From NCBI GenBank assembly GCA_000171835.1, contig ABHC01000001.1, positions 1 to 64,000 of the forward strand: 64,000 bases of DNA, in the 5' to 3' direction. The notes under the pieces are model-generated. The model saw only the letters and a list, made by a program, of their open reading frames with translations, made no database searches and had not been told where the DNA came from. This stretch comes from an alpha proteobacterium BAL199 (GTDB lineage Bacteria > Pseudomonadota > Alphaproteobacteria > Thalassobaculales > Thalassobaculaceae). Positions within the stretch are counted from its first letter, which is position 1. Each line of letters starts with the position of its first letter. This document shows, in pieces, positions 1 to 64,000 of this stretch. The translations under genes and the position numbers were made by a program.

Positions 1-178
1 CATAAACCGGCACCACCGGGAAGCCGCCGCCCATGCGGGTCCAGCGGGCGCCGTCGTCCAGGCTGAAGAACACCCCGGTTTCGGTGCCGGTGAACAGCAG
101 GCCGGCCCGTTCCGTGTCGGCGCGCAGAACCGGGGTGATCTCGTCGCCCGGTAGGTATCCGCTGATCGCCTGCCAGGT
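1..178 (-). pseudogene. Truncated BNR/sialidase-like repeat protein fragment
   Basis: The minus strand is open from 178 down to the window edge and reads TWQAISGYLPGDEITPVL, then LLFTGTETGVFFSLDDG and RWTRMGGGFPVVPV. This is the Asp-box (BNR/VPS10-like beta-propeller) pattern of large extracellular or periplasmic glycosyl-hydrolase-like proteins. An in-frame TAG lies immediately upstream (complement of 179-181) and no good start follows, so the N-terminal part is missing. The 3' part runs off the window. It abuts the end of a VOC-family gene on the other strand, which suggests a rearrangement breakpoint. The family call is from motif recognition only; the exact protein cannot be named from about 59 residues. 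Confidence 0.5.
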
Positions 179-181
179 CTA

Positions 182-283
182 GCCGCTGTACGCACCGACT
201 ACGGCGCGCGTGACTACTCGGTGCGTGATCTGGAAGGCCGGTTGTGGAGCTTCGGAACCTACGATCCGTACGCGGAGGCGTGA
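182..283 (+). pseudogene. C-terminal remnant of a VOC/glyoxalase-like protein
   Basis: Reading from 182 to the TGA at 281-283 gives about 33 residues containing YGARDYSVRDLEGRLWSFGT. This is the characteristic last beta-strand segment of VOC superfamily (glyoxalase/bleomycin-resistance, PhnB-like) proteins, where the glutamate of the (D/H)-x-E-G-x-x-W segment is normally a metal or active-site ligand. The rest of the roughly 130-residue domain is absent upstream, where the other strand instead encodes a BNR-type fragment. It is too short to function and is read as the surviving tail of a gene cut near position 180. Confidence 0.5.
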
Positions 284-296
284 GGCTGCGGCGGGG

Positions 297-1214
297 CTAC
301 GACGCGTCCTTCTCCGGCGGCAGCTCGATCCCGGTCAGCTTCTGGAATACCTTGATCACCGCGGAATCGTCCTGCCGGCCGAGTCCGCCGGCTGAGGCCG
401 CCAGAAACTGCTGGTGGGCGGTGGCGGTCAGCGGCAGCGGGAAGGTCAGGCCCTTGCCGGTTTCCAGCACGATGCCGAGGTCCTTCACGAAGATGTCGAC
501 GGCACTTTTCGGGGCATAATCACCGTCCAGGATGTGCGGCACCCGGTTGTTGAACATCCACGATGACCCGGCGGAGTTCGAGATCACCTCGAACAGGGTC
601 TTGGGGTCGACCCCGGCGCGGATGCCCAGCGCCATCGCCTCGGCCGAGGCCGCAATGTGCACGCCGGCCAGCAACTGATTGATGGTCTTCACGGTCGAAC
701 CGACGCCGTGAGCAGTGCCGAGCCGGTAAACCTTGGAGGCGATGGCGTCGAGCACGCTCTGGGCGGCGACGAACGCCTCGTCGGGGCCGGAGGCCATCAG
801 CGACAGGTTGCCGGATTCAGCGCCGACCACTCCACCGGACACCGGACCGTCGATCATCAGGATGCGATGTTCCGACAACTGAAAGCCGGTCTCGATCGCG
901 GCACTGGCCGGGACGGTGGCGCTGGCGATGACCACCGCGCCTTCGTGCATCGTGCCGGCGGCACCGGCTTCGCCGAACAGCACGGTGCGGACCTGGTCGG
1001 CAGTCGCCACCAACACGATGGCGACGTCGACTTTGCGGCCGAGATCGGCCGGGCTGGACGCGCCGTGGCCTCCCGCCTGTTCCAGTTCCAAGACCGAGGC
1101 GTCGCGAACGTCGAAACCCCATGTCTCGAAGCCGGCGCGGCACAGGGTCTTGGCGACCCCAAGGCCCATCGAGCCGAGGCCGATGACTCCGACGGTGGTA
1201 GTAGCGGTGGTCAT
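297..1214 (-). CDS. ltnD: NAD-dependent L-threonate / 3-hydroxyisobutyrate-type dehydrogenase
   Basis: This 305-residue beta-hydroxyacid dehydrogenase probably oxidises L-threonate or a related 3-hydroxy acid with NAD in the cytoplasm. The Rossmann motif GLGSMG is at residues 12-17, the substrate loop DGPVSGG at 122-128 and the catalytic lysine Lys176 in TVKTINQLLAG. The stretch NSAGSSWMFNNRVPHILDGD followed by SAVDIFVKDLGIV is typical of the LtnD branch rather than true 3-hydroxyisobutyrate dehydrogenases. The ATG at 1214 was chosen because family homology begins there; longer in-frame starts add unrelated residues. LtnD normally sits beside otnK/otnC-type kinase and aldolase genes, which are not seen here, so the exact substrate is uncertain. 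It is divergent from the glycosylase-like gene at 1445. Confidence 0.75.
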   Translation of the reverse strand: MTTATTTVGVIGLGSMGLGVAKTLCRAGFETWGFDVRDASVLELEQAGGHGASSPADLGRKVDVAIVLVATADQVRTVLFGEAGAAGTMHEGAVVIASATVPASAAIETGFQLSEHRILMIDGPVSGGVVGAESGNLSLMASGPDEAFVAAQSVLDAIASKVYRLGTAHGVGSTVKTINQLLAGVHIAASAEAMALGIRAGVDPKTLFEVISNSAGSSWMFNNRVPHILDGDYAPKSAVDIFVKDLGIVLETGKGLTFPLPLTATAHQQFLAASAGGLGRQDDSAVIKVFQKLTGIELPPEKDAS

Positions 1215-1444
1215 GACCTGTTCTCCGACCCGGCTGTGTTCAACCCAAGAGTTTGACGAACATACGCACGGACGTGACACCAAGGAACAGGGCAAACGCA
1301 AGACCCGAGCGTCTCGGCGGAATCGGTGCCCGTTCCTCCGCGCACCGATGGCGATTTGGAAGCACACGAAGGGTGCTCAGGTGTGGTGCACTACGGCGTT
1401 CGATCCGCATCGCTTCCACCAGCATCCTGTAAGGGAGGAACGTC

Positions 1445-2119
1445 ATGCCGGTCTCGTTCGCCGAGCTTTACGCCCGCGCCGCGGAGCGTAAAGGCGGCAC
1501 CCAAGCGCTTGAGCATGCCCTGCCGGTTCCGAAATCCCGCGATGATCTGGTGGCAATTCCGGATGCCCGATGGCTGGCGGAGATGACCAAGCGGGTGTTC
1601 CAGGCCGGCTTCAACTGGAGCGTCGTCGAGACAAAGTGGCCGGGCTTCGAGGTGGCGTTTGACGGCTTCGACGTCCGCAAGTGCGCGATGGCCAGCGACG
1701 ACGATCTGGACCGCCTGTTGTCGGACACCCGGGTGGTGCGCAACGGCGCCAAGATCCGGTCAGTCCGAGAGAACGCGGCCTTCCTGCTGGATCTGGCGGC
1801 CGAGCATGGATCCGCCGCCCGGTTGTTCGCCGACTGGCCGGCGGAAACCTATTCGGGGCTGCTGGAGTTGCTGAAGGCGCGCGGCGCCCGGCTCGGTGGG
1901 CTTGCCGGAAGTCTGGCACTGCGGACCATGGGAAAGGACTCGTTCCTGCTGTCGACTGACGTGGTGGCGGCGCTGAAGCGCGAGGGTGTGATCGACGGGC
2001 CGGGAACATCGCGTCGCGCCTTGCAGGCGATCCAGAGTGCGTTCAACGCGTGGATGGCCGAAAGCGGTCGCGGCCTGACCCAGATCAGCCGGGTTCTGGC
2101 GCTTACCGTCGACCGATAG
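1445..2119 (+). CDS. DNA-3-methyladenine glycosylase I (Tag)-like protein
   Basis: This 224-residue protein belongs to the Tag-like HhH glycosylase group that removes alkylated bases from DNA. QAGFNWSVVETKW and VVRNGAKIRSVRENA correspond to the conserved Tag segments QAGLSW and RNRAKI. The start is well supported by GGGAGG just upstream of the ATG. Two things are odd against E. coli Tag: the N-terminal Cys/His zinc-snap region (RCxW...H) is absent, and the position of catalytic Glu38 does not carry a glutamate by simple alignment. It therefore belongs to the divergent branch commonly annotated as Tag-like, and glycosylase activity is inference. It appears monocistronic. Confidence 0.65.
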   Translation: MPVSFAELYARAAERKGGTQALEHALPVPKSRDDLVAIPDARWLAEMTKRVFQAGFNWSVVETKWPGFEVAFDGFDVRKCAMASDDDLDRLLSDTRVVRNGAKIRSVRENAAFLLDLAAEHGSAARLFADWPAETYSGLLELLKARGARLGGLAGSLALRTMGKDSFLLSTDVVAALKREGVIDGPGTSRRALQAIQSAFNAWMAESGRGLTQISRVLALTVDR

Positions 2120-2389
2120 GATCGTGATTTGCTATCGATGGTTCCGTCGGTGCCGCAAGGGTGATGTGGAGCCGACTACTCAATTGTGTCAAGCTGGAGG
2201 GTGTAGGACTTCGTATACTTCAGCCTGCGCGTCGGGCACCATGGGGGACGGTTCGCCCGTATCGTTGTGACTGCGCCATAGAAAATATGGATGGCCGCTT
2301 ACGATTTTTACCGCGCGCTGTTCAGCCGCCGGTAGCACCGGTGACATCTCCGCGTTGAACACGCGATCCGAATCGGCAATCTTCCGGCG
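2120..2389. other. Intergenic stretch, no gene recognised
   Basis: This interval between the glycosylase-like gene and the broken PAS gene is less GC-rich than its surroundings. One 65-codon frame on the plus strand (2161-2358) has no family resemblance and poor composition. No hairpin, tRNA or clear promoter was recognised. Confidence 0.4.
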
Positions 2390-2869
2390 CTACTCGAGCA
2401 AGCTTTCGACGACCATGATCATGTCAATGTTCCGGCTATCGCTCGACAGCGGCAGCCGCAAGATCTCGCATTGGTAAGGGAGATCGTTCAGGACCATCGA
2501 AACGACCGACAGAGTCGGTCGCCGAGCGTCGATGACCTTGGCGTAGTCGGCGTGCACGAAGTCTCGATAGTCCGCTTCTTCGTACTCGCTCACCCGAATG
2601 CCGGTAAGGTCCCTGTCGTGACACTCGACATGCTAGGTTCCGAAGTAGCGGTACTGGAAGTCCAGCGGCGACGTCAGAACGTCGACGATCATGATGCGCG
2701 GCACGACGGCCATCGGCATTTCCAGCCAGTCGAACTCGTCTCGGCTTGGGGCGAACCGATCACCGGACTTCTGCTTCCACAGATCGAGGAAAAGCCGGGT
2801 CGCTTGGTCCCGAGCCTCTTTCACCGAGAGATCTGCTGATTGTTGAAAGTTGTATCCGCGACGGATCAT
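2390..2869 (-). pseudogene. PAS_5-type sensor protein interrupted by an in-frame amber codon
   Basis: Two consecutive open segments in the same minus frame together encode one roughly 160-codon PAS_5-like protein. The first ends SPLDFQYRYFGT then TAG (2633-2635); reading through continues HVECHDRDLTGIRVSEYEEA without a frame change. Two intact relatives in this window (22621-23145 and 29409-29942) show the same order: a helix, a conserved LP-rich segment, then FRYRLLGT or FRLRLVGG and a C-terminal strand. The stop lies directly after the GT of this segment, where a tryptophan codon (TGG) could have mutated. It is most simply a recent pseudogene. Amber suppression is possible but unsupported. 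Confidence 0.7.
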
Positions 2870-3041
2870 TGAACGAATTTGTTCCCGGTGTGAGAACCGG
2901 TCTGTTCCAACTGAGCAGCCCGAACTTTACTATTGGACCGCAACACCGATTCAGTAGCTCGATCTTATTAAGTTAGATCTAGCGGACGCCGGTCACAATT
3001 CGAACTACTACTTAGACGCGGGACGGCTTGGAGGCCGTTGA
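2870..3041. other. AT-richer intergenic stretch
   Basis: This lies upstream of the broken PAS gene and downstream of the SDR. It contains TTATTAAGTTAGATCTAG near 2966-2983 and is visibly richer in A+T than its neighbours. No gene is apparent, and it may simply hold the former promoter of the PAS gene. Confidence 0.35.
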
Positions 3042-3800
3042 CTACACCAGCCCGCCGTTCACATGGATGACCTGGCCGCTGACATATCCCGCGTCGCGCG
3101 ACAGCAGGAACGCGATGACCGCCGCGACCTCGTCGGACGTGCCCATCCGGCCCATCGGAATGCCGGCGGTCACCTTGGATCGCAGCTCCGGCGTCACCGC
3201 CGCGTGGGTGCCGGGATCCTTCTGGATGAAGCCGGGGGCCACCGCGTTGACGGTCACGCCGTCGGCCGCCAACTCGAATGCCAGGGCCCGGACATGGGTC
3301 TCCAGCGCTGCCTTGGCGGCAGCGGTCGTCGGAAACGTCATCACGCCCGGTCGGAACACGTGCGGGCCGAAGGCCGAGACCGCGACCATGCGCCCGGCCG
3401 GCGATTCCCGCAGATGCGGTGCCGCGGCCTGGGCCAAGGCGACGAAGCTGCGGGCGATGCCGGTGTGGGCGTCGTCGACCTTGGCCAGATCTGCGTCAAG
3501 AAGCGGCGTGCGGTCGGCCCATCCGGCGTTGGCGACCACGGCGTCAAGACCGCCGAACGCCGCCACCGCCCCGCCGACCAGGGCCGCCGGCAGTTCCGGG
3601 TCGGCCAGATCGCCGGTCAGGATCTCCGTCGTTCCGCCGGCCGCCCGCGCGGTGTCGGCCACGGCGGCCAGCCCGTCGATGTTACGCCGGGTGTGCAGCA
3701 GCACATGCAGGCCGGGACCGGCGAGGCGCCGCACCAAGGCGGCACCGATCCCGCTGGCGGCACCGGTGACGAGCAGTCGAAAGGGGGTGGTGGTTGTCAT
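3042..3800 (-). CDS. SDR family oxidoreductase with an unusual active site
   Basis: This 252-residue Rossmann-fold short-chain dehydrogenase has the cofactor motif TGAASGIGAAL near the N-terminus, NAGWADR as the NAG motif, and the C-terminal PGFIQKDPGTH and GYVSGQVIHVNGGLV segments of classical SDRs. The canonical YxxxK is not present. The segment reads FPTTAAAKAALE, so Lys is kept but the residue four before it is Thr. The start at 3800 (MTTTTPFRLL) sits just before the first beta strand; a longer frame adds only basic residues. It follows the BtuF-like gene on the same strand. The substrate is unknown. It could be a non-oxidoreductive SDR or use another residue as acid/base. Confidence 0.75.
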   Translation of the reverse strand: MTTTTPFRLLVTGAASGIGAALVRRLAGPGLHVLLHTRRNIDGLAAVADTARAAGGTTEILTGDLADPELPAALVGGAVAAFGGLDAVVANAGWADRTPLLDADLAKVDDAHTGIARSFVALAQAAAPHLRESPAGRMVAVSAFGPHVFRPGVMTFPTTAAAKAALETHVRALAFELAADGVTVNAVAPGFIQKDPGTHAAVTPELRSKVTAGIPMGRMGTSDEVAAVIAFLLSRDAGYVSGQVIHVNGGLV

Positions 3801-3842
3801 GGCCGGATCATCGCCGCGTTCGACGCGCCGGCGCAATGCCGA

Positions 3843-4778
3843 TCAACGGTCGGCCAGCGACTCCCAGCCGATGCCCTGGTAGCCGACATTGAACAGGCCG
3901 GGGTTCAGGATCTCGGTAAGGATCTCGACCGAGGTCATCAGCCGGGGACCCGGCCGGTTGAAATAGGCGTTGCCGTCGACCGCCCAGACCCGGCCATCGC
4001 GGACCGATCGGGTCTTCGCCATCGACGGGCGGGCCAGGAACTCCCGGCCTTCGGTCATGGTACGCTCCAGGTCGAAGCCGCAAGGCATCAAAACCATCGC
4101 GTCGACACTGGCCTCGGCGATCTTGCCCAGGGTCGTCGACTCCGCATGCTGGCCGCTCTTCGCCATCACCGGCCGTCCCCCGGCGGCGACCACGAGGTCG
4201 GGGATCCAGTTGCCGGCGATCATCGGCGGATCCAGCCACTCGACGCAGGCAACGGTCGGGCGGTCCTTCAACGGCGGCGCCCGTTCGGCGATCACCTCGA
4301 CCCGTTCGCGGGCCTGTTCGGCCAGTTCGCGTCCGGACCAGCCGAGGTCCAGTATCTCGCCGACCGTTCCGAAGCTCGCCCAGACTTCCGACAATTTGGT
4401 CGGCGCGAGCGAGATGACGGTCGGCTTGGACCCGGTCCATTTGGCAAGCGCGTCGGTGAGGTCTTTCTCGGTGACGGCGCAGGCTTCGCACTGGTGCTGG
4501 GTGATGATGAAGTCGGGCTTGGCCGCGCGCAGCCGCTCGGCATCGACCTCGAACACCGACAGGACCTTTTCGATCAACTTGGTGACGCTGCGGTGCAGGG
4601 TACGCGACGGCTTGAGGGCGTTCACCCGCGGGCGGGTCATCGACGGAATCTGCCGAACCTCGAGCGGGAAATCGCAGGCGTGGCTGCGACCGACCAGATG
4701 CGCGCCCAGGCCAAGGGCGCAGACGATCTCGGTCGCGCTGGGGAGGAGAGAAACGATGCGGGGTTTGCTCATGCCCAT
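3843..4778 (-). CDS. Cobalamin-type periplasmic-binding-fold protein (BtuF-like)
   Basis: This protein of about 311 residues is in the ABC substrate-binding class III fold used for vitamin B12 and ferric siderophores. RIVSLLPSATEIVCALG at the N-terminus is the hallmark opening of BtuF/FecB-type domains, and ACVEWLDPPMIAGNWIPDLV is the second-lobe signature. No signal peptide precedes it, so it may act in the cytoplasm or be a cobinamide-binding homologue, as seen for many 'cobalamin-binding protein' genes. The ATG at 4778 has GGGGG about seven bases upstream; ATG 4772 is an alternative. No BtuC or BtuD partner is adjacent. cobU and cobD elsewhere in the window support a corrinoid context. Confidence 0.7.
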   Translation of the reverse strand: MGMSKPRIVSLLPSATEIVCALGLGAHLVGRSHACDFPLEVRQIPSMTRPRVNALKPSRTLHRSVTKLIEKVLSVFEVDAERLRAAKPDFIITQHQCEACAVTEKDLTDALAKWTGSKPTVISLAPTKLSEVWASFGTVGEILDLGWSGRELAEQARERVEVIAERAPPLKDRPTVACVEWLDPPMIAGNWIPDLVVAAGGRPVMAKSGQHAESTTLGKIAEASVDAMVLMPCGFDLERTMTEGREFLARPSMAKTRSVRDGRVWAVDGNAYFNRPGPRLMTSVEILTEILNPGLFNVGYQGIGWESLADR

Positions 4779-4809
4779 GAACAACCCCCGGCCGAGGCGG
4801 CGGTTGCCA

Positions 4810-5130
4810 TCACGACGGTTGTGCCTGTTGGCCGGCCTGCTCGCGTCGTTCGCGGTGAATCAGCCAGAGGTTCCGGGCGTAGATGAACAGCCCGGTGCCC
4901 TGGCCGAGGATGAACACCGGGTCTTGGCGCCACAGCGCGTAGACGAACAGCGTCGCGCCGCCGGCCAGCGAGAAGTACCAGAACGCGATCGGAATCACGC
5001 TCTTGCGGCTGATCTCGCTCTTCAACCACTGGACCAGGAACCGCATGGTGAACATGGCCTGTCCGGCGAAGCCGATCACCAGCATGATCGCTTCTTCGGG
5101 CGACAGATTCTTGAAGAAATCCAAAGACAC
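4810..5130 (-). CDS. Lipid-A-disaccharide synthase N-terminal-domain (LAB_N) membrane protein
   Basis: This 106-residue protein matches the stand-alone LAB_N family: about three membrane segments with GFAGQAMFTMRFLVQWLKSE, RKSVIPIAFWYFSLAGG and GQGTGLFIYARNLWLIHRE. It starts with GTG immediately after the stop of the upstream GT2 gene, so the two are surely co-transcribed. This pairing with a dolichol-phosphate-mannose-synthase-like GT2 is common in alphaproteobacterial clusters that modify lipid A or other polyprenyl-linked glycans. The specific role is not established; a membrane accessory to glycan transfer is inferred. Confidence 0.8.
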   Translation of the reverse strand: MSLDFFKNLSPEEAIMLVIGFAGQAMFTMRFLVQWLKSEISRKSVIPIAFWYFSLAGGATLFVYALWRQDPVFILGQGTGLFIYARNLWLIHRERREQAGQQAQPS

Positions 5131-5901
5131 TCAGTCAACCTCGCGGGAGTCCAGGCCGCGCGGGGCGCGGCGGATGAGCCATATCACGCCGACCAGGTCG
5201 GGGATACCGACCAGGGCGCGGCCCAGGTTGTTGTACTTTGACGCACCGCTCTCGCGGGCCCGGTGGTTGACCGGCACGATCGCCACGCTGGCGCCCTCGC
5301 GTTGGGCCAGCGCCGGCAAATAACGGTGCATGTGATCGAAATACGGCATCCGCAGGTACAGCGCCCGCTCGTACAGCTTCAGCGAGCAGCCGGTGTCCGG
5401 GTTGTCGTCGCGCAGCAGGGTGCGGCGGATCGCATTGGCGACGCCCGACGCCTGGCGCTTGGCCCAGGTGTCGCGCCGGTTGACCCGGTGGCCGGTGACC
5501 ATGATCCACGGCCGGCCGGCCCGTTCCGACTCCTGCCAGACCGCCAGCAGCTTGGGGATGTCGGCCGGGTCGTTCTGCCGGTCGCCGTCGAGGGTGGCGA
5601 TCAGCCGGCCGCGCGCCGCCGAGACCCCGCTGCGCAACGCCGCGCTCTGCCCGGCGCGTCGGCTGTGCCGCACGATCCGAAGCTCCGGCGTGCTGGCGCG
5701 CAGTTCGGACAGCACCGTGGCTGTGCGATCGGTTGAGCCATCGTCGACATAGACGATCTCGTAGGCGCACACCGGCTCCATCGCCGCGCGGATCTCGGCG
5801 ATCAGCGGGGCGACGTTGTCTTGCTCGTTCAGGACCGGGACGACGACCGACACCAGCGGGTCGTTCGGGGTCGCGGCCGGGGACACTGGGCGATCCGGCA
5901 C
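5131..5901 (-). CDS. GT2 glycosyltransferase, polyprenyl-phosphate sugar synthase type
   Basis: This GT-A fold glycosyltransferase, family 2, resembles dolichol-phosphate mannosyltransferase and ArnC. SVVVPVLNEQDNVAPLI opens the nucleotide-binding fold, YVDDGSTDRT holds the first Asp-rich element, TLDGDRQNDP is the metal-binding DxD-type motif, and GCSLKLYERALYLRMPYFD is a typical acceptor-loop segment. It lacks the two C-terminal membrane helices of ArnC; the neighbouring LAB_N protein may supply a membrane anchor. A GTG at 5901 with GGAG nine bases upstream is preferred; a TTG at 5964 would extend it without a ribosome site. It probably makes a polyprenyl-phosphate sugar for envelope modification. 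Confidence 0.8.
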   Translation of the reverse strand: MPDRPVSPAATPNDPLVSVVVPVLNEQDNVAPLIAEIRAAMEPVCAYEIVYVDDGSTDRTATVLSELRASTPELRIVRHSRRAGQSAALRSGVSAARGRLIATLDGDRQNDPADIPKLLAVWQESERAGRPWIMVTGHRVNRRDTWAKRQASGVANAIRRTLLRDDNPDTGCSLKLYERALYLRMPYFDHMHRYLPALAQREGASVAIVPVNHRARESGASKYNNLGRALVGIPDLVGVIWLIRRAPRGLDSREVD

Positions 5902-6034
5902 GGGTATTGGCTCCGCGATGACGCGTCGGCGCCCCTGATACCGCCGGGAGGGGCAAAACTTCAAGGAATAAGGGGCATGGCCGTGTTGACGGCGCCAGCG
6001 CCGCAGCCTATCGGGGAGCGCCAGGGAGGGCCCG

Positions 6035-6808
6035 ATGGATTTACGCCTAGAGGGTGTCAGCCACCGCTACGATGCACTGCCGGTGCTGGAAGACGTGGAC
6101 CTGGCGGCGTGCGACGGCGAGATCCTGGCAATCATCGGGCCGTCGGGTTGCGGCAAGTCGACCCTGTTGCAACTTGCCGGCGGACTGATCCAGCCGAGCG
6201 GCGGGACGGTGACCATGGCCGGCGCGGTGCCGCCGGACTGCCTGAACCCGATCACCTATGTGTTCCAGGATTTCGCACTGCTGCCTTGGCGCACCGTCGC
6301 CGGCAACGTGGCGCTGGCGCTGGAGCATCACCCGCTGGCGCGCACCGAACTGCGCGACCGGGTTGCCGACGCGCTGTCCCGGCTCGGCCTGTCGGAGTTC
6401 GCCGACGCCCTGCCGCGCCAGTTGTCCGGCGGGATGCGCCAGCGGGTCGGGATCGCCCGCGCCCTGGTGGTCAACCCGGCGGTGCTGCTGCTGGACGAAC
6501 CGATGTCGGCGCTCGACGCCCAGACCCGCGAGTTGCTGATCGACGATTTCCTCGGGGTCTGGCTGCAGCAGAAGACCACCGCGCTGTACGTCACCCACAA
6601 CCTGGCCGAGGCGCTGCGGCTGGCCGACCGGGTGGCGGTGTTCTCGCGTCGGCCAGGACGGTTGCGTGAGGTGGTGGCGGTGCCGATTCCCCAGGCCGAG
6701 CGGAACCAACCCGCCGCGCGTCTCGAACTGGCGAAGATCCAGGACGCCCTGTGGTCGCTGATCCGCGACGAAGCCAGTGCCGCCGACCGGGAGATGGCGC
6801 ATGTCTGA
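6035..6808 (+). CDS. ABC transporter ATP-binding protein, taurine/nitrate/sulfonate type
   Basis: This 257-residue ATPase couples ATP hydrolysis to import. Walker A is GPSGCGKST (residues 35-43), the signature LSGGMRQR, Walker B LLLDEP followed by MSALD, and the H-loop YVTHNLAEAL. ITYVFQDFALLPWRTV at the Q-loop is typical of the SsuB/TauB/NrtD branch. A good ribosome site (GGGAGGG) precedes the ATG. The stop overlaps the permease gene by eight bases, showing an operon. No gene for a periplasmic binding protein is adjacent, so the substrate cannot be read directly. Taurine or sulfonate would suit the sulfur-related neighbours but is inference. Confidence 0.85.
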   Translation: MDLRLEGVSHRYDALPVLEDVDLAACDGEILAIIGPSGCGKSTLLQLAGGLIQPSGGTVTMAGAVPPDCLNPITYVFQDFALLPWRTVAGNVALALEHHPLARTELRDRVADALSRLGLSEFADALPRQLSGGMRQRVGIARALVVNPAVLLLDEPMSALDAQTRELLIDDFLGVWLQQKTTALYVTHNLAEALRLADRVAVFSRRPGRLREVVAVPIPQAERNQPAARLELAKIQDALWSLIRDEASAADREMAHV

Positions 6809-7616
6809 GACCGGCGCCTCGGGGTTGGGAGGCGAGCGCAGGCCGGTGCCGTTCCGCGGCGGCGGCTTCGTGCTGCGGCCGCACCGGATCGCCGGCGCCG
6901 CCGGCCTGCTGGCGCTGATCGCGCTGTGGCAGATCGGCTCGACCCGCGGCTGGATCAGCGCGCTGATGGCGCCGGCGCCGAGCGAGGTACTGGCCGCCCT
7001 CGGCGTGATCGCCGCCGACGGCACCCTGGCCGTCCATCTGGGTGCGTCGCTCGGCCGGATCGGTTCGGGCTGGGCGCTCGGGACCGCTACCGGGTTGGCG
7101 GCCGGCCTGGCCATGGGCATGTTCTCGCTGGCCCGCGCCGCCGGGCTGCCGGTGGTGTCGGCGCTGTTCCCGATTCCGAAGATCGCCCTGTTGCCGCTGC
7201 TGATCCTGTGGTTCGGCATCGGCGAGCCGTCGAAGGTCGCGACCATCGCGCTCGGCACGTTCTTCCCGACCGCCATCGCCACCTTCAGCGCGGTCGACGG
7301 CGTGCCGCGCTCGCTGATCCGCATGGCCCAGTCGTTCGGGGTGCCGGCGCCGCGCATCGTGTGGTCGATCGTGTTGCCGGGCGCGCTGCCCGGCATTCTC
7401 GCCGGGTTCCGCATCACCGCCTCGATCGCGCTGATCCTGGTGGTGGCGGCCGAGATGATCGGCGCCGAGTTCGGCATCGGCGCCTTCATCCTGCAGGCGG
7501 GAAACCTGATGCGCACAGACCAACTGCTGGCCGGGGTCGTGGTGCTGTCGGTCCTGGGCCTGCTGGTGGCGGCCCTGCTGTCCTGGGCCGAGTGGGTGCT
7601 GCTGCGCTGGCGGTAG
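6801..7616 (+). CDS. ABC transporter permease, SsuC/TauC type
   Basis: This 271-residue inner-membrane permease of the BPD_transp_1 family has about six membrane segments. The cytoplasmic EAA-like loop is recognisable around SLIRMAQSFGVPAPRIVWSI followed by LPGALPGILAGFRITAS, and PIPKIALLPLLILWFGIGE is the segment typical of nitrate/sulfonate/taurine permeases. The ATG at 6801 overlaps the ATPase stop. It pairs with the ATP-binding protein at 6035. The binding protein that would complete the importer must be elsewhere or lost. A molybdopterin enzyme of the sulfite oxidase family starts about 100 bp downstream. Confidence 0.85.
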   Translation: MSETGASGLGGERRPVPFRGGGFVLRPHRIAGAAGLLALIALWQIGSTRGWISALMAPAPSEVLAALGVIAADGTLAVHLGASLGRIGSGWALGTATGLAAGLAMGMFSLARAAGLPVVSALFPIPKIALLPLLILWFGIGEPSKVATIALGTFFPTAIATFSAVDGVPRSLIRMAQSFGVPAPRIVWSIVLPGALPGILAGFRITASIALILVVAAEMIGAEFGIGAFILQAGNLMRTDQLLAGVVVLSVLGLLVAALLSWAEWVLLRWR

Positions 7617-7713
7617 CGGCCCGCACGCAGGCGTGAACTCCGCCGCGTAGCCGTTGCCCTGGCGGCGGCATTGGGTGGATCCCATATCCAACCTCGTTGC
7701 CGGGAGCGCAGCC

Positions 7714-8376
7714 ATGAACGACGGCCCGATGATTCCAGCCGACCGAGCCAAGCTGGTGGAGCGCAAGACCGCTTGGGCCCGCGAGCGCCGCGCACCGACC
7801 GGTCGGGCGGGCGATCCCGAGGCGCGCCGCCTGCCGCCCGGCCAGCAACGGGTCCGCGACTTCCCGGTCCTGGATCTCGGCACCCATCCGAACCTGAACC
7901 CCAGGGACTGGCGGCTGTCGGTCGAGGGGCTGGTGTCGACACCGACTGTGTTCTCGCTGGCCGACATCGAGGCGATCCCGCCGTTCGACGTGACCGCCGA
8001 CATCCATTGCGTCACCGCCTGGTCGCGGCTGGACAACCGCTGGCGCGGGGTGGCGACCCGCGACCTGATCGCCGAGGTCCGACCGCACGACGACGCGAAA
8101 TTCGTCATCGTGAAGAGCTACGACGGCTACACCACCAACCTGTCGATCGACTGGCTGTACGAGACCGACAGCCTGATCGCGACCCATTGGGAGGGCAAGC
8201 CGCTGACCCGAGAGCACGGCGGGCCGGCACGGCTGGTGATCCCGGCTTTGTATTTCTGGAAGAGCGCGAAATGGGTACGATCCATCCGCTTCGTCGCCCG
8301 CGACGTAAAAGGTTTCTGGGAGGCGCGCGGCTATCACGGCGTCGGTGACCCTTGGAAGGAACAGCGCTATGGGTAG
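7714..8376 (+). CDS. Sulfite-oxidase-like molybdopterin-dependent oxidoreductase
   Basis: This 220-residue protein has the sulfite oxidase/nitrate reductase molybdopterin fold (COG2041). DWRLSVEGLV, DIHCVTAWSRLDNRWRGV with the presumed Mo-coordinating Cys, and GPARLVIPALYFWKSAKWV are the conserved blocks. It is short compared with eukaryotic sulfite oxidase (no heme b5 or dimerisation domain) and has no Tat or Sec signal, so it is probably cytoplasmic. GGGAG precedes the ATG at 7714. It overlaps the glutathione peroxidase gene by eight bases and follows a sulfonate-type transporter, which is suggestive of sulfite detoxification, but the family also contains enzymes acting on oxidised methionine or unknown substrates. 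Confidence 0.8.
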   Translation: MNDGPMIPADRAKLVERKTAWARERRAPTGRAGDPEARRLPPGQQRVRDFPVLDLGTHPNLNPRDWRLSVEGLVSTPTVFSLADIEAIPPFDVTADIHCVTAWSRLDNRWRGVATRDLIAEVRPHDDAKFVIVKSYDGYTTNLSIDWLYETDSLIATHWEGKPLTREHGGPARLVIPALYFWKSAKWVRSIRFVARDVKGFWEARGYHGVGDPWKEQRYG

Positions 8377-8932
8377 GATGGTGCGCGCGGTCGCGGTGGC
8401 CGCGCTGATGGTGCTTGGAGGCTGGACCATGACGGCGGGCGCCAAGACGGCGGAAACGGCCTGGGATTTCACCTTCACCTCGATCGACGGCGAAGCGATG
8501 CCGCTGTCGGCCTATCGCGGCAAGGCGCTGCTGGTGGTCAACACCGCTTCGCGCTGCGGCTTCACCCCGCAATACGAGGGGCTGCAGGCGCTGTGGGAAC
8601 GCTATCGTGAGCGCGGCCTGGTGGTGATCGGCGTGCCGTCGAACGACTTCGGCGGCCAGGAGCCGGGCAGCGCTACCCAGATCAAGAGCTTCTGCGAAAC
8701 GAACTTCGCGGTCGACTTCCCGATGACCGACAAGAATCAGGTGGTCGGCGCGCAGGCCCATCCGTTCTACCGCTGGGCGGCCGTCGGCCTCGGCCCGGAC
8801 AAGGCGCCGAGCTGGAACTTTCACAAATACCTGATCGGGCCGGACGGCCAACTGGTGGCCTCGATCCCGACCCGGGTCGAGCCGACGTCGGAACCCGTGA
8901 TTGCCGCTGTGGAGAAGGTATTGCCGAAATGA
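8369..8932 (+). CDS. Glutathione peroxidase family protein, exported
   Basis: This 187-residue thioredoxin-fold peroxidase is preceded by a signal-like hydrophobic segment (residues about 5-22). The catalytic site is NTASRCGFTPQY with cysteine in place of selenocysteine, followed by the conserved GVPSNDFGGQEPG glutamine block and SWNFHKYLIGPDG tryptophan block, giving the C/Q/W triad. The ATG at 8369 has GGAAGG upstream and overlaps the sulfite-oxidase-like gene; the TGA overlaps the next ATG. It probably reduces peroxides or lipid hydroperoxides in the periplasm using thioredoxin-type reductants, as most bacterial Cys-GPx do. Confidence 0.85.
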   Translation: MGRMVRAVAVAALMVLGGWTMTAGAKTAETAWDFTFTSIDGEAMPLSAYRGKALLVVNTASRCGFTPQYEGLQALWERYRERGLVVIGVPSNDFGGQEPGSATQIKSFCETNFAVDFPMTDKNQVVGAQAHPFYRWAAVGLGPDKAPSWNFHKYLIGPDGQLVASIPTRVEPTSEPVIAAVEKVLPK

Positions 8933-9396
8933 TCCGTCCACTGACCGCCGCGCTTGCGGCCCTGCTGCTGCTTGCGGGACCGGCCGTCGCCATGGCGCCG
9001 GCACCGTCGACGGAGGCCTCGCCGGCCTCCGGCGGCTCCGACTACGACAAGGCGGTGGCGCTGATCGACAACGAGCGCTACGCCGAGGCGATCCCGTTGC
9101 TGGAATCGGCGGTGAAGAAGAACCCCAAGAGCCCGGACGCCTGGAGCCAGCTTGGATTCGCATCGCGCAAGACCGGCAATTGGAAGGCCGGCGAGGGTTA
9201 CTACGCCAAGGCCTTGGCACTCGATCCGAACCACCAGGAAGCGCTTGAGTATCTGGGCGAGTTGTATCTGGAGACCAACCGGCCCGACGAAGCTCAAGGA
9301 CTGTTGGCCAAGTTGGTGAAACTCTGCCCCGACGGCTGCGAGGCCCGCTCGGAACTCGAAGAGGCGATGGAAGCCCACGCGCGGAAGAAGAAATAA
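8929..9396 (+). CDS. Exported TPR-repeat protein
   Basis: This 155-residue protein has an N-terminal signal peptide (hydrophobic residues about 5-21, possible cleavage after AVA) and then tandem tetratricopeptide repeats over roughly residues 38-140 with the usual pattern (YAEAIPLLESAVKKNPKSPD, WKAGEGYYAKALALDPNH). A lysine-rich tail ends it. It starts in an ATGA overlap with the glutathione peroxidase, so translation is probably coupled. TPR proteins are protein-interaction scaffolds. A periplasmic partner role for the two upstream redox enzymes is inference. Confidence 0.8.
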   Translation: MIRPLTAALAALLLLAGPAVAMAPAPSTEASPASGGSDYDKAVALIDNERYAEAIPLLESAVKKNPKSPDAWSQLGFASRKTGNWKAGEGYYAKALALDPNHQEALEYLGELYLETNRPDEAQGLLAKLVKLCPDGCEARSELEEAMEAHARKKK

Positions 9397-9416
9397 CCTT
9401 CCACCGCCGACCCGGA

Positions 9417-9851
9417 TCAAGTGTCGATGGTTGCGCGGCCTTCCCCGCCCAGCTTGGTGGCGCAGTAGCCCATGACCGCTGCCACGATCGCGCCTTCCAG
9501 CACGAACCAGAATGGCGAGGACAGCGCTCCGTCCGGCCCGAACACCGCTGCCATGATGGCCTGCATATCGCGGTAGGCGAAGAACGTGAGGACGAAGTTC
9601 AACCACGCCCCGATGATCGGGGATCGCACCCACCAGGGCATCGGCAGCCTCAACACCGGGTGCCAGGTGACGACGCCGAACATTCCGATAACCGCGCCCA
9701 TCGTGACGTACCAGAGCAGGATGCCCCAACGAAGGTGCCAGTCGGCATCCGGGTAGATCTGCAACAGCACGAAGAATCCGATCAGGCCGACGACCAATCC
9801 GACCAGCTTGCCGATCCCGATCCGGGTTGTGAGCGATGATTTGGTGAACAT
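9417..9851 (-). CDS. Hypothetical integral membrane protein
   Basis: This protein of about 144 residues has four predicted membrane segments (around LVGLVVGLIGFFVLLQIY, WGILLWYVTMGAVIGMFGVV, PIIGAWLNFVLTFF and FVLEGAIVAAVMGYC). No enzymatic motif is seen and I do not recognise the family with confidence. GGAG lies six bases before the ATG at 9851, which decides this start over upstream ATGs. It is convergent with the TPR gene and is not clearly in an operon. Confidence 0.6.
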   Translation of the reverse strand: MFTKSSLTTRIGIGKLVGLVVGLIGFFVLLQIYPDADWHLRWGILLWYVTMGAVIGMFGVVTWHPVLRLPMPWWVRSPIIGAWLNFVLTFFAYRDMQAIMAAVFGPDGALSSPFWFVLEGAIVAAVMGYCATKLGGEGRATIDT

Positions 9852-10170
9852 TCTCATCTCCAGCGATGTGAAGCATCCTGACACGACGCAGCTTGGCAGC
9901 CTTGATCTCGATCATGAGCAAGCTCCGGCGGATGCTTCCGACGGCTCGCTCGACGGCGCAGCGCCCCGCTTGACGGCATGAGGCCGCGTCACTAGCGTCC
10001 CGCGCAGGCGCCGATTTGAGGCTCAGCTTGCGGGGGCGCCGCACAAGTATCCGCTAAAGCGAGTGGGCCGGAGGTTCGGCGTTCGACCGATCCGCCTCCG
10101 TCCGACGACCTGATCCAGAGCCTCGTTTTCAACCCGGCGCCGCCAGCGGCCCGCGCCGATGGAGAACGAG
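9852..10170. other. Intergenic region between a membrane protein and orphan parD
   Basis: About 320 bases. Long overlapping frames exist on the minus strand, but none resembles a known protein; a basic stretch near 9900-10010 is reminiscent of a decayed mobile-element gene but is not assignable. No terminal repeats or tRNA were seen. Confidence 0.35.
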
Positions 10171-10407
10171 ATGAACGTGTCCCTGAATCCGCATTTCGAA
10201 CGTTTCGTCGAGGAGGTCGTTGCCGGCGGCCGCTTCAAGTCGTCCAGCGAGGTGATCCGCGAGGGTTTGCGCCTGTTGGAGGAGCGCGAACTGCGACTGA
10301 TGGCGGTCCGCCGCCAACTGGACACCCCGACCCCGACAGCTGCACCGGTGGTGCCGGTCCGCGGCCCGGGCCTGTGGCTGCTGCACGACGAACGGGCGGC
10401 GGGGTAG
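10171..10407 (+). CDS. ParD-family antitoxin without a toxin partner
   Basis: This 78-residue ribbon-helix-helix protein begins MNVSLNPHFERFVEEVVAGG followed by FKSSSEVIREGLRLLEERE, the classic ParD/CopG DNA-binding domain (beta strand then two helices, residues 1-48). The C-terminus, which in ParD wraps the ParE toxin, is atypical: Pro/Thr-rich, ending RGPGLWLLHDERAAG. GGAG lies six bases before the ATG at 10171, so this start is preferred to the one at 10159. No parE-like frame follows, since the next gene is convergent. It is either an orphan regulator or the remnant of a toxin-antitoxin pair. Confidence 0.75.
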   Translation: MNVSLNPHFERFVEEVVAGGRFKSSSEVIREGLRLLEERELRLMAVRRQLDTPTPTAAPVVPVRGPGLWLLHDERAAG

Positions 10408-10414
10408 GCGAGAC

Positions 10415-10434
10415 GCCGGGGCGGGCACCCCGGC
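10415..10434. terminator. GC-rich hairpin between convergent genes
   Basis: A perfect 7-bp stem GCCGGGG/CCCCGGC with a six-base loop lies between the end of parD (plus) and the end of the lipoprotein gene (minus). No T-run follows on either strand, so it is only a candidate bidirectional terminator or RNA-stabilising hairpin. Confidence 0.4.
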
Positions 10435-10449
10435 ATCGCGTTCAACCTA

Positions 10450-11004
10450 TCAGGACTGCCCGGTCACCTTGCTCCATTCGCAGGGCAGCGGCTTGGTTCC
10501 GGTGACCAGCGCCGTCGCTTCGGTCCGATCGTCAGGCGTCAGGCCGGCCCAAAGAGCGGCGGCCGGCTTGCGCGCGTCGGCGACACCCAGGGCCTCGGCG
10601 CGGCGCAACCAAGCGTAGGCGACGGCCGGCTCGGTGCTGGAGCCGGCAACCTTCTGGGCGACCCGGCGCAACACCCGCACGCCCGAGACCACGTCGCCGG
10701 AGTAGATCTCGCCCAGCTTGAAAGCGGCCGGACCGTGGTTCTGGGACGCAGCCTTGCACAGCCACGCCACCGATTGCGGTGTGTTGTAGAAACCCTGGCC
10801 GCCTTCATCCAGCGAGCAGCACATCGCCTTGCCGACCTTGTACTGTGCCTCGGCGTTGCCGGTCTGCGCGGCGGCGATGTTGTTCGACACCACGACCTTG
10901 TCCTTGGCGATGTTGGCACCTTCGGTGGCGGCGCCGACGCAGCCGGCCAGCGCGAACAGCGCCAGCGCGCCAAGAACACTCACAGTACGTCGCATCGAGA
11001 TCAT
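10450..11004 (-). CDS. Sel1-like repeat lipoprotein
   Basis: This 184-residue protein has an N-terminal lipoprotein signal (basic MISMRR, hydrophobic stretch, lipobox LAGC with Cys22), then Sel1/TPR-like repeats such as AEAQYKVGKAMCCSLDEGG, SVAWLCKAASQNHGPAAFKLGE and AYAWLRRAEALGVADAR. It is predicted to be lipid-anchored in the periplasm. GGGAGGGG upstream supports ATG 11004. Sel1 proteins scaffold envelope or signalling complexes; no specific partner can be assigned. It is the last gene of a minus-strand run that includes the EamA transporter 60 bp upstream. Confidence 0.75.
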   Translation of the reverse strand: MISMRRTVSVLGALALFALAGCVGAATEGANIAKDKVVVSNNIAAAQTGNAEAQYKVGKAMCCSLDEGGQGFYNTPQSVAWLCKAASQNHGPAAFKLGEIYSGDVVSGVRVLRRVAQKVAGSSTEPAVAYAWLRRAEALGVADARKPAAALWAGLTPDDRTEATALVTGTKPLPCEWSKVTGQS

Positions 11005-11063
11005 CGATCCCCTCCCATGTGGTTGACGGGATAATGGACCGGCCGGGGCGGGCACTCAACCGC

Positions 11064-11987
11064 TTACGGTGTGGATCGTCCGCGAACCCGCTCCCGCCAC
11101 GCCAGCACCACCGCGCCGGCGATGATCAACGCCGCGCCGCTGGCCGAAGCGACGGTCGGGACCTCTCCGAACACCGCAAAGTCATACAGGGCCGCGAACA
11201 CCAGGGTGGCGTAGAACAGCGGCACCACGAAACTGGCGTCGCCGCGGCGCAGCGCCAGGATGAACATCGACTGGGCGGTGACCATCACCGTGCCGATGGC
11301 GGCCAGCAGCGCCCACTGCGCCGGGCTTGGCCAGATCCACACGAACGACGCGGCGGTGATCGCGATCGCTGCACCCAGGGCGTTGTTGATCGCGAGGATG
11401 CGCAGCATCGGCTCGCCGGTCCGGTTCTCGCCGCCGGTCAGGCGTTTCACCAGGATGGTCTCCACCCCCATGAAGCAGGCCGACGCCAGGGCGACCAGCG
11501 CGATCGGCTGGAACGCCTCGGCGCCGGGCCGGATCAGCACCAGGGCGCCGACCAGCGCGATCGCCGCGGCACCCCAGCGCCACGGCCCGACCTTCTCCCC
11601 CAGCAACGGGATTGCCAGCACCATCGCCACCATCGGGCTGAGAAAGCTGATCGCCGTCGCATCGGCCAGCCGCATGGCGGCAGCGGCGGCGAACATGGTG
11701 GTGACGGCACCCCAGCCGCAGATCGTGCGGCCGACGTGCACCGGCCAGGCGGCTCCCTTCAGGCTCGGTCGGAACCAGAGCAGGATCGGGGTCAGGGTCA
11801 GCAGTGCGAAGGCGAACCGTCCGGCGCTGATCTGCAGGGGGTGCAGCGCCTCGCCGCCGATACCCCGGCCGAGCGCCTTGCCCATCAGGGTGGTAGCGGC
11901 GATGCATGCGCACGCCGCCAGCATCAACCCGACGGCGACCAGGGGCGAGCTGCGTTGAGGTGCCGACGGTGCGGGCTCAGATGCCAC
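11064..11987 (-). CDS. EamA/DMT family transporter
   Basis: This 307-residue inner-membrane protein has ten predicted helices in two EamA repeats of five. MRLADATAISFLSPMVAMVL and RRGDASFVVPLFYATLVFAA are the conserved ends of each repeat, and GRTICGWGAVTTMFAAAAAM is the hallmark third helix. It starts with GTG inside the end of the CoA-transferase gene (11-base overlap), so it is translationally coupled. DMT proteins export or exchange amino acids and other small metabolites; the substrate is unknown. A second, similar EamA protein is at 34581. Confidence 0.8.
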   Translation of the reverse strand: MASEPAPSAPQRSSPLVAVGLMLAACACIAATTLMGKALGRGIGGEALHPLQISAGRFAFALLTLTPILLWFRPSLKGAAWPVHVGRTICGWGAVTTMFAAAAAMRLADATAISFLSPMVAMVLAIPLLGEKVGPWRWGAAAIALVGALVLIRPGAEAFQPIALVALASACFMGVETILVKRLTGGENRTGEPMLRILAINNALGAAIAITAASFVWIWPSPAQWALLAAIGTVMVTAQSMFILALRRGDASFVVPLFYATLVFAALYDFAVFGEVPTVASASGAALIIAGAVVLAWRERVRGRSTP

Positions 11988-13200
11988 CTTTCGCGCGCTC
12001 CGCGGCGATCTCCGCCTCGCTCATCCCCAGGACCTCGGCGAGCACCTCGTCGGTGTGCTGGCCCAGGGTCGGCGGGGCGTGGCGGTAATGGATCGGCGTG
12101 CCCGACAGCTTCACCGGGTTGGCGATCAGCGGCACCGTGCCCTCTCCGGCCAGCGGATGCGGCAGGTCGACCTTCATGCCGCGCGCCTTGACCTGCGGGT
12201 CCTCGAACACCCGGTCGATGGTGTTGACCGGGCCGCACGGCACGTTGCCGGCTTCCAGCACCGCCACCCACTCGTCGGTGCTGCGGGTCGCGATGTGCTC
12301 GGCGATGCGCGGCGTCAGGTCGGCGCGGTTGCGGATGCGCAGCGGGTTGGTGGCGAAGCGCGGGTCGGCCTTCAGATCGGCGGCCCCGGCGATGTCGCAC
12401 CAGCGCTGGAACTGCCCGTCATTGCCGCAGGCCAGGATGACGTGGCCGTCGGATGTGGCGAACACCTCGTAGGGCACGATGTTGGGGTGAGCGTTGCCGA
12501 GCGGCTTCGGCACGTTTCCGGACACCAGGTAGTTGGTGCCCTCGTTGATCAGCCAGGCGACCTGGGTGTCCAGCAGGCAACAGTCGACGTGCTGTCCCTC
12601 ACCGGTGCGGTCGCGGTGGCGCAGGGCGGCCAGGATCGCGGTCGAGGCGTACATGCCGGTCATCACGTCGGTGATGCCGACGCCGACCTTCACCGGCTCC
12701 ACGCCGGGGGTGCCGGTGATGCTCATGATCCCGCCCATGCCCTGGGCCAGGAAGTCGTAGCCGGCGCGCTTGGCGTACGGGCCGGTCTGCCCGAATCCGG
12801 TAACCGAGCAGTACACCAGCTTCGGGAATTCCTCCTTGAGCTGCTCGTAGCCGAGGCCGAGCTTCGCCAGCGAGCCGACCTTGAAGTTCTCTACCAGCAC
12901 GTCGCACTCGGCCAGCAGCCGTTTGGCCAGCGCGATGCCCTCGGGCTTGGCGAGATCGAGGGTGATCGAGCGCTTGGAGCGGTTGGCGCACAGGTAGTAC
13001 GCGCTCTCGGTGGTGTCCTCGCCGTCGGCACCCTTGACGTAGGGCGGCCCCCAGCGGCGGGTATCGTCGCCCTCGCCGGGCCGCTCGATCTTGATCACGT
13101 CGGCGCCGAGATCGCCCAGCAGCTGGGTGCAGGTCGGCCCGGCCAGGATGCGGGTCAGGTCGAAGATGCGGACACCGTCGAGCGGCAGCGGGGTGGTCAT
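11977..13200 (-). CDS. Class III CoA-transferase (CaiB/BaiF family)
   Basis: This 407-residue CoA-transferase of the formyl-CoA/carnitine type moves CoA between carboxylic acids through an aspartyl-CoA anhydride. The N-terminal FDLTRILAGPTCTQLLGDLG followed by ADVIKIERPGEGDDTR is the family signature, and the catalytic Asp is expected in VGVGITDVMTGMYA. The C-terminal TDEVLAEVLGMSEAEIAALR-like tail is also typical. It begins ATG at 13200, ten bases after a GST gene, and its end overlaps an EamA transporter. The acid is unknown. Class III transferases activate 3-sulfinopropionate, oxalate, carnitine and itaconate in different organisms, so a link with the desulfinase-like enzyme at 20307 is possible but unproven. 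Confidence 0.85.
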   Translation of the reverse strand: MTTPLPLDGVRIFDLTRILAGPTCTQLLGDLGADVIKIERPGEGDDTRRWGPPYVKGADGEDTTESAYYLCANRSKRSITLDLAKPEGIALAKRLLAECDVLVENFKVGSLAKLGLGYEQLKEEFPKLVYCSVTGFGQTGPYAKRAGYDFLAQGMGGIMSITGTPGVEPVKVGVGITDVMTGMYASTAILAALRHRDRTGEGQHVDCCLLDTQVAWLINEGTNYLVSGNVPKPLGNAHPNIVPYEVFATSDGHVILACGNDGQFQRWCDIAGAADLKADPRFATNPLRIRNRADLTPRIAEHIATRSTDEWVAVLEAGNVPCGPVNTIDRVFEDPQVKARGMKVDLPHPLAGEGTVPLIANPVKLSGTPIHYRHAPPTLGQHTDEVLAEVLGMSEAEIAAERAKGGI

Positions 13201-13210
13201 GGAAGCGTCC

Positions 13211-13837
13211 TCAGCGGGGTGTCAGCGGGTTCATGGCGGCTTGCGTGGGCACGGACTCGCGCACCGAGGACAGCGCCGCATACGGCTCCAGCCAAGCGGT
13301 CAGGGCCGGGCGGTCGGCGCGCCAGTCCGGGACCAGTTCGTAGAAGTCGACCATGCCGAGTGCGGCCACCAGGGCAAGGTCGCCGTAGGTAATGGCCGGT
13401 TCGGTCGCGGGCGCAGCGACAGTGCGGTCCAGGTGGTCGAGGGCGCGGATGGCGCGCTGCTGCTCGACCTGCAGGATGAAGGCGGACTGTTCCGACTTTG
13501 CGCGCCGGGTCTCGCGCGACCAGTTGGTGACACCCTCCAGGAAGCCACTCATCAGGCTCTCATGGGCCTGGGCCTGCCAGTCGTTGGCGCCGGGCAGCGA
13601 CGGCGGTCGGGAGCTGCGCTGGTCGAGATAGCCGCAGATCAGCCGGGATTCGCCAAGCGCCAGGTCGCCGTCGACCAGCAGCGGGATCTTGCCGAGCGGG
13701 CCATGCCGCAGGGCGGCACTGTCCGGGGTGCGCAGCGGCACCTGAACGAGCTCGATGCCGTCCATGATCCCGCCTTCGATCGCGACGATCCGGCAGATCC
13801 GCGCGTAGGGCGAATTGGGGGTGTAGTAGAGTTGCAT
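13211..13837 (-). CDS. Glutathione S-transferase family protein
   Basis: This 208-residue protein has an N-terminal thioredoxin-like GST domain (MQLYYTPNSPYARICRIVAI, then GKIPLLVDGDLALGESRLIC with the cis-Pro and the Glu-Ser glutathione-binding pair) and an all-helical C-terminal domain. It starts at the ATG at 13837, fifteen bases downstream of the methyltransferase stop and ten bases before the CoA-transferase, so it is part of a minus-strand operon. It could conjugate or isomerise an electrophile; the substrate is unknown. Confidence 0.8.
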   Translation of the reverse strand: MQLYYTPNSPYARICRIVAIEGGIMDGIELVQVPLRTPDSAALRHGPLGKIPLLVDGDLALGESRLICGYLDQRSSRPPSLPGANDWQAQAHESLMSGFLEGVTNWSRETRRAKSEQSAFILQVEQQRAIRALDHLDRTVAAPATEPAITYGDLALVAALGMVDFYELVPDWRADRPALTAWLEPYAALSSVRESVPTQAAMNPLTPR

Positions 13838-13851
13838 GGGGCTTGCTCCGG

Positions 13852-14580
13852 TTACGGTCGGACCGCGCTCAGGATTATCTGCCCGGCGGTCATCCAGTGC
13901 AGGTCGACGCCGGTGAAGCCCGCCTCGCGCAGCCAGTCCAGGTGTTCGACCACGGTCGACGGCTGGTCCATCGGGTCGAGGGCGGCGTGGCGGAAATGGT
14001 TCCAGTCGGCGCGTCGGAAGAGGTCGAAGCCCGTGCGGTTCCCGTCGAGCTCCAGGGAGCGCTGTTCTACCGCGTCGTCCCACAGATCGCCAGCGATCGC
14101 GGCACCGGCGTCGGTTGCCGGGCGGATCACGTCGGCCAGCACGAACACCCCGCCGTGGGCGAGGGCGCAGAACAGGTCGGCGAACAGAGCGCGTTTGCCG
14201 CAGCCGTCCAGGTGGTGGACCGCCAGCGAGGAGACGGCGGCGCGCAGCGGGGTATCGAATCGTCGCCAATCGGTGGCAGCGAGGTCGATTTGGCGAGTCA
14301 CCAGCCGGTCGGTGTCGCCGACGCGCTGTCTAGTGGCGGCAAGCATGCTGTCGGAGCCGTCATAGGCGTGGACGCGGGTGTCCGGCAGCCGGTCCAGCAG
14401 GGCGGCGGTCAGCAGGCCTTCGCCGCAGCAGATCTCCAGCACGTCGCCAATGGCGGCCGAGCGGGCCACCCGGTCGACGATCAACGCGATCTGCGTCTCG
14501 CGTTGCGGCACCGCGTAGCGCGACAGGTCGCGGTAGACGGTGCTTTCGGCCTCGGTCCAGGCGTGGTCAGGGTCGCTCAT
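13852..14580 (-). CDS. SAM-dependent class I methyltransferase
   Basis: This 242-residue Rossmann-like methyltransferase has motif I VLEICCGEGLLTAALLD, then YDGSDSMLAATRQRV for the acidic SAM-ribose contact, AAVSSLAVHHLDG as motif IV and GGVFVLADVIRP as motif V. This layout matches small-molecule methyltransferases of the Methyltransf_25/12 group. The C-terminal part (TVVEHLDWLREAGFTGVDLH) is common to this group. It is the first gene of a minus-strand run with GST, CoA-transferase and EamA genes, divergent from the GntR gene. The methyl acceptor is unknown. Confidence 0.75.
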   Translation of the reverse strand: MSDPDHAWTEAESTVYRDLSRYAVPQRETQIALIVDRVARSAAIGDVLEICCGEGLLTAALLDRLPDTRVHAYDGSDSMLAATRQRVGDTDRLVTRQIDLAATDWRRFDTPLRAAVSSLAVHHLDGCGKRALFADLFCALAHGGVFVLADVIRPATDAGAAIAGDLWDDAVEQRSLELDGNRTGFDLFRRADWNHFRHAALDPMDQPSTVVEHLDWLREAGFTGVDLHWMTAGQIILSAVRP

Positions 14581-14622
14581 GGGGCAAGCCTATCGCTTTC
14601 GCCCCGCCGCCGTCATCCCGCT

Positions 14623-14640
14623 GCGGCCCTTCGGGGCCGC
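14623..14640. repeat. Short GC-rich hairpin in a divergent intergenic region
   Basis: GCGGCCC and its complement GGGCCGC pair around a short TTCG loop, within CTGCGGCCCTTCGGGGCCGC. It lies upstream of both the methyltransferase (minus) and the GntR gene (plus). It resembles the short REP-like hairpins scattered in alphaproteobacterial genomes, but only one copy is in this window. Confidence 0.35.
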
Positions 14641-14695
14641 GCGATGCGCCGCCTCTCCGGGCGACAGGAACGCGGAAAGGCCGGTTGCTTCTGAA

Positions 14696-14726
14696 TTGAT
14701 AGATTAATATATTAGATTGCTATTGT
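14696..14726 (+). promoter_or_regulatory. gntR promoter with palindromic operator in the spacer
   Basis: TTGATA (14696-14701) is followed after 17 bases by GCTATT, with TATTGT two bases further on. The perfect palindrome TAATATATTA (14705-14714) sits inside the spacer, where bound repressor would block RNA polymerase. The same ten bases recur at 18474-18483, upstream of the TRAP transporter. This supports autoregulation by the GntR protein that follows. Confidence 0.6.
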
Positions 14727-14774
14727 GGCCTGCCGATTGGGCCGGACGCGCGCATAAGGAAAGCACGGGCGGGA

Positions 14775-15491
14775 ATGCCGGAGGACAACGCGAAGACCGA
14801 GCCACTGAAGCGCTGGTCGTTTGACCGCAAGCGACCGTTGGTGGATCAAGTATACGACGATCTGCGCCAGCGGATACTGGCATTCGAGCTGGCACCCGAC
14901 GCCAGCCTGTCTCGGCAGGATCTGTCCGAGCACTATGGCGTAAGCCAGACGCCACTGCGCGACGCGATCGGAAAGCTTGAGCGAGACGGGCTAGTCGAAA
15001 TCTACCCACAGTCCAAGACCGTCGTGACGCGGATCGACGTGGGACTGGTGCGCGAGACCCAGTTCATGCGCACCGCCTTCGAGGTCGAGATCGTCGGCAT
15101 GTTGGCGGCGGATCCGGGCAAGTCGAAGATCGCACCGGCCGAAGAGTCGGTCGAGCGCATGCGATGGACGCTTCAACGCGACCCCGGTTTCGACGAGTTC
15201 AACCGGCTCGACAAGGAGTTCCACCGCAACCTCTATGCGGCTGCCGACAAACTCGGCCTGTACGAGGTGGTGGAGTCGCGCAGCGGCCAGCTTGACCGGA
15301 TTCGCCGGTTGCACCTGCAGATGCGCGAAGAGAGCAAGTCGGCCGAGGTGGTGGCCGACCATGCCCGGATCGTGAGCGCGATCCGGACTTCCGACGTCGA
15401 GAACGCCCGTGCGGCCATGCGCGTGCACCTGTCGGGGACCTTGAGCCGGCTGGATAAACTGCGCGAACGTTTCCCCGGCTGCTTCGCCTGA
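14775..15491 (+). CDS. GntR-family regulator, FCD (FadR) subfamily
   Basis: This 238-residue regulator has a winged helix at residues about 20-88 (LVDQVYDDLRQRILAFELAP, then LSRQDLSEHYGVSQTPLRDA and IGKLERDGLVEIYPQSK) and an all-helical FCD ligand domain with the Asp/His metal-ligand pattern (FNRLDKEFHRNLYAAADKLG, VVADHARIVSAIR, MRVHLSGTLSRL). FCD domains usually bind carboxylates with a metal ion. It faces the convergent dctMQP genes, and TAATATATTA palindromes lie in its own promoter and in that of dctP. It is therefore probably the local repressor of the TRAP importer, relieved by the transported acid or a derivative. Confidence 0.85.
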   Translation: MPEDNAKTEPLKRWSFDRKRPLVDQVYDDLRQRILAFELAPDASLSRQDLSEHYGVSQTPLRDAIGKLERDGLVEIYPQSKTVVTRIDVGLVRETQFMRTAFEVEIVGMLAADPGKSKIAPAEESVERMRWTLQRDPGFDEFNRLDKEFHRNLYAAADKLGLYEVVESRSGQLDRIRRLHLQMREESKSAEVVADHARIVSAIRTSDVENARAAMRVHLSGTLSRLDKLRERFPGCFA

Positions 15492-15511
15492 ATCGCCTCG
15501 TTTGCGGTCGG

Positions 15512-16792
15512 CTACATCAGCAGGTTCGGCAGGAACAGCACGATGTCCGGCACCAGTGCCATCGCCGCGATCAACGCCGCCATTGTGACGACGTAGGGCC
15601 AGGACCAGCGCACGAACTCGGCGAAGTCGCAGCGCAGGATGCCGCAGACCGTGTACATGATGACGCCGACCGGCGGCGTGTTGCCGCCGACCGACACCAG
15701 GATGATCAGCACCACGCCCATGTGCACCGGGTCGAAGCCGACATGCACCAGGGCCGGCAGCACCAGCGGCGTGACCAGCAGCACGTTGACGGTCGCCTCC
15801 ATCACCGTACCGGCAACGAACACGATCGCCAGCACCACGAACAGGGTGACGTACCGGTCGCCCGGCAGGCCGGCGAGGAAGCCGGTGATGGCGCTCGGCG
15901 CCTGCTCGACGGTGAGCGCATGGCCGAGGACGGCGGCCATGACGATGATCAGCATCACCATGCCGATGTCGAAGATCGAGTCGCGCATCGCGTCGATCAG
16001 CTTCGCCCAGGTCAGTTCCCGGTAGATCAGCACTCCAACGGCGAGTGCGTATAACACCACCACCGCGCCGGCTTCGGTGGCGGTGAACAGGCCGAAGCGG
16101 AACCCGATCAGCAGCAGGACTGGGAACATCAGTGCCCAGATGCAATCGACGAAGCTGGCTGCCAATTCCCGCAACCGCGGTTTCTCGGCCAACTCGGGTT
16201 GGTATCCCATGCGTCGTGCGATCAAAGACGTCACGGCCATCAGCACCGCGGTCATCAGCAGGCCGGGGACGACACCGCCAAGCAGCAGCCGGCCGATCGA
16301 GACTTCGCTGATGAAGCCGAACAGGATCAGACCGATGCTGGGCGGGATGGTGGCGGTGATCACCGACGAGAAGGCGATTACCGAGGCGGTGAAGCCGCGG
16401 GCGTAGCCTTGCCGCTCCATGGCGGGGCCAAGCAGTCGGGACTCCATCGCCGCGTCGGCGACCGCCGAGCCGGAGATGCCGCCCATCAGCGCGCTCAGCA
16501 TGATCGAGACCTGAGCAAGGCCGCCGGTCATCCATCCGGTCAGCAGCCGCGCGAACACCAGCAGCCGGTCGGTGATGCCGGTGGCGTTCATCAGGTTGCC
16601 GGCCAGGATGAAGAACGGTACCGCCAGCAGCGGGAAGGACTGGGTGGCGCCGTACATGCGCTGCATTGCGACAGTGAGCGGCATGTAATCGCCGACTAGG
16701 AACACCGGCACCGTCGAAAGGCCGAGGGCGAAGGCGACCGGCACCCCGATTGCCAGGAACACGAAGAACAGGGTCGCGACGACGGTCAGCAT
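15512..16792 (-). CDS. dctM: TRAP transporter large permease DctM
   Basis: This 426-residue, about 12-helix inner-membrane subunit carries substrate and sodium ions in tripartite TRAP transporters. Diagnostic segments are AVPFFILAGNLMNATGITDR, SALMGGISGSAVADAAMES, TATIPPSIGLILFGF and SVGGNTPPVGVIMYTVCGIL. GTG ATG overlaps the small-permease stop in a TGATG junction; the ATG at 16792 is chosen. It is the last gene of the dctP-dctQ-dctM operon, ending 20 bp from the convergent GntR gene. The substrate class (C4-dicarboxylate-like, keto or hydroxy acid, or sulfonate) cannot be read from this subunit. Confidence 0.9.
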   Translation of the reverse strand: MLTVVATLFFVFLAIGVPVAFALGLSTVPVFLVGDYMPLTVAMQRMYGATQSFPLLAVPFFILAGNLMNATGITDRLLVFARLLTGWMTGGLAQVSIMLSALMGGISGSAVADAAMESRLLGPAMERQGYARGFTASVIAFSSVITATIPPSIGLILFGFISEVSIGRLLLGGVVPGLLMTAVLMAVTSLIARRMGYQPELAEKPRLRELAASFVDCIWALMFPVLLLIGFRFGLFTATEAGAVVVLYALAVGVLIYRELTWAKLIDAMRDSIFDIGMVMLIIVMAAVLGHALTVEQAPSAITGFLAGLPGDRYVTLFVVLAIVFVAGTVMEATVNVLLVTPLVLPALVHVGFDPVHMGVVLIILVSVGGNTPPVGVIMYTVCGILRCDFAEFVRWSWPYVVTMAALIAAMALVPDIVLFLPNLLM

Positions 16793-17319
16793 CACATGAC
16801 GTCCCGGCCGTCGGCACTGCTGTCGGGCAGGCCGCGCAGATGGCGGACGATCTGCTCGACCACGGTGATGATCATCAGGGCGTAGGCGACCGGCAGGGCA
16901 GCGGCGGCCCAGGACGACGGCACGCCGGTCATCGGCAGCGGCCGGAAGTCCGACAGCCGCGTCAGCAGCGAGCCGTAGTAAACGAGCGCCACCAGCAAAA
17001 CCGCTATGGTGAGCTTGATCGTGAGATCCAGCAGGAACCGCGCCGTCGGCGGCAGCAGCCTGACCAGCACGTCGATCCTGAAATGCCCGGCGCGCTGCAG
17101 GGTCAGGTCGGCCGCCAGCATCGCCAGCCAGACGAACAGCGCCTGGGCGACTTCGTCCGACCAGATCACCGGGTTGCCGGTGTAGCGGCCGACTGTGCCG
17201 GCCAGGACAACGGCTACGACGATTCCCAGCAGGGCGATGGCGGCGATCATCTCGGCGCGTCTGAGCAGGACGAGGGCGCGTGTCAGCAGTCCGGATACCA
17301 AGACAACCCCCAGGGTCAT
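16792..17319 (-). CDS. dctQ: TRAP transporter small permease DctQ
   Basis: This 175-residue protein has four membrane helices of the DctQ/YiaM family. PVIWSDEVAQALFVWLAMLA is the conserved WxxE..R-type segment and LVRLLPPTARFLLDLTIKL the following interfacial helix. It forms the membrane domain with DctM, whose start overlaps its stop. The ATG at 17319 precedes a basic amphipathic stretch and is the natural start. It lies 87 bp downstream of dctP in the same operon. Confidence 0.85.
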   Translation of the reverse strand: MTLGVVLVSGLLTRALVLLRRAEMIAAIALLGIVVAVVLAGTVGRYTGNPVIWSDEVAQALFVWLAMLAADLTLQRAGHFRIDVLVRLLPPTARFLLDLTIKLTIAVLLVALVYYGSLLTRLSDFRPLPMTGVPSSWAAAALPVAYALMIITVVEQIVRHLRGLPDSSADGRDVM

Positions 17320-17406
17320 GCCTCGACCGTGCCCCGGCGCTTCGCGGTCCGGGGCACGGTCGGAGGTCGGATCATTTCCAGGATAAGCGGAGAACGGATC
17401 CGCCGG

Positions 17407-18399
17407 TTACTTCTTCAGGGTTTCGCGGACGGTGCCGACGAGTTGGGTCAGCTTCATCTTCTCCCAGACCGGCTTGACCGCCTCGCGAAACGGCGTGACG
17501 TCGACGGCGCTGACACGCACGCCGGTTGCCTTGACGTCGGCGAAGATCTTCGCAGCTCCGTCGTCATTGGCCTTGAGGGCAGACGCACCCCAGCGCTTCG
17601 CCTCCTCGGTCAGGATCTGGCGCAGGTCGGCTGGCAGCGACTGCAACCAGGCGTCGGAAACCAGCAGCCCGCTCATCAGGTAGATGTGGCCGGTCAGCGT
17701 GACGTCGCTGATCACCTCATAGAGCTTGGCGCCCCAGATCGCCGCAGGCTGAGCCTCGGCCCCGTCGATCACGCCGGTTTGCAGCGACGGATAGACTTCG
17801 GCCCAGGGCAGCGGGGTGGCGACAGCACCCATGGCGCCGATGGTCTCGACCCAGAGCGGCTGCCCGATGGTCCGCACCCGCACGCCCTTCAGGTCGGCCG
17901 GCGTGCTGATCGGCTTTTTGGTCAGCATGTGGCGGGCGCCCTGATACCAGTTGAAGGATAGTAGGGTCAGGCCGCTCTTCTTCTTCAGCTGTTCGTTCCA
18001 GCCGGCGAAGGTATCGGATTCGACGAACCTTGCGAGTTCATCGACCGATTCGAAAGCGTACGGGGCGATCAGCACGTTGAACTCAGGCACGAACACCGAG
18101 ACCCGTGAGGCTTCGACGAAGGTGCCGACATTCGCCCCGGCGGCGGCCTGGTCCATCATGTCCTGGGTGTCGCCGAGCTGCGAGCTCGGGAAAAGCTGGA
18201 CTTCGACCTTACCACCAGTGCGCTCGGCGACCGACTTCCTGAAGCCCTCCGCCGCGACCTGCAGCGGGTCGGTCGGGGCGAGCACGGAGCCGAGCTTGAG
18301 GGTGTAGTCGGCGCCGAATGCGGTCGCCGACGAGCCGGCGACGAATGGAATGGCGGCAAGCAGCGCGGCGCCTAGCGCCAGCGACGTGCGGAACTTCAT
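17407..18399 (-). CDS. dctP: TRAP transporter substrate-binding protein DctP
   Basis: This 330-residue periplasmic binding protein starts at 18399 (MKFRTSLALG) after GGGAGGAAG and has a clear signal peptide with likely cleavage after AFGA. The mature part begins YTLKLGSVLAPTDPLQVAAE, typical of the DctP family. GVRVRTIGQPLWVETIGAMG contains the conserved arginine that binds the ligand carboxylate, and YPSLQTGVIDGAEAQPAAIW is the second-lobe signature. It binds an organic acid outside the membrane and delivers it to DctQM. The operon is probably controlled by the GntR protein at 14775. Confidence 0.9.
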   Translation of the reverse strand: MKFRTSLALGAALLAAIPFVAGSSATAFGADYTLKLGSVLAPTDPLQVAAEGFRKSVAERTGGKVEVQLFPSSQLGDTQDMMDQAAAGANVGTFVEASRVSVFVPEFNVLIAPYAFESVDELARFVESDTFAGWNEQLKKKSGLTLLSFNWYQGARHMLTKKPISTPADLKGVRVRTIGQPLWVETIGAMGAVATPLPWAEVYPSLQTGVIDGAEAQPAAIWGAKLYEVISDVTLTGHIYLMSGLLVSDAWLQSLPADLRQILTEEAKRWGASALKANDDGAAKIFADVKATGVRVSAVDVTPFREAVKPVWEKMKLTQLVGTVRETLKK

Positions 18400-18473
18400 G
18401 GCTTCCTCCCTGGGTGACGGACGGGCTTGTCGGTCGTGTGCCGGCCGGTTTGAATCCGGTTTGTCTTGCACAC

Positions 18474-18483
18474 TAATATATTA
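18474..18483. promoter_or_regulatory. Palindromic operator upstream of dctP
   Basis: TAATATATTA is a perfect 10-bp palindrome identical to the one in the gntR promoter. Here the dyad extends outwards with GTCT on one side and AGAC on the other at symmetric distance. It lies about 75 bases upstream of the dctP start, suitable for control of transcription by the GntR protein. Confidence 0.6.
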
Positions 18484-18684
18484 AAGCACCAGACAAATGA
18501 GCCCGTCAACGCGGCCCTCCTGATGTCCCTGGGGGTCGGAGGCTCAGGAGGGTTGAGAATCGTTCAGTTGATCGACTTTGGATGGACGCGGCCGGTCACG
18601 GCGATCACCGGTAGGACGAGTGACCGCCAGGCGCCGGTTCTCATCGTGCTGAGGTGCCGGCCGATGGCCAGCCGCGAAACATCT
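18484..18684. other. Intergenic region between dctP and the TPP enzyme
   Basis: About 200 bases upstream of dctP and downstream of the minus-strand TPP enzyme gene. No gene, tRNA or strong terminator was seen. CCCTCCTGATGTCCCTGGGG with CTCAGGAGGG nearby can form a weak imperfect hairpin. Confidence 0.35.
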
Positions 18685-20310
18685 TCAGATCCGGCCGTCG
18701 TAGCTCTTGCGGTCGATCCGGCAGGCGCAGACCGTGAAGGTGTCGGCGGTCAGCCCTTCGCGGATCGCGGCGTCCAGGGTGGCGCGGTCCTCACAGACCA
18801 CGCCGCGGCCGCCGAGCTTCTCGGCGATGCCGGCGAAGTCGGTTTCCGGGAAGTCGACGCCGGCGTTGGCGTAGGTCATGGCCCGCTGCTTCAACTCGAT
18901 CAGCGCCAGCGAGGTATCGACGAACACCACCACGATCACCGGCAGCCTCGTGTCGCGCAGGGTGACCAACTCACCCAGGATCATCTCCAGCCCGGCGTCG
19001 CCGGTGAAGGCGATCACGGCACGTTCCGGCGACGCAATCTTGGCGCCGGTGGCCAGCGGCAGGGCACAGCCCATGGTGCACAGCCCGGTCGACTGTAGCA
19101 CGGCGTGTGGCACGAAGCTGTCCCACACCTGGCTGGTCAGGATTCGGTGGGCGCCGCTGTCGATGGTGATCACCGCGTCGCGCGGGGCCGCCTGGCGCAC
19201 CGTGGTGACGATGGCCGCCGGGCCCCAGGCCTCGTTCTGGCCATAGGCGCCGGCCAGTGCCTGCCGGGCCTTCGCCGGCTCGCCGCCGGGCCAGCGCGTA
19301 GCTTTGGGCTCCACGCCGTCGCCGATCACACCCAGGGTGGCGCCGACGTCGCCGACGAAGCTGACCGAGGCGTGGTGCATGTAGTGGGTGTTCGGCGCCG
19401 CGGCGATCTCGATCACCCGCTGGGTGCCGGGATTCCAGACGTTGCGCCAGCCGACCCGCATCTCGATTGGGTCGTAGCCGGCCAGCACGATCAGGTCGGC
19501 ATCCTTCAGGAGCGGCAGAATCTGGCGGTCGGCGACCGGCGACAGTCCGGCGCCGCCCAGCGACAGCGGCGAGTCGTCTGGAACCACGCCCTTGGCCTTG
19601 TAGGTAGCGACTGTCGGGATGCCGAAGCGTTCGGCGAACGCCCGGACCTTGGCCTCGCCGCCCTGGCTCAGCACGTCCAGGCCAACCACCATGATCGGCT
19701 TCTCCGCCCCGGCCAGCCAGTCGCGAGCGGTGTCCAACGCTGCGCCGGAAGCGGGAACGCCGGCCAGACCGGGCGAGCGGCGCACCGGCAGGTCGGATGG
19801 TGTGATCTCGGCCGCCGCGACCGAGATCGGCAGGTCGAGATGCACCGGGCCAGGGCGGGGGTCCAGTGCGATCGCCACCGCCTTGTCGGCCTGCGCCTCG
19901 ATGGCGCCGACGGCGATCCGGAAGCTGGCCTTGACCACCGGGCGGAACACCTGCTGGTGGTCGAAGACCTGGTGGTTGTAGGTGACCGCCTCATCCTCGT
20001 CGACGCAGCCACTGACCACGATCAACGGGACCCGGTCCTGCTCGGCGTTGGCGGCGACGTTCAGCGCGTTGGCGACACCCGGGCCGACGGTGGCGACCAG
20101 GATGCCGGGCGCGCCGGTCATGTGGTAGACGCCCTCGGCCATGAAGCCGGCCGCGTTCTCGTGCTTGGCCAGGACGAAGCGGATGCCGGCCCGTTCCAGC
20201 GCGTCGATGAAGGTCAGGACCTCACCGCCGGGAATGCCGAAGGCCCAGCGGCAGCCGGCGTCGTACAGGCGTCGCGCGAGAGCGTCGGCGACGCGGATCG
20301 TCTCGGTCAT
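18685..20310 (-). CDS. Thiamine-pyrophosphate enzyme of the acetolactate synthase superfamily
   Basis: This 541-residue enzyme has the three TPP-enzyme domains. The N-terminal Pyr domain has GIPGGEVLTFIDAL and catalytic Glu in LAKHENAAGFMAEG, the central domain has PIMVVGLDVLSQGG, and the C-terminal PP domain has FTGDAGLEMILGELVTL, where the usual GDG is GDA, followed by IVVVFVDTSLALIELKQRAM. These features allow 2-keto acid decarboxylase or carboligase activity. It starts in an ATGA overlap with the upstream acyl-CoA dehydrogenase homologue, so the two act in one pathway. It does not look like typical Xsc (sulfoacetaldehyde acetyltransferase), and its substrate is unknown. Confidence 0.8.
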   Translation of the reverse strand: MTETIRVADALARRLYDAGCRWAFGIPGGEVLTFIDALERAGIRFVLAKHENAAGFMAEGVYHMTGAPGILVATVGPGVANALNVAANAEQDRVPLIVVSGCVDEDEAVTYNHQVFDHQQVFRPVVKASFRIAVGAIEAQADKAVAIALDPRPGPVHLDLPISVAAAEITPSDLPVRRSPGLAGVPASGAALDTARDWLAGAEKPIMVVGLDVLSQGGEAKVRAFAERFGIPTVATYKAKGVVPDDSPLSLGGAGLSPVADRQILPLLKDADLIVLAGYDPIEMRVGWRNVWNPGTQRVIEIAAAPNTHYMHHASVSFVGDVGATLGVIGDGVEPKATRWPGGEPAKARQALAGAYGQNEAWGPAAIVTTVRQAAPRDAVITIDSGAHRILTSQVWDSFVPHAVLQSTGLCTMGCALPLATGAKIASPERAVIAFTGDAGLEMILGELVTLRDTRLPVIVVVFVDTSLALIELKQRAMTYANAGVDFPETDFAGIAEKLGGRGVVCEDRATLDAAIREGLTADTFTVCACRIDRKSYDGRI

Positions 20311-21542
20311 TCGGCAGCCTGAATCCGCAGCGCGTCGGCGGCGGCGAGCTTGGCATGGCCGTCGCGGGTCTGCGGCAGCTTGCGGTCGAGCAGGCGGGAG
20401 GCGACGACAGTGCGCAGGATCTGCGCGGTGCCGCCGCCGATTGTGAACATCCGAGCGTCGCGCAGGATGCGCTCCATCGGCCAGTTGCGGGAATAGCCGC
20501 GGGCGCCATGGACCTGCAGAGCGTCGCTGGCAACCTTGATGGCCATCTCAGAGGCGAAAATCTTCGACTGGGCAGCCGCCAGGCTGTCGGGAAACGGGTT
20601 GCCGTTCTGCCCGGCGGTCGACGCCGCCCGCCAGATCAGCGCGCGCGCCGCTTCGAGCTGCACGCTCATGTCGGCCAGCATCCACTGCAGTCCCTGGAAC
20701 TCGGCGATCGGCCGGCCGAACTGCTCGCGCTCCTTGGAGAACGCCAGCGCCCGGCGGTAGGCGCCTTCGGCGAGTCCGAGGGCCACGGTCCCGGCACCGA
20801 CGCGCTGGGCGTTGTAGGCGTTCATCAGGTCGGCGAAGCCGCGCTTCAGACCGCTCGGCGGCATCACCAACCGATCGGCCGGTAGCGCCAGGTCCTGGAA
20901 CAGCACTTCGGTCTCGGGAATGCCGCGCAGCCCCATGGTCGGCTCGCGCGCGCCGATCACCAGACCGTCGTCCTCGCCGCGGAACGCCAGGAAGCCACCA
21001 ATGCCCTGCTCGGCGCCGGACTCGTCGAACACTCGGGCGAAGATCAAGTGCAGGCGGGAGACGCCGCCGCCGGTGATCCAGTGCTTCTTGCCGTTCAACA
21101 CGTAGGTGTTGCCGCGCTTGTCGGCGCGGGTGGTCATCTCGGTGGCAGCGGATCCGGCATCCGGCTCGGTGATGCAGATCGCCGGCTTGTCACCCGACAG
21201 CACGAATTCGGCGGCGCGCTTCTTCTGGGGCTCGGTGCCGTACTGCATGACGGCCGAGATCGCCCCCATGTTGCCCTCGACCACGACCCGACCGGTGACG
21301 CCGCACTGCGCCGCCATCTCCTCGATCACCAGGGTAACGTCCATGTACGACCGGCCGGGGCCGCCATAGGCCTTCGGAACGGTCATGCCCATGAATCCGG
21401 CGTCGGTCAGGGCCTGCACATTATCCCACGGATAGCTCTCGGTGCGGTCGACCTCAGCGGCGCGCGGGGCAACTACCCGCTCGGCCAGATCGCGGGCTTT
21501 CTCGCGCAGAGCTTCCTGTTCGGGGGTCAGGCCGAAGGTCAT
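20307..21542 (-). CDS. acdA: Acyl-CoA dehydrogenase superfamily, probable 3-sulfinopropanoyl-CoA desulfinase
   Basis: This 411-residue flavoprotein has the ACAD fold (FGLTPEQEALREKARDLAER, ICITEPDAGSAATEMTTRA, HWITGGG, REQFGRPIAEFQGLQWMLAD, QVHGARGYSRNWPMERILRD). The classical catalytic Glu is missing at both known places: the C-terminal site reads TIGGGTAQI, and the helix-G site reads NAQRVGAG with Gln246. Arg85 is present in GVTGRVVVEGN. From memory, Arg84 and Gln246 are the distinguishing residues of 3-sulfinopropanoyl-CoA desulfinase of Advenella mimigardefordensis, which releases sulfite without oxidising the acyl chain. The start at 21542 has GAGAGGA upstream. It is in an operon with the TPP enzyme and divergent from a LysR gene. 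Confidence 0.75.
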   Translation of the reverse strand: MTFGLTPEQEALREKARDLAERVVAPRAAEVDRTESYPWDNVQALTDAGFMGMTVPKAYGGPGRSYMDVTLVIEEMAAQCGVTGRVVVEGNMGAISAVMQYGTEPQKKRAAEFVLSGDKPAICITEPDAGSAATEMTTRADKRGNTYVLNGKKHWITGGGVSRLHLIFARVFDESGAEQGIGGFLAFRGEDDGLVIGAREPTMGLRGIPETEVLFQDLALPADRLVMPPSGLKRGFADLMNAYNAQRVGAGTVALGLAEGAYRRALAFSKEREQFGRPIAEFQGLQWMLADMSVQLEAARALIWRAASTAGQNGNPFPDSLAAAQSKIFASEMAIKVASDALQVHGARGYSRNWPMERILRDARMFTIGGGTAQILRTVVASRLLDRKLPQTRDGHAKLAAADALRIQAAE

Positions 21543-21650
21543 GATGTCATCCTCTCCGCCGCCGGGATCGGGCAATGGGTCGGCCACTCACGGGACCGTG
21601 AAGTCAGGGTGACAACCAGGGTCACTCAAGACAAGCGAATTAAGTTGATA

Positions 21651-21669
21651 CAGATCTTCAGAATATCTG
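21651..21669. promoter_or_regulatory. LysR-type binding site between divergent genes
   Basis: CAGAT-N9-ATCTG is a perfect interrupted dyad containing the T-N11-A pattern of LysR regulators. It lies 10 bases upstream of the lysR start and about 110 bases from the divergent acyl-CoA dehydrogenase homologue, the standard layout for autoregulation and control of the neighbour. Confidence 0.6.
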
Positions 21670-21679
21670 ATGATATGCA

Positions 21680-22600
21680 ATGAATTTACGCCACCTTGAG
21701 ACCCTGCTGGCCATCGCCGAGTCGGGGAGCTTCGCCGCCGCCGCGGAGCGGGTGGGGGTCACTCAATCGGCGGTGTCCATGCAGATGCAGGCGCTGGAAG
21801 CCGCGTTGGGGACAGAACTGTTCGACCGTGCCCGGCGGCCACCGGTGTTGAGCGAGATCGGTCTGACCCTGCTGGTGCATGCCCGTGCCGTGGTGCGAGC
21901 GGCGGACGATCTGTCGGCGGCGGCATCCGGAACGGTGCTGCTGGGCCGCCTCCGGTTGGGGGTCATTCCCACCTCGGCGACCGGCTTGGTGCCGGATGCG
22001 CTGGCGTTGTTGGCGGCGCGTGCCCCGGACCTGCAGATCCGCATCGAGTCCGGCCTGTCGGCCGACCTGGCCCGACGGGTATCCCAGGGGGCGCTGGACG
22101 CGGCCCTGGTGACGGAGACGCCCAGGTTGGAGCGTGGGTTGGTGGTCCGGCCGATCCTGGAGGAGCCGCTGCTGGTGGTTGCCCCGCGCTCCGCCGCCGG
22201 GCCGCCGGCCCGGACGCTGTTGCGGCGCCTGCCGTTCGTGCGATTCAACCGGCGCACGGGTGTCGGCCGAGTGATCGACGCCGCCCTGCGGCGCGACCGC
22301 GTGGTGGTTACCGAGATCATGGAACTGGATTCGATCGAGGCGATCCTGGCGATGGTCGGACGCGGCCTCGGAGTTGCCGTCGCGCCGGCCGGGTCGGTCG
22401 TCGGGGCGGTTGCCGAAACCGTACACGCCCTGCCGTTCGGCGATCCTCCGGTGCTGCGCCGGGTCGGCCTGCTGGAACGCGAACGACCGGCCGGTGCTGA
22501 GGCCAATCCGACGACCGCGGCGTTGCTGGAGGTGTTCCGGACGGTGGTCCAACCGCCGGCCGTGGTGGTCTATGACAGTGTCGGCTTGCCGGGAATGTGA
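21680..22600 (+). CDS. LysR-family transcriptional regulator
   Basis: This 306-residue regulator has an N-terminal winged helix-turn-helix (MNLRHLETLLAIAESGSFAA, then AERVGVTQSAVSMQMQALEA, residues 1-60) and a type 2 periplasmic-binding-like effector domain beginning LRLGVIPTSATGLVPDALAL. It is divergently transcribed from the desulfinase-like/TPP operon with a LysR-type dyad in the 137-base gap, so it probably controls that operon in response to a pathway metabolite. The ATG at 21680 starts exactly at the conserved N-terminus. Confidence 0.85.
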   Translation: MNLRHLETLLAIAESGSFAAAAERVGVTQSAVSMQMQALEAALGTELFDRARRPPVLSEIGLTLLVHARAVVRAADDLSAAASGTVLLGRLRLGVIPTSATGLVPDALALLAARAPDLQIRIESGLSADLARRVSQGALDAALVTETPRLERGLVVRPILEEPLLVVAPRSAAGPPARTLLRRLPFVRFNRRTGVGRVIDAALRRDRVVVTEIMELDSIEAILAMVGRGLGVAVAPAGSVVGAVAETVHALPFGDPPVLRRVGLLERERPAGAEANPTTAALLEVFRTVVQPPAVVVYDSVGLPGM

Positions 22601-22620
22601 CGTTCTCGTAATGATAGGCG

Positions 22621-23145
22621 ATGCTGACTCCGGTATCTTCACGAGGGCCGGCACCGGTCGATCCGGACGCGCTGGGCGACGATGCCATTGGACAGTTGGC
22701 CCGCTATTGGCAGGAACTCGCCGACGCGGCCGGCGGGGTGCCCCTGCGCTCGGCCTTCGATCCCGGCCGGGTTCGCAGATTGCTGCCGCGTCTGATTGTG
22801 GTCGAGCATCTGGGCGATCATGATTTTCGGTACCGCCTGCTCGGCACCGAAGTGGATCACTTTACCAAGGCTCGCTACACCGGCCGCCGAACGTCCGAGA
22901 TTGCGGGTCATGGATATGGCAACCGCATCCATGCCCTGTACATGGCCACGTTGGCAGCGGCCCGGCCGATCGGCATGACGCTCCCATATGTCGGGACCAG
23001 TTCGATCTGTTCGTCGGTGCGGCAGATCGCGGTGCCGTTCCGCACCGGGGACGAACCCGACCAGATCATCTCGCTGATCGAGTTCGAACTGCGCCAGAAC
23101 CTGATACCGGCGATGATCCCGGCGGAACAGCGTCGGTTGATCTAA
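22621..23145 (+). CDS. PAS_5-type single-domain sensor protein
   Basis: This 174-residue protein is nearly all one PAS_5-like domain: LARYWQELADAAGGVPLRSA followed by FDPGRVRRLLPRLIVVEHLG, then FRYRLLGTEVDHFTKARYTG and a C-terminal strand QIISLIEFELRQNL. It has no signal peptide, membrane helix or output domain. Proteins of this type are abundant in Rhodospirillales and their function is largely unknown. It begins 20 bp after the lysR stop. Two relatives are in this window (2390-2869, broken; 29409-29942). Confidence 0.7.
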   Translation: MLTPVSSRGPAPVDPDALGDDAIGQLARYWQELADAAGGVPLRSAFDPGRVRRLLPRLIVVEHLGDHDFRYRLLGTEVDHFTKARYTGRRTSEIAGHGYGNRIHALYMATLAAARPIGMTLPYVGTSSICSSVRQIAVPFRTGDEPDQIISLIEFELRQNLIPAMIPAEQRRLI

Positions 23146-23189
23146 GGCGATCTGGCGGCGCGTTCCGGGTCGCGCTATAGCAGCCGGGC

Positions 23190-23951
23190 ATGACCGCGTT
23201 TGCCCTCCCCGAACTGGACCTGATCGTCCTCGTCGCTGTTGCATTCGCCGTTGCCGGCGGGATCAAGGGGGTCGTCGGGCTTGGATTGCCGACGATCTCG
23301 GCGGCGATCATGGCCAGCGTGATCGACCTGCGGGTCGCGGTCGGCATCCTGATCATCCCGCTGCTGGTCACCAATCTGTGGCAGGTCGTTCAGGTCGGCG
23401 CGGTCGGCACGCTGGTGCGGCGGTTCGGGGTGCTGAACATGGCGGCGGGCGCCGGCCTGTGGATCGGGACCGAGATCCTGTTCGCCATCGATCCGCGCTG
23501 GATGCAGATGGGGCTGGGCGTTCTGCTGATCCTGAACGCCATCCTGCAGGTCACCGGCGGCATACCGGTGATCCCGCGTGCACGGGAAGCCGCTCTGTCG
23601 GTGCCGGTCGGGCTGGTCTCCGGGATCATCGGCGGCATGACCGGCAGCCAGGGGATCGTGATCGCGGTCTATCTCGCCAGCCTGAACCTGACCCGCGACG
23701 AATACGTCCAGGGCGTTGGGCTGTCGTTCTTCCTGACCGGCATCATCTGGGTCGTGGCGATCGCTGCGAACGGCGGGATCACCCTGGAGACGCTGCCGTT
23801 GTCACTTCTCGCGCTGGCGGTCGCACTGGCGGCGATGGCGGTGGGCACCCGGGTGCGCCACCGCCTGCCGCAGGCGCGGTTCCGTCAGGCGGTGTTCGTC
23901 ATCATGGCCCTGATGGGCGCGAACCTGCTGCGCCGGGCGGTGATGGGCTGA
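23190..23951 (+). CDS. TauE/SafE family sulfite/sulfonate exporter
   Basis: This 253-residue inner-membrane protein has about eight helices in two repeats. GGIKGVVGLGLPTISAAIMA and VSGIIGGMTGSQGIVIAVYL are the duplicated TauE/SafE motifs. Family members export sulfite, sulfoacetate or other anions during organosulfonate degradation. It follows the PAS gene by 44 bases and sits 2.4 kb from the desulfinase-like gene, whose product would generate sulfite, so sulfite efflux is a sensible but unproven role. The family also contains transporters for unrelated anions. Confidence 0.8.
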   Translation: MTAFALPELDLIVLVAVAFAVAGGIKGVVGLGLPTISAAIMASVIDLRVAVGILIIPLLVTNLWQVVQVGAVGTLVRRFGVLNMAAGAGLWIGTEILFAIDPRWMQMGLGVLLILNAILQVTGGIPVIPRAREAALSVPVGLVSGIIGGMTGSQGIVIAVYLASLNLTRDEYVQGVGLSFFLTGIIWVVAIAANGGITLETLPLSLLALAVALAAMAVGTRVRHRLPQARFRQAVFVIMALMGANLLRRAVMG

Positions 23952-24944
23952 TCAGGCCTCGCCTTCGAAGCAGATGTTCTGCAACGGCTCGCCCCTGACG
24001 AACCGGTCGAGTTGCTTGGCGACGAAGGTCCATCGCCGTGTCGTCATCTCTTCGGTCCAGGCCGAGTTGTGCGGCGACAGGATGACGTTCTGCAGTTTCT
24101 GGAATGGAAAGCGCGACGGCCAGGGGTTCGGATCTTTCTTGGACGGGTAGGTGTACCAGACGTCGAGGATGCCGCCGCGGATCCGGTTGCCGGCCAGCGC
24201 CGCGTACAGGGCGGCCTCGTCGATCACCTCGCCGCGCGCTACATTGCAGATGATGGCGTCAGCTTTCATCTTGGCGAACTGCTCGGTCCCGATCATGCCG
24301 CGGGTGGTGTCGTCGAGCGGGGCGCACACCACGATGAAGTCGCTTTCCGACACCAGCTTGTCCAGTTCGGCGACGGTGCCGTACCAGTCGACCAGATCGC
24401 CCTCGTCGCGCACGGTGCGGCTGACCGCCATGACGCTCATCCCGAACGCCTTGCAGCGGCGGGCGATTTCCCGACCGATATGGCCATAGCCGACAATGCC
24501 GACAGTTTGGCCGCGCAGTTCCCGGTGCATCGGGCCGGCCGAGATCGAGCGGCCGTTGTAGGATTGGGCTCGCATCATCGGGTCGGTGTCGCGCATCAGG
24601 CCGACCTGAAACTCCAGCATGCCCAGCATGATGTGCTCGGCGATCGTGGTCTCATGCTCGTGGGTGTTGCAGAACACCACGCCTTTCGGCAGATCGGCGG
24701 CGGTGATCCAGTCGTAGCCGGTGAACGGGATCTGGTAGAGCTTCAGCCGATTGGTCGGCGGAACATTGAACCGGCCGCCGCCGATGACGACGTCCGCTTG
24801 TGCGACGGCCTCCGGAAACCGCTCGGCCTCCTCCGTGGCATCGCAGGAAATGAAGTGCCAGTCGGTCTCGGTCGTCGCGGCCAGGAAGTCGGCGCGGCGG
24901 ATCGAATTCTTTCCGGCCAGCAGGGCGGTCGGCTTTTCGCTCAC
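23952..24944 (-). CDS. D-isomer-specific 2-hydroxyacid dehydrogenase
   Basis: This 330-residue NAD(P)-dependent dehydrogenase has the nucleotide motif GIVGYGHIGREIA, catalytic Arg in CNVARGEVIDEAALY and catalytic His in ILSPHNSAWTEEM. It reduces 2-keto acids or oxidises D-2-hydroxy acids in the cytoplasm. A GTG start at 24944 is chosen because GAGG lies seven bases upstream and homology starts directly after; TTG/ATG codons 24-27 bases further upstream lack this. It is convergent with the TauE gene (adjacent stops). The substrate is unknown; it is distinct from the two GhrA-type enzymes at 46849 and 47790. Confidence 0.8.
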   Translation of the reverse strand: MSEKPTALLAGKNSIRRADFLAATTETDWHFISCDATEEAERFPEAVAQADVVIGGGRFNVPPTNRLKLYQIPFTGYDWITAADLPKGVVFCNTHEHETTIAEHIMLGMLEFQVGLMRDTDPMMRAQSYNGRSISAGPMHRELRGQTVGIVGYGHIGREIARRCKAFGMSVMAVSRTVRDEGDLVDWYGTVAELDKLVSESDFIVVCAPLDDTTRGMIGTEQFAKMKADAIICNVARGEVIDEAALYAALAGNRIRGGILDVWYTYPSKKDPNPWPSRFPFQKLQNVILSPHNSAWTEEMTTRRWTFVAKQLDRFVRGEPLQNICFEGEA

Positions 24945-25061
24945 AGGTTCGCCTCGTCGGTGTAGCATCAAGAAAGTCGCCGGAGCCGGCGACGCCCAGA
25001 CCTTGTGTCCGACGCGGCGGTTTGTCTAGCCTCGGGGGACTTTTGCGACAGGAGAAGATCG

Positions 25062-26594
25062 ATGCCCGAAGGGGGTGACGCCTACGGCGGCTGGCTCGGC
25101 TATGAGCGTGCGACGATGACCCGCGGCGCGGTCGCCTGTGGCAATCCCGATGCAGCTCAGGCTGGCGTCGACATTCTGGAGGCGGGCGGCAACGCCATTG
25201 ACGCGGTGGTGGCAGCGGCCTTCGCGATGGGTGTGGTCGAGCCGTTGGACAGCGGCCTGGGGGCGGGCGGGTTCATGACCGTGCACCACGTGCCGAGCGG
25301 CACCACCACGTGCCTCGACTTCATGGGCGTCACTCCGGCGGCGACTCGGTACGAGCTGTACCAATCGGTCGAGCCGCTCGGCGACTACACGATCAAGGTG
25401 AAGGACCGGGCCAACGAACACGGTCACCGCTCGGTTGCGGTGCCGGGGGCGGCCATCGGGCTATGCACGGCGCTGGAGCGCTTCGGCACCCTTGACCGCG
25501 CAACCGTGCTGGCACCGTCGATCCAGCTCGCCGCCGATGGATTCACCGTGGCGTCCAAGGCGGCGCTGCGGATGAAGCGCACCGAGTCGATGCTCGACCT
25601 GACCGACGAATGCCGCAGGGTGCTGAAGAAGCCCGACGGCAGCCTGTATGTTGCCGGCGACCGGATGGCGATGCCGGATTACGGCCGCAGCCTCGTCGCG
25701 ATCGCCGAGCAGGGGCCGGCCGCGTTCCACACCGGTGACCTGGCAGCGGCAATTGTCGCCGACATGGCGGCGCACAACGGCTTCCTGACGGCGCGGGACC
25801 TTGCCGACTACCAGGTGATCGAGCGTGCGCCGGCGACCGGGCAGTACCGAGGCCGGCGGATCGCCACCATGAGCCCGCCATCCTCCGGCGGATTGGTGGC
25901 AGCCGGCCTCGCGGCCTTGGAGCGTCAGGGTATGGCCGACACCGTCGAAGGCCGGGCCGAGGCGCTGGCGCGCGCCATGCTGGCGGCGTTCGAGGCGCGG
26001 CGCACCGGGCTTGGCGACCCGGCGTTCGTGCCGGTGGCCGGCGAATCGTCCGAGACCACCAGCCTGTGCGCCATGGATGTCGCCGGCAACGCCGCCTGCA
26101 TCACCTTCTCCAACAACAACCATTCGGGCGTGGTGGTGCCGGGCACCGGCATCCTGCTGAATAACCAGATGCGGCTGTTCCACGCCTGGGACGGCAGCCC
26201 GAACTCAGTGGCGCCCGGCAAACGTCCGGCCAGCTCGATGATGCCGTCGCTGGTGTTCGACGGTGCGCGCGCGGCTATGGCGATCGGCGCGTCCGGTGCG
26301 ACCCGAATCGTCACCGCGCTGATGCAGATCCTGTTTCACCATCTCGGCCGCGGCGTCCCGCTGGAGCAGGCGGTGCGCGAACCCCGGCTGCACGCCGAGG
26401 AGGACACCCTGATGGCCGATGCCGACTTCCAGGTGGTCGTCGAACCACTGGCCGCCAAGCTCGGCCTGCACCTGATCCTGTCGCCGGGGCGGGATCCGAT
26501 GATGGCCTCGTGCCAGACGATCGCGGTCGAGGCGGACGGCACGGCGACGGCGGTCGGCGACCCTCGGGCGCGGGCACAGGGACGGGTGGTTTGA
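25062..26594 (+). CDS. Gamma-glutamyltransferase family protein
   Basis: This 510-residue Ntn-hydrolase of the GGT family includes RGAVACGNPDAAQAGVDILE, GGNAIDAVVAAAFAMGVVEP, SGLGAGGFMTVHH and, before the small-subunit region, ESSETTSLCAMDVAGNAACI, in which a Thr would be the autoprocessing nucleophile. PGKRPASSMMPSLVFDGARA is also typical. No signal peptide is present, unlike periplasmic GGT, so this is probably one of the cytoplasmic paralogues acting on gamma-glutamyl or amide compounds. ATG 25062 follows GGAGAAG; extending upstream to 25005 adds unconserved residues. Confidence 0.85.
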   Translation: MPEGGDAYGGWLGYERATMTRGAVACGNPDAAQAGVDILEAGGNAIDAVVAAAFAMGVVEPLDSGLGAGGFMTVHHVPSGTTTCLDFMGVTPAATRYELYQSVEPLGDYTIKVKDRANEHGHRSVAVPGAAIGLCTALERFGTLDRATVLAPSIQLAADGFTVASKAALRMKRTESMLDLTDECRRVLKKPDGSLYVAGDRMAMPDYGRSLVAIAEQGPAAFHTGDLAAAIVADMAAHNGFLTARDLADYQVIERAPATGQYRGRRIATMSPPSSGGLVAAGLAALERQGMADTVEGRAEALARAMLAAFEARRTGLGDPAFVPVAGESSETTSLCAMDVAGNAACITFSNNNHSGVVVPGTGILLNNQMRLFHAWDGSPNSVAPGKRPASSMMPSLVFDGARAAMAIGASGATRIVTALMQILFHHLGRGVPLEQAVREPRLHAEEDTLMADADFQVVVEPLAAKLGLHLILSPGRDPMMASCQTIAVEADGTATAVGDPRARAQGRVV

Positions 26595-26610
26595 TCCGGT
26601 ATTAACGGGA

Positions 26611-26991
26611 TCAGGGTAGAGGCCTGGGAATCAGGAGCACGCCGTCGAGGTTGGCGAAGTGCCGATCGCAGGTGAGTAGATCGGCGCCGCGAGCGAGGGC
26701 GGTCGCATAGACGACGGCGTCCGCAGTCGCCAGTTTGTGCTTGGCGCTCAGCTCGGCAGCTGCCAGCGCAATCGGCGTATTGAGTTCGGCGATAACGCAG
26801 ACCTGGGTGAAGGCAATCACCTGATCAGCCTTGTCTTCGCCCACTTCGCGCGTGAGCCATTTTGCGAGTTCGAGCTGAACGATCGTCGGTACCAGCCAGC
26901 GGTCTCGCTCAGGCAGTTCCGGGGCAAGCTCGGTGCCGACCCGTGATCCGATCAGCCACTCGATCCAGGCGGAAGTGTCGACAAGCCGCAT
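26611..26991 (-). CDS. vapC: PIN-domain toxin of a VapBC pair
   Basis: This 126-residue PIN-domain ribonuclease has acidic metal-binding residues in LVDTSAWIEWL (first Asp), VQLELAKWL (Glu), ATADAVVYATAL (Asp) and LLTCDRHFANLDG (last Asp), the complete VapC quartet. Its ATG overlaps the antitoxin stop in TGATG, giving translational coupling. It probably cleaves tRNA or other RNA when released from the antitoxin. Confidence 0.85.
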   Translation of the reverse strand: MRLVDTSAWIEWLIGSRVGTELAPELPERDRWLVPTIVQLELAKWLTREVGEDKADQVIAFTQVCVIAELNTPIALAAAELSAKHKLATADAVVYATALARGADLLTCDRHFANLDGVLLIPRPLP

Positions 26992-27209
26992 CACACCCGA
27001 TCGGAACGGTCGCGATACGGTTCGACCGTGGCGCCGCGCGCCAGGCCGGCTAGATCCTTCGGCTCCGGCACCGGTACGATCAGCACGCCTTCACCTTTGG
27101 GAATGAAGGCGAACTCCTGGCCTGCCCGCCAATGCTGGGCCGTTCGAACGTCCTTGGGAATGGAGATCTGGAACTTCGCCGACAGGCGGGTCGTGGTCTT
27201 TCTTGTCAT
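26991..27209 (-). CDS. vapB: AbrB/SpoVT-type antitoxin of a VapBC pair
   Basis: This 72-residue protein has an N-terminal swapped-hairpin (AbrB/MazE-like) DNA-binding domain, TTTRLSAKFQISIPKDVRTA followed by FAFIPKGEGVLIVPV, and a C-terminal tail that would occupy the toxin active site (LARGATVEPYRDRSDRV). The ATG at 27209 begins the conserved domain. It precedes vapC with a TGATG overlap, and an imperfect dyad upstream (27225-27249) is the likely autoregulatory operator. Confidence 0.85.
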   Translation of the reverse strand: MTRKTTTRLSAKFQISIPKDVRTAQHWRAGQEFAFIPKGEGVLIVPVPEPKDLAGLARGATVEPYRDRSDRV

Positions 27210-27224
27210 TACGATTGTCCGATC

Positions 27225-27249
27225 GATATAGCTTAGGTAAGACAATATC
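27225..27249. promoter_or_regulatory. Candidate vapBC operator
   Basis: The palindromic core CTTAGGTAAG (27232-27241) is flanked by GATAT and ATATC at nearly symmetric positions, 16 bases upstream of the vapB start. This placement fits the autorepression typical of toxin-antitoxin operons. It also overlaps the likely promoter of the divergent DUF35 gene. Confidence 0.5.
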
Positions 27250-27342
27250 ACCCGACTCGGTTCCCGCACCAGTCGGGCTTTCCTCGGTAGACCATCCGCG
27301 CAATCCTTTGGTCGACTGTCGAACAAGGAGCGAGACTCCCAC

Positions 27343-27726
27343 ATGACCGCACAAGGCCCTGACGCCACCTACTTCGCCCACCTCGCGAAGGGCGACTGGC
27401 GGATCCAGAAATGCCGCGGGTGCGGCGAGCACGTGTTTCAGCCCCGGGTGATGTGCCCGTCCTGCGGGGCGGAGGCATTCGATTGGGTGGCGCCGTCGGG
27501 GAAGGCCGAAGTGCATTCGACCACCGTGGTCCGGCGGCGGGCCGAGCAGGGCGGCGACTACAACGTGGCACTGATCGATCTTGCCGAAGGCGTGCGGATA
27601 ATGAGCCGGGTTGAGGGCGTTGATCCATCGGACGTGACGATCGGCATGGCGGTGACCGCACGCCTTGCCGAGCAGGACGGCGAAACCATCGTGGTTTTCG
27701 ATCCGGCGGGGAAGGGTACCCAATGA
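27343..27726 (+). CDS. DUF35 Zn-ribbon/OB-fold protein
   Basis: This 127-residue partner protein has a rubredoxin-like zinc ribbon with two Cys pairs (IQKCRGCGEHVFQPR and VMCPSCGAEAFDW) followed by an OB fold (STTVVRRRAEQGGDYNVALI). DUF35 proteins bind SCP2-thiolase-like enzymes and channel acyl-CoA substrates; the ChsH2 DUF35 domain with Ltp2 forms an aldolase in steroid degradation. Here the thiolase-like gene begins inside its stop codon (ATGA overlap), so a stable complex is very likely. Confidence 0.85.
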   Translation: MTAQGPDATYFAHLAKGDWRIQKCRGCGEHVFQPRVMCPSCGAEAFDWVAPSGKAEVHSTTVVRRRAEQGGDYNVALIDLAEGVRIMSRVEGVDPSDVTIGMAVTARLAEQDGETIVVFDPAGKGTQ

Positions 27727-28880
27727 GTTGGTATATGAGAGGCAAGGCTGCGGTTGTCGGTGTTGCGACGGCGCATCTGGGTGAGGCGCCCGGGTGGTCG
27801 CATCTGGAGATCGCGGCTGACGCGGCGCGCGGTGCACTGGCTGACGCCGGCCTGACCCTGGCCGACGTCGACGGGCTGTTCGCGGTGTCGATGCATTCGG
27901 TGTTTCCGGCCCTGAGCTATGCCGAGTATCTCGGCATTCAGCCGCGCTTCTCCGAGGCGACGATCGTTGGCGGTTCGTCGGCGGTGATTCAGATGCTGCA
28001 GGCGGCCCTCGCCCTCGAGCACGGGCTGTGCGACGTAGCGCTGATCGTCTACGGCTCCAACCAGCGCTCAGCGTCCGGCAAGCTGCATTCCCCTTCGGGC
28101 GCCGAGAACCTGCCCTACGAGAAACCCTACAAGCTGCGCGCGCCGATCGCCGGCTACGCCATGTCGGCGGCCCGGCACATGCACGACTACGGAACCACTC
28201 GCGAGCAGCTGGCCGAGGTGGCGGTGGCGGCTCGGATGTGGGCCGCCATGAATCCCGACGCGTTCATGCGCGACCCGCTGTCGGTCGACAACGTGCTCGG
28301 CTCCCGCATGGTGTGCGACCCATTGACGGTGCGTGACTGCTGCCTGGTTACCGATGGCGGCGGGGCGGTGGTGATGACCCGCGCTGATAGGGCCAAGGAC
28401 CTGAAGAAGGACCCGGTTTACCTGCTGGGTTGCGCCGGCGGCCACACCCACCGCCAGTACTCGATGATGCCGACCCTGACCACCACGGCGGCGGTGCAGA
28501 GCGGGCGCGAGGCATTCACGATGGCCGGGCTGACCCCAGCCGACGTCGACGTCGTTCAGGTCTACGACGCCTTCACGATCAACGCAGTTATGCTGCTGGA
28601 AGATCTCGGTTTCTGCCCGAAGGGCGAGGGCGGACGCTACGTTGGTGATGGCAAGCTGCGGCCGGGCGGCGGATTGGCGTTCAACACCTACGGCGGCGGC
28701 CTTTCGTGCACCCATCCCGGCATGCTCGGGATCTTCACTACGATCGAGGCGGTCCGCCAATTGCGCGGCGAGTGCGGCGAACGTCAGGTCGACGGCGCCA
28801 CGGTCGGTCTTGCGCACGGCAATGGCGGCATGTTTGCCCACGAATCGACCGCGTTGCTCGGGACAGCGGCGGCGATTTGA
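27723..28880 (+). CDS. SCP2-thiolase-like protein (Ltp2 type)
   Basis: This 385-residue thiolase-superfamily protein contains GGSSAVIQMLQAALALEHG where true thiolases carry the nucleophilic Cys (here Ser85-Ser86), and the Ltp2-like VVQVYDAFTINAVMLLEDLG with Tyr281, FNTYGGGLSCTHPG and LAHGNGGMFAHES. Loss of the nucleophile and the DUF35 partner point to a retro-aldolase or condensing activity on a CoA thioester rather than thiolysis. It overlaps the DUF35 gene upstream and cobU downstream. The substrate is not apparent; no other steroid catabolic gene is in the window. Confidence 0.8.
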   Translation: MSWYMRGKAAVVGVATAHLGEAPGWSHLEIAADAARGALADAGLTLADVDGLFAVSMHSVFPALSYAEYLGIQPRFSEATIVGGSSAVIQMLQAALALEHGLCDVALIVYGSNQRSASGKLHSPSGAENLPYEKPYKLRAPIAGYAMSAARHMHDYGTTREQLAEVAVAARMWAAMNPDAFMRDPLSVDNVLGSRMVCDPLTVRDCCLVTDGGGAVVMTRADRAKDLKKDPVYLLGCAGGHTHRQYSMMPTLTTTAAVQSGREAFTMAGLTPADVDVVQVYDAFTINAVMLLEDLGFCPKGEGGRYVGDGKLRPGGGLAFNTYGGGLSCTHPGMLGIFTTIEAVRQLRGECGERQVDGATVGLAHGNGGMFAHESTALLGTAAAI

Positions 28881-29401
28881 TGGCTGGGCGGCTGGCGCTG
28901 ATCCTCGGCGGCGCCCGGTCCGGCAAGTCGCGCCGGGCCGAGGCGCTGGTATTGGACTGGGGTGGCGAGCCGGTCTACCTCGCCACGGCCGAGCCGTTCG
29001 ACGACGAGATGCGCGCCCGGGTTGTCCAGCATCGCGCCGACCGTGATGGGAGGGGCTGGATCACCGTCGAGGAGCCACTGGAACTGACCGCGGCCCTGGT
29101 GCGTGAAGCGACGGTCGGCCGGACGGTTCTGGTCGAATGCCTGACCACCTGGCTCGGCAATCTGATGGTTCATGAACGGCCGGTCGAGTTGGAGATCGAT
29201 CGGATGTTGGCGTGGCTTGATGGCCGACAACTCGGTGACCTGGTTCTGGTCGGCAACGAGGTCGGGCTCGGCATCGTTCCCGAGAACCGGATGGCGCGGG
29301 CGTTCCGCGATCACGCCGGACGGCTGCACCAGGAACTGGCGGCACGCGCCGGCCGGGTTGAACTGGTGATCGCTGGATTGCCGATGGTCGTGAAGGCGTA
29401 G
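28880..29401 (+). CDS. cobU: Adenosylcobinamide kinase/guanylyltransferase CobU
   Basis: This 173-residue bifunctional enzyme phosphorylates adenosylcobinamide and then transfers GMP to make AdoCbi-GDP in B12 synthesis. The P-loop is LILGGARSGKSRRAEAL, the guanylylated His (His51) is in VQHRADRDGRGW, LVECLTTWLGNLMV is the Walker B region and NEVGLGIVPENRMARAFRD is the most diagnostic block. Its ATG sits inside the thiolase stop (TTTGATGG), an unexpected operon partner. cobD at 35617 supplies an earlier step; cobS, cobT and the rest are not in the window. Confidence 0.9.
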   Translation: MAGRLALILGGARSGKSRRAEALVLDWGGEPVYLATAEPFDDEMRARVVQHRADRDGRGWITVEEPLELTAALVREATVGRTVLVECLTTWLGNLMVHERPVELEIDRMLAWLDGRQLGDLVLVGNEVGLGIVPENRMARAFRDHAGRLHQELAARAGRVELVIAGLPMVVKA

Positions 29402-29408
29402 CGACCGT

Positions 29409-29942
29409 TCAGCAGGCTTCCTTCAAGGCGACCTCATTGGCCGACTTCCAGGCATACGTCGTGATGTTCAGGATCATGTCGACCCTGCTGCCGTCGGATG
29501 CCAGCGGCAGGCTGAGGCGCGACAACTCCCGGACTCGACGATTCGAGGGGACGCGAGGGTGGCCACGTCGGAACTCCGGTTGACGGGTCTCAACCAACCG
29601 GGCGAACGAGGTGTGCAGCGTCTCGGTGCGGACCGCGGTGTCAATGAACTCGTCGATGTAATGCCCGGCCCGGGCAAACGGCGAGGTCATGTGGACGTTG
29701 CCACCAACCAGTCGCAGCCGGAATCGCAGGGGCTGCCGCTCGACGTCGACCAGCCAGAGGTGCGGAAGCAGGTGCACATGCTGCGTGCCGAGGTCGATCG
29801 GGTCGAAATGCTGGCGGCCGGGAAGCCGTCCGTCGCCCGGATGGATGCCCTGCCAGTACTCATAGAGTTGGCACTCGAACACACCCCGCGAGGCATCGGC
29901 TGTATCGAGTTGAATGTCGTTCGTGTCGCAGTCGGCAATCAT
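29409..29942 (-). CDS. PAS_5-type single-domain sensor protein
   Basis: This 177-residue PAS_5-like protein contains CQLYEYWQGIHPGDGRLPGR, HFDPIDLGTQHVHLLPHLWL, the strand LRFRLRLVGGNVH and the C-terminal strand RVDMILNITTYAWKS. The order matches the protein at 22621 and the amber-broken copy at 2390. No membrane segment or output domain is present. ATG 29942 is weakly supported by its ribosome site. It is convergent with cobU and divergent from the periplasmic protein at 30100. Confidence 0.65.
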   Translation of the reverse strand: MIADCDTNDIQLDTADASRGVFECQLYEYWQGIHPGDGRLPGRQHFDPIDLGTQHVHLLPHLWLVDVERQPLRFRLRLVGGNVHMTSPFARAGHYIDEFIDTAVRTETLHTSFARLVETRQPEFRRGHPRVPSNRRVRELSRLSLPLASDGSRVDMILNITTYAWKSANEVALKEAC

Positions 29943-30099
29943 GGCTAGGTTCTCTGAGCGCAGTGTTGACGGTCTTGTGACGGAAATGTCCAAAGTTTCC
30001 GTTAAGAGCGGCGAGCAGCGTCGCGATCTGGTCGCCTGGCGGCGCCTCGTGTATCGGGTTGCGGTGCGTCGGTTTGGCGGGAAACGGAAGAGCGGATCA

Positions 30100-30873
30100 A
30101 TGTTTGGCTGTTTTGGGGCGTTTGGGGTCCGAATCGGAGTCTTTGCGGTATTGGTCGGGTTGCTATGGCCGACCGGCGCGTTCGCCATTGATCAAACACG
30201 GTTGCAAGCCACCCCCGAGGCGGATGGTGCCGGCTATCGACTCCGCCTGGATCTCGTTTCGGGCGGAAGCGCCGCGACCCGCACGACCAAAATACCGGAC
30301 GATGCGCTTCGGCGGAATCTGGCGGAAGCCATATCCCCGGACGAGGTCGACAACACGCGGCACCTGATGGAATCCGCCGTGTCGAAGGGCCTGCAGCCGT
30401 TGATCAAGCGCCAGCAGCGTCTCAACGAGGTGTTGATTGAGAAATATGCGCCTTGCGAGGGAGCTTCGGCCGAGGCCAAGCGCGGGCTTGGCGAGATCAC
30501 GTTCAGCGATATTGACGAAGAGGGATTCGCGGATCCCAGCAAGAAACATTGTGTTCTCGTCCCGCAAGGGGCCCCGGAACTGGCAGCGATGTTCAAACTG
30601 GGCGGAGCGATGATGCTGGCGCCGGTCCGGATGGCGCACGAGGCGGAGCGTCAGGTGGGTATCTCGGTCCTGATCCTCCGGCAAAAGTCGGTTTGGGATG
30701 AGAAGGTCTGGGTGATGCGTCCGTTCTATGCGGGCGCGGTGGATGACAGCGCAGCGGTTCTGCAGCCAGTGTCGCAGTTCGTCCAAAGCAAATTCAGCCA
30801 CCGAGATCTGCGGTCCGAATGGAAGTCGCGGCGGGGCTGGTCCAACGAATCGCCACCATACCAACCGTATTAG
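30100..30873 (+). CDS. Hypothetical exported protein
   Basis: This 257-residue protein has a strong signal peptide (FGVRIGVFAVLVGLLWPTG, cleavage probably after AFA, then IDQTRLQATP). The mature part has two cysteines (APCEGAS and KKHCVLV) that could form a disulfide, and no recognised domain. A TPR-like or enzymatic motif was not found. GGAAGAG precedes the ATG at 30100; longer in-frame starts would put the signal peptide internally. I do not recognise the family. Codon use looks slightly less GC-biased than that of neighbours. Confidence 0.6.
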   Translation: MFGCFGAFGVRIGVFAVLVGLLWPTGAFAIDQTRLQATPEADGAGYRLRLDLVSGGSAATRTTKIPDDALRRNLAEAISPDEVDNTRHLMESAVSKGLQPLIKRQQRLNEVLIEKYAPCEGASAEAKRGLGEITFSDIDEEGFADPSKKHCVLVPQGAPELAAMFKLGGAMMLAPVRMAHEAERQVGISVLILRQKSVWDEKVWVMRPFYAGAVDDSAAVLQPVSQFVQSKFSHRDLRSEWKSRRGWSNESPPYQPY

Positions 30874-30913
30874 CGGGTTTTGCGAGGCATACCCCCTTCC
30901 TAAGTCCTGCGCG

Positions 30914-31282
30914 GTGCTGATAGGCCAGAGCGGTCCCGCTGATGCGAAGGCGGTGACGATCGCGACAATTCTGCGCACCCTCTCCCCTGAAACACGCCTG
31001 ATTCTTGCGGAAAAAGGCGGCCACTACCTGCTGGGGCTCGGCATCCCGGCGCGCGACGGCGACGTCGTGTTCGTCGATACTGAGGATCGTGAGTACGACG
31101 GGCTGCAGACCTATGTGGTGATTGATCCCTCGGGGGAAGCGCCGCTTGGCCAAGTGGTCGAACCGGAGCTTCAGGGGATCGTCGCCGACGGCACGGTGAC
31201 GAACGATGAAACCGATTTGCTCTACGACATGGGGCCCGATGGGATTCCAGTGAAATGGATCAATCGCGCCGGTCGGGGGTAG
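30914..31282 (+). CDS. Hypothetical protein, start uncertain
   Basis: The plus frame is open to a TAG at 31280-31282 and encodes a plausible acidic globular protein ([59 protein letters not shown]). A GTG at 30914 is the suggested start, but no convincing ribosome site is present and a GTG at 30953 is possible. It follows the exported protein gene closely and is followed by leuC 32 bases later. The family is not recognised, and whether it is expressed is uncertain. Confidence 0.4.
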
Positions 31283-31314
31283 AGACGCCACTGCGCTGCG
31301 GCTACTGTCCAACC

Positions 31315-32721
31315 ATGATCACACCCACGACCCTGTTCGAGAAAATCTGGCGGCAGCATCGGATTGTCGAGCGCGACGACGGCCAGACGCTGCTTTGGAT
31401 CGACCGGCATCTCTGCCACGAGGGTTCGTTTCACGCCTTCGACAAGCTGGCACGTTCCGGCCGTCCGGTCCGGCGGCCGGATCTGACATTTGCCTTCGCC
31501 GACCACTACGTCCCGACCCGCGATCGCAGCGCCGGTGCGCGCGATCCGGAGATTGCCACGATGATCCGGCTGCTTGGCGAGAACACCGCCCGGCACGGCG
31601 TGCGGCTGTTCGGGCTTGGCGATCCGGATCAGGGCATCGTGCACGTGGTAGCGCCGGAACTCGGCCTGACCCAGCCCGGCCTTACCCTGGTCTGCGGCGA
31701 CAGCCACACCTCGACGCACGGTGCCTTCGGGGCGCTCGCCTTCGGGATCGGGGCGTCGGAGGTCAGCCATGTGCTGGCGACCCAGAGCCTTTGGCAGAAG
31801 CGCCCGCGGACCCTGCGAGTGACCGTTGATGGCCGACTGGGTCCCCATGTGTCGGCCAAGGATCTGATCCTGGCGGTGATCGCCCGGATCGGCGCCGATG
31901 GTGCGGCTGGGCATGTCGTGGAGTATGCCGGCGAGGCGATCCGGGCGCTGCCCATGGAGGCGCGCATGACGGTGTGCAACATGACGATCGAGGCCGGCGG
32001 CCGGGCCGGACTGATCGCGCCGGACGACACGACCTTCGACTGGCTGCACGGTCGGCGCTACGCACCCAAGGGGGCGGATTGGGACGCCGCCGTTGCCGAC
32101 TGGCGCGGGCTGGTCAGCGACACCGGGGCGTCATTCGATCGCGAGGTGCGGCTTGATGGTGCGTCGATCGCGCCGACGGTAACCTGGGGCACCAGCCCGG
32201 AAAATGCGGTGCCGGTGACCGACCGGGTGCCGGACCCGGAGGCCGAGGGGGATCCCGGCCGACGCGCGACGCTGGCGGCGGCTGTCGACTACATGGGATT
32301 GATACCGGGCATGCCGATCACCGACATCACGGTCGACCGGGTGTTCATCGGGTCCTGCACCAACGCCCGGATCGAGGATCTGCGGATCGCGGCCGGCGTT
32401 CTGAAGGGCCGCCGCGCGACGGTGCCGACCATGGTGGTACCGGGATCGTCGGCGGTGAAGCGCCAAGCCGAGACCGAGGGGTTGGACCGGGTGTTCATCG
32501 ACGCCGGGGCAGAGTGGCTGGAGTCCGGCTGCTCGATGTGTGCGGCGACCAATGGCGACATGGTGGCACCTGGTCAGCGGTGCGCCTCGACCACAAATCG
32601 AAACTTCCGAGGCCGCCAGGGACCGGGCGCCCGTACTCACCTGATGAGTCCGGCGATGGCGGCGGCGGCGGCTGTGACGGGACGGATCACCGATGTTCGG
32701 TTGCTTGGGGAGACCGCATGA
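31315..32721 (+). CDS. leuC: 3-isopropylmalate dehydratase large subunit (LeuC-type)
   Basis: This 468-residue aconitase-superfamily hydro-lyase subunit holds the 4Fe-4S cluster. Cys ligands are in [15 protein letters not shown] and [20 protein letters not shown], and [20 protein letters not shown] is diagnostic of LeuC. The usual SGCSMCLAMN is slightly altered to [10 protein letters not shown]. Its start is ATG 31315. leuD overlaps it by four bases, but no leuB or leuA is adjacent. It may be the leucine enzyme or a paralogous (R)-2-methylmalate/citraconate-type dehydratase. Confidence 0.85.
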
Positions 32722-33335
32722 CCCCGTTCACCACCTTGACGGCACCGGCGATCCCGCTGCGGCTTGCCAATGTCGACACCGACCAACTTCTGCCCGGCCG
32801 CTTCCTGCGCAAGCCGCGCAGCGACGGCTACGACAATTACCTGTTTCATGACATCCGTCGCGGTCGCGACGGTACGCTTCGAGCCGACTTTCCGTTGAAC
32901 GATCCGTGCTATGCCGACGCGCCAATTCTGGTGGCCGACCGCAATTTCGGCGGCGGGTCGTCTCGGGAAGGCGCGGTTTACGCCCTGGTCGATCGCGGCA
33001 TTCGCGCGGTCATCGCACCGAGCTTCGGCGATATCTTCTACTCCAACGCCACCAAGAACGGTCTGCTGCCGATCCGGCTGCCGATCGACATCGTGGAGCG
33101 GATCTGGGCGATCGCCGAAGCCGATCCGTCGGCGCCGCTGACGATCGACCTCGCCGCTCAGACCGTCCGGCTCGCAAACGCCGAACCGGTCCGGTTTGAG
33201 ATCGATGCGTTCCAGCGGGCTTGTCTTCTGGAAGGGCGGGACGATATCGATCTGACGCTGGCACACGCCGACGCGATCTCTTCGTTCGAGACGTCAGACC
33301 GCGCATCCCGACGCTGGCGCGCGCCGAGTGCCTGA
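32718..33335 (+). CDS. leuD: 3-isopropylmalate dehydratase small subunit (LeuD-type)
   Basis: This 205-residue swivel-domain subunit completes the active site of Leu[22 protein letters not shown] and [20 protein letters not shown] are the family signatures, with the Ser-Arg pair that contacts the substrate, and [20 protein letters not shown] follows. The ATG lies in an ATGA-type overlap with leuC, so the subunits are translated together. TerC starts 30 bases downstream. Confidence 0.9.
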
Positions 33336-33365
33336 CGCTGCCACGTAACCCGAGATAGGCTGTTC

Positions 33366-34091
33366 ATGGACTTTCTCCTCGACCCGCACATCTGGGCCAG
33401 CTTCCTGACGCTGACGCTGATGGAGATCGTTCTCGGCATCGACAACGTGATCTTCGTGTCGATCGTGGCCAACCGCCTGCCACCCGAGCGCCGGGCGATG
33501 GGTCGGACGATCGGATTGTCGGGTGCCCTGGTCATGCGGGTGGCACTGCTGTTCGCTCTGACTTGGTTGATCGGTCTGACGGCGGTGGCGTTTGAAGTGC
33601 TCGGCCATGCAGTATCGTGGCGCGACATCATCCTCATGGCTGGCGGCGTGTTCCTGCTGGTCAAGGCGACGCTGGAAATCCACAACACGGTCGAGGGCGA
33701 AGACCACGGGCCCGATGGCTCCGCGGGAGCGGCGGTGGCCGGGTTTGGCGTTGTGATCGCCCAGATCATGGCGCTGGACCTGGTGTTCAGCGTGGACTCG
33801 ATCCTGACTGCCATCGGGATGGTGGACGACGTCGGCGTGATGATTGCCGCGGTGGTCGTCTCGATCGGCGCAATGATGCTGGCATCCAAGCCGATCGCCG
33901 ACTTCATCCAGAATCATCCGACCGCGAAGATGCTGGCGTTGTCGTTCCTGCTGCTGATCGGCGTGGCACTGGTCGCCGACGCGCTGCAGTTCCACATTCC
34001 GCGCGGGTATCTCTATGCGGCAATCGGGTTTTCGGTGGCGGTCGAGGCGCTCAACCAAGTGGCCCGGCGCAACAAGCGGCGCACTCGGTAG
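33366..34091 (+). CDS. TerC family integral membrane protein
   Basis: This 241-residue, seven-helix protein contains TLMEIVLGIDNVIFVSIVAN and IMALDLVFSVDSILTAIGMV, the two Asp-containing repeats that define TerC (tellurite resistance C/YkoY/Alx relatives). Members are linked to metal-ion efflux, especially manganese, and to metalation of exported enzymes. The start is the ATG at 33366. Nothing in the neighbourhood indicates tellurite resistance. Confidence 0.85.
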   Translation: MDFLLDPHIWASFLTLTLMEIVLGIDNVIFVSIVANRLPPERRAMGRTIGLSGALVMRVALLFALTWLIGLTAVAFEVLGHAVSWRDIILMAGGVFLLVKATLEIHNTVEGEDHGPDGSAGAAVAGFGVVIAQIMALDLVFSVDSILTAIGMVDDVGVMIAAVVVSIGAMMLASKPIADFIQNHPTAKMLALSFLLLIGVALVADALQFHIPRGYLYAAIGFSVAVEALNQVARRNKRRTR

Positions 34092-34112
34092 AACCGATCC
34101 GCGGGTGGCAGT

Positions 34113-34346
34113 TCAGAAGAACCGCCAGTCCCCGGTCAGTTCGTGCAATCGGAACACCGCCGTCGAGTAGGCGAACGCCACCACCGCGAAGGCCGAGGCA
34201 CTGGTCACGGGCATGCCGCTCTGCGCGGTTATTTCCAATGCAATCATGGTTAACGTTGCCGGAGCGCCGATCCAGGCGCAGAGACGCAGCCAAAAGCGGG
34301 CTTTGTTCTGGGCTTGGCGACGTCGGGTGAAGACCCTTCGTTTCAT
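34113..34346 (-). CDS. Small hypothetical membrane protein
   Basis: This 77-residue protein has a very basic N-terminus (KRRVFTRRRQAQNKARFWLR) and then two hydrophobic segments (WIGAPATLTMIALEIT and AFAVVAFAYSTAVF). GGAAGG seven bases before the ATG at 34346 supports this start. No family is recognised. It is convergent with terC and divergent from the probable small RNA. Confidence 0.55.
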   Translation of the reverse strand: MKRRVFTRRRQAQNKARFWLRLCAWIGAPATLTMIALEITAQSGMPVTSASAFAVVAFAYSTAVFRLHELTGDWRFF

Positions 34347-34380
34347 CGCTGCGCCTTCCAAACAGAAACAAAATTTTCTA

Positions 34381-34409
34381 TTGGACCTTACAACAAAGGG
34401 GTCTATAGT
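34381..34409 (+). promoter_or_regulatory. Strong sigma-70-type promoter
   Basis: TTGGAC (34381-34386) and TATAGT (34404-34409) are separated by exactly 17 bases, preceded by an A/T-rich upstream element. No protein gene follows within 170 bases on this strand; instead a short C-rich segment and a terminator hairpin follow, so it probably drives a small RNA. Confidence 0.65.
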
Positions 34410-34415
34410 AAAAGT

Positions 34416-34517
34416 GCTTTCGGACTGGGGCACGTCCCCCTCTCCCCACCTGACGCCCAGGCCGAGATGCGAGGACAGCAGGCCCGGAAGGTTCGCCTTC
34501 CGGGCCTCACTCGTTTT
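34416..34517 (+). ncRNA. Putative small RNA of about 100 nt
   Basis: Transcription from the promoter at 34381-34409 should begin near 34416 and end at the terminator at 34480-34517. The predicted RNA has a 5' hairpin GGGG-CACGT-CCCC (34427-34439), a single-stranded pyrimidine-rich stretch CTCTCCCCACC that could pair with Shine-Dalgarno sequences, and a strong 3' hairpin. This is the architecture of trans-acting alphaproteobacterial small RNAs carrying C-rich anti-SD loops. It does not look like 6S RNA or 4.5S RNA, and no known family was recognised. There is no direct evidence of expression. Confidence 0.5.
34480..34517 (+). terminator. Intrinsic terminator
   Basis: A perfect 12-bp stem AGGCCCGGAAGG/CCTTCCGGGCCT closes a TTCG tetraloop, then CACTCGTTTT. 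It is very stable, though the U-tract is short and six bases from the stem. It lies between minus-strand genes and fits best as the end of the short plus-strand RNA. Confidence 0.7.
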
Positions 34518-34580
34518 AAAAGCCGAATTTCAGTTACTGATTGATTGGATTGGCAAATAGATCCCGCAGGGATCGTTCCG

Positions 34581-35546
34581 CTACGGCTTTCCGTCGTTGC
34601 GTGCCGCAACCCGAGCGAGGGTCGCCTCGCGGTGCGCGATGTAGGCCGCCGACCCAGCGATCACGGCCGCACCCAGGAACGTCCACAGCGTAGGGACTTC
34701 GCTGAACACCAGCCAGCCGATGAACGCGGCGAACGGCATCCGCACATACTCGAAGCTCATGACCAGGCTGGCCTCGCCGGCCGCGAAGCCGCGCGTGACA
34801 GCAAGGTGGCCCAGGGTGCCGCACAACCCGATCGTCGCCAGCACGCCCCACTGCATCAGCGTCGGCCATTCCCAGAACAGCAAGGCCGCGACAAACGTCA
34901 TGGGAGTCATCATCACCACCATCCAGGTCACCACCGCTTCGATCGGTTCGGTGTCGGTCAGGCGCTTGACGATCAGCACGTTGATCGCGGTGGTGGCGGC
35001 CGCCAGCAAGGTCCACAGAGCGGCCGGCTCAACCGCCGTGACGCCTGGGCGCAGGATAATGAGTACGCCGACGAATCCGAGCAGGGTGGCGGTCCACCGA
35101 CGACGCCGTACGGTTTCACCGAGAAACAACGCCGCTCCGATGGTGGCGAACAGAGGTGCGGTGAAACTGAGCGCGGTTGCGTCGGCCAGCGCGATGTAGC
35201 GCAGCGCGTAGAACCCGGCGAGCATCCCGATCAAGCCGACCGTGGCGCGGATGGCGTAGAGCGGCAGCCGTTGAGTGCGCAGGGCGCCCGTGCCGTGCCG
35301 AAGCAGCCAGGGCGCCATCCAGACCAGACCGAAGAAGCAACGGAAGAACGCGACCTCGAACGGGTGCAGGTCGCGCGCCGCGAACTTGATCAGGCCACCC
35401 ATCGTTGCGAAGGCGGCACCGGCCAGCGTCATCCATACCGCAACCCGAAGCGGGCCGGGGAACCGGCCGAGCGGATCGTGCCGATGGACTGGGCGCGTGG
35501 CGGAAGCCTGGACGATGGGTGCGGAGGAAATGGGTGCGGGGGACAT
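34581..35546 (-). CDS. EamA/DMT family transporter
   Basis: This 321-residue protein has a Pro/Ser-rich hydrophilic N-terminus of about 40 residues and then ten membrane helices in two EamA repeats (ADATALSFTAPLFATIGAAL and AAGEASLVMSFEYVRMPFAA). RCFFGLVWMAPWLLR after the first helix is typical of the RhaT/RarD-like exporters. The ATG at 35546 is chosen as the first reasonable start; a later start nearer the first helix is possible. It is divergent from cobD. The substrate is unknown. Confidence 0.75.
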   Translation of the reverse strand: MSPAPISSAPIVQASATRPVHRHDPLGRFPGPLRVAVWMTLAGAAFATMGGLIKFAARDLHPFEVAFFRCFFGLVWMAPWLLRHGTGALRTQRLPLYAIRATVGLIGMLAGFYALRYIALADATALSFTAPLFATIGAALFLGETVRRRRWTATLLGFVGVLIILRPGVTAVEPAALWTLLAAATTAINVLIVKRLTDTEPIEAVVTWMVVMMTPMTFVAALLFWEWPTLMQWGVLATIGLCGTLGHLAVTRGFAAGEASLVMSFEYVRMPFAAFIGWLVFSEVPTLWTFLGAAVIAGSAAYIAHREATLARVAARNDGKP

Positions 35547-35616
35547 GGATGCCGTGGACAGGGGTGCCGCGAGCGTAGTACCGATCCGTCCAGGGAACCA
35601 GCCGGACGAGGCCTGC

Positions 35617-36579
35617 GTGGATCGTGCCGTTATTCTGCTGATCGCACAGGTGTTCGATGCGGTCGTCGGCGATCCACCAGCGCTGTGGCGACGTCTGCCG
35701 CATCCGGTGGCCTTGGTCGGCCGGATGATCGGGTGGCTGGACCGTCGTTGGAACCGAGAGAACGACACGCCGTCACGTCGACGCGACATGGGCATCGCCG
35801 CGGTAGTCGTGCTGCTGGTGGCAGCCGTCGGTGTCGGGGCTCTTGTCGTCGGAGTGCTCGATCGCCTGGGGTTGCTGGGGGCCTTTCTGGAGGCGGCGAT
35901 TGTGGGAGTGCTGTTGGCACAGCGCTCGCTCCACGACCACGTGACGGCCGTTGCCGATGCCTTTCTGGCGGACGGGTTGACCGGTGCGCGCCGTGCAGTG
36001 GCGGCGATTGTCGGTCGCGATCCGGGTGCCTTGAACGAGGAAAGCGTGTGCCGGGCAGCGATCGAAAGCACGGCTGAGAACTTTTCCGACGGCGTGGTGG
36101 CACCGGCCCTGTGGTTTCTGGTCGGCGGCCTGCCGGGGCTGTTCGCCTACAAGGTGCTGAACACCGCCGATAGCATGATCGGGCACCGCACCGACAGGCA
36201 CCGGCACTTCGGATGGGCAACGGCTCGGTTGGACGACCTTGCCAATTGGGTCCCCGCCCGCGTTGCTGCGCTCCTGACGATTGCCGCTGCCTGGACCCTG
36301 GCCGACGGCGAACCGGGAGCGGCCTGGCGATCGGTTCGACGCGATGCCGACCAGCACCGCTCAGTCAACGCCGGCTGGCCGGAAGCGGCGTTCGCGGGGG
36401 CGCTTGGACTGCGGCTGGCCGGGCCGCGCCAGTACCACGGTGCACTGGTCGAAGATGCCTGGATGGGGGATGGACGTGCCGATGCAACACCGGAGGATAT
36501 CCGGCGGGGACTTGCGCTGTTCATGCGGTCCTGCGGTGCGCTTGCGGTGCTGGCAGCGGTGATTGCAGCCCTGGGCTGA
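35617..36579 (+). CDS. cobD: Adenosylcobinamide-phosphate synthase CobD (CbiB)
   Basis: This 320-residue membrane enzyme attaches aminopropanol or its phosphate to adenosylcobyric acid in B12 synthesis. VFDAVVGDPPALWRRLPHPV, ALVGRMIGWLD, CRAAIESTAENFSDGVVAPA, FAYKVLNTADSMIGHRTDRH and NAGWPEAAFAGALGLRLAGP are the family signatures. A GTG at 35617 with GAGG five bases upstream is used. It stands alone here, about 6 kb from cobU and far from other cob genes. Confidence 0.9.
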   Translation: MDRAVILLIAQVFDAVVGDPPALWRRLPHPVALVGRMIGWLDRRWNRENDTPSRRRDMGIAAVVVLLVAAVGVGALVVGVLDRLGLLGAFLEAAIVGVLLAQRSLHDHVTAVADAFLADGLTGARRAVAAIVGRDPGALNEESVCRAAIESTAENFSDGVVAPALWFLVGGLPGLFAYKVLNTADSMIGHRTDRHRHFGWATARLDDLANWVPARVAALLTIAAAWTLADGEPGAAWRSVRRDADQHRSVNAGWPEAAFAGALGLRLAGPRQYHGALVEDAWMGDGRADATPEDIRRGLALFMRSCGALAVLAAVIAALG

Positions 36580-36596
36580 CACGCCATCCGCGTCAG

Positions 36597-37085
36597 CTAC
36601 GCGCTACGGGCCGGCACCGAGCCGTCTTGCTGTTCGCGTCGCAGCCGCCGCTGAATCGGGATCGACACCAGCCAGCCGAGCGCCACGCCGATCTGATCGA
36701 ACGCGAAATCGGCGATGTCGGCAGAGCGGTTCGGATCGAACGCCTGGATCATTTCGATCACCAATCCTGCGTTCATCAGCAGCACGGCGAGGATGCCGCC
36801 GCTGATCCACCGCCCCAGCACCGGGATTGCGACCACAGCCGCGACGAAGAACACCAGGAGGTGCTCAACCTTGTCGGCTTTCACCAAATACTCAAGGGTC
36901 AGCAATTCGGATGGCGTCTCCAGGCTGAACCACGCGGCGGCGTTCAGAACGGCTACATAGACACCCGCCCAGGTCACCCGGACCCGCATGCGAAGAGCCC
37001 GTCGCCGCTGGCGACGTTCCCGTCGCCGCCGGCGGTCAATCGCCCGGCGGGCGGCAATGAGCGGATCCGACTCGCTCGACATCAT
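36597..37085 (-). CDS. VanZ-like membrane protein
   Basis: This 162-residue protein has a strongly basic N-terminus (RRRRERRQRRRALRMRVRV) and four membrane helices. DKVEHLLVFFVAAVVAIPVL and VIEMIQAFDPNRSADIADFA match the VanZ-like domain (HxxxF and E.xQ...R....D.x.N/D motifs). The function of stand-alone VanZ-like proteins is unknown; no glycopeptide-resistance gene is nearby. GGAG lies five bases before the ATG at 37085. It is convergent with cobD. Confidence 0.75.
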   Translation of the reverse strand: MMSSESDPLIAARRAIDRRRRRERRQRRRALRMRVRVTWAGVYVAVLNAAAWFSLETPSELLTLEYLVKADKVEHLLVFFVAAVVAIPVLGRWISGGILAVLLMNAGLVIEMIQAFDPNRSADIADFAFDQIGVALGWLVSIPIQRRLRREQQDGSVPARSA

Positions 37086-37186
37086 GGCGTCTCCAGCATG
37101 CCTGGAACGAACGGCATTCTAGAAACAACCGACGGCAATGGCGAGCGCGCCGGACTTCTGTCCCGCTGTCATCGCGTGGGCGGCGC

Positions 37187-37840
37187 TTAGAATTCGGCCG
37201 AGTCGATGATCATCGGCTCGTCGGATGCCGACTTGGCCCATTCCTTCATCATCGGCAGGTTCCAAATTGCATCAGCATAGGCCTGCTCGACCTCACCCAG
37301 GGCTACACCGTAGGTTCGGAAGCGCGTTACCACCGGCGCGTACATGGCGTCGGCGATCGTGAAGCTGCCGAACAGGAATGGACCGTCCGCCCCATGCCGG
37401 GACCGGCACTGCCGCCACAGCGAAGTGATTCGGTCGATATCTTCCTTGACCCCCGGCTTGCGTCCTTCATCGGGGAAGCTGGAGCGGATGTTCATCGGCA
37501 TGTGCTGACGCAGGGCCGTGAAGCCGGTATGCATCTCCGCCGAAACCGACCGGGCCAGCGCCCGGGCCGCCTGATCCTGGGGCCACAGCCCGGCGTCCGG
37601 TTTCAACTCGGCGGCGTATTCGCAGATCGCCAGACTGTCCCAGACCGTCAGTTCGCCGTGCCTGAGCGCCGGTAGGCGGCCGGATGCTGAGTGCTTCAGG
37701 ATCTCAGCCTTGGTGCCGTTGGTCGACAGCGCAATCAGTATCTCGTCGAAATCGAAACCCGCATGGCGTAAGGCCAGCCACGGTCTGAGCGACCATGACG
37801 AGTAGTTCTTGTTGCCGATAACCAGTGTCAGCTCTGCCAC
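37187..37840 (-). CDS. Glutathione S-transferase family protein
   Basis: This protein of about 217 residues has the thioredoxin-like N-domain LTLVIGNKNYSSWSLRPWLA, with the YSSWSLR segment typical of the YfcF/GstA-like branch, then SASGRLPALRHGELTVWDSL with the cis-Pro and Asp-Ser pair, and a helical C-domain (HGADGPFLFGSFTIADAMYA). GTG 37840 has GGGAG eight bases upstream and is preferred over the ATG at 37873. It is divergent from the aminopeptidase gene. The substrate is unknown. Confidence 0.8.
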   Translation of the reverse strand: MAELTLVIGNKNYSSWSLRPWLALRHAGFDFDEILIALSTNGTKAEILKHSASGRLPALRHGELTVWDSLAICEYAAELKPDAGLWPQDQAARALARSVSAEMHTGFTALRQHMPMNIRSSFPDEGRKPGVKEDIDRITSLWRQCRSRHGADGPFLFGSFTIADAMYAPVVTRFRTYGVALGEVEQAYADAIWNLPMMKEWAKSASDEPMIIDSAEF

Positions 37841-37951
37841 GGTGCGCTCTCCCTTACTCTCGTTGGATGTCATTTAAGCGCCTTGCTTGTCGCCGTGAAG
37901 CCCTGGACGGTATACCGGATCCGCAACAGCCGCGAAGACGGAGAGAATCCC

Positions 37952-39337
37952 GTGCCCTACAACCTTGTTGGACGAGCGACCGCCGGAACCATTCCCATCA
38001 CGCCCATCGAGGGTTCCAGTCTCGAGGCGTGGCTCGGCGGGACGGACAATCGGACCGCCGCCTGGGTGCGGGCAACCGGCTTCAAGGCCAAGGCCGGCGA
38101 CGTGGCGTTGATACCTGACGACAAGGGTGGATTGGCTCGAATTCTCCTGGGCGTCGAGGCAGGTGGGCGCACCGGGCTGTGGGACTATGCCGGGCTGCCG
38201 GGCGCGCTGCCGGCCGGCCGCTACGCGATCGACGCTGCCATCGAGCCGGCAGACGCCACTCGCGCCGCCCTTGGCTGGGCGCTGGCGACCTACCGGTTCG
38301 ACCGGTACACGACCATGCCGGCCGCCGAAGCCGAACTGGTCTGGCCGAAGGCAGCCGACCGCGACTATGTGGAACGCGCCGCTGCCGGCACGGCGCTGGC
38401 TCGCGACTTGGTCAACACCCCGGCCAATGATCTTGGCCCGACCCGGCTCGCCGAAGAGGCCAAGGCGCTTGCCAAGGCCTACAAGGCGAAATTCTCGGTG
38501 CTGGTCGGCGATCAGCTGCTCAAGAAGAACTATCCCACGATTCACGCGGTCGGTCGGGGCGCCACCGACGCCCCCCGGCTGATCGATCTGCAGTGGGGCG
38601 ATCCGACCCATCCGAAGGTGACGCTGGTCGGCAAGGGCGTGTGCTTCGATACCGGCGGTTACGACATCAAGCCGTCGAACGGCATGCTGACCATGAAGAA
38701 GGACATGGGCGGCTCGGCCCAGGTGCTTGGTCTGGCGCGAATGATCATGGATGCCGGCCTCAAGGTACGGCTGCGGGTGCTGGTCCCGGCCGTCAAAAAC
38801 ATGATCTCCGGCGATGCCTTCCTGCCGATGGACGTGATCCGCACCCGCAAGGGCACCACGGTGGAGATCGGCAATACCGACGCCGAGGGTCGCCTGGTGC
38901 TGTGTGATGCGCTGGCCGAGGCCGATTCGGAGAAACCCGAGTTGCTGCTCGACTACGCCACGCTGACCGGTGCCGCCCGGGTGGCGCTCGGCACCGACCT
39001 GCCGGCCCTGTTCAGCAACGACCAGCAGGTGGCCGACGACTGGCTTCGTTGCGGCATCGACGAAGAGGATCCTGTGTGGCGGCTGCCGCTGCACGCGCCG
39101 TACCGGTCGATGCTGAAAACCAAGATCGCCGACCTGTCGAACACCGGAAGCGCGCCGTATGGCGGGGCGATCACCGCGGCGTTGTTCCTGGAACATTTCG
39201 TTTCGCCGACGACGCGCTGGGCGCACATCGATCTGATGGCGTGGAACCTGAAAGACCGGCCCGGCCGTCCGGAAGGCGGCGAGGCCATGGCGATGCGCAG
39301 CGCCTATCGTATGATCGAGCATCGTTTCGGACGCTGA
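37952..39337 (+). CDS. M17 leucyl aminopeptidase family protein
   Basis: This 461-residue cytosolic metallo-exopeptidase has the two-metal site in VTLVGKGVCFDTGGYDIKPS, MLTMKKDMGGSAQ and EIGNTDAEGRLVLCDALAEA (NTDAEGRL is the M17 signature). Its N-terminal domain is about 150 residues, within the family range. GTG 37952 with GGAGAG six bases upstream is chosen; the frame opens 69 bases earlier without support. It releases N-terminal residues from peptides, perhaps in turnover or in processing of peptides imported by the Yej system 2 kb downstream; the latter is inference. Confidence 0.85.
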   Translation: MPYNLVGRATAGTIPITPIEGSSLEAWLGGTDNRTAAWVRATGFKAKAGDVALIPDDKGGLARILLGVEAGGRTGLWDYAGLPGALPAGRYAIDAAIEPADATRAALGWALATYRFDRYTTMPAAEAELVWPKAADRDYVERAAAGTALARDLVNTPANDLGPTRLAEEAKALAKAYKAKFSVLVGDQLLKKNYPTIHAVGRGATDAPRLIDLQWGDPTHPKVTLVGKGVCFDTGGYDIKPSNGMLTMKKDMGGSAQVLGLARMIMDAGLKVRLRVLVPAVKNMISGDAFLPMDVIRTRKGTTVEIGNTDAEGRLVLCDALAEADSEKPELLLDYATLTGAARVALGTDLPALFSNDQQVADDWLRCGIDEEDPVWRLPLHAPYRSMLKTKIADLSNTGSAPYGGAITAALFLEHFVSPTTRWAHIDLMAWNLKDRPGRPEGGEAMAMRSAYRMIEHRFGR

Positions 39338-39431
39338 CCGCTTGCGGATTCCCTGCGATCAGGGTACCGCTACTGTCGGTTCGTTGTCGTAACGACCGTG
39401 TTGATGCAAACGGCGGGCAAGAAGGGGCGGC

Positions 39432-39800
39432 ATGCAGGCGGCGGAGCAGCACCGGGCGTTGAATCTGTGGCGTCTGGCGACCGTGGCGGGCGTGCGGCGT
39501 GATGGTCCCGATCTGACCGCCCGGCAGATGGCGATTCTCCTGACGGCCTATCTGACCCCGCCACCGCACACGGTGCGTGGGCTGGCCGAGAGCATGAACA
39601 TCTCCAAACCGGCGGTGACCCGGGCGCTCGACCGTCTCGGCGAGCTTGGCTTCTTGCGCCGCAAGGTCGATGAAGCCGACCGGCGCAGCGTGCTGGTGCA
39701 GCGGACCGTCAAGGGCTCGGTCTTCCTGTCGGAGTTCGCCGAACTGGTTCACGGCGCCGAGCGGGTACTGGATGGCGCCGACCCCGCCGAGCTGCTCTGA
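39432..39800 (+). CDS. MarR-type winged-helix regulator
   Basis: This 122-residue protein has one winged helix-turn-helix: LTARQMAILLTAYLTPPPHT, VRGLAESMNISKPAVTRALD with the recognition helix, and the wing LGFLRRKVDEADRRSVLVQR. It is shorter than typical MarR proteins but keeps the DxR(R/S) wing motif. It lies 99 bases upstream of yejA in the same direction and may regulate the transporter; no operator was identified. Confidence 0.75.
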   Translation: MQAAEQHRALNLWRLATVAGVRRDGPDLTARQMAILLTAYLTPPPHTVRGLAESMNISKPAVTRALDRLGELGFLRRKVDEADRRSVLVQRTVKGSVFLSEFAELVHGAERVLDGADPAELL

Positions 39801-39899
39801 ACCACGGGACGTGAACCGGGCGCCATCTTCCCGCCACAGATGACCGGTGTAAGATCAGCCCAGCCGCCAGAGCCATCCCCCTGTGAGATGAGGATCTCG

Positions 39900-41741
39900 A
39901 TGCTGTCAGCTCGCCTCTGCGTCGCCGTCCTAGCCCTGGGCCTCGCTGGCGCCTGTCCGGCTGCCGCTGCCGACTACACGGCACCCCCAGCCCACGGCAT
40001 TGCCATGCACGGCGACATGAAGTACGGGCCCGGGTTCACGCATTTCGACTACGCTTACCCCGACGCGCCTAAGGGCGGAACCATCACCAGCGAGGCGACC
40101 GGCAGCTTCGACAGTTTCAACCCCTTCGTGTTGCGGGGCCAGCCGGCGGCCGGCATCACCCTGCTGTACGAAACCTTGACTGAGCAGGCGTTGGACGAAC
40201 CGTTCACCGAGTACGGGCTGCTGGCCGAGACGATCGAGATGCCGGAGGACCGGTCGTGGGTCGCCTTTAACCTGCGGCCTGAGGCGCGCTGGCATGACGG
40301 CAAGCCGGTAACCGCCGAGGACGTGGTCTGGACTTTCAACACCCTGATCGAGAAGGGGGCGCCATTCTACCGGTACTACTATGCCGACGTGTCCTCGGTG
40401 AAGGCGACGACGGACCGGCGGGTGCTGTTCGTGTTCAAGGAAGGCGTGAATCGCGAACTGCCCTTGATCGTGGGGCAACTGCCGGTGCTCCCGAAGCACT
40501 GGTGGCAGGACAAGGACTTCGCAAACCCGCCGTTCGAACCGCCTCTTGGCTCCGGCCCTTACCGGGTCAAGGGGTTTGAGGCCGGCCGATCGATCACCTA
40601 CCAGCGGATCGACGAGTACTGGGGCAAGAACGTGCCGGTCATGCGCGGACGCTGGAACGCCGATGTCATGATCTACGAGTATTTCCGGGATCGCGACATC
40701 GCGACCGAGGCGTTGAAGGCCGGGACCTTCGACCTGCGGGCCGAGAACTCCTCCAAGCGCTGGGCGACCGCCTTCGACTTCCCGGCGCTGTCGGCCGGAA
40801 TGGCGATCAAGGAGGAGATCCCCGACCGCAGCATCGCGTCGATGCAGGCCTTCGTCTTCAACACCCGGAGGCCGGTGTTTCAGGACCGCAAGGTGCGCGA
40901 GGCCATCGGCTATGCGTTCGATTTCGAATGGACCAACAAGGCGCTGATGTATGGCGCCTATATCCGTACCGACAGCTATTTTGACAACTCGGAACTTGGA
41001 TCGACGGGACTGCCTGAGGGTGCCGAACTGGCCCTGCTTGAGCCGCATCGCGACCGCTTGCCGCCGGAGGTGTTCACCCAGGAGTTCAAGGTGCCGGTGA
41101 CTGACGGTTCCGGCAATCCGCGCCAGAATCTGCGGGCGGCGCTCGCGCTGCTGCGCGACGCCGGATGGAAGGTCGACGGCGGTGCGCTGAAGGATCCGGA
41201 TGGGCGCGAACTGGCCTTCGAGATCCTGCTGGTATCGCCGGACAGCGAGCGCCTCGTCCTGCCGTTCGCCGCCAATCTGCAGAAGCTCGGCATCAAGGCG
41301 TCAGTGCGCACCGTCGATCCGGCGCAGTACCAGAACCGGGTGCGCAGCTTCGATTTCGACATGATCATCGGGTCGTTCCCACAGTCACCGTCGCCGGGCA
41401 ACGAGCAGCGTGATTTCTGGTCGTCGTCGGTGGCGGACGAGCCTGGCTCGCGGAACACCATCGGGATCAAGGACCCAGTGGTGGACGCGCTGGTCGAGAA
41501 GGTTATCCAGGCGCCGGATCGGGCGGCGTTGGTGGCGGCGACCCGGGCGCTCGACCGGGTGTTGCTGTGGGGGTTCTACGTCGTGCCGCAGTTCCACAGC
41601 GAGTCCTACCGGCTGGTGTACTGGAATAAGTTCGGCAAGCCGGCGATCAGCCCCGACACCTCACCGGGTTATCCGGACACCTGGTGGGTGGACCCGGAGA
41701 AGGTGGCCGCCGTCGAGGCGTGGCGCCGGAACCGGAACTAG
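39900..41741 (+). CDS. yejA: Peptide/microcin C ABC transporter substrate-binding protein YejA
   Basis: This 613-residue periplasmic SBP_bac_5 protein has a signal peptide (LCVAVLALGLAGACPAAAAD) and motifs FDYAYPDAPKGGTITSEATG, FNLRPEARWHDGKPVTAEDV and DLRAENSSKRWATAFDFPAL, which match the YejA branch of oligopeptide-binding proteins. GAGG six bases before the ATG at 39900 decides this start over the one at 39888. It leads the yejABEF operon. In enterobacteria Yej imports microcin C and peptides; here peptide uptake is the likely role. Confidence 0.9.
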   Translation: MLSARLCVAVLALGLAGACPAAAADYTAPPAHGIAMHGDMKYGPGFTHFDYAYPDAPKGGTITSEATGSFDSFNPFVLRGQPAAGITLLYETLTEQALDEPFTEYGLLAETIEMPEDRSWVAFNLRPEARWHDGKPVTAEDVVWTFNTLIEKGAPFYRYYYADVSSVKATTDRRVLFVFKEGVNRELPLIVGQLPVLPKHWWQDKDFANPPFEPPLGSGPYRVKGFEAGRSITYQRIDEYWGKNVPVMRGRWNADVMIYEYFRDRDIATEALKAGTFDLRAENSSKRWATAFDFPALSAGMAIKEEIPDRSIASMQAFVFNTRRPVFQDRKVREAIGYAFDFEWTNKALMYGAYIRTDSYFDNSELGSTGLPEGAELALLEPHRDRLPPEVFTQEFKVPVTDGSGNPRQNLRAALALLRDAGWKVDGGALKDPDGRELAFEILLVSPDSERLVLPFAANLQKLGIKASVRTVDPAQYQNRVRSFDFDMIIGSFPQSPSPGNEQRDFWSSSVADEPGSRNTIGIKDPVVDALVEKVIQAPDRAALVAATRALDRVLLWGFYVVPQFHSESYRLVYWNKFGKPAISPDTSPGYPDTWWVDPEKVAAVEAWRRNRN

Positions 41742-41768
41742 AATGCGCGTGGGCCGGGGAGACGTCGG

Positions 41769-42851
41769 GTGACCGCCTATATCCTGCGACGCCTGCTGTT
41801 GATCGTGCCGACCCTGGTCGCGATCATGGTGATTAACTTCGTGATCGTGCAGGCGGCGCCCGGCGGACCGATCGATCAGGTCATTGCCCAGATCAGGGGC
41901 CAGGGTGACGTCACCAGCCGGCTCACCGGCGGTGGCGGCGATACCGCGGCGCGGTCGTCCGGCCCTGGACAGAGCCGCGGTACCCGTGGCCTCGACCCGG
42001 CGTTCGTCAAGCAGTTGGAGAAGCAGTTCGGCTTCGACAAGCCGTTGCCCGAGCGGTTCGTGTCGATGATGGCCAGCTATGTGATGTTCGATTTCGGTGA
42101 CAGCTTCTTCAAGGCCCGCCGGGTGACCGACCTGGTCCTGGAGAAAATGCCGGTGTCGATCTCGCTGGGTGTGTGGACCACCTTGCTGGTGTATCTGATC
42201 TCGATCCCGCTCGGAATCCGCAAGGCGGTGCGCGACGGCTCGCGGTTCGACATCTGGACGAGCGGGGTCATCATCGTCGGCAACGCGATTCCGTCCTTCC
42301 TGTTCGCGGTGCTGCTGGTCGTGCTGTTTGCCGGGGGCAGCTACCTGCAGATCTTCCCGTTGCGCGGTCTGGTGTCCAGCAACTGGTCCGAGCTTGGCCT
42401 TGTCGACAAGGTCCTGGACTACCTCTGGCACATGGTGCTGCCGATCACGGCCATGGTGATCGGCGGTTTCGCCAGCCTGACCATGTTGACCAAGAACTCG
42501 TTCCTGGACGAGATCAACAAGCAGTATGTCCTGACTGCCAAGGCCAAGGGTCTCACCGAACGCGGCGTGCTGTACGGCCACGTGTTCCGCAACGCCATGC
42601 TGCTGGTGATCGCAGGCTTCCCGTCGGCGTTCGTGTCGGTGCTGTTCGCCGGATCGTTGTTCATCGAGATCATCTTCTCGATCGATGGCCTGGGCCTGCT
42701 CGGCTACGAGGCCGCCCTGCAGCGCGACTATCCGGTGATGTTCGGGACGTTGTTCTTCTTCACCCTGCTGGGTCTGCTCCTCAACCTGATCGGCGACCTG
42801 ATGTACGTCGCGGTCGATCCCCGGATCGACTTCGAGACGCGGGAGAGCTGA
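41769..42851 (+). CDS. yejB: Peptide ABC transporter permease YejB
   Basis: This 360-residue inner-membrane permease has six helices and an N-terminal [20 protein letters not shown] followed by [20 protein letters not shown], and the long linker after it that distinguishes YejB from DppB. The EAA loop ([20 protein letters not shown]) contacts the ATPase. GTG at 41769 with GGGAGA upstream starts it, 27 bases after yejA. Confidence 0.9.
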
Positions 42852-42853
42852 GC

Positions 42854-43899
42854 GTGAGCGACCGAGTCCTCGGCCTGCGCGTCACGCCGATCAATCGGCG
42901 GCGCTGGGACAATTTCCGCCGCAATCGACGCGGCTTCTGGTCGACCTGGATCTTCCTGGCGCTGTTCGTGCTGACGCTCGGTGCGGAGTTCATCGCGAAC
43001 GACAAGCCGCTGCTTATCGGCTTCGACGGCGGCCTGTACGTTCCGATCGTCGCCAGTTACCCGGAAACCACGTTCGGCGGGGACTTCCCGACGGAGGCCG
43101 ACTACCGCGACCCCTTCGTTCAGGACCTCATCGGCAAGAAGGGCTGGGTCGTCTGGCCGGTGATCCGGTTCGCGTACGATACCATCGATGCAGAGCTGGA
43201 CCGACCGGCACCTTCGCCGCCGGATGCCCGGCACTGGCTGGGGACCGACGACCAGGCCCGCGACGTGCTGGCCCGGGTGATCTACGGGTTCCGGATTTCG
43301 GTGCTGTTCGGGCTCCTGCTGACCGTGCTGTCTTCGGTCGTCGGGGTCGCGGCCGGCGCGGTGCAGGGGTTTTATGGCGGACTGGTCGACCTGCTGTTCC
43401 AGCGCTTCATCGAGATCTGGGGCGGGATGCCGTCCCTCTTCATTCTGATCATCCTGGCGTCGGTGATCATCCCGGGCTTCTTCACCCTGCTCGGCCTGCT
43501 GCTGCTGTTCAGTTGGACCGCTCTGGTTGGTTTGGTGCGGGCCGAGTTCCTGCGCGCCCGCAACCTGGACTATGTGCGCGCCGCCCGGGCGCTCGGCGTG
43601 TCCGACAGCGTGATCATCTGGCGCCACGTGCTGCCGAACGCCATGGTCGCGACCCTGACCTTCCTGCCGTTCATCCTGAACGGGTCGATCACCGCCCTGA
43701 CCGGTCTGGACTTCCTCGGTTTCGGCCTGCCGCCGGGCTCGCCGTCGCTCGGCGAGTTGCTGAGCCAGGGCAAGAATAACTTGCAGGCGCCATGGCTCGG
43801 CCTGACCGCGTTCTTCACCCTGGCGATCATGCTGAGCCTGCTGATCTTCGTCGGCGAAGCGGTGCGCGATGCCTTCGATCCGCGAAAGACTTTCCGCTG

Positions 43900-43900
<1 letters not shown>
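42854..43900 (+). CDS. yejE: Peptide ABC transporter permease YejE
   Basis: This 348-residue partner permease has an N-terminal segment RWDNFRRNRRGFWSTWIFLA typical of YejE, a periplasmic insertion containing YPETTFGGDFPTEADYRDPF, and the motif GTDDQARDVLARVIYGFRIS. Its EAA loop is LDYVRAARALGVSDSVIIWR. GTG at 42854 follows the yejB stop by two bases, and its stop overlaps yejF. Confidence 0.9.
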
Positions 43901-45528
<1,628 letters not shown>

Positions 45529-45554
45529 AGGCGTCGCCGGCTCGAGCGGGCGTC

Positions 45555-45968
45555 CTACGGCGTCGCCGCGGCTGCCGCCCGACCGGAGTCAAAGACCTCG
45601 GTAACCTGGATCACTTTACCGTCGCGGAACTGCCATAGATGGGCAGCGCGTATCTCGGCTGTCTTGCCGGTCGCCTTGTAGGTCCAGCCGCAGCGTCCGA
45701 ACACGGCGATCTTGTCGCCGTCGCAGACATAAGTCTCCGGTGTCCAATGGACCATCTGCCAGTCGCGGAGCAGGGAGTCGAAATAGCCTACCGCCTGTTC
45801 CTTGGAACGTCGGTCCTCCGCAAACGACAGGCCGGCGGAGGTTTCGTCCATGCTGCAGATGCAGACTTCATCGTCGAACAGATCAAGCCAGGGCGATACT
45901 GCCCCCTTTGACTCGTCCCAGGTTGCGAAAGCCGATTTGAGCAGGTCGAGGTTCGGATTGTCTGACAT
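45555..45968 (-). CDS. SnoaL/NTF2-like fold protein
   Basis: This 137-residue protein has the SnoaL-like pattern: FATWDESKGAVSPWLDLFDD, VCICSMDETSAGLSFAEDRR, then strands WTPETYVCDGDKIAVFGRCG and RAAHLWQFRDGKVIQVTEVF. Such domains serve as small-molecule isomerases, dehydratases or carrier proteins. The start is ATG 45968 after GGGAGGGC. A perfect dyad ACTCTG-N7-CAGAGT lies 28 bases upstream, implying regulation by a dimeric repressor. It runs 89 bases downstream of a GST gene on the same strand. Confidence 0.75.
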   Translation of the reverse strand: MSDNPNLDLLKSAFATWDESKGAVSPWLDLFDDEVCICSMDETSAGLSFAEDRRSKEQAVGYFDSLLRDWQMVHWTPETYVCDGDKIAVFGRCGWTYKATGKTAEIRAAHLWQFRDGKVIQVTEVFDSGRAAAAATP

Positions 45969-45995
45969 TGAAATGCCCTCCCACCACAACGCACT

Positions 45996-46014
45996 ACTCT
46001 GAAAGTAGCAGAGT
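45996..46014. promoter_or_regulatory. Perfect dyad operator upstream of the SnoaL-like gene
   Basis: ACTCTG-N7-CAGAGT is an exact inverted repeat 28 bases upstream of the start codon on the minus strand, overlapping the expected promoter (TTGTTT about 20 bases further upstream). Its spacing suits a TetR- or MarR-type dimer. The regulator is not evident nearby. Confidence 0.55.
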
Positions 46015-46056
46015 GATAGAATAAACAAAGCTTTTAGTGGCAAGGCACTGTTTGTT

Positions 46057-46680
46057 CTATGGAATGCCGTTGCGGCCGTGCTCGCGAAATCCAGGACGTT
46101 CGCACAGCCGCTCGTAGTAGGCTGTCACCGTCGGGCAGTCGGCGTGGTCGATCGGTGTCATCACCCATCGGTTTACCGACAGACCGAGCACGACGTCGGC
46201 CAATGTAAAGGTCTCACCGACCGCGTACCCGCCGGTTGCAGCCAACTGCCGCTCGAGGATGCCCATGTTGGCGTTCCAGGCGCGCGCGCTGGCGGAAATC
46301 TGGGCGGGGTCGGCGAACACCGGGTCCTGGCGCACCAGGGCGACGAAGGCATAGCGCCACGAGGCGTTCAGGTCGGTTGCCTGCCAGTCCATCCAGCGCT
46401 CGACCAGCGCCCGTTCGCGTGGCGCTGTCGGCAGCAAGTCGTCCCGTCCGTGCTTGCCCGCCAGATAACGGCAGATGGTGTTGGACTCCCACAGCACCCC
46501 GGCTTCGTCCTCGATCACCGGCACCAGTCCGTTCGGATTCAGCGCCAGGAACTCAGCCGTCCGGGTTGAAGCGAAGCCGCTGCCCCAGTCCTCGCGTTCG
46601 TAGTGGACGCCGATCTCGGCGCAGGTCCACAGCACCTTGCGGACGTTGATCGAGGAGGCTTTGCCGAGAATGCGGAGCAT
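46057..46680 (-). CDS. Glutathione S-transferase family protein
   Basis: This 207-residue GST begins MLRILGKASSINVRKVLWTC with the Ser-based active-site loop, has LALNPNGLVPVIEDEAGVLW followed by ESNTICRYLA for glutathione binding, and a helical C-domain with FTLADVVLGLSVNRWVMTP. This resembles the GstB-like proteobacterial branch. ATG 46680 is at the natural N-terminus. It is divergent from the ghrA pair, whose hydroxypyruvate/glyoxylate chemistry has no obvious link. Confidence 0.85.
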   Translation of the reverse strand: MLRILGKASSINVRKVLWTCAEIGVHYEREDWGSGFASTRTAEFLALNPNGLVPVIEDEAGVLWESNTICRYLAGKHGRDDLLPTAPRERALVERWMDWQATDLNASWRYAFVALVRQDPVFADPAQISASARAWNANMGILERQLAATGGYAVGETFTLADVVLGLSVNRWVMTPIDHADCPTVTAYYERLCERPGFREHGRNGIP

Positions 46681-46848
46681 GGCGAGGGGGCTTTCACGTG
46701 GGTGGTGCGAGAACGCTATGCCGGTTCTGTGTGGTCGAAAAGCGGTCGTCTCTCCGTCATGATACTCTGCACCGTAAGCGTCGACATTGGCGAACCGCCG
46801 CCATATGGTCAGCCACCGTTTGCCACCGTGTCACGCACCGAGAGTCCC

Positions 46849-47781
46849 ATGCCGGCTGTGCTTTTCCGATCCCCGAACGATTCCGCCGAAGCTTGGCGCC
46901 AGTCGCTGACCGAACGGATTCCCGGCGTCGATTTCCGAGCCTGGCCGGAGGTCGGCGACCCTGCGGAGGTCGGCTTTGCCCTGGTCTGGAAGGTGCCACC
47001 GCTGTTCCTGAAGCAGTTCCCGAACCTTAAGGCGATCTGCTCGCTCGGCCAGGGCGTCGACCACATCTTCGCCGACCCGGAACTGCCGCGCGGCCCGCAC
47101 ATCATCCGGCTGGTCGACCCGTGGATGGGCCGGGCGATGGCCGAGTGGGTGCTGTTGCAGGTATTGCGCTTTCACCGGCAGGGCATCGAGTACGAGGCGC
47201 TGCAGCGCGCCCGCGACTGGCAGCAGCTGCCGGCGCCGGAAACGTCGAAGCGACGGGTCGGTATCCTCGGCCTCGGTGCGCTTGGCGCGGAGGCGGCCAC
47301 CACCGTTGCCGCCCTTGGGTTCGACGTCGCCGGTTGGTCGCGCACGCGCAAGTCGATTCCGAACGTCACCAGCTACGCCGGTCCGGAGGAGTTGGATGCG
47401 TTCCTGGCACGCACCGACATCCTGTGCGGGCTGCTGCCCTTGACCCCGGAGACCACCGACCTGATGGACGCGAAGCTGTTCGCCAAGCTGCCGAAGGGGG
47501 CCTTCGTGGTGAACTCCGGTCGCGGTGCCCAGTTGGTCGAGGAGGATCTGCTGGCAGCGCTGGATTCCGGTTACCTTGCCGGGGCATCGCTCGACGTGTT
47601 TCGCACCGAGCCGCTGCCGAAGGACCATGCCTTCTGGGGGCATCCGAAAGTGCAGGTCTGGCCGCACGTATCGGCCCAGACCAACGCGGATAGCGGCGCT
47701 GACCAGGTGGCCGAGAACATCCGACGGGTGTTCGCCGGCGAGCCGCCGATCAACACCGTTGACCCTGATCGTCAGTACTGA
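46849..47781 (+). CDS. ghrA: Glyoxylate/hydroxypyruvate reductase A-type dehydrogenase
   Basis: This 310-residue NAD(P)-dependent 2-hydroxyacid dehydrogenase of the GhrA branch has nucleotide motif VGILGLGALGAEAATTVAAL, catalytic Arg in VVNSGRGAQLVEEDLL, Glu in FRTEPLPKDHAFW and His in VWPHVSAQTN. LVDPWMGRAMAEWVLLQVLR is typical of GhrA. It reduces glyoxylate or hydroxypyruvate to glycolate or glycerate. A close paralogue follows eight bases downstream, so the two are an operon from tandem duplication. Confidence 0.85.
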   Translation: MPAVLFRSPNDSAEAWRQSLTERIPGVDFRAWPEVGDPAEVGFALVWKVPPLFLKQFPNLKAICSLGQGVDHIFADPELPRGPHIIRLVDPWMGRAMAEWVLLQVLRFHRQGIEYEALQRARDWQQLPAPETSKRRVGILGLGALGAEAATTVAALGFDVAGWSRTRKSIPNVTSYAGPEELDAFLARTDILCGLLPLTPETTDLMDAKLFAKLPKGAFVVNSGRGAQLVEEDLLAALDSGYLAGASLDVFRTEPLPKDHAFWGHPKVQVWPHVSAQTNADSGADQVAENIRRVFAGEPPINTVDPDRQY

Positions 47782-47789
47782 CGGCATCG

Positions 47790-48722
47790 ATGGGCGTCAT
47801 TCTGATTCATGTGGGAAACGCCGACCCGTCGTCATGGATCGGCGAGATGAAGCGGCAGGCGCCGCACCTCGACGCCCGTGGTCTGGGTGCAATCGACGAT
47901 CCCAGCTCGGTCGAGGTGGCGATCACCTGGAAGCTTCCGCACGGCCTGTACCGGACCTACCCGAACCTGGCGCTGATCCAGTCGGTGGCCGCCGGCGTCG
48001 ATCATATCCTGTCCGATCCGCAGCGACCGCCGCATGTGCCGGTGGCGCGGGTGGTCGACCTATGGATGGCGCGATCCATGGTTCATCAGGTCACGCTGGC
48101 GGTCCTGCGCTGGCACCGGCGGATGGATTGGGTGGAAAGCCTGCGCCCCGATGCTGCATGGCCGCACGACGTGATTTTCGACGCCGACGCGGTCCGGGTC
48201 GGGGTGCTGGGGCTCGGCAATCTCGGTCAGGCGGTGGCTCGGGCGATGCAGGGCCTCGGCTTCGAGGCGGCGGGCTGGTCGCGGTCGCCGAAAGCGATCG
48301 AGGGGTTGCGGTGCCATCACGGCCCTGACGGGCTGCGCGATCTGGCGGCATGGTCGAGCGTGCTGGTCTGCCTGCTGCCGCTGACGACCGAGACCGACGG
48401 TATCCTGAACGCCGACCTGTTCGAGCGGATGCCGATGGGCTCGCTGCTGGTGAATGTCGGCCGTGGCGGGCATCTGGTGGAGGCGGACCTGACGGTGGCG
48501 CTCGACTCGGGAAGGCTGGCCGCCGCTGCCCTCGACGTGTTCCGCATCGAGCCGCTGCCGGCCGGTCATGCGTTCTGGTCGGACCGCCGGATCTACGTGA
48601 CGCCGCACATCGCCAGCGAGGTCAGTCCCGTGACTGCGACCAAGGTCTTCGTGGAGAACATCCGCCGGATCCGCGCCGGCGAGGCGCCGATCGGCCTGAT
48701 CGATCCGTCGAAGGGGTACTGA
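47790..48722 (+). CDS. Second GhrA-type 2-hydroxyacid dehydrogenase
   Basis: This 310-residue paralogue of the preceding gene has the same length and architecture: GVLGLGNLGQAVARAMQGLG, catalytic Arg in VNVGRGGHLVEADL, Glu in FRIEPLPAGHAFW and His in VTPHIASEVSPV. The substrate-domain start differs (GVILIHVGNADPSSWIGEMK), so substrate preference may have diverged. The catalytic triad is complete, so it is probably active. It ends ten bases from the convergent hisN. Confidence 0.85.
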   Translation: MGVILIHVGNADPSSWIGEMKRQAPHLDARGLGAIDDPSSVEVAITWKLPHGLYRTYPNLALIQSVAAGVDHILSDPQRPPHVPVARVVDLWMARSMVHQVTLAVLRWHRRMDWVESLRPDAAWPHDVIFDADAVRVGVLGLGNLGQAVARAMQGLGFEAAGWSRSPKAIEGLRCHHGPDGLRDLAAWSSVLVCLLPLTTETDGILNADLFERMPMGSLLVNVGRGGHLVEADLTVALDSGRLAAAALDVFRIEPLPAGHAFWSDRRIYVTPHIASEVSPVTATKVFVENIRRIRAGEAPIGLIDPSKGY

Positions 48723-48732
48723 GCGGGATCCG

Positions 48733-49518
48733 TCAGCCCTGCAGCTGCTTCAGCGCTTCGGCGTGCAGTTCCGGGGTGCGGGCGGCGATCACCTTGGTGG
48801 TCGAGCCGAGCAGCACCGGGTTGCCGTCCCAGTCGGTGACCAACCCGCCGGCACCGGCGATTACCGCCGCCGGAGCCAGATAATCGTAGTCCTGCAGGTT
48901 CGATTCGACCACGAGGTCGATGGTGCCGAGCGCCACCAGCCCGTAGTTGTGGCAGTCGCCGCCATAGACCGTCAGGTTGACCTCGGCGCGCAGGCGTTCG
49001 TACGCCGTCATCTCCCAACCGTCGAACATGTGCGGCGAGGTGACCGCCATGGTCGCCTGCGCCAGGGTGCGCGGCGGCATCGGCGTGACAGGCTGGCCGT
49101 TCAGCGTGGTCGGACGGGTCGGACCGCCGATCCAGCGTTCGCCGAGGATCGGACAGTCGATGACGCCCAGCAGCGGCGCGCGACGCTCGAGCAAGCCGAT
49201 CAGCGGGCCGAACGTCGGCCGACCGGTGATGAACGCCTTGGTGCCGTCGATCGGATCGAGCGACCAGACATAATCGGCGTCTGGCGCCTTCAGGCCGAAC
49301 TCCTCGCCGGCGATCCCGTGGTCGGGCCAGCGGGCCTCGATCATCTCGCGCAGCCGTTTCTCGACGGTGCGGTCGGCGATGGTAACCGGGCTCTCGTCGG
49401 CCTTGGTATCGACCGACAGGCCGGTGCGGAAATAGCGTCGGATGATCGGCCCGGCGGCGTCCGCCAGATCGGCGGCGAACGCGGCAAGTTCCTCGATGTC
49501 AGGACGAACGGTGGTCAC
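48733..49518 (-). CDS. hisN: Histidinol-phosphatase, inositol monophosphatase family
   Basis: This 261-residue Mg-dependent phosphatase has metal-site motifs GIAGEEFG, SLDPIDGTKAFITGRPTFGP and APAAVIAGAGG. The sequence GTKAFITG following DPID is characteristic of the HisN branch that dephosphorylates L-histidinol phosphate. It follows cycM by 21 bases on the same strand. No other his genes are adjacent, so an inositol-phosphatase-like activity cannot be excluded. Confidence 0.8.
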   Translation of the reverse strand: MTTVRPDIEELAAFAADLADAAGPIIRRYFRTGLSVDTKADESPVTIADRTVEKRLREMIEARWPDHGIAGEEFGLKAPDADYVWSLDPIDGTKAFITGRPTFGPLIGLLERRAPLLGVIDCPILGERWIGGPTRPTTLNGQPVTPMPPRTLAQATMAVTSPHMFDGWEMTAYERLRAEVNLTVYGGDCHNYGLVALGTIDLVVESNLQDYDYLAPAAVIAGAGGLVTDWDGNPVLLGSTTKVIAARTPELHAEALKQLQG

Positions 49519-49539
49519 GCTGGGCTTTCAGGGCCGACT

Positions 49540-50145
49540 TCAGCCGCCGGCCTTGGCCTTCTCGTAGGCATCCTGGGCAGCCTTGGCTTCTTCCGGCGAC
49601 GGCAGCGGTGAAGGGCTGTCCGCCATCGAGCGCAGATAGGCGATCAGGTCGGCACGGTCGCTGGCTTTCTTGACGCCGGCGAAGTTCATCTTGGTGCCCT
49701 TGATGTAGTCCGTCGGCTTGTGGAGGAAATTGTTCAGCGACGTGTAAGTCCACTCCTTCGGCTCGGCGAATGCCTTCATCGCGTCGGAGTAATTGAAGCC
49801 GTCGTGCGAAGCCTTGGTGCGGTTGACGACACCGAACAGGTTCGGGCCGACCTTGTTGGCGCCGCTCTTGTCGAAGGTGTGACAGGCGGCGCACTTCTTG
49901 GCGCCCTTCTCACCGGCGGCGACATCGGCGCTAGCCAGCAGCGCCAATACCGGCTCGACCGGTTCCGGCCCGGTGTCCTTGGCGCTGGCGCTGGCCATGC
50001 CTTCCGGGACCTCGATCTTGTAGACGTTCTCCGGCAACTGCTTCGGATGAACCACGAAGTCGGCGACCTTGCTGGTCACCATCGCGAAAATTCCGGCGGC
50101 CAGAATACCGGCCAGGATCTTGTTGCCCTCGAGCGACGTCGACAT
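49540..50145 (-). CDS. cycM: Membrane-anchored cytochrome c (CycM type)
   Basis: This 201-residue protein has an uncleaved N-terminal membrane anchor (ILAGILAAGIFAMVTSKVAD), a linker with PKQLPENVYKIEVPEG, and a class I cytochrome c domain with heme-binding CAACHTF, axial Met in GTKMNFAGVKKASDRADLI, and an Ala/Pro-rich tail. CycM proteins carry electrons from the bc1 complex to the aa3 oxidase, whose genes are at 59135-64000. ATG 50145 begins the conserved N-terminus. It is divergent from kdsB, the usual alphaproteobacterial arrangement. Confidence 0.9.
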   Translation of the reverse strand: MSTSLEGNKILAGILAAGIFAMVTSKVADFVVHPKQLPENVYKIEVPEGMASASAKDTGPEPVEPVLALLASADVAAGEKGAKKCAACHTFDKSGANKVGPNLFGVVNRTKASHDGFNYSDAMKAFAEPKEWTYTSLNNFLHKPTDYIKGTKMNFAGVKKASDRADLIAYLRSMADSPSPLPSPEEAKAAQDAYEKAKAGG

Positions 50146-50345
50146 GCCTCGAACCCTTCTCGTCCCGATACGGCCGTGCCCCCCAGGCGCGACGCCGGTA
50201 CCATACCGACGGCCTCCGGTGCTGTCCACGCGCGGCCGACCCACGTTATGCGGCAAATAGCCCGTAGTCGTGCGCTTGCGCAACCGTGCGCGCAGGGCGT
50301 AAGAGGGCCGCCTCACGCGGCATAACGCCGCAAATGGGGCTGCCC

Positions 50346-51095
50346 ATGAACCCGATCGTGTTGATTCCCGCGCGGATGGCATCGTCCCGGCTGCCCGGCA
50401 AGCCGCTTGCCGACATCCATGGCGAGCCGATGATCGTCCAGGTCTGGCGCCGCGCGGTGGAGGCCGATGTCGGCCGGGTTGTCGTCGCTGCTGGAGAGGC
50501 GGAGATCGTGGATGCGGTGAACGCGGCCGGTGGTGAGGCGGTGCTGACCGCTCCGGCGCACCCATCGGGCACCGACCGGATCCATGAGGCTCTGGGGGCC
50601 GTCGACCCCGATGGCGCTCACGACATCATCGTCAACGTGCAGGGCGACCTGCCGGTGCTGGAACCGAAAACCGTGCGCGCGGCGATCGAGGCGCTGGTGC
50701 GGATCCCAGAAGCAGCGATGGGGACGGTCACCTGCCCGATCGAAAGTCCCGACGACCTGCCGGCGACCAGCGGCGTCAACAAGGTCGTTGCGGCCTGGGA
50801 GCCGGACGGCCAGTTTGGCCGGGCGCTGTATTTTAGCCGTACGGCGGTGCCGTGGGGCGAGGGCGAGGTGTTCCATCACATCGGCATCTACACCTACCGC
50901 CGCGCCGCGCTGGAACGGTTCGTGACACTGCCGCCGTCGCCGCTGGAACTGCGCGAGCGGTTGGAGCAACTGCGCGCGCTGGAAGCCGGCATGCGTATCG
51001 AGATCGGACGTGTCGACACCGTGCCGCTCGGCGTCGATACTCCGGCCCAGCTTGAGCAGGCGCGCCGCCTGCTAGCCCCTGTCCATCCAGAATGA
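50346..51095 (+). CDS. kdsB: 3-deoxy-manno-octulosonate cytidylyltransferase
   Basis: This 249-residue enzyme makes CMP-Kdo for lipopolysaccharide. [20 protein letters not shown], the Asp/Gly motif [11 protein letters not shown] and [20 protein letters not shown] are KdsB signatures. ATG 50346 has GGGG about seven bases upstream. It is followed by pheA 22 bases later, the standard order in Rhodospirillales. Confidence 0.9.
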
Positions 51096-51117
51096 ACCCG
51101 CCCGGAGACCCCGTCGC

Positions 51118-51984
51118 ATGAGCCGCAAGCCGATCGTCGCCTACCAGGGCATCGCGGGCGCCTATTCGCACCTCGCCTGCACCAACGCGCTACCGGATCA
51201 CCAGCCGCTGCCGTGCATGAGCTTCGAGGATATGCTGGCGGCGGTGCAGGATGGCGAGGCGGATCGCGCCATGGTGCCGGTCGAGAACTCGGTAGCCGGC
51301 CGGGTTGCGGACATCCATCATCTGTTGCCGGAATCGGGTCTGTTCATTGTCGGCGAGTACTTCCAGCGTGTGAACCACATGCTGCTCGGCCTGCCGGGCA
51401 CCCGGCTGGAGGATCTGAAGGAAGTCCGCGCCCACCCGCAGGGTCTGGCGCAATGCCGCAAGCTGATCAAGCGGCTCGGCCTGCAGCGGGTGAACCATGC
51501 CGACAACGCCGGCGCCGCCGAGGAAGTGGCGGCACTCGGCGACAAATCGGTGGCGGCGATCGCCTCGTCGCTGGCGGGCGAAATCTACGGGCTCGAGGTG
51601 CTGGAGGATTCGGTCGAGGACGCCGGGCACAACACCACCCGCTTCCTGGTCATGGCGCGCGATAGCGCAATGCCGGCGGCGGGCAACGGACCGTGCGTAA
51701 CCACGATCGTGTTCCAGGTGGGAAGCGTGCCGGCGGCGCTCTACAAGGCGCTGGGCGGCTTTGCGACCAACGGGATCAACCTGACCAAGCTGGAGAGCTA
51801 CATCATCGACGGCTCGTTCTCGGCGGCGCAGTTCTACATCGATGCCGAGGGTCATATTGACGAGACCGGCATGCAGCACGCGCTCGACGAACTGCGGTTC
51901 TTCTGTCCGGAGGGGGCCGTCAGGATCCTTGGTACGTACCCAGCATCGCCGTTTCGCCGGGGTGGTGTCGAGACGGGCGTTTAG
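51118..51984 (+). CDS. pheA: Prephenate dehydratase
   Basis: This 288-residue single-function P-protein converts prephenate to phenylpyruvate for phenylalanine synthesis. The catalytic domain has AYQGIAGAYSHLA, MVPVENSVAGRVADIHHLL and the TRF motif in AGHNTTRFLVMARD; the C-terminal ACT domain (INLTKLESYIIDGSFSAAQF) binds phenylalanine for feedback inhibition. It lacks a chorismate mutase domain, as usual in alphaproteobacteria. Confidence 0.9.
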   Translation: MSRKPIVAYQGIAGAYSHLACTNALPDHQPLPCMSFEDMLAAVQDGEADRAMVPVENSVAGRVADIHHLLPESGLFIVGEYFQRVNHMLLGLPGTRLEDLKEVRAHPQGLAQCRKLIKRLGLQRVNHADNAGAAEEVAALGDKSVAAIASSLAGEIYGLEVLEDSVEDAGHNTTRFLVMARDSAMPAAGNGPCVTTIVFQVGSVPAALYKALGGFATNGINLTKLESYIIDGSFSAAQFYIDAEGHIDETGMQHALDELRFFCPEGAVRILGTYPASPFRRGGVETGV

Positions 51985-51992
51985 GCCGGACC

Positions 51993-52586
51993 TCAGCCGC
52001 TGAGATCGGCCAGGATCTCGTCGACCGTGGCGATGTCGGCCAGCAGCCGCATGGCATTCAGTGCCGCCTCGTGTTGCTCGCGGGTGGCGGTCGAGCAGGC
52101 GTCGGACGCCACCGTGACCTCGTAGCCGACGTCGGCGGCGTGCCGGACCGTGCTCTCGACTGTGTAGGCGGTCGACACCCCGCAGCAGATCAACCGACGC
52201 GGCCGGTAGGCGAACAGAATCTCGTCCAGGTTCGAGCCGTAGAAGCCGTTGTTGCGGGTGTGGGTGACGACCTTTTCGGCACCGATCGGGCCGAGGCCGT
52301 CGATGAACTCCACGCCCCAGGTGCCTTCCGCCCAGGCACCGAGTTCGACCCATTGCCGGAAGATGAAGTTGTTCTGGATCACCGTGCCCATGTCGGCCGG
52401 CACGGCGAGGCGGATGTGCACGATCGGGATACCGGCCGGCCGGGCACCGGCGAACAGCCGTTTGGCGTTTTCCAGCCGCTCCCACCGCCAGGCGCTGTCG
52501 GGGCCGATACCGATCTTGATCTTGCCGTCGGGGTGACAATTCTCGTTCTGGAAATGGCTGGCCAGGATCACGGTGTCGGCGGTCAT
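51993..52586 (-). CDS. Isochorismatase-fold protein lacking the catalytic triad
   Basis: This 197-residue cysteine-hydrolase-fold protein begins TVILASHFQNENCHPDGKIK. In active members this strand reads VDMQNDF, with the catalytic Asp where His stands here. The Lys position is THTRNNGFYG and the Cys position reads GVSTAYTVESTVRHAADVG, where the nucleophile Cys is replaced by Thr. The fold and the nonproline cis-peptide region are retained. It starts at ATG 52586, 14 bases downstream of a PRISE-like reductase gene on the same strand. The function is unknown. Confidence 0.7.
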   Translation of the reverse strand: MTADTVILASHFQNENCHPDGKIKIGIGPDSAWRWERLENAKRLFAGARPAGIPIVHIRLAVPADMGTVIQNNFIFRQWVELGAWAEGTWGVEFIDGLGPIGAEKVVTHTRNNGFYGSNLDEILFAYRPRRLICCGVSTAYTVESTVRHAADVGYEVTVASDACSTATREQHEAALNAMRLLADIATVDEILADLSG

Positions 52587-52600
52587 GGGAAAGTTCCTCG

Positions 52601-53680
52601 TTACGGCACGATCTTGAGGCTGCGCAGTTCGGCCAACCGGTCGACGATCACCGCTTCCGAATCGGCGAAGGCTAGGAATCCGGCGCGGCGGCATTTCAAC
52701 GTGTCGGCCATGACGTCGTGGCCGGTGTGGAAGACGTAGTCGGCGAACGGCCAGGAAACCAGGGTCTCGAGCCGGTTCGGCTCTAACCCGTGCCGCCGCA
52801 CCAAGCGGTCCCACTCGGCACCGGCATCGGCCATTGTGTCGGTAAGACGAGTGGGCCGGGGATCGGCGGGTTCGAGATCGAGGATTGAAGCTATCGCCGG
52901 CCATAGGTGGCGCCAGCGGAAGAAATCGCCGTTGGTGATGTTGAAGATCTCGCCCGCCGCGCGCGGGTCCGACCCTGCCCATTCGATCGCCTGGGCCAGC
53001 AGGCCGGCATCGGTTGCCTGGTACACCGTGTCGAACGCGGCCGGCGATCCCGGAAAGAACAATGGCGCGCCGCGCGCCCGGCAGAATGCGCCGTGCACCG
53101 CCAGCACGGCCGCGAGGTTGAGCGGCGACCGCCGTGCCGGTCCGATCACCACATGCGGGCGCAGCGCAGTCCAGGACCAGCCGCGCGACGCCGCCCGCGC
53201 GGTCAGGGCGTCTTCCTGATCGTAGTAGAAGTGCCGCTGCGGGGTTCTCGGATCGCTCTCCCGGGCGGGTGTCTTGAACGGCCCGAGATGGCTGCCATAG
53301 GCCTTCATGCCCTGCAGCAGGGTGACATGGCGCAGCGACGGGCAGTGTCGCTCGGCGACGTCCAGGGCAGCCTCGAACAACCGGGCGTTCGGTTCGTTCT
53401 GGGCCTGCCAGCCGGGCGCGTCGACATAGGCGCAATAGACCAGATGGGTTACCGCCGTCAGCGCCTGACCTGCGTCCGAAGCGGATGGGTCGTTCAGGTC
53501 CAGCGGGACGGTTGTGACGTTCGGCGCCGCCGTCGGTTCCGGCCGACGTGCGGCAGCGACGACGGTGACAGTGTCACGCCCGGCCAGATGTCGGACCAGG
53601 GCGCCGCCGATCACGCCGCTGGCGCCGATCGCCAGGACCGTGCTTCCGGACGGATACTCGGCGATTGCGGGCTCGTTCAT
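52601..53680 (-). CDS. PRISE-like NAD(P)-dependent reductase (extended SDR)
   Basis: This 359-residue extended SDR has the nucleotide-binding motif VLAIGASGVIGGALVRHLAG, the PRISE-type NFYYxQED motif as RHFYYDQEDALTARA, the segment SWTALRPHVVIGPARRSPLN and a late NITNGDFFRWRHLWPAIA. PRISE enzymes (progesterone 5-beta-reductase/iridoid synthase-like) reduce activated C=C bonds. ATG 53680 begins near the first beta-strand. It lies upstream of the isochorismatase-fold gene in the same operon, probably in one pathway of unknown substrate. Confidence 0.75.
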   Translation of the reverse strand: MNEPAIAEYPSGSTVLAIGASGVIGGALVRHLAGRDTVTVVAAARRPEPTAAPNVTTVPLDLNDPSASDAGQALTAVTHLVYCAYVDAPGWQAQNEPNARLFEAALDVAERHCPSLRHVTLLQGMKAYGSHLGPFKTPARESDPRTPQRHFYYDQEDALTARAASRGWSWTALRPHVVIGPARRSPLNLAAVLAVHGAFCRARGAPLFFPGSPAAFDTVYQATDAGLLAQAIEWAGSDPRAAGEIFNITNGDFFRWRHLWPAIASILDLEPADPRPTRLTDTMADAGAEWDRLVRRHGLEPNRLETLVSWPFADYVFHTGHDVMADTLKCRRAGFLAFADSEAVIVDRLAELRSLKIVP

Positions 53681-53702
53681 GGCGGCCCCCCGGTTGGTCG
53701 GG

Positions 53703-54695
53703 TCAGGTGGTGCGAACCGGATAGGCGCTGGCGACCCGGTCGACCGCTTCGGCCAGGTCGGGCCGCACGCTTTCAACCCAGTCCTGGACCAGCCGACGCG
53801 CGATCGAATCGCGGCGCGGCAGGAAGTTGCCCCGGCTCTCGAACGCCGCCAGATCCTCGGCGGTGTACCACTGGGCGTCGCCGAGCTCCTCGTCGTTGCG
53901 CACGATGTCGAATGACTTGGCCTCGGCGTGGAAGCCGAGCATCAGCGAGGACGGAAACGGCCAGGGTTGCGAGGAGTGATATTGGACCTTGCGGACGTGG
54001 ATGCCGCTCTCCTCCCAGACCTCGCGGGCGACCGCTTCCTCCAGGGTCTCACCCGGTTCCACGAACCCGGCGAGGGTGGAGTACATGCCGTCCGGCCAGA
54101 TCCTCTGGCGACCCAGCAGGCAACGCTCGCCATCGTGGACCAGCATGATGACGGCGGGGTCGGTGCGCGGGAAGTGCGGCGCACGGCAGGACTCACTGGT
54201 GCAGCTGCGCTGGTGGCCGCCTTTCACGATCTTCGTCGGATGCCCGCACACGCCACAGAACCGGTGGCGCTGATGCCACCACAGCAGGCCACGGGCATAG
54301 GCCAGCAAGGAGCCTTCGAAACGCTCCAGCAGTGGCCCGATGCGGCGCAGATCGGTGAACGCGCCGGGCGTCTGAAGAATGCCTGGAATGTCGACCTCGT
54401 CGAGCGGCGACAGGTCGAGCGCAACATGCGCTATCCCACCCATCTCACCGAGAAACGCGATCGATTCGGCGTGCGTGACCAGATGCCGGTGCTCCGCGGC
54501 CTGAAGGATCGCAGCGCGCGGTGCGGCGTCGGCGACCTCGATCACGAATGAACGGGTTCGCCACACCAACACCAGCCGGGTATCGGGCCGCGCCAGCAGT
54601 TCGTCCAGCCAGCCCTCCCGCTCGCGGATATGGGCGGAGCGGTCAAGCCCTCCGAACCCGTAGAAGTTCGGGCGCTTCTCGATCAGGTCGGTCAC
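53703..54695 (-). CDS. nudC: NAD(+) diphosphatase NudC
   Basis: This 330-residue Nudix hydrolase cleaves NADH, and in RNA removes the NAD cap. Order: N-terminal NUDIX-like domain; zinc ribbon HRFCGVCGHPTKIVKGGHQR with CTSESCR; and the Nudix box GFVEPGETLEEAVAREVWEE, which matches the consensus GX5EX7REUXEEXGU through ESG. SQPWPFPSSLMLGF is the SQPWPFPxS signature of NudC. GTG 54695 is chosen, with only a weak ribosome site. It precedes the PRISE gene by 22 bases. Confidence 0.9.
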   Translation of the reverse strand: MTDLIEKRPNFYGFGGLDRSAHIREREGWLDELLARPDTRLVLVWRTRSFVIEVADAAPRAAILQAAEHRHLVTHAESIAFLGEMGGIAHVALDLSPLDEVDIPGILQTPGAFTDLRRIGPLLERFEGSLLAYARGLLWWHQRHRFCGVCGHPTKIVKGGHQRSCTSESCRAPHFPRTDPAVIMLVHDGERCLLGRQRIWPDGMYSTLAGFVEPGETLEEAVAREVWEESGIHVRKVQYHSSQPWPFPSSLMLGFHAEAKSFDIVRNDEELGDAQWYTAEDLAAFESRGNFLPRRDSIARRLVQDWVESVRPDLAEAVDRVASAYPVRTT

Positions 54696-54804
54696 GGGCG
54701 GCTCTGCTGGGTTCTTGCGGGGATCGGTCGATAGGACGCAGTGAGTGTACACCGCCAAGCCCCCGGGGCAATTGGCGGGAGCCTTCAAGCGGCTGCTTTC
54801 CTGT

Positions 54805-55428
54805 CTATGCCGCCGCCGTGATCCCAAGCGACGCCGGGTCGGCGGCACGTGCCCGGGCGATTAGCGTCTCGGTGTACTCCGCGGCTTCGCCGACCGGCAC
54901 AACGTAGTCGAGGGCGCGTCTTGTTTCGGCTTCACCGGCGAGTCTCAGCAGCAGCCAAGTGGCAAGATACTGGGCCGACAGGCAGCCGCCCGCCGTCGCC
55001 ACGTTGCCGGTCACCAACAGGGTTTCCTGGACGACCTTGAGCTCGAGCGCCTCGATCCAGGGCCGGGTCTTGTTATCGGTGCAGACCGGCAGGCCGGTCA
55101 GAATGCCGAGTTTTGCCAGGATCAGTGCGCCCGAGCATTGCGAGGCGACCAACTGGCGCGTCGGATCGAGAGACAGGCTCGCCAGGAACGCCGGATCGGA
55201 GGCGAACTCCCGGGTCTGCCGGCCACTGCCGACCAGAACCGCGTCGGCCCGTGCCGCATCGGCCAGTGTGCCCGAAATCCCGGTCACGACCCCGTTCATG
55301 GAGACAGCCTGCGGGCTGGGTCCAGCCAGGAATGCGGTCACGTCGTCGGCACGGTTCAGCAGGTGCAGGGCCAGGAAACTGTCGAGTTCGTTGAAGCCCG
55401 GCAGAGTCAGGACGGCGACAACAGGCAT
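54805..55428 (-). CDS. DJ-1/PfpI family protein
   Basis: This 207-residue GATase-1-like fold protein contains Glu14 in GFNELDSFLALHLL, and the nucleophile elbow ASQCSGALILAKLG with Cys98, followed by TGNVATAGGCLSAQYLATWL. These are the hallmarks of the ThiJ/PfpI/AraC-N-terminal-like branch. Functions in this branch range from amidase-like activity to isonitrile hydratase; no specific one is indicated. ATG 55428 lies at the natural start. It is upstream of nudC by 109 bases on the same strand. Confidence 0.8.
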   Translation of the reverse strand: MPVVAVLTLPGFNELDSFLALHLLNRADDVTAFLAGPSPQAVSMNGVVTGISGTLADAARADAVLVGSGRQTREFASDPAFLASLSLDPTRQLVASQCSGALILAKLGILTGLPVCTDNKTRPWIEALELKVVQETLLVTGNVATAGGCLSAQYLATWLLLRLAGEAETRRALDYVVPVGEAAEYTETLIARARAADPASLGITAAA

Positions 55429-55512
55429 GCACTTTCCTCCTCAAATCGGAGCAAGCGGTGGTTGCTGTTGCCGTTCTTAGGCGCCTTGCCTGATTGTCGG
55501 CAAGGGGTGGCG

Positions 55513-56970
55513 TCAGGCTGCGCGCACCTTGGTCAGGAAGCCGGACATCTCCTGCCGCAGCCGTTCGGCGTGCCGGGTGAGGTCTTCGCTGGCCCGCCGG
55601 ACGTCGTCGGCCGCGTGGCCGCTCTGGCGAGTGTCCGACGCCACCTCGGTGATCGCCTCGGCGGCTTCGCCGCTGCTGGTGGCCAACTGGCGGACCTCAT
55701 CGGCAATCTGCCGGGTCACGCCGGTCTGCCGCTCGATCGCTTCCGCAATCGCGCGGGCCACGTCGTCGATCTGTCCGATCGATTGGGCGATGCCGCGGAT
55801 GGCGGCGACGGCACCCTTCGACTCGTTTTGGATCGACTCGATTTCTTCGGCGATCCGGTGAGTCGCCTTGGCGGTCTGGGTGGACAGCGATTTGACCTCG
55901 GAGGCCACCACCGCGAAGCCCTTGCCGGCGTCGCCGGCACGGGCCGCCTCGATGGTGGCGTTCAGCGCCAGCAGGTTGGTCTGCTCGGCAATGTTGCTGA
56001 TCAGCGTCAGGACATCGCCGATCCGGTCAATCGCTTCGGCGAGGCCGGCGACGGTGGCATCGGTCTTCTCGGCACGATCGACGGCCTCCCGGGTGATCTC
56101 TCCGGACGCGGTCACTTGCTGGTTGATGTCTTCGATGGCGGTGCGCAGATTCTCGACCGCGGTCTGGGTTCCGCGCGCTCGCTCGGTCGACTCGCGGGTG
56201 CTGGCGGCCACCGCTTCCGAACGATCGCCGACCCGCCCGGTCGAGGCGGTCAGGTCGGCCGATGTGCGGCTGAGTTCTTCTGCTGCGCTTGCGACCGTCT
56301 CTGAGATGCTGCCGATCGACGTTTCGAGGGCGGTCGCGGTATCGCGCAAGGTCGCCTCGCGTTCTTCCGAACTGCGGCGCTCCTGATCCTGTTGGCGGGC
56401 CATGATGGCGGTTCGTTCGGCTTGGGCGGCTTCAGCCTCCATGCGGGCCTTTGCGGACTGTTCGAAGGCAGCGGCGACCTGATAGGTCAGCCAGATCAGT
56501 ACTGCGGCTTCGACGACCACGATCACCGCGTGCAGGATCACCCGGAACAGATCCGAGCCGTCCGGGAATATCGCCGCCGGAAGCAGGAAGTTCAGCGACA
56601 GGTGATGCACCGCCACCACGACGGTACCGACAACGATTGCACGCCAATCGGTCAGGCCGGCCAGAATCGCCAGGCACGCGAAATAATACATGTGCATGTC
56701 GATCTGCCAGGGATGCCCTGCGAACTGGAACACGATCACGGACACGGCACCCATCAGGCCAGCGGCAATCGAAAGACGGGTCACCTCGTCGTCGCGGCGC
56801 CACAGCGCCAGCGCGCCGACGCCGAGGGCGACGATCGCCACCGTCGATACTGGAAGCAGCATGTCGCGGCCAAGCAGAAGGGCCACACCAATGACCACCG
56901 GTATCTGGGCGGCCAGGAACCACGCAAGGGCGGTAGTCGCGCGTCGTCGCAGGGAGAGAAGTTGGTTCAT
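55513..56970 (-). CDS. Methyl-accepting chemotaxis protein with a His-rich six-helix sensor
   Basis: This 485-residue chemoreceptor has a membrane domain of about six helices at residues 10-165 instead of a periplasmic sensor. Conserved His residues lie in [40 protein letters not shown] and [20 protein letters not shown]. No HAMP domain is evident; a coiled coil leads into the signalling tip [20 protein letters not shown]. The C-terminus lacks a CheR tether. The sensor resembles that of other uncharacterised alphaproteobacterial chemoreceptors; the ligand is unknown. Ten bases separate it from the small membrane protein upstream. Confidence 0.85.
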
Positions 56971-56980
56971 TGGAGCGCCT

Positions 56981-57337
56981 CTAGGAGCTTTGAGCGGGAG
57001 CCAGCAGGGTCAGACAGCCGCTCGCGGCGATTGGATCGACGATCAGCAGAGCGCCCTGTTCACGTAGGCGTTCGGCCAGAAGCGGGCCGGTGGGTCGAAC
57101 CACCACAATGGTACCGTTGATGCCTTCGCGGACGATCAGGCCGCCGGCAACGGCAACCGCCGCGGCTGCTTGTTCGCGCTGCCACCAGGGAGGAAACACC
57201 GCGGCTACCGCGGAATCCGGGCTGAGAGGAGCCGCCAATACGCCGGCCGCCGCGACCACCAGGGTCGACGCGGTGATCAACAACGGCAAGCCGTAGGTCG
57301 ACAGCGCGCTTCGGCTACGGCCGGTACCGTTGGACAT
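56981..57337 (-). CDS. Small hypothetical membrane protein
   Basis: This 118-residue protein has one strong N-terminal hydrophobic helix ([20 protein letters not shown]), an aromatic segment [20 protein letters not shown], and a C-terminal globular part ([40 protein letters not shown]). No domain is recognised. The start is ATG 57337, directly after a perfect inverted repeat that includes its likely ribosome site. It overlaps nothing and lies ten bases before the chemoreceptor gene, so it may assist that receptor. Confidence 0.55.
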
Positions 57338-57340
57338 CCT

Positions 57341-57368
57341 GTTCCATCCACATCAGTCAGGATGGAAC
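57341..57368 (-). promoter_or_regulatory. Inverted repeat covering the ribosome-binding site
   Basis: GTTCCATCC and GGATGGAAC form a perfect 9-bp stem with a ten-base loop. On the minus strand the 3' arm GGATGGAAC ends three bases before the ATG at 57337, so the Shine-Dalgarno-like purines would be paired. It could act as a translational control hairpin, or be a dimer operator, or part of the end of tldD transcription; no U-tract follows. Confidence 0.45.
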
Positions 57369-57423
57369 TCATACACCGGTAGTCTTAAGAGCCGGTTAAA
57401 TGAGTATCTGCCCGGGCGGAAGA

Positions 57424-58857
57424 TCAGACAGCGGTACCACCCACCGTGATGCCGGCCATCTTCAAGGTCGGCTGGCCGACGCCGACCGGAACGCCTTGGC
57501 CGTCCTTGCCGCAGGTGCCGATGCCGTCATCAAGCTTCGAGTCGTTGCCGATCATGGTGATCTTGGTCATGGCGTCCGGGCCATTGCCGATCAGGGTCGC
57601 ACCCTTCACAGCCGGGCCGATCTTGCCGTTCTCCACCAGATAGGCCTCGTTCATCGAGAACACGAACTTGCCGGAGGTGATATCGACCTGGCCGCCGGCG
57701 AAGTTGACGGCGTACAGCCCCTTCTTGACCGACTGCAGGATCTCCTGCGGATCGGCCGAGCCCGATGCCATGAAGGTGTTGGTCATGCGCGGCATCGGGT
57801 GGTGCGCGTAGCTTTCCCGCCGGCCGTTGCCCGTCGGGGCCATGTCCATCAGCCGGGCGTTCTGTCGGTCCTGCATGTAGCCGACCAGGATGCCGTCCTC
57901 GATCAGCACGGTGCGCGACGTCGGCGTGCCTTCGTCGTCGACCGTCAGCGAGCCGCGGCGGTCGGGCAGGGTGCCGTCGTCGATGACGGTGACACCGGGC
58001 GCCGACACCCGCTGGCCGATCATGTCGCTGAAGGTCGAGGTCTTCTTGCGGTTGAAGTCGCCTTCCAGGCCGTGGCCGACTGCCTCGTGCAGCATTACTC
58101 CGGGCCAGCCCGGACCGAGCACGACTTCCATCTCGCCGGCCGGCGCCGGGACCGCGTCCAAATTGACGAAGGCCACGCGGATCGCCTCGTCGGCGGCGTG
58201 CTGCCACATCTCCGGGTCGATGAAGCGGTCAAACATCAGCCGCCCGCCGCAACCGTAGGAGCCGGACTCCATGCGGTCGCCGTCACCGACCACCACCGAG
58301 ACATTCAGCCGCACCAATGGCCGGACATCGCCGACCCGCTGACCCCCGGCGCGCAGGATCTGCACCGCCTGCCAGGAACCCGACAGCGAGGCCGACACCT
58401 GCCGCACGCGCGGATCCTTGGCGCGGGCGTAGGCGTCGATCTCGGTCAGGACCTTGATCTTGGCCTCGGTGGTGATGCCCTGAAGCGGGTTGGCGTCGGA
58501 GTAGAGCAGCCGGTTGGTGCCGACCGGCCCCTCCGCCATGGTCCCCGACTGGCCGGCGTGAACCGCGCGCACGGTATCGGCGGCGCGGCAAATGGCGTCT
58601 TCCGACAGTTCGGACGCATGGGCAAAGCCCCGCGCCTCCCCGGAAATGGCGCGTAAACCAAAGCCCTGGGCGGTGTTGAACGATGCGGTCCGCAGCCGAC
58701 CGTCGTCGAATGCCAAGCTCTCGCTCTGCCGGTACTCCAGGTACAATTCGCCGTCGTCGGCACCGGCAAGGGCGTCGTCGACGATCGCCTGTGTGCGCGT
58801 CGGATCAAGGCCGGCACGGGTGAAGAACAGCTCGTCGGTGATGGCGCGGTCGGTCAC
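57424..58857 (-). CDS. tldD: Metalloprotease TldD
   Basis: This 477-residue TldD subunit acts with TldE/PmbA in a cytoplasmic zinc metallopeptidase that degrades unfolded or modified peptides. The zinc motif HEAVGHGLEGDFNRKKTSTF (HExxxH) and MTNTFMASGSADPQEILQSV followed by GLYAVNFAGGQVDITSGKFV are diagnostic. GTG at 58857 starts it. Its partner tldE is not adjacent, as is usual. It is divergent from coxB in many alphaproteobacteria. Confidence 0.9.
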   Translation of the reverse strand: MTDRAITDELFFTRAGLDPTRTQAIVDDALAGADDGELYLEYRQSESLAFDDGRLRTASFNTAQGFGLRAISGEARGFAHASELSEDAICRAADTVRAVHAGQSGTMAEGPVGTNRLLYSDANPLQGITTEAKIKVLTEIDAYARAKDPRVRQVSASLSGSWQAVQILRAGGQRVGDVRPLVRLNVSVVVGDGDRMESGSYGCGGRLMFDRFIDPEMWQHAADEAIRVAFVNLDAVPAPAGEMEVVLGPGWPGVMLHEAVGHGLEGDFNRKKTSTFSDMIGQRVSAPGVTVIDDGTLPDRRGSLTVDDEGTPTSRTVLIEDGILVGYMQDRQNARLMDMAPTGNGRRESYAHHPMPRMTNTFMASGSADPQEILQSVKKGLYAVNFAGGQVDITSGKFVFSMNEAYLVENGKIGPAVKGATLIGNGPDAMTKITMIGNDSKLDDGIGTCGKDGQGVPVGVGQPTLKMAGITVGGTAV

Positions 58858-59052
58858 GGGGCGGCTCCTGGTGTCGGCGGGCGCATGAGCGCCGTGTCAG
58901 CGTGACATAGGCATGACGATACCGGAAGTCGACCATCTCGCGGGAAATCCGACGCCGCTGCCGTGGAAGGCGGCGCGACCGAATGCCGCGTGAAGGCTGC
59001 TTGTCCAGGCTGGATCAGCGTTCTAGCTTGCCCGGACCCATGCCGCCTCGCG
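58858..59052. other. Divergent tldD/coxB intergenic region
   Basis: This stretch (the gap continues to 59134) holds no recognisable gene. A sigma-70-like promoter is described separately at 59053-59081. No clear FNR or RegA-type site was identified by eye. Confidence 0.4.
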
Positions 59053-59081
59053 TTGCACAGTGCGTGCGTTGGTGTCATAAC
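59053..59081 (+). promoter_or_regulatory. Probable promoter of the cox operon
   Basis: TTGCAC (59053-59058) and CATAAC (59076-59081) are separated by 17 bases, 53 bases upstream of the coxB start. Match to sigma-70 consensus is moderate and placement is appropriate for the coxB-coxA-ctaB-coxF-ctaG-coxC operon. Confidence 0.5.
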
Positions 59082-59134
59082 CAAGCCCGCCGCGGGGGCG
59101 CGGCGAGAGCAACGACAACGGGAACGACCGACTG

Positions 59135-61617
<2,483 letters not shown>

Positions 61618-61638
61618 TCCGGTGCTCGAGAGGCTAAG

Positions 61639-62577
61639 GTGACCGATACTTCCGCCGATATCGCGCGGATCGACGACACCGCTGAGGCCGCCCCGGGTGG
61701 GGCGGCTTCGGTCGTCGATTACGTCGCGCTTCTGAAGCCGCGGGTGATGTCGCTGGTGGTGTTCACCGGTGCCGTTGGTCTGGCGGTGGCGCCAGGGCAT
61801 CTGAACCCGGTGTTGGCGGTCATCGCGGTGCTGTGCATTGCGATCGGCGCTGGCGCGTCGGGTGCGATCAACATGTGGTACGACCGCGACATCGACGCGG
61901 TGATGGAACGGACCAAGACACGGCCGATCCCGGCCGGCCGGATGAACCCGGACGAAGCCCTGGCCTTCGGCGTCGTGCTGGCAGGGTTCTCGGTTCTGGT
62001 CATGGGGCTGGCGGTCAACTGGGCGGCCGCGGTCCTGCTGGCCGTCACCATCGGCTTCTACGTCTTCATCTACACGATGTGGCTGAAGCGCCGCACGCCG
62101 CAGAACATAGTGATCGGCGGCGCCGCCGGCGCGTTCCCGCCGATGATCGGCTGGGCGGCGGTCACCGGTGACGTGTCGGTCGCGTCCATCGTGCTGTTTG
62201 CCATCATCTTCATGTGGACGCCGCCGCACTTCTGGGCGCTGGCGCTGTGGCGCTGCGGTGATTACGCGCGGGCTGGGGTTCCGATGCTGCCGGTGGTCGC
62301 CGGCGATCGCGAGACCCGGCGCCAGATCCTGATCTACGCCGTGCTGCTGGCGCCGTTGGGTGTCGCGCCGTGGTTCCTGGGGTTTGCCGGTCTTGGGTAT
62401 GGCATGGCCGCGACCGTGCTTGGCGCCCTGTTCGTGGTGGCGGCGGTGCGGGTGTGGCGCGGCAGCGACGCTGATCATCGGCCGGCCAAGCAACTGTTCG
62501 GGTATTCGATCCTGTATCTGTTCGCCCTGTACGGCGCGCTTCTGATCGACTCCTGGCTGGTGGGGGGAGCGGGATGA
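61639..62577 (+). CDS. ctaB: Protoheme IX farnesyltransferase
   Basis: This 312-residue UbiA-family membrane enzyme makes heme O from heme B, the first step to heme A. The prenyl-diphosphate-binding motif [20 protein letters not shown] (NxxxDxxxD) and [15 protein letters not shown] are diagnostic. GTG at 61639 starts it and its stop overlaps the small gene that follows. Confidence 0.95.
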
Positions 62578-62711
62578 CTGACCCCGCACCGAAGCCCGAC
62601 GCCAACGATCCCTGGGCATCACGCCGCCGCAAGAATGTCGCCTTGCTGGTGGCGATCTTGTCGCTGGCCGCACTGTTCTTCGTGATCACCATCCTGCGGA
62701 TGGGATCATGA
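62574..62711 (+). CDS. Small CoxF-type cytochrome oxidase assembly protein
   Basis: This short gene encodes 45 residues: a polar N-terminus ([20 protein letters not shown]) and one membrane helix ([20 protein letters not shown]). It overlaps the ctaB stop (ATGA) and its own TGA overlaps the ctaG ATG, so all three are translationally coupled. In alphaproteobacteria a similar single-helix gene (coxF) always sits between ctaB and ctaG; its role in oxidase assembly is inferred from position. Confidence 0.8.
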
Positions 62712-63343
62712 CGGGTCCGCACGATCAGGGTCTTGAGCTCCGCGTGCGACGGACCCGCAATCTGCGCACGGTCGGCGTTCTGGCGACCGTCGTCGTCGGG
62801 ATGGTCGGGATGGCCTACGCGTCGGTCCCGCTGTACGAGATCTTCTGCCGGGTGACCGGGTTTGGCGGCACGACGCAGGTCGCGACCGGGGAGTCGGATC
62901 GGGTGCTCGATCGGATGGTGACGGTGCGTTTCGACGCCAACGTCAATCCGGAGCTGCCCTGGACCTTCAAGCCGGTCCAGCAAACGATGCGGCTGAAAGT
63001 CGGCGAGACCAAGCTGGCGTTCTACGAGGCGACTAACAACAGCAACAAGACCCTGGTGGGCACGGCGGCATTCAACGTCACGCCCGACAAGGCCGGATTG
63101 TACTTCGACAAGATCGACTGCTTCTGCTTTACCGAGCAGGTGTTGCGGCCCGGTGAAACGGTGGACATGCCGGTGTCATTCTATCTGGATCCGGCGTTGG
63201 CCGATGATCGCAAAATGGACGGAGTGACCACCATCACCCTGTCCTATACTTTTTTCCGCGCCCAGGACCAGTCCAAGGCGCGGCAGATTGCCGAGTTGCC
63301 GGCGACCGCGGACAACGTGGGTGCCGGCGGCACGAAACAATGA
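62708..63343 (+). CDS. ctaG: Cytochrome c oxidase assembly protein CtaG (Cox11)
   Basis: This 211-residue copper chaperone inserts CuB into subunit I. It has one N-terminal membrane helix (VGVLATVVVGMVGMAYASVP), the segment YEIFCRVTGFGGTTQVA, and the copper-binding CFCF motif in FDKIDCFCFTEQVLRPGE. MPVSFYLDPAL is a second Cox11 signature. It overlaps the small upstream gene by four bases. Confidence 0.95.
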   Translation: MTGPHDQGLELRVRRTRNLRTVGVLATVVVGMVGMAYASVPLYEIFCRVTGFGGTTQVATGESDRVLDRMVTVRFDANVNPELPWTFKPVQQTMRLKVGETKLAFYEATNNSNKTLVGTAAFNVTPDKAGLYFDKIDCFCFTEQVLRPGETVDMPVSFYLDPALADDRKMDGVTTITLSYTFFRAQDQSKARQIAELPATADNVGAGGTKQ

Positions 63344-63409
63344 CGAACCACCAAGCCGACGCGGCTGGAGCCGCCCGCCGCTTGGGCAGCGCGTGAGACG
63401 AGGGGACCG

Positions 63410-64000
63410 ATGGCACACGAACAGAAGCATCCTTACCACCTGGTCGAAGCGAGCCCCTGGCCGTTCGTCGGAGCCGGCGCCGGTTTCCTGATGGCGGCGG
63501 GTGCTGCGCTGTACATGCACGGCAAGCCGTTCGGCGGCGCGATGCTGATCGTCGGCCTCGGGCTCATGCTGATGACCATGTTCTTCTGGTGGCGTGACGT
63601 GATCCGGGAGGCTCACTACCAGGGCCATCACTCGCCGGTGGTGCAGATCGGTACACGCTACGGGATGCTGTTGTTCATCACCTCGGAGGTGATGTTCTTC
63701 CTGGCGTTCTTCTGGGCGTTCTTCGACATGGCGCTGTACCCGCGCATGGGGGTATGGCCGCCGGAGGGGATCGTACCGTTCGACGCCTTCGACCTGCCGC
63801 TGTTGAACACCCTGATCCTGCTGCTGTCCGGCACGACGGTCACCTGGGCGCACGCAGCGCTGCTGGAAAATGATCGTAAGAACCTGCTGCTGGGCCTCGG
63901 CATCACGATCCTGCTCGGCATCAGCTTCACCGCGCTGCAGGCCATCGAGTACAGCCACGCGGCCTTCTCCTTCAAGGACGGCATCTACCCGTCGACCTTC
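63410..64000 (+). CDS. coxC: Cytochrome c oxidase subunit III, partial at window end
   Basis: The first 197 codons are present and the gene continues beyond the window. HPYHLVEASPWPFVGAGAGF, FFWWRDVIREAHYQGHHSPV, GMLLFITSEVMFFLAFFWAF and PLLNTLILLLSGTTVTWAHA are subunit III signatures, including the Glu in SEV thought to protect turnover. GAGGGGA precedes the ATG at 63410, 66 bases after ctaG. It completes the core aa3 oxidase. Confidence 0.95.
   Translation, partial: MAHEQKHPYHLVEASPWPFVGAGAGFLMAAGAALYMHGKPFGGAMLIVGLGLMLMTMFFWWRDVIREAHYQGHHSPVVQIGTRYGMLLFITSEVMFFLAFFWAFFDMALYPRMGVWPPEGIVPFDAFDLPLLNTLILLLSGTTVTWAHAALLENDRKNLLLGLGITILLGISFTALQAIEYSHAAFSFKDGIYPSTF

Follow-up and report, generated by a model that had tools for sequence, protein, structure and literature searches.

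Gene organization of the locus

The window, i.e. the whole stretch of 64,000 nucleotides analysed here, contains a predicted 3-sulfinopropionyl-CoA desulfinase gene, whose reading frame begins with the ATG at position 21542 of the minus strand and encodes 411 amino acids. The host of this gene is a relative of Thalassobaculum. The start of a gene for a thiamine diphosphate (ThDP) enzyme overlaps the desulfinase stop codon by 4 bp (ATGA), in line with the sequence-only reading, which had placed a gene for such an enzyme in the same operon. Genes for a TRAP transporter, regulators, a class III CoA-transferase and a TauE-type permease are found nearby (Table 1), the last two being absent from the sequence-only reading of the desulfinase gene.

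Table 1. Predicted genes at the desulfinase locus, with their positions in the window
Feature	Position	Strand	Basis
Class III CoA-transferase	11977..13200	-	PF02515, 462 bits
Glutathione S-transferase-like protein	13211..13837	-	PF13417
Methyltransferase-fold protein near the cluster	13852..14580	-	PF13649
GntR/FCD-type regulator	14775..15491	+	PF07729, PF00392
TRAP large permease (DctM)	15512..16795	-	TIGR00786, 387 bits (cut-off 268)
TRAP small permease (DctQ)	16792..17319	-	PF04290, 105 bits
TRAP solute-binding protein (DctP)	17407..18399	-	PF03480, 251 bits
ThDP enzyme, acetolactate-synthase-like fold, uncharacterised subfamily	18685..20310	-	Pfam TPP_enzyme N/M/C
3-Sulfinopropionyl-CoA desulfinase, predicted (acyl-CoA dehydrogenase fold)	20307..21542	-	NF042439, 5AF7, Arg85/Gln246/Gly370, tree
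Divergent LysR regulator	21680..22600	+	PF03466/PF00126
PAS_5 protein	22621..23145	+	PF07310, 38 bits (cut-off 22)
TauE/SafE-family permease, candidate sulfite exporter	23190..23951	+	PF01925, 75 bits (cut-off 32.6)

LysR homologues adjoin the desulfinase gene in many relatives, and a homologue of the methyltransferase-fold protein lies close to the desulfinase-ThDP pair in loci L038-L042. Matches of at least 35% identity to the glutathione S-transferase-like protein occurred solely in L038 and L126 among the loci searched. The CoA-transferase gene is located 7 kb from the desulfinase gene, with an opposite-strand gene in between. The structure nearest to DctP is 4p1e (290 bits), a match that provides a molecule name only and from which the TRAP substrate cannot be read. 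A scan for T-N11-A style sites, using a badly chosen pattern, returned 110 matches as compared to 143 expected by chance. Some other desulfinases have a TPR-containing neighbour, which had no PDB match at 1e-4 and may resemble human TTC38; this clue was dropped, as the TTC38 literature, in the parts available, names only unidentified metabolites.

The encoded protein belongs to the desulfinase family

The best PDB match of the protein encoded at 20307-21542 is AcdDPN7 of Advenella mimigardefordensis (5AF7/5AHS), with 520 bits for 5AF7 as compared to 265 bits for the second-best entry. Both proteins align over their full length with 61.9% identity, and the curated equivalog model NF042439 scores 673 bits (cut-off 600). 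The counterpart in Thalassobaculum litoreum DSM 18839 (L040) shares 85% identity with the window protein. Arg84, Gln246 and Gly366 of AcdDPN7 align with Arg85, Gln246 and Gly370 of the window protein. We take Gln246 and Gly366, in AcdDPN7 numbering, to be the two positions that hold the catalytic base in dehydrogenases; both are thus non-acidic here. Arg84 was reportedly found to be essential in AcdDPN7 by Schurmann and colleagues in 2015. The alignment thereby bears out the earlier proposals that Arg85 occupies the site of the Advenella arginine and that both known positions of the catalytic glutamate are non-acidic.

The Arg/Gln/Gly triad is kept in all 118 desulfinase-family loci aligned, a set that includes the window's own gene three times and several other genes entered from two collections. 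In contrast, none of seven dehydrogenase paralogues from the same genome (out of 19 other PF00441 matches) carries the full triad; at position 246 or 366, Glu is found in six of them and Asp in the remaining one. In paralogue L002, the '84' column holds Arg despite the incomplete triad, and this residue is therefore not diagnostic on its own. Moreover, 22 positions that are near-invariant in 120 desulfinase-family rows are absent from all seven paralogues. In a quick tree, computed without bootstrap and subject to a long-branch warning due to its long outgroup branches, 87 rows of the family, AcdDPN7 among them, separated from the seven paralogues (SH-aLRT 98). AcdDPN7 is nested inside the family. 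The window protein is thus a member of an already known family and does not fall into a dehydrogenase clade with an alternative glutamate.

Residues, family score, nearest solved structure and tree led us to reject a plain acyl-CoA dehydrogenase and support assignment of the protein to the 3-sulfinopropionyl-CoA desulfinase family, apart from the dehydrogenases compared. The view of the sequence-only reading that this is a C-S cleaving desulfinase rather than a dehydrogenase is likewise supported at the sequence level. That is, an acyl-CoA dehydrogenase fold devoid of the catalytic base would cleave the C-S bond of 3-sulfinopropionyl-CoA to yield propionyl-CoA and sulfite, with Arg85 holding the sulfinate group, as judged from AcdDPN7.

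The desulfinase gene has a conserved ThDP enzyme partner

Among 36 genomes from the host family, Thalassobaculaceae, 29 encode the desulfinase. A close relative of the ThDP gene was found in 26 of these 29 genomes, in each case adjacent to the desulfinase gene, and in none of the seven genomes lacking the desulfinase (Fisher p = 1.4e-5, not corrected for relatedness). In a class-wide sample of 289 genomes, 37 carry the desulfinase, 18 the ThDP enzyme and nine both, as compared to ~2.3 expected (p = 7.5e-5); the two genes are adjacent in six of the nine genomes and apart in three, and 28 of the 37 desulfinase-bearing genomes have no ThDP match at 1e-110. Among 80 named desulfinase loci, which are labelled as alpha- and gammaproteobacteria, Binatota and Acidimicrobiia, the ThDP gene lies beside the desulfinase gene in 29 and is missing from the locus DNA examined in 51.

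Orthologues of the CoA-transferase (at least 68% identity) occur in 18 of the 36 family genomes, all of which possess the desulfinase (p = 0.004); five g9 genomes with the desulfinase-ThDP pair have no match at 1e-140. The CoA-transferase is 72% identical to that of an ACD-TPP-CoAT operon (L087) and 60-64% identical to three transferases whose genes adjoin annotated desulfinase genes (L118, L119, L120). Judging from these similarities, it likely activates 3-sulfinopropionate.

Taken together, sequence, tree and gene order support both the identity of the desulfinase and the conserved grouping. What is new is the setting of the desulfinase with its conserved ThDP partner, the enzyme family itself being already known. 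A ThDP enzyme had been proposed to be foreign to the described pathway; indeed, the term 'thiamine' is absent from the main texts of the Advenella and Variovorax pathway papers, as far as these were available (PMC5373536, PMC6370202), and no ThDP partner of a desulfinase was found in open-licence PMC literature among the matches listed.

The reaction of the ThDP enzyme

The predicted structure of the ThDP enzyme has a mean pLDDT of 86.7. Its best NCBIfam model, PRK08322, scores 325 bits (cut-off 509) and the AlsS model PRK08617 266.5 bits (cut-off 510). As no cut-off was reached among the best 25 of 54 matching models, acetolactate synthase was rejected as an assignment. The enzyme does resemble the catabolic acetolactate synthase AlsS (5D6R, 1OZF, 4RJI) in Pfam domains, full-length alignment and fold (Z ~40), but the identity is only ~26% and its subfamily has invariant residues of its own, e.g. 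Arg285 and Arg389 in 14 aligned homologues. The fold search gave similar scores for acetolactate synthases, 'HKA synthase', 2-hydroxyacyl-CoA lyases, carboxyethylarginine synthase and oxalyl-CoA decarboxylases, and the fold therefore does not reveal the reaction. Overall, profile, PDB sequence and fold searches provided no NCBIfam equivalog or PDB family that settles it. The pairing with a class III CoA-transferase is reminiscent of the oxalate module, in which formyl-CoA transferase, likewise of class III, is paired with oxalyl-CoA decarboxylase. However, the sequence score against oxalyl-CoA decarboxylase (128 bits) is lower than that against AlsS chains (207 bits).

Replicon pBB1 of Cupriavidus necator N-1 provides a hint. 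Here, the ThDP gene lies between genes for an aminotransferase, whose best model is the aspartate transaminase PRK06107 (452 bits, below the cut-off of 617), and for a succinate-semialdehyde-type dehydrogenase, whose best model is SSADH (606 bits, below the cut-off of 646). A CoA-transferase-desulfinase pair is located 5 kb from the ThDP gene, and this desulfinase groups with AcdDPN7 on the tree (support 99). The complete row was seen on this one replicon; an aminotransferase gene also follows the ThDP gene in L083, and neither an aminotransferase nor an aldehyde dehydrogenase gene lies beside the desulfinase-ThDP pair in the window. GABase, comprising GABA transaminase and SSADH, is described to convert homohypotaurine to 3-sulfinopropionic acid, in which reaction the sulfinic group serves as a bioisostere of the carboxyl group (PMC11396700, available in part). 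The neighbours of the ThDP gene in C. necator suggest a route that starts from a glutamate-like sulfinate amino acid, passes through 3-sulfinopropanal and 3-sulfinopropionate and ends in propionyl-CoA and sulfite. As judged from gene order, the ThDP enzyme is most likely a decarboxylase of 2-oxo-4-sulfinobutanoate, the sulfinate analogue of 2-oxoglutarate. No bacterial pathway of sulfinobutanoate or sulfinopropanal metabolism was found in open-licence PMC literature among the matches listed.

Proposed pathway and alternatives

We consider it probable, with some reservation, that the desulfinase terminates a catabolic pathway. The TRAP importer would take up an organosulfur acid, and the ThDP enzyme, acting upstream as a 2-oxo-acid decarboxylase, would convert 2-oxo-4-sulfinobutanoate to 3-sulfinopropanal; with this substrate, the pathway would derive from a glutamate-like amino acid that bears a sulfinate group, e.g. 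homocysteine sulfinate. A dehydrogenase encoded elsewhere may oxidise the aldehyde to 3-sulfinopropionate, which the CoA-transferase would turn into the CoA ester for C-S cleavage, and the TauE-type permease may export sulfite.

A less likely scenario is that 3-sulfinopropionate arises from 3-mercaptopropionate through a thiol dioxygenase, the ThDP enzyme being a fellow traveller with another job. Advenella and Variovorax are described to use this route, which likewise ends in propionyl-CoA and sulfite, and the window shares its CoA-transferase, desulfinase and LysR gene (PMC5373536, PMC6370202, both available in part). Genes annotated as cysteine dioxygenase also occur near the desulfinase gene in Diaphorobacter and P. 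phenoliruptrix. The gene for AcdDPN7 neighbours those for a family III acyl-CoA transferase, 3-mercaptopropionate dioxygenase and TctC proteins, according to the part of PMC5373536 available; the window desulfinase sits with a ThDP enzyme and a TRAP importer. However, in a search confined to PF05995 (CDO_I), the window's own genome (completeness 100) had no match at E 0.001, and just 12 of the 36 family genomes exceeded the cut-off, as compared to 29 with the desulfinase. The overlap of the ThDP and desulfinase genes and their adjacency in all 26 family genomes with the ThDP gene also argue against a mere fellow traveller.

The ThDP enzyme is not restricted to desulfinase loci. In 17 of 57 loci, its orthologues lie beside osmoregulated periplasmic glucan genes with no desulfinase gene within 6 kb, and both contexts interleave on the ThDP tree; thus, the enzyme is not dedicated to desulfination. 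Given these clusters of ThDP, CoA-transferase, TPR, OpgC, OpgG and OpgH genes, the ThDP enzyme and CoA-transferase could make an ordinary succinate-like acyl-CoA or carboligation product, e.g. for glucan acylation by OpgC, the desulfinase relative cleaving another acyl-CoA with a beta-leaving group. We regard this as unlikely, since the triad and the 22 family-specific positions are kept at the compared desulfinase loci whatever the neighbours, and AcdDPN7 lies inside rather than outside the family. The term CoA-transferase was absent from the literature found on OpgC (best 15 of 24). More speculatively still, the conserved ThDP-CoA-transferase module might start from a glutamate-like sulfinate amino acid in all these settings and produce 3-sulfinopropionyl-CoA or a closely related sulfur analogue of succinyl-CoA; this product would feed the desulfinase in Thalassobaculaceae, SAR116 and others, and would give rise to sulfinate-decorated periplasmic glucans via OpgC in other alphaproteobacteria. 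Finally, it is highly improbable that the protein is a genuine acyl-CoA dehydrogenase or reductase whose base has escaped recognition: the fold is kept (PF00441, 152 bits) and a motif close to an ETF-docking site is reported even for the known desulfinase (PMC8360864, available in part), but the non-acidic base positions, the split from the paralogues, which is subject to the long-branch warning, and the poor score of the acryloyl-CoA reductase model (311 of 640 bits needed) speak against it.

Biological significance

So far, the desulfinase is known from the degradation of 3,3'-dithiodipropionate and 3,3'-thiodipropionate, according to the available parts of PMC5373536 and PMC6370202. Its frequency in the host family and the class sample, together with the named loci, implies that 3-sulfinopropionate or a related compound probably occurs commonly as a natural metabolite. 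The ThDP partner and the gene row of C. necator N-1 point to a homocysteine-sulfinate-like amino acid as natural precursor, which would feed into the cycles of carbon and sulfur in the form of propionyl-CoA and sulfite.

Identity of the desulfinase

To identify the acyl-CoA dehydrogenase-fold protein of the window, we compared it with all PDB sequences. AcdDPN7, the 3-sulfinopropionyl-CoA desulfinase of Advenella mimigardefordensis (5AF7/5AHS), ranked top by far with 520 bits, as compared to 265 bits for the next entry. The protein also scored 673 bits with the NCBIfam equivalog NF042439 ('SulpropCoADesulf', cut-off 600), and each of the 23 other NCBIfam models listed for it stayed below its cut-off. 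NF042439 does not merely pick up any dehydrogenase, since at 1e-140 it matched none of 14 control genomes.

The sequence-only reading had singled out an arginine and two non-acidic base positions as marks of a desulfinase, and alignment bore out its residue numbers: Arg84, Gln246 and Gly366 of AcdDPN7 correspond to Arg85, Gln246 and Gly370 of the window protein. Arg84 was reportedly found essential by Schurmann and colleagues in 2015, and the same work reportedly gives 246 and 366 as the dehydrogenase base positions. The full triad is kept in all 118 family loci examined, a set that includes the window's own gene three times and several genes present from two collections. The genome has 19 other PF00441 matches; the seven of them that were compared each carry an acidic residue at one of the two base sites (Glu in six, Asp in one). 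One of these paralogues also has Arg in the '84' column; therefore, the triad rather than Arg alone is the signature. In addition, 22 positions that are near-invariant across 120 family rows are missing from all seven paralogues.

A tree rooted on the seven paralogues (quick search with SH-aLRT and no bootstrap; the program warns of long outgroup branches) sets 87 family rows apart on a starred branch with a value of 98. AcdDPN7 falls inside this family, where a starred branch unites it with desulfinases carried on plasmids by Diaphorobacter, Paraburkholderia phenoliruptrix and Cupriavidus necator N-1; the window protein groups with Thalassobaculaceae. Thus, the experimentally known enzyme is nested and the window protein is no outlying relative. 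According to PMC8360864, AcdDPN7 attacks the sulfino group and catalyses no redox reaction. Taken together, the window protein is very probably a 3-sulfinopropionyl-CoA desulfinase, an assignment that is solid for a study based on sequence.

Gene neighbourhood

Desulfinase stop and ThDP enzyme start share an ATGA on the minus strand, and TRAP genes DctP, DctQ and DctM follow. Beyond a GntR gene on the opposite strand, a methyltransferase, a GST-like protein and a class III CoA-transferase are encoded on the desulfinase strand. The CoA-transferase is 72% identical to that of a desulfinase-ThDP-CoA-transferase operon (L087) and 60-64% identical to those adjoining annotated desulfinases of Mesorhizobium loti, P. 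phenoliruptrix and Diaphorobacter. Genes for a LysR regulator, a PAS_5 protein and a TauE/SafE-family permease diverge from the desulfinase; past the permease lie a 2-hydroxyacid dehydrogenase and then a gamma-glutamyltransferase-like gene. The divergent promoter contains the imperfect palindrome TCAGATATTCTGA of the T-N11-A form, ~10 bp before the LysR start, which is a possible regulator site.

Features of the window and of two other loci
Feature	Source	Position	Strand	Basis or content
Class III CoA-transferase	window	11977-13200	minus	family profile
ThDP enzyme	window	18685-20310	minus	
Desulfinase	window	20307-21542	minus	ORF, 411 residues
Palindrome TCAGATATTCTGA	window	21658-21670	minus	
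Toxin-antitoxin pair	window	26611-27368	minus	PIN-domain/AbrB-type, judged by eye
DUF35 protein, then thiolase-like protein	window	27343-28880	plus	judged by eye
Desulfinase locus L118	Mesorhizobium loti plasmid	1319-21763		annotated desulfinase
Desulfinase match, L121	Parasedimentitalea marina plasmid	12001-13059		four pieces, no annotated gene

Conservation of the grouping

Within the Thalassobaculaceae, 29 of 36 genomes carry the desulfinase. A close ThDP gene (at least 57% identity) is present in 26 of these and adjoins the desulfinase in every case, the match being in two pieces in G012 and cut short in G009; the exceptions are G001, G002 and G013. None of the seven family genomes without desulfinase, several of which are incomplete, has a close ThDP gene. 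Orthologues of the window CoA-transferase (at least 68%) occur in 18 of the 36 genomes, all with desulfinase. At 1e-140 no CoA-transferase match was obtained in the five g9 genomes, which carry the desulfinase-ThDP pair.

Among 289 alphaproteobacterial genomes, in which the best five or six candidates per genome were scored, 37 have the desulfinase and 18 the ThDP enzyme (E 1e-110 or better). Both co-occur in nine genomes (six adjacent, three apart) versus ~2.3 expected, by statistics that ignore relatedness. In the named desulfinase loci, the best 80 of at least 570, the ThDP gene adjoins in 29 and a CoA-transferase of at least 55% identity is near in seven. ThDP enzyme and CoA-transferase are likely to act in the same pathway as the desulfinase. 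At L121 the annotated ThDP gene adjoins the fragmented desulfinase match, which reflects either decay or sequencing error.

A second context of the ThDP enzyme

In 17 of 57 ThDP loci (L123, L132-L138, L141, L150-L153, L155-L158) the gene adjoins osmoregulated-periplasmic-glucan genes, namely OpgC and often OpgG/MdoG and OpgH. None of the 17 has a desulfinase within 6 kb; 12 have a CoA-transferase, and eight show the full row of ThDP enzyme, CoA-transferase, TPR protein, OpgC, OpgG (MdoG) and OpgH. A desulfinase lies within 6 kb in 34 of the 57, neither context applies in six (including L124, plasmid pBB1 of C. necator N-1, whose ThDP and desulfinase genes are 6.7 kb apart), and both in none. 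This sample is uneven because 29 of the 57 were obtained by way of the desulfinase. The class sample was assembled independently of it; there, 8 of 18 ThDP genes have the glucan context and 6 adjoin a desulfinase. Seven of these eight glucan-context genomes have no desulfinase at 1e-150, and the eighth (G182) carries it on another contig.

Both contexts interleave on the ThDP tree, where starred branches force at least three changes. Therefore, one ThDP chemistry probably serves two ends, which counts against a role dedicated to desulfination. Succinyl is described as the most widely distributed acyl group on glucans in PMC4726272. A TPR protein (~465 residues, 34% identical to that of the glucan clusters) is also found near the desulfinase in 20 of the 80 named loci (L053, L056, L058, L060, L063 and 15 more).

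Candidate reaction of the ThDP enzyme

By fold and sequence the ThDP enzyme belongs near acetolactate synthases and their ThDP-dependent relatives, and it reaches no curated cut-off. On plasmid pBB1 (L124), a row of CoA-transferase, desulfinase and TctC genes is followed on the opposite strand by one gene for a transport protein and two of LysR type. Beyond these lie an aminotransferase, a ThDP enzyme 55% identical to that of the window, an aldehyde dehydrogenase and an M20 deacylase. The aminotransferase scored best with the model for aspartate transaminase (452 bits, cut-off 617), the aldehyde dehydrogenase with that for succinate-semialdehyde dehydrogenase (606 bits, cut-off 646) and the CoA-transferase with that for succinate-glutarate CoA-transferase (497 bits, cut-off 750). 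All three are families of glutamate- and succinate-like acids, and none of the scores is over its cut-off. Homocysteine sulfinate is the sulfinate analogue of glutamate, 2-oxo-4-sulfinobutanoate that of 2-oxoglutarate, 3-sulfinopropanal that of succinate semialdehyde and 3-sulfinopropionate that of succinate; the desulfinase is known to act on 3-sulfinopropionate as its CoA ester. PMC11396700 reports that the sulfinic group acts as a carboxyl bioisostere and that GABA transaminase plus SSADH convert homohypotaurine to 3-sulfinopropionic acid. Given neighbour families and this precedent, a decarboxylase is our best guess for the ThDP enzyme, but a guess that rests on gene order; that it acts on 2-oxo-4-sulfinobutanoate is a tentative lead, somewhat short of even odds.

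Elsewhere, an aminotransferase follows CoA-transferase, desulfinase and ThDP genes (L083), and a sarcosine-oxidase-like gene follows the CoA-transferase in L087 and L057; for L087, genes of both the delta and the alpha subunit were confirmed. Methionine sulfoxide reductase genes recur near the desulfinase: of the 80 named loci, eight have MsrB (L068-L072, L074, L097, L103) and two MsrA (L088, L098).

Supply of 3-sulfinopropionate and setting of the pathway

A search limited to PF05995, the cysteine-dioxygenase family, at E 0.001 found no match in the window's own genome, and 12 of 36 family genomes have one that exceeds the cut-off. Thus, the dioxygenase route described for Advenella and Variovorax (PMC5373536, PMC6370202) is not evident in the window's genome.

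One actinobacterial desulfinase clade of 16 tree rows has a cytochrome P450 partner, often accompanied by glutamine-synthetase-like and aldehyde dehydrogenase genes (L064, L066, L073, L090, L112, L114 and others), which suggests a gamma-glutamylated amine precursor. At L118 the desulfinase lies with a CoA-transferase, a membrane protein of PF03601 (annotation: sulfate exporter), a P450 and genes for a glutamine-synthetase-like protein, acyl-CoA carboxylase and methylmalonyl-CoA mutase, which would tie released propionyl-CoA to central metabolism. The window enzyme is a new member of an already known family; what is new is its conserved pathway setting.
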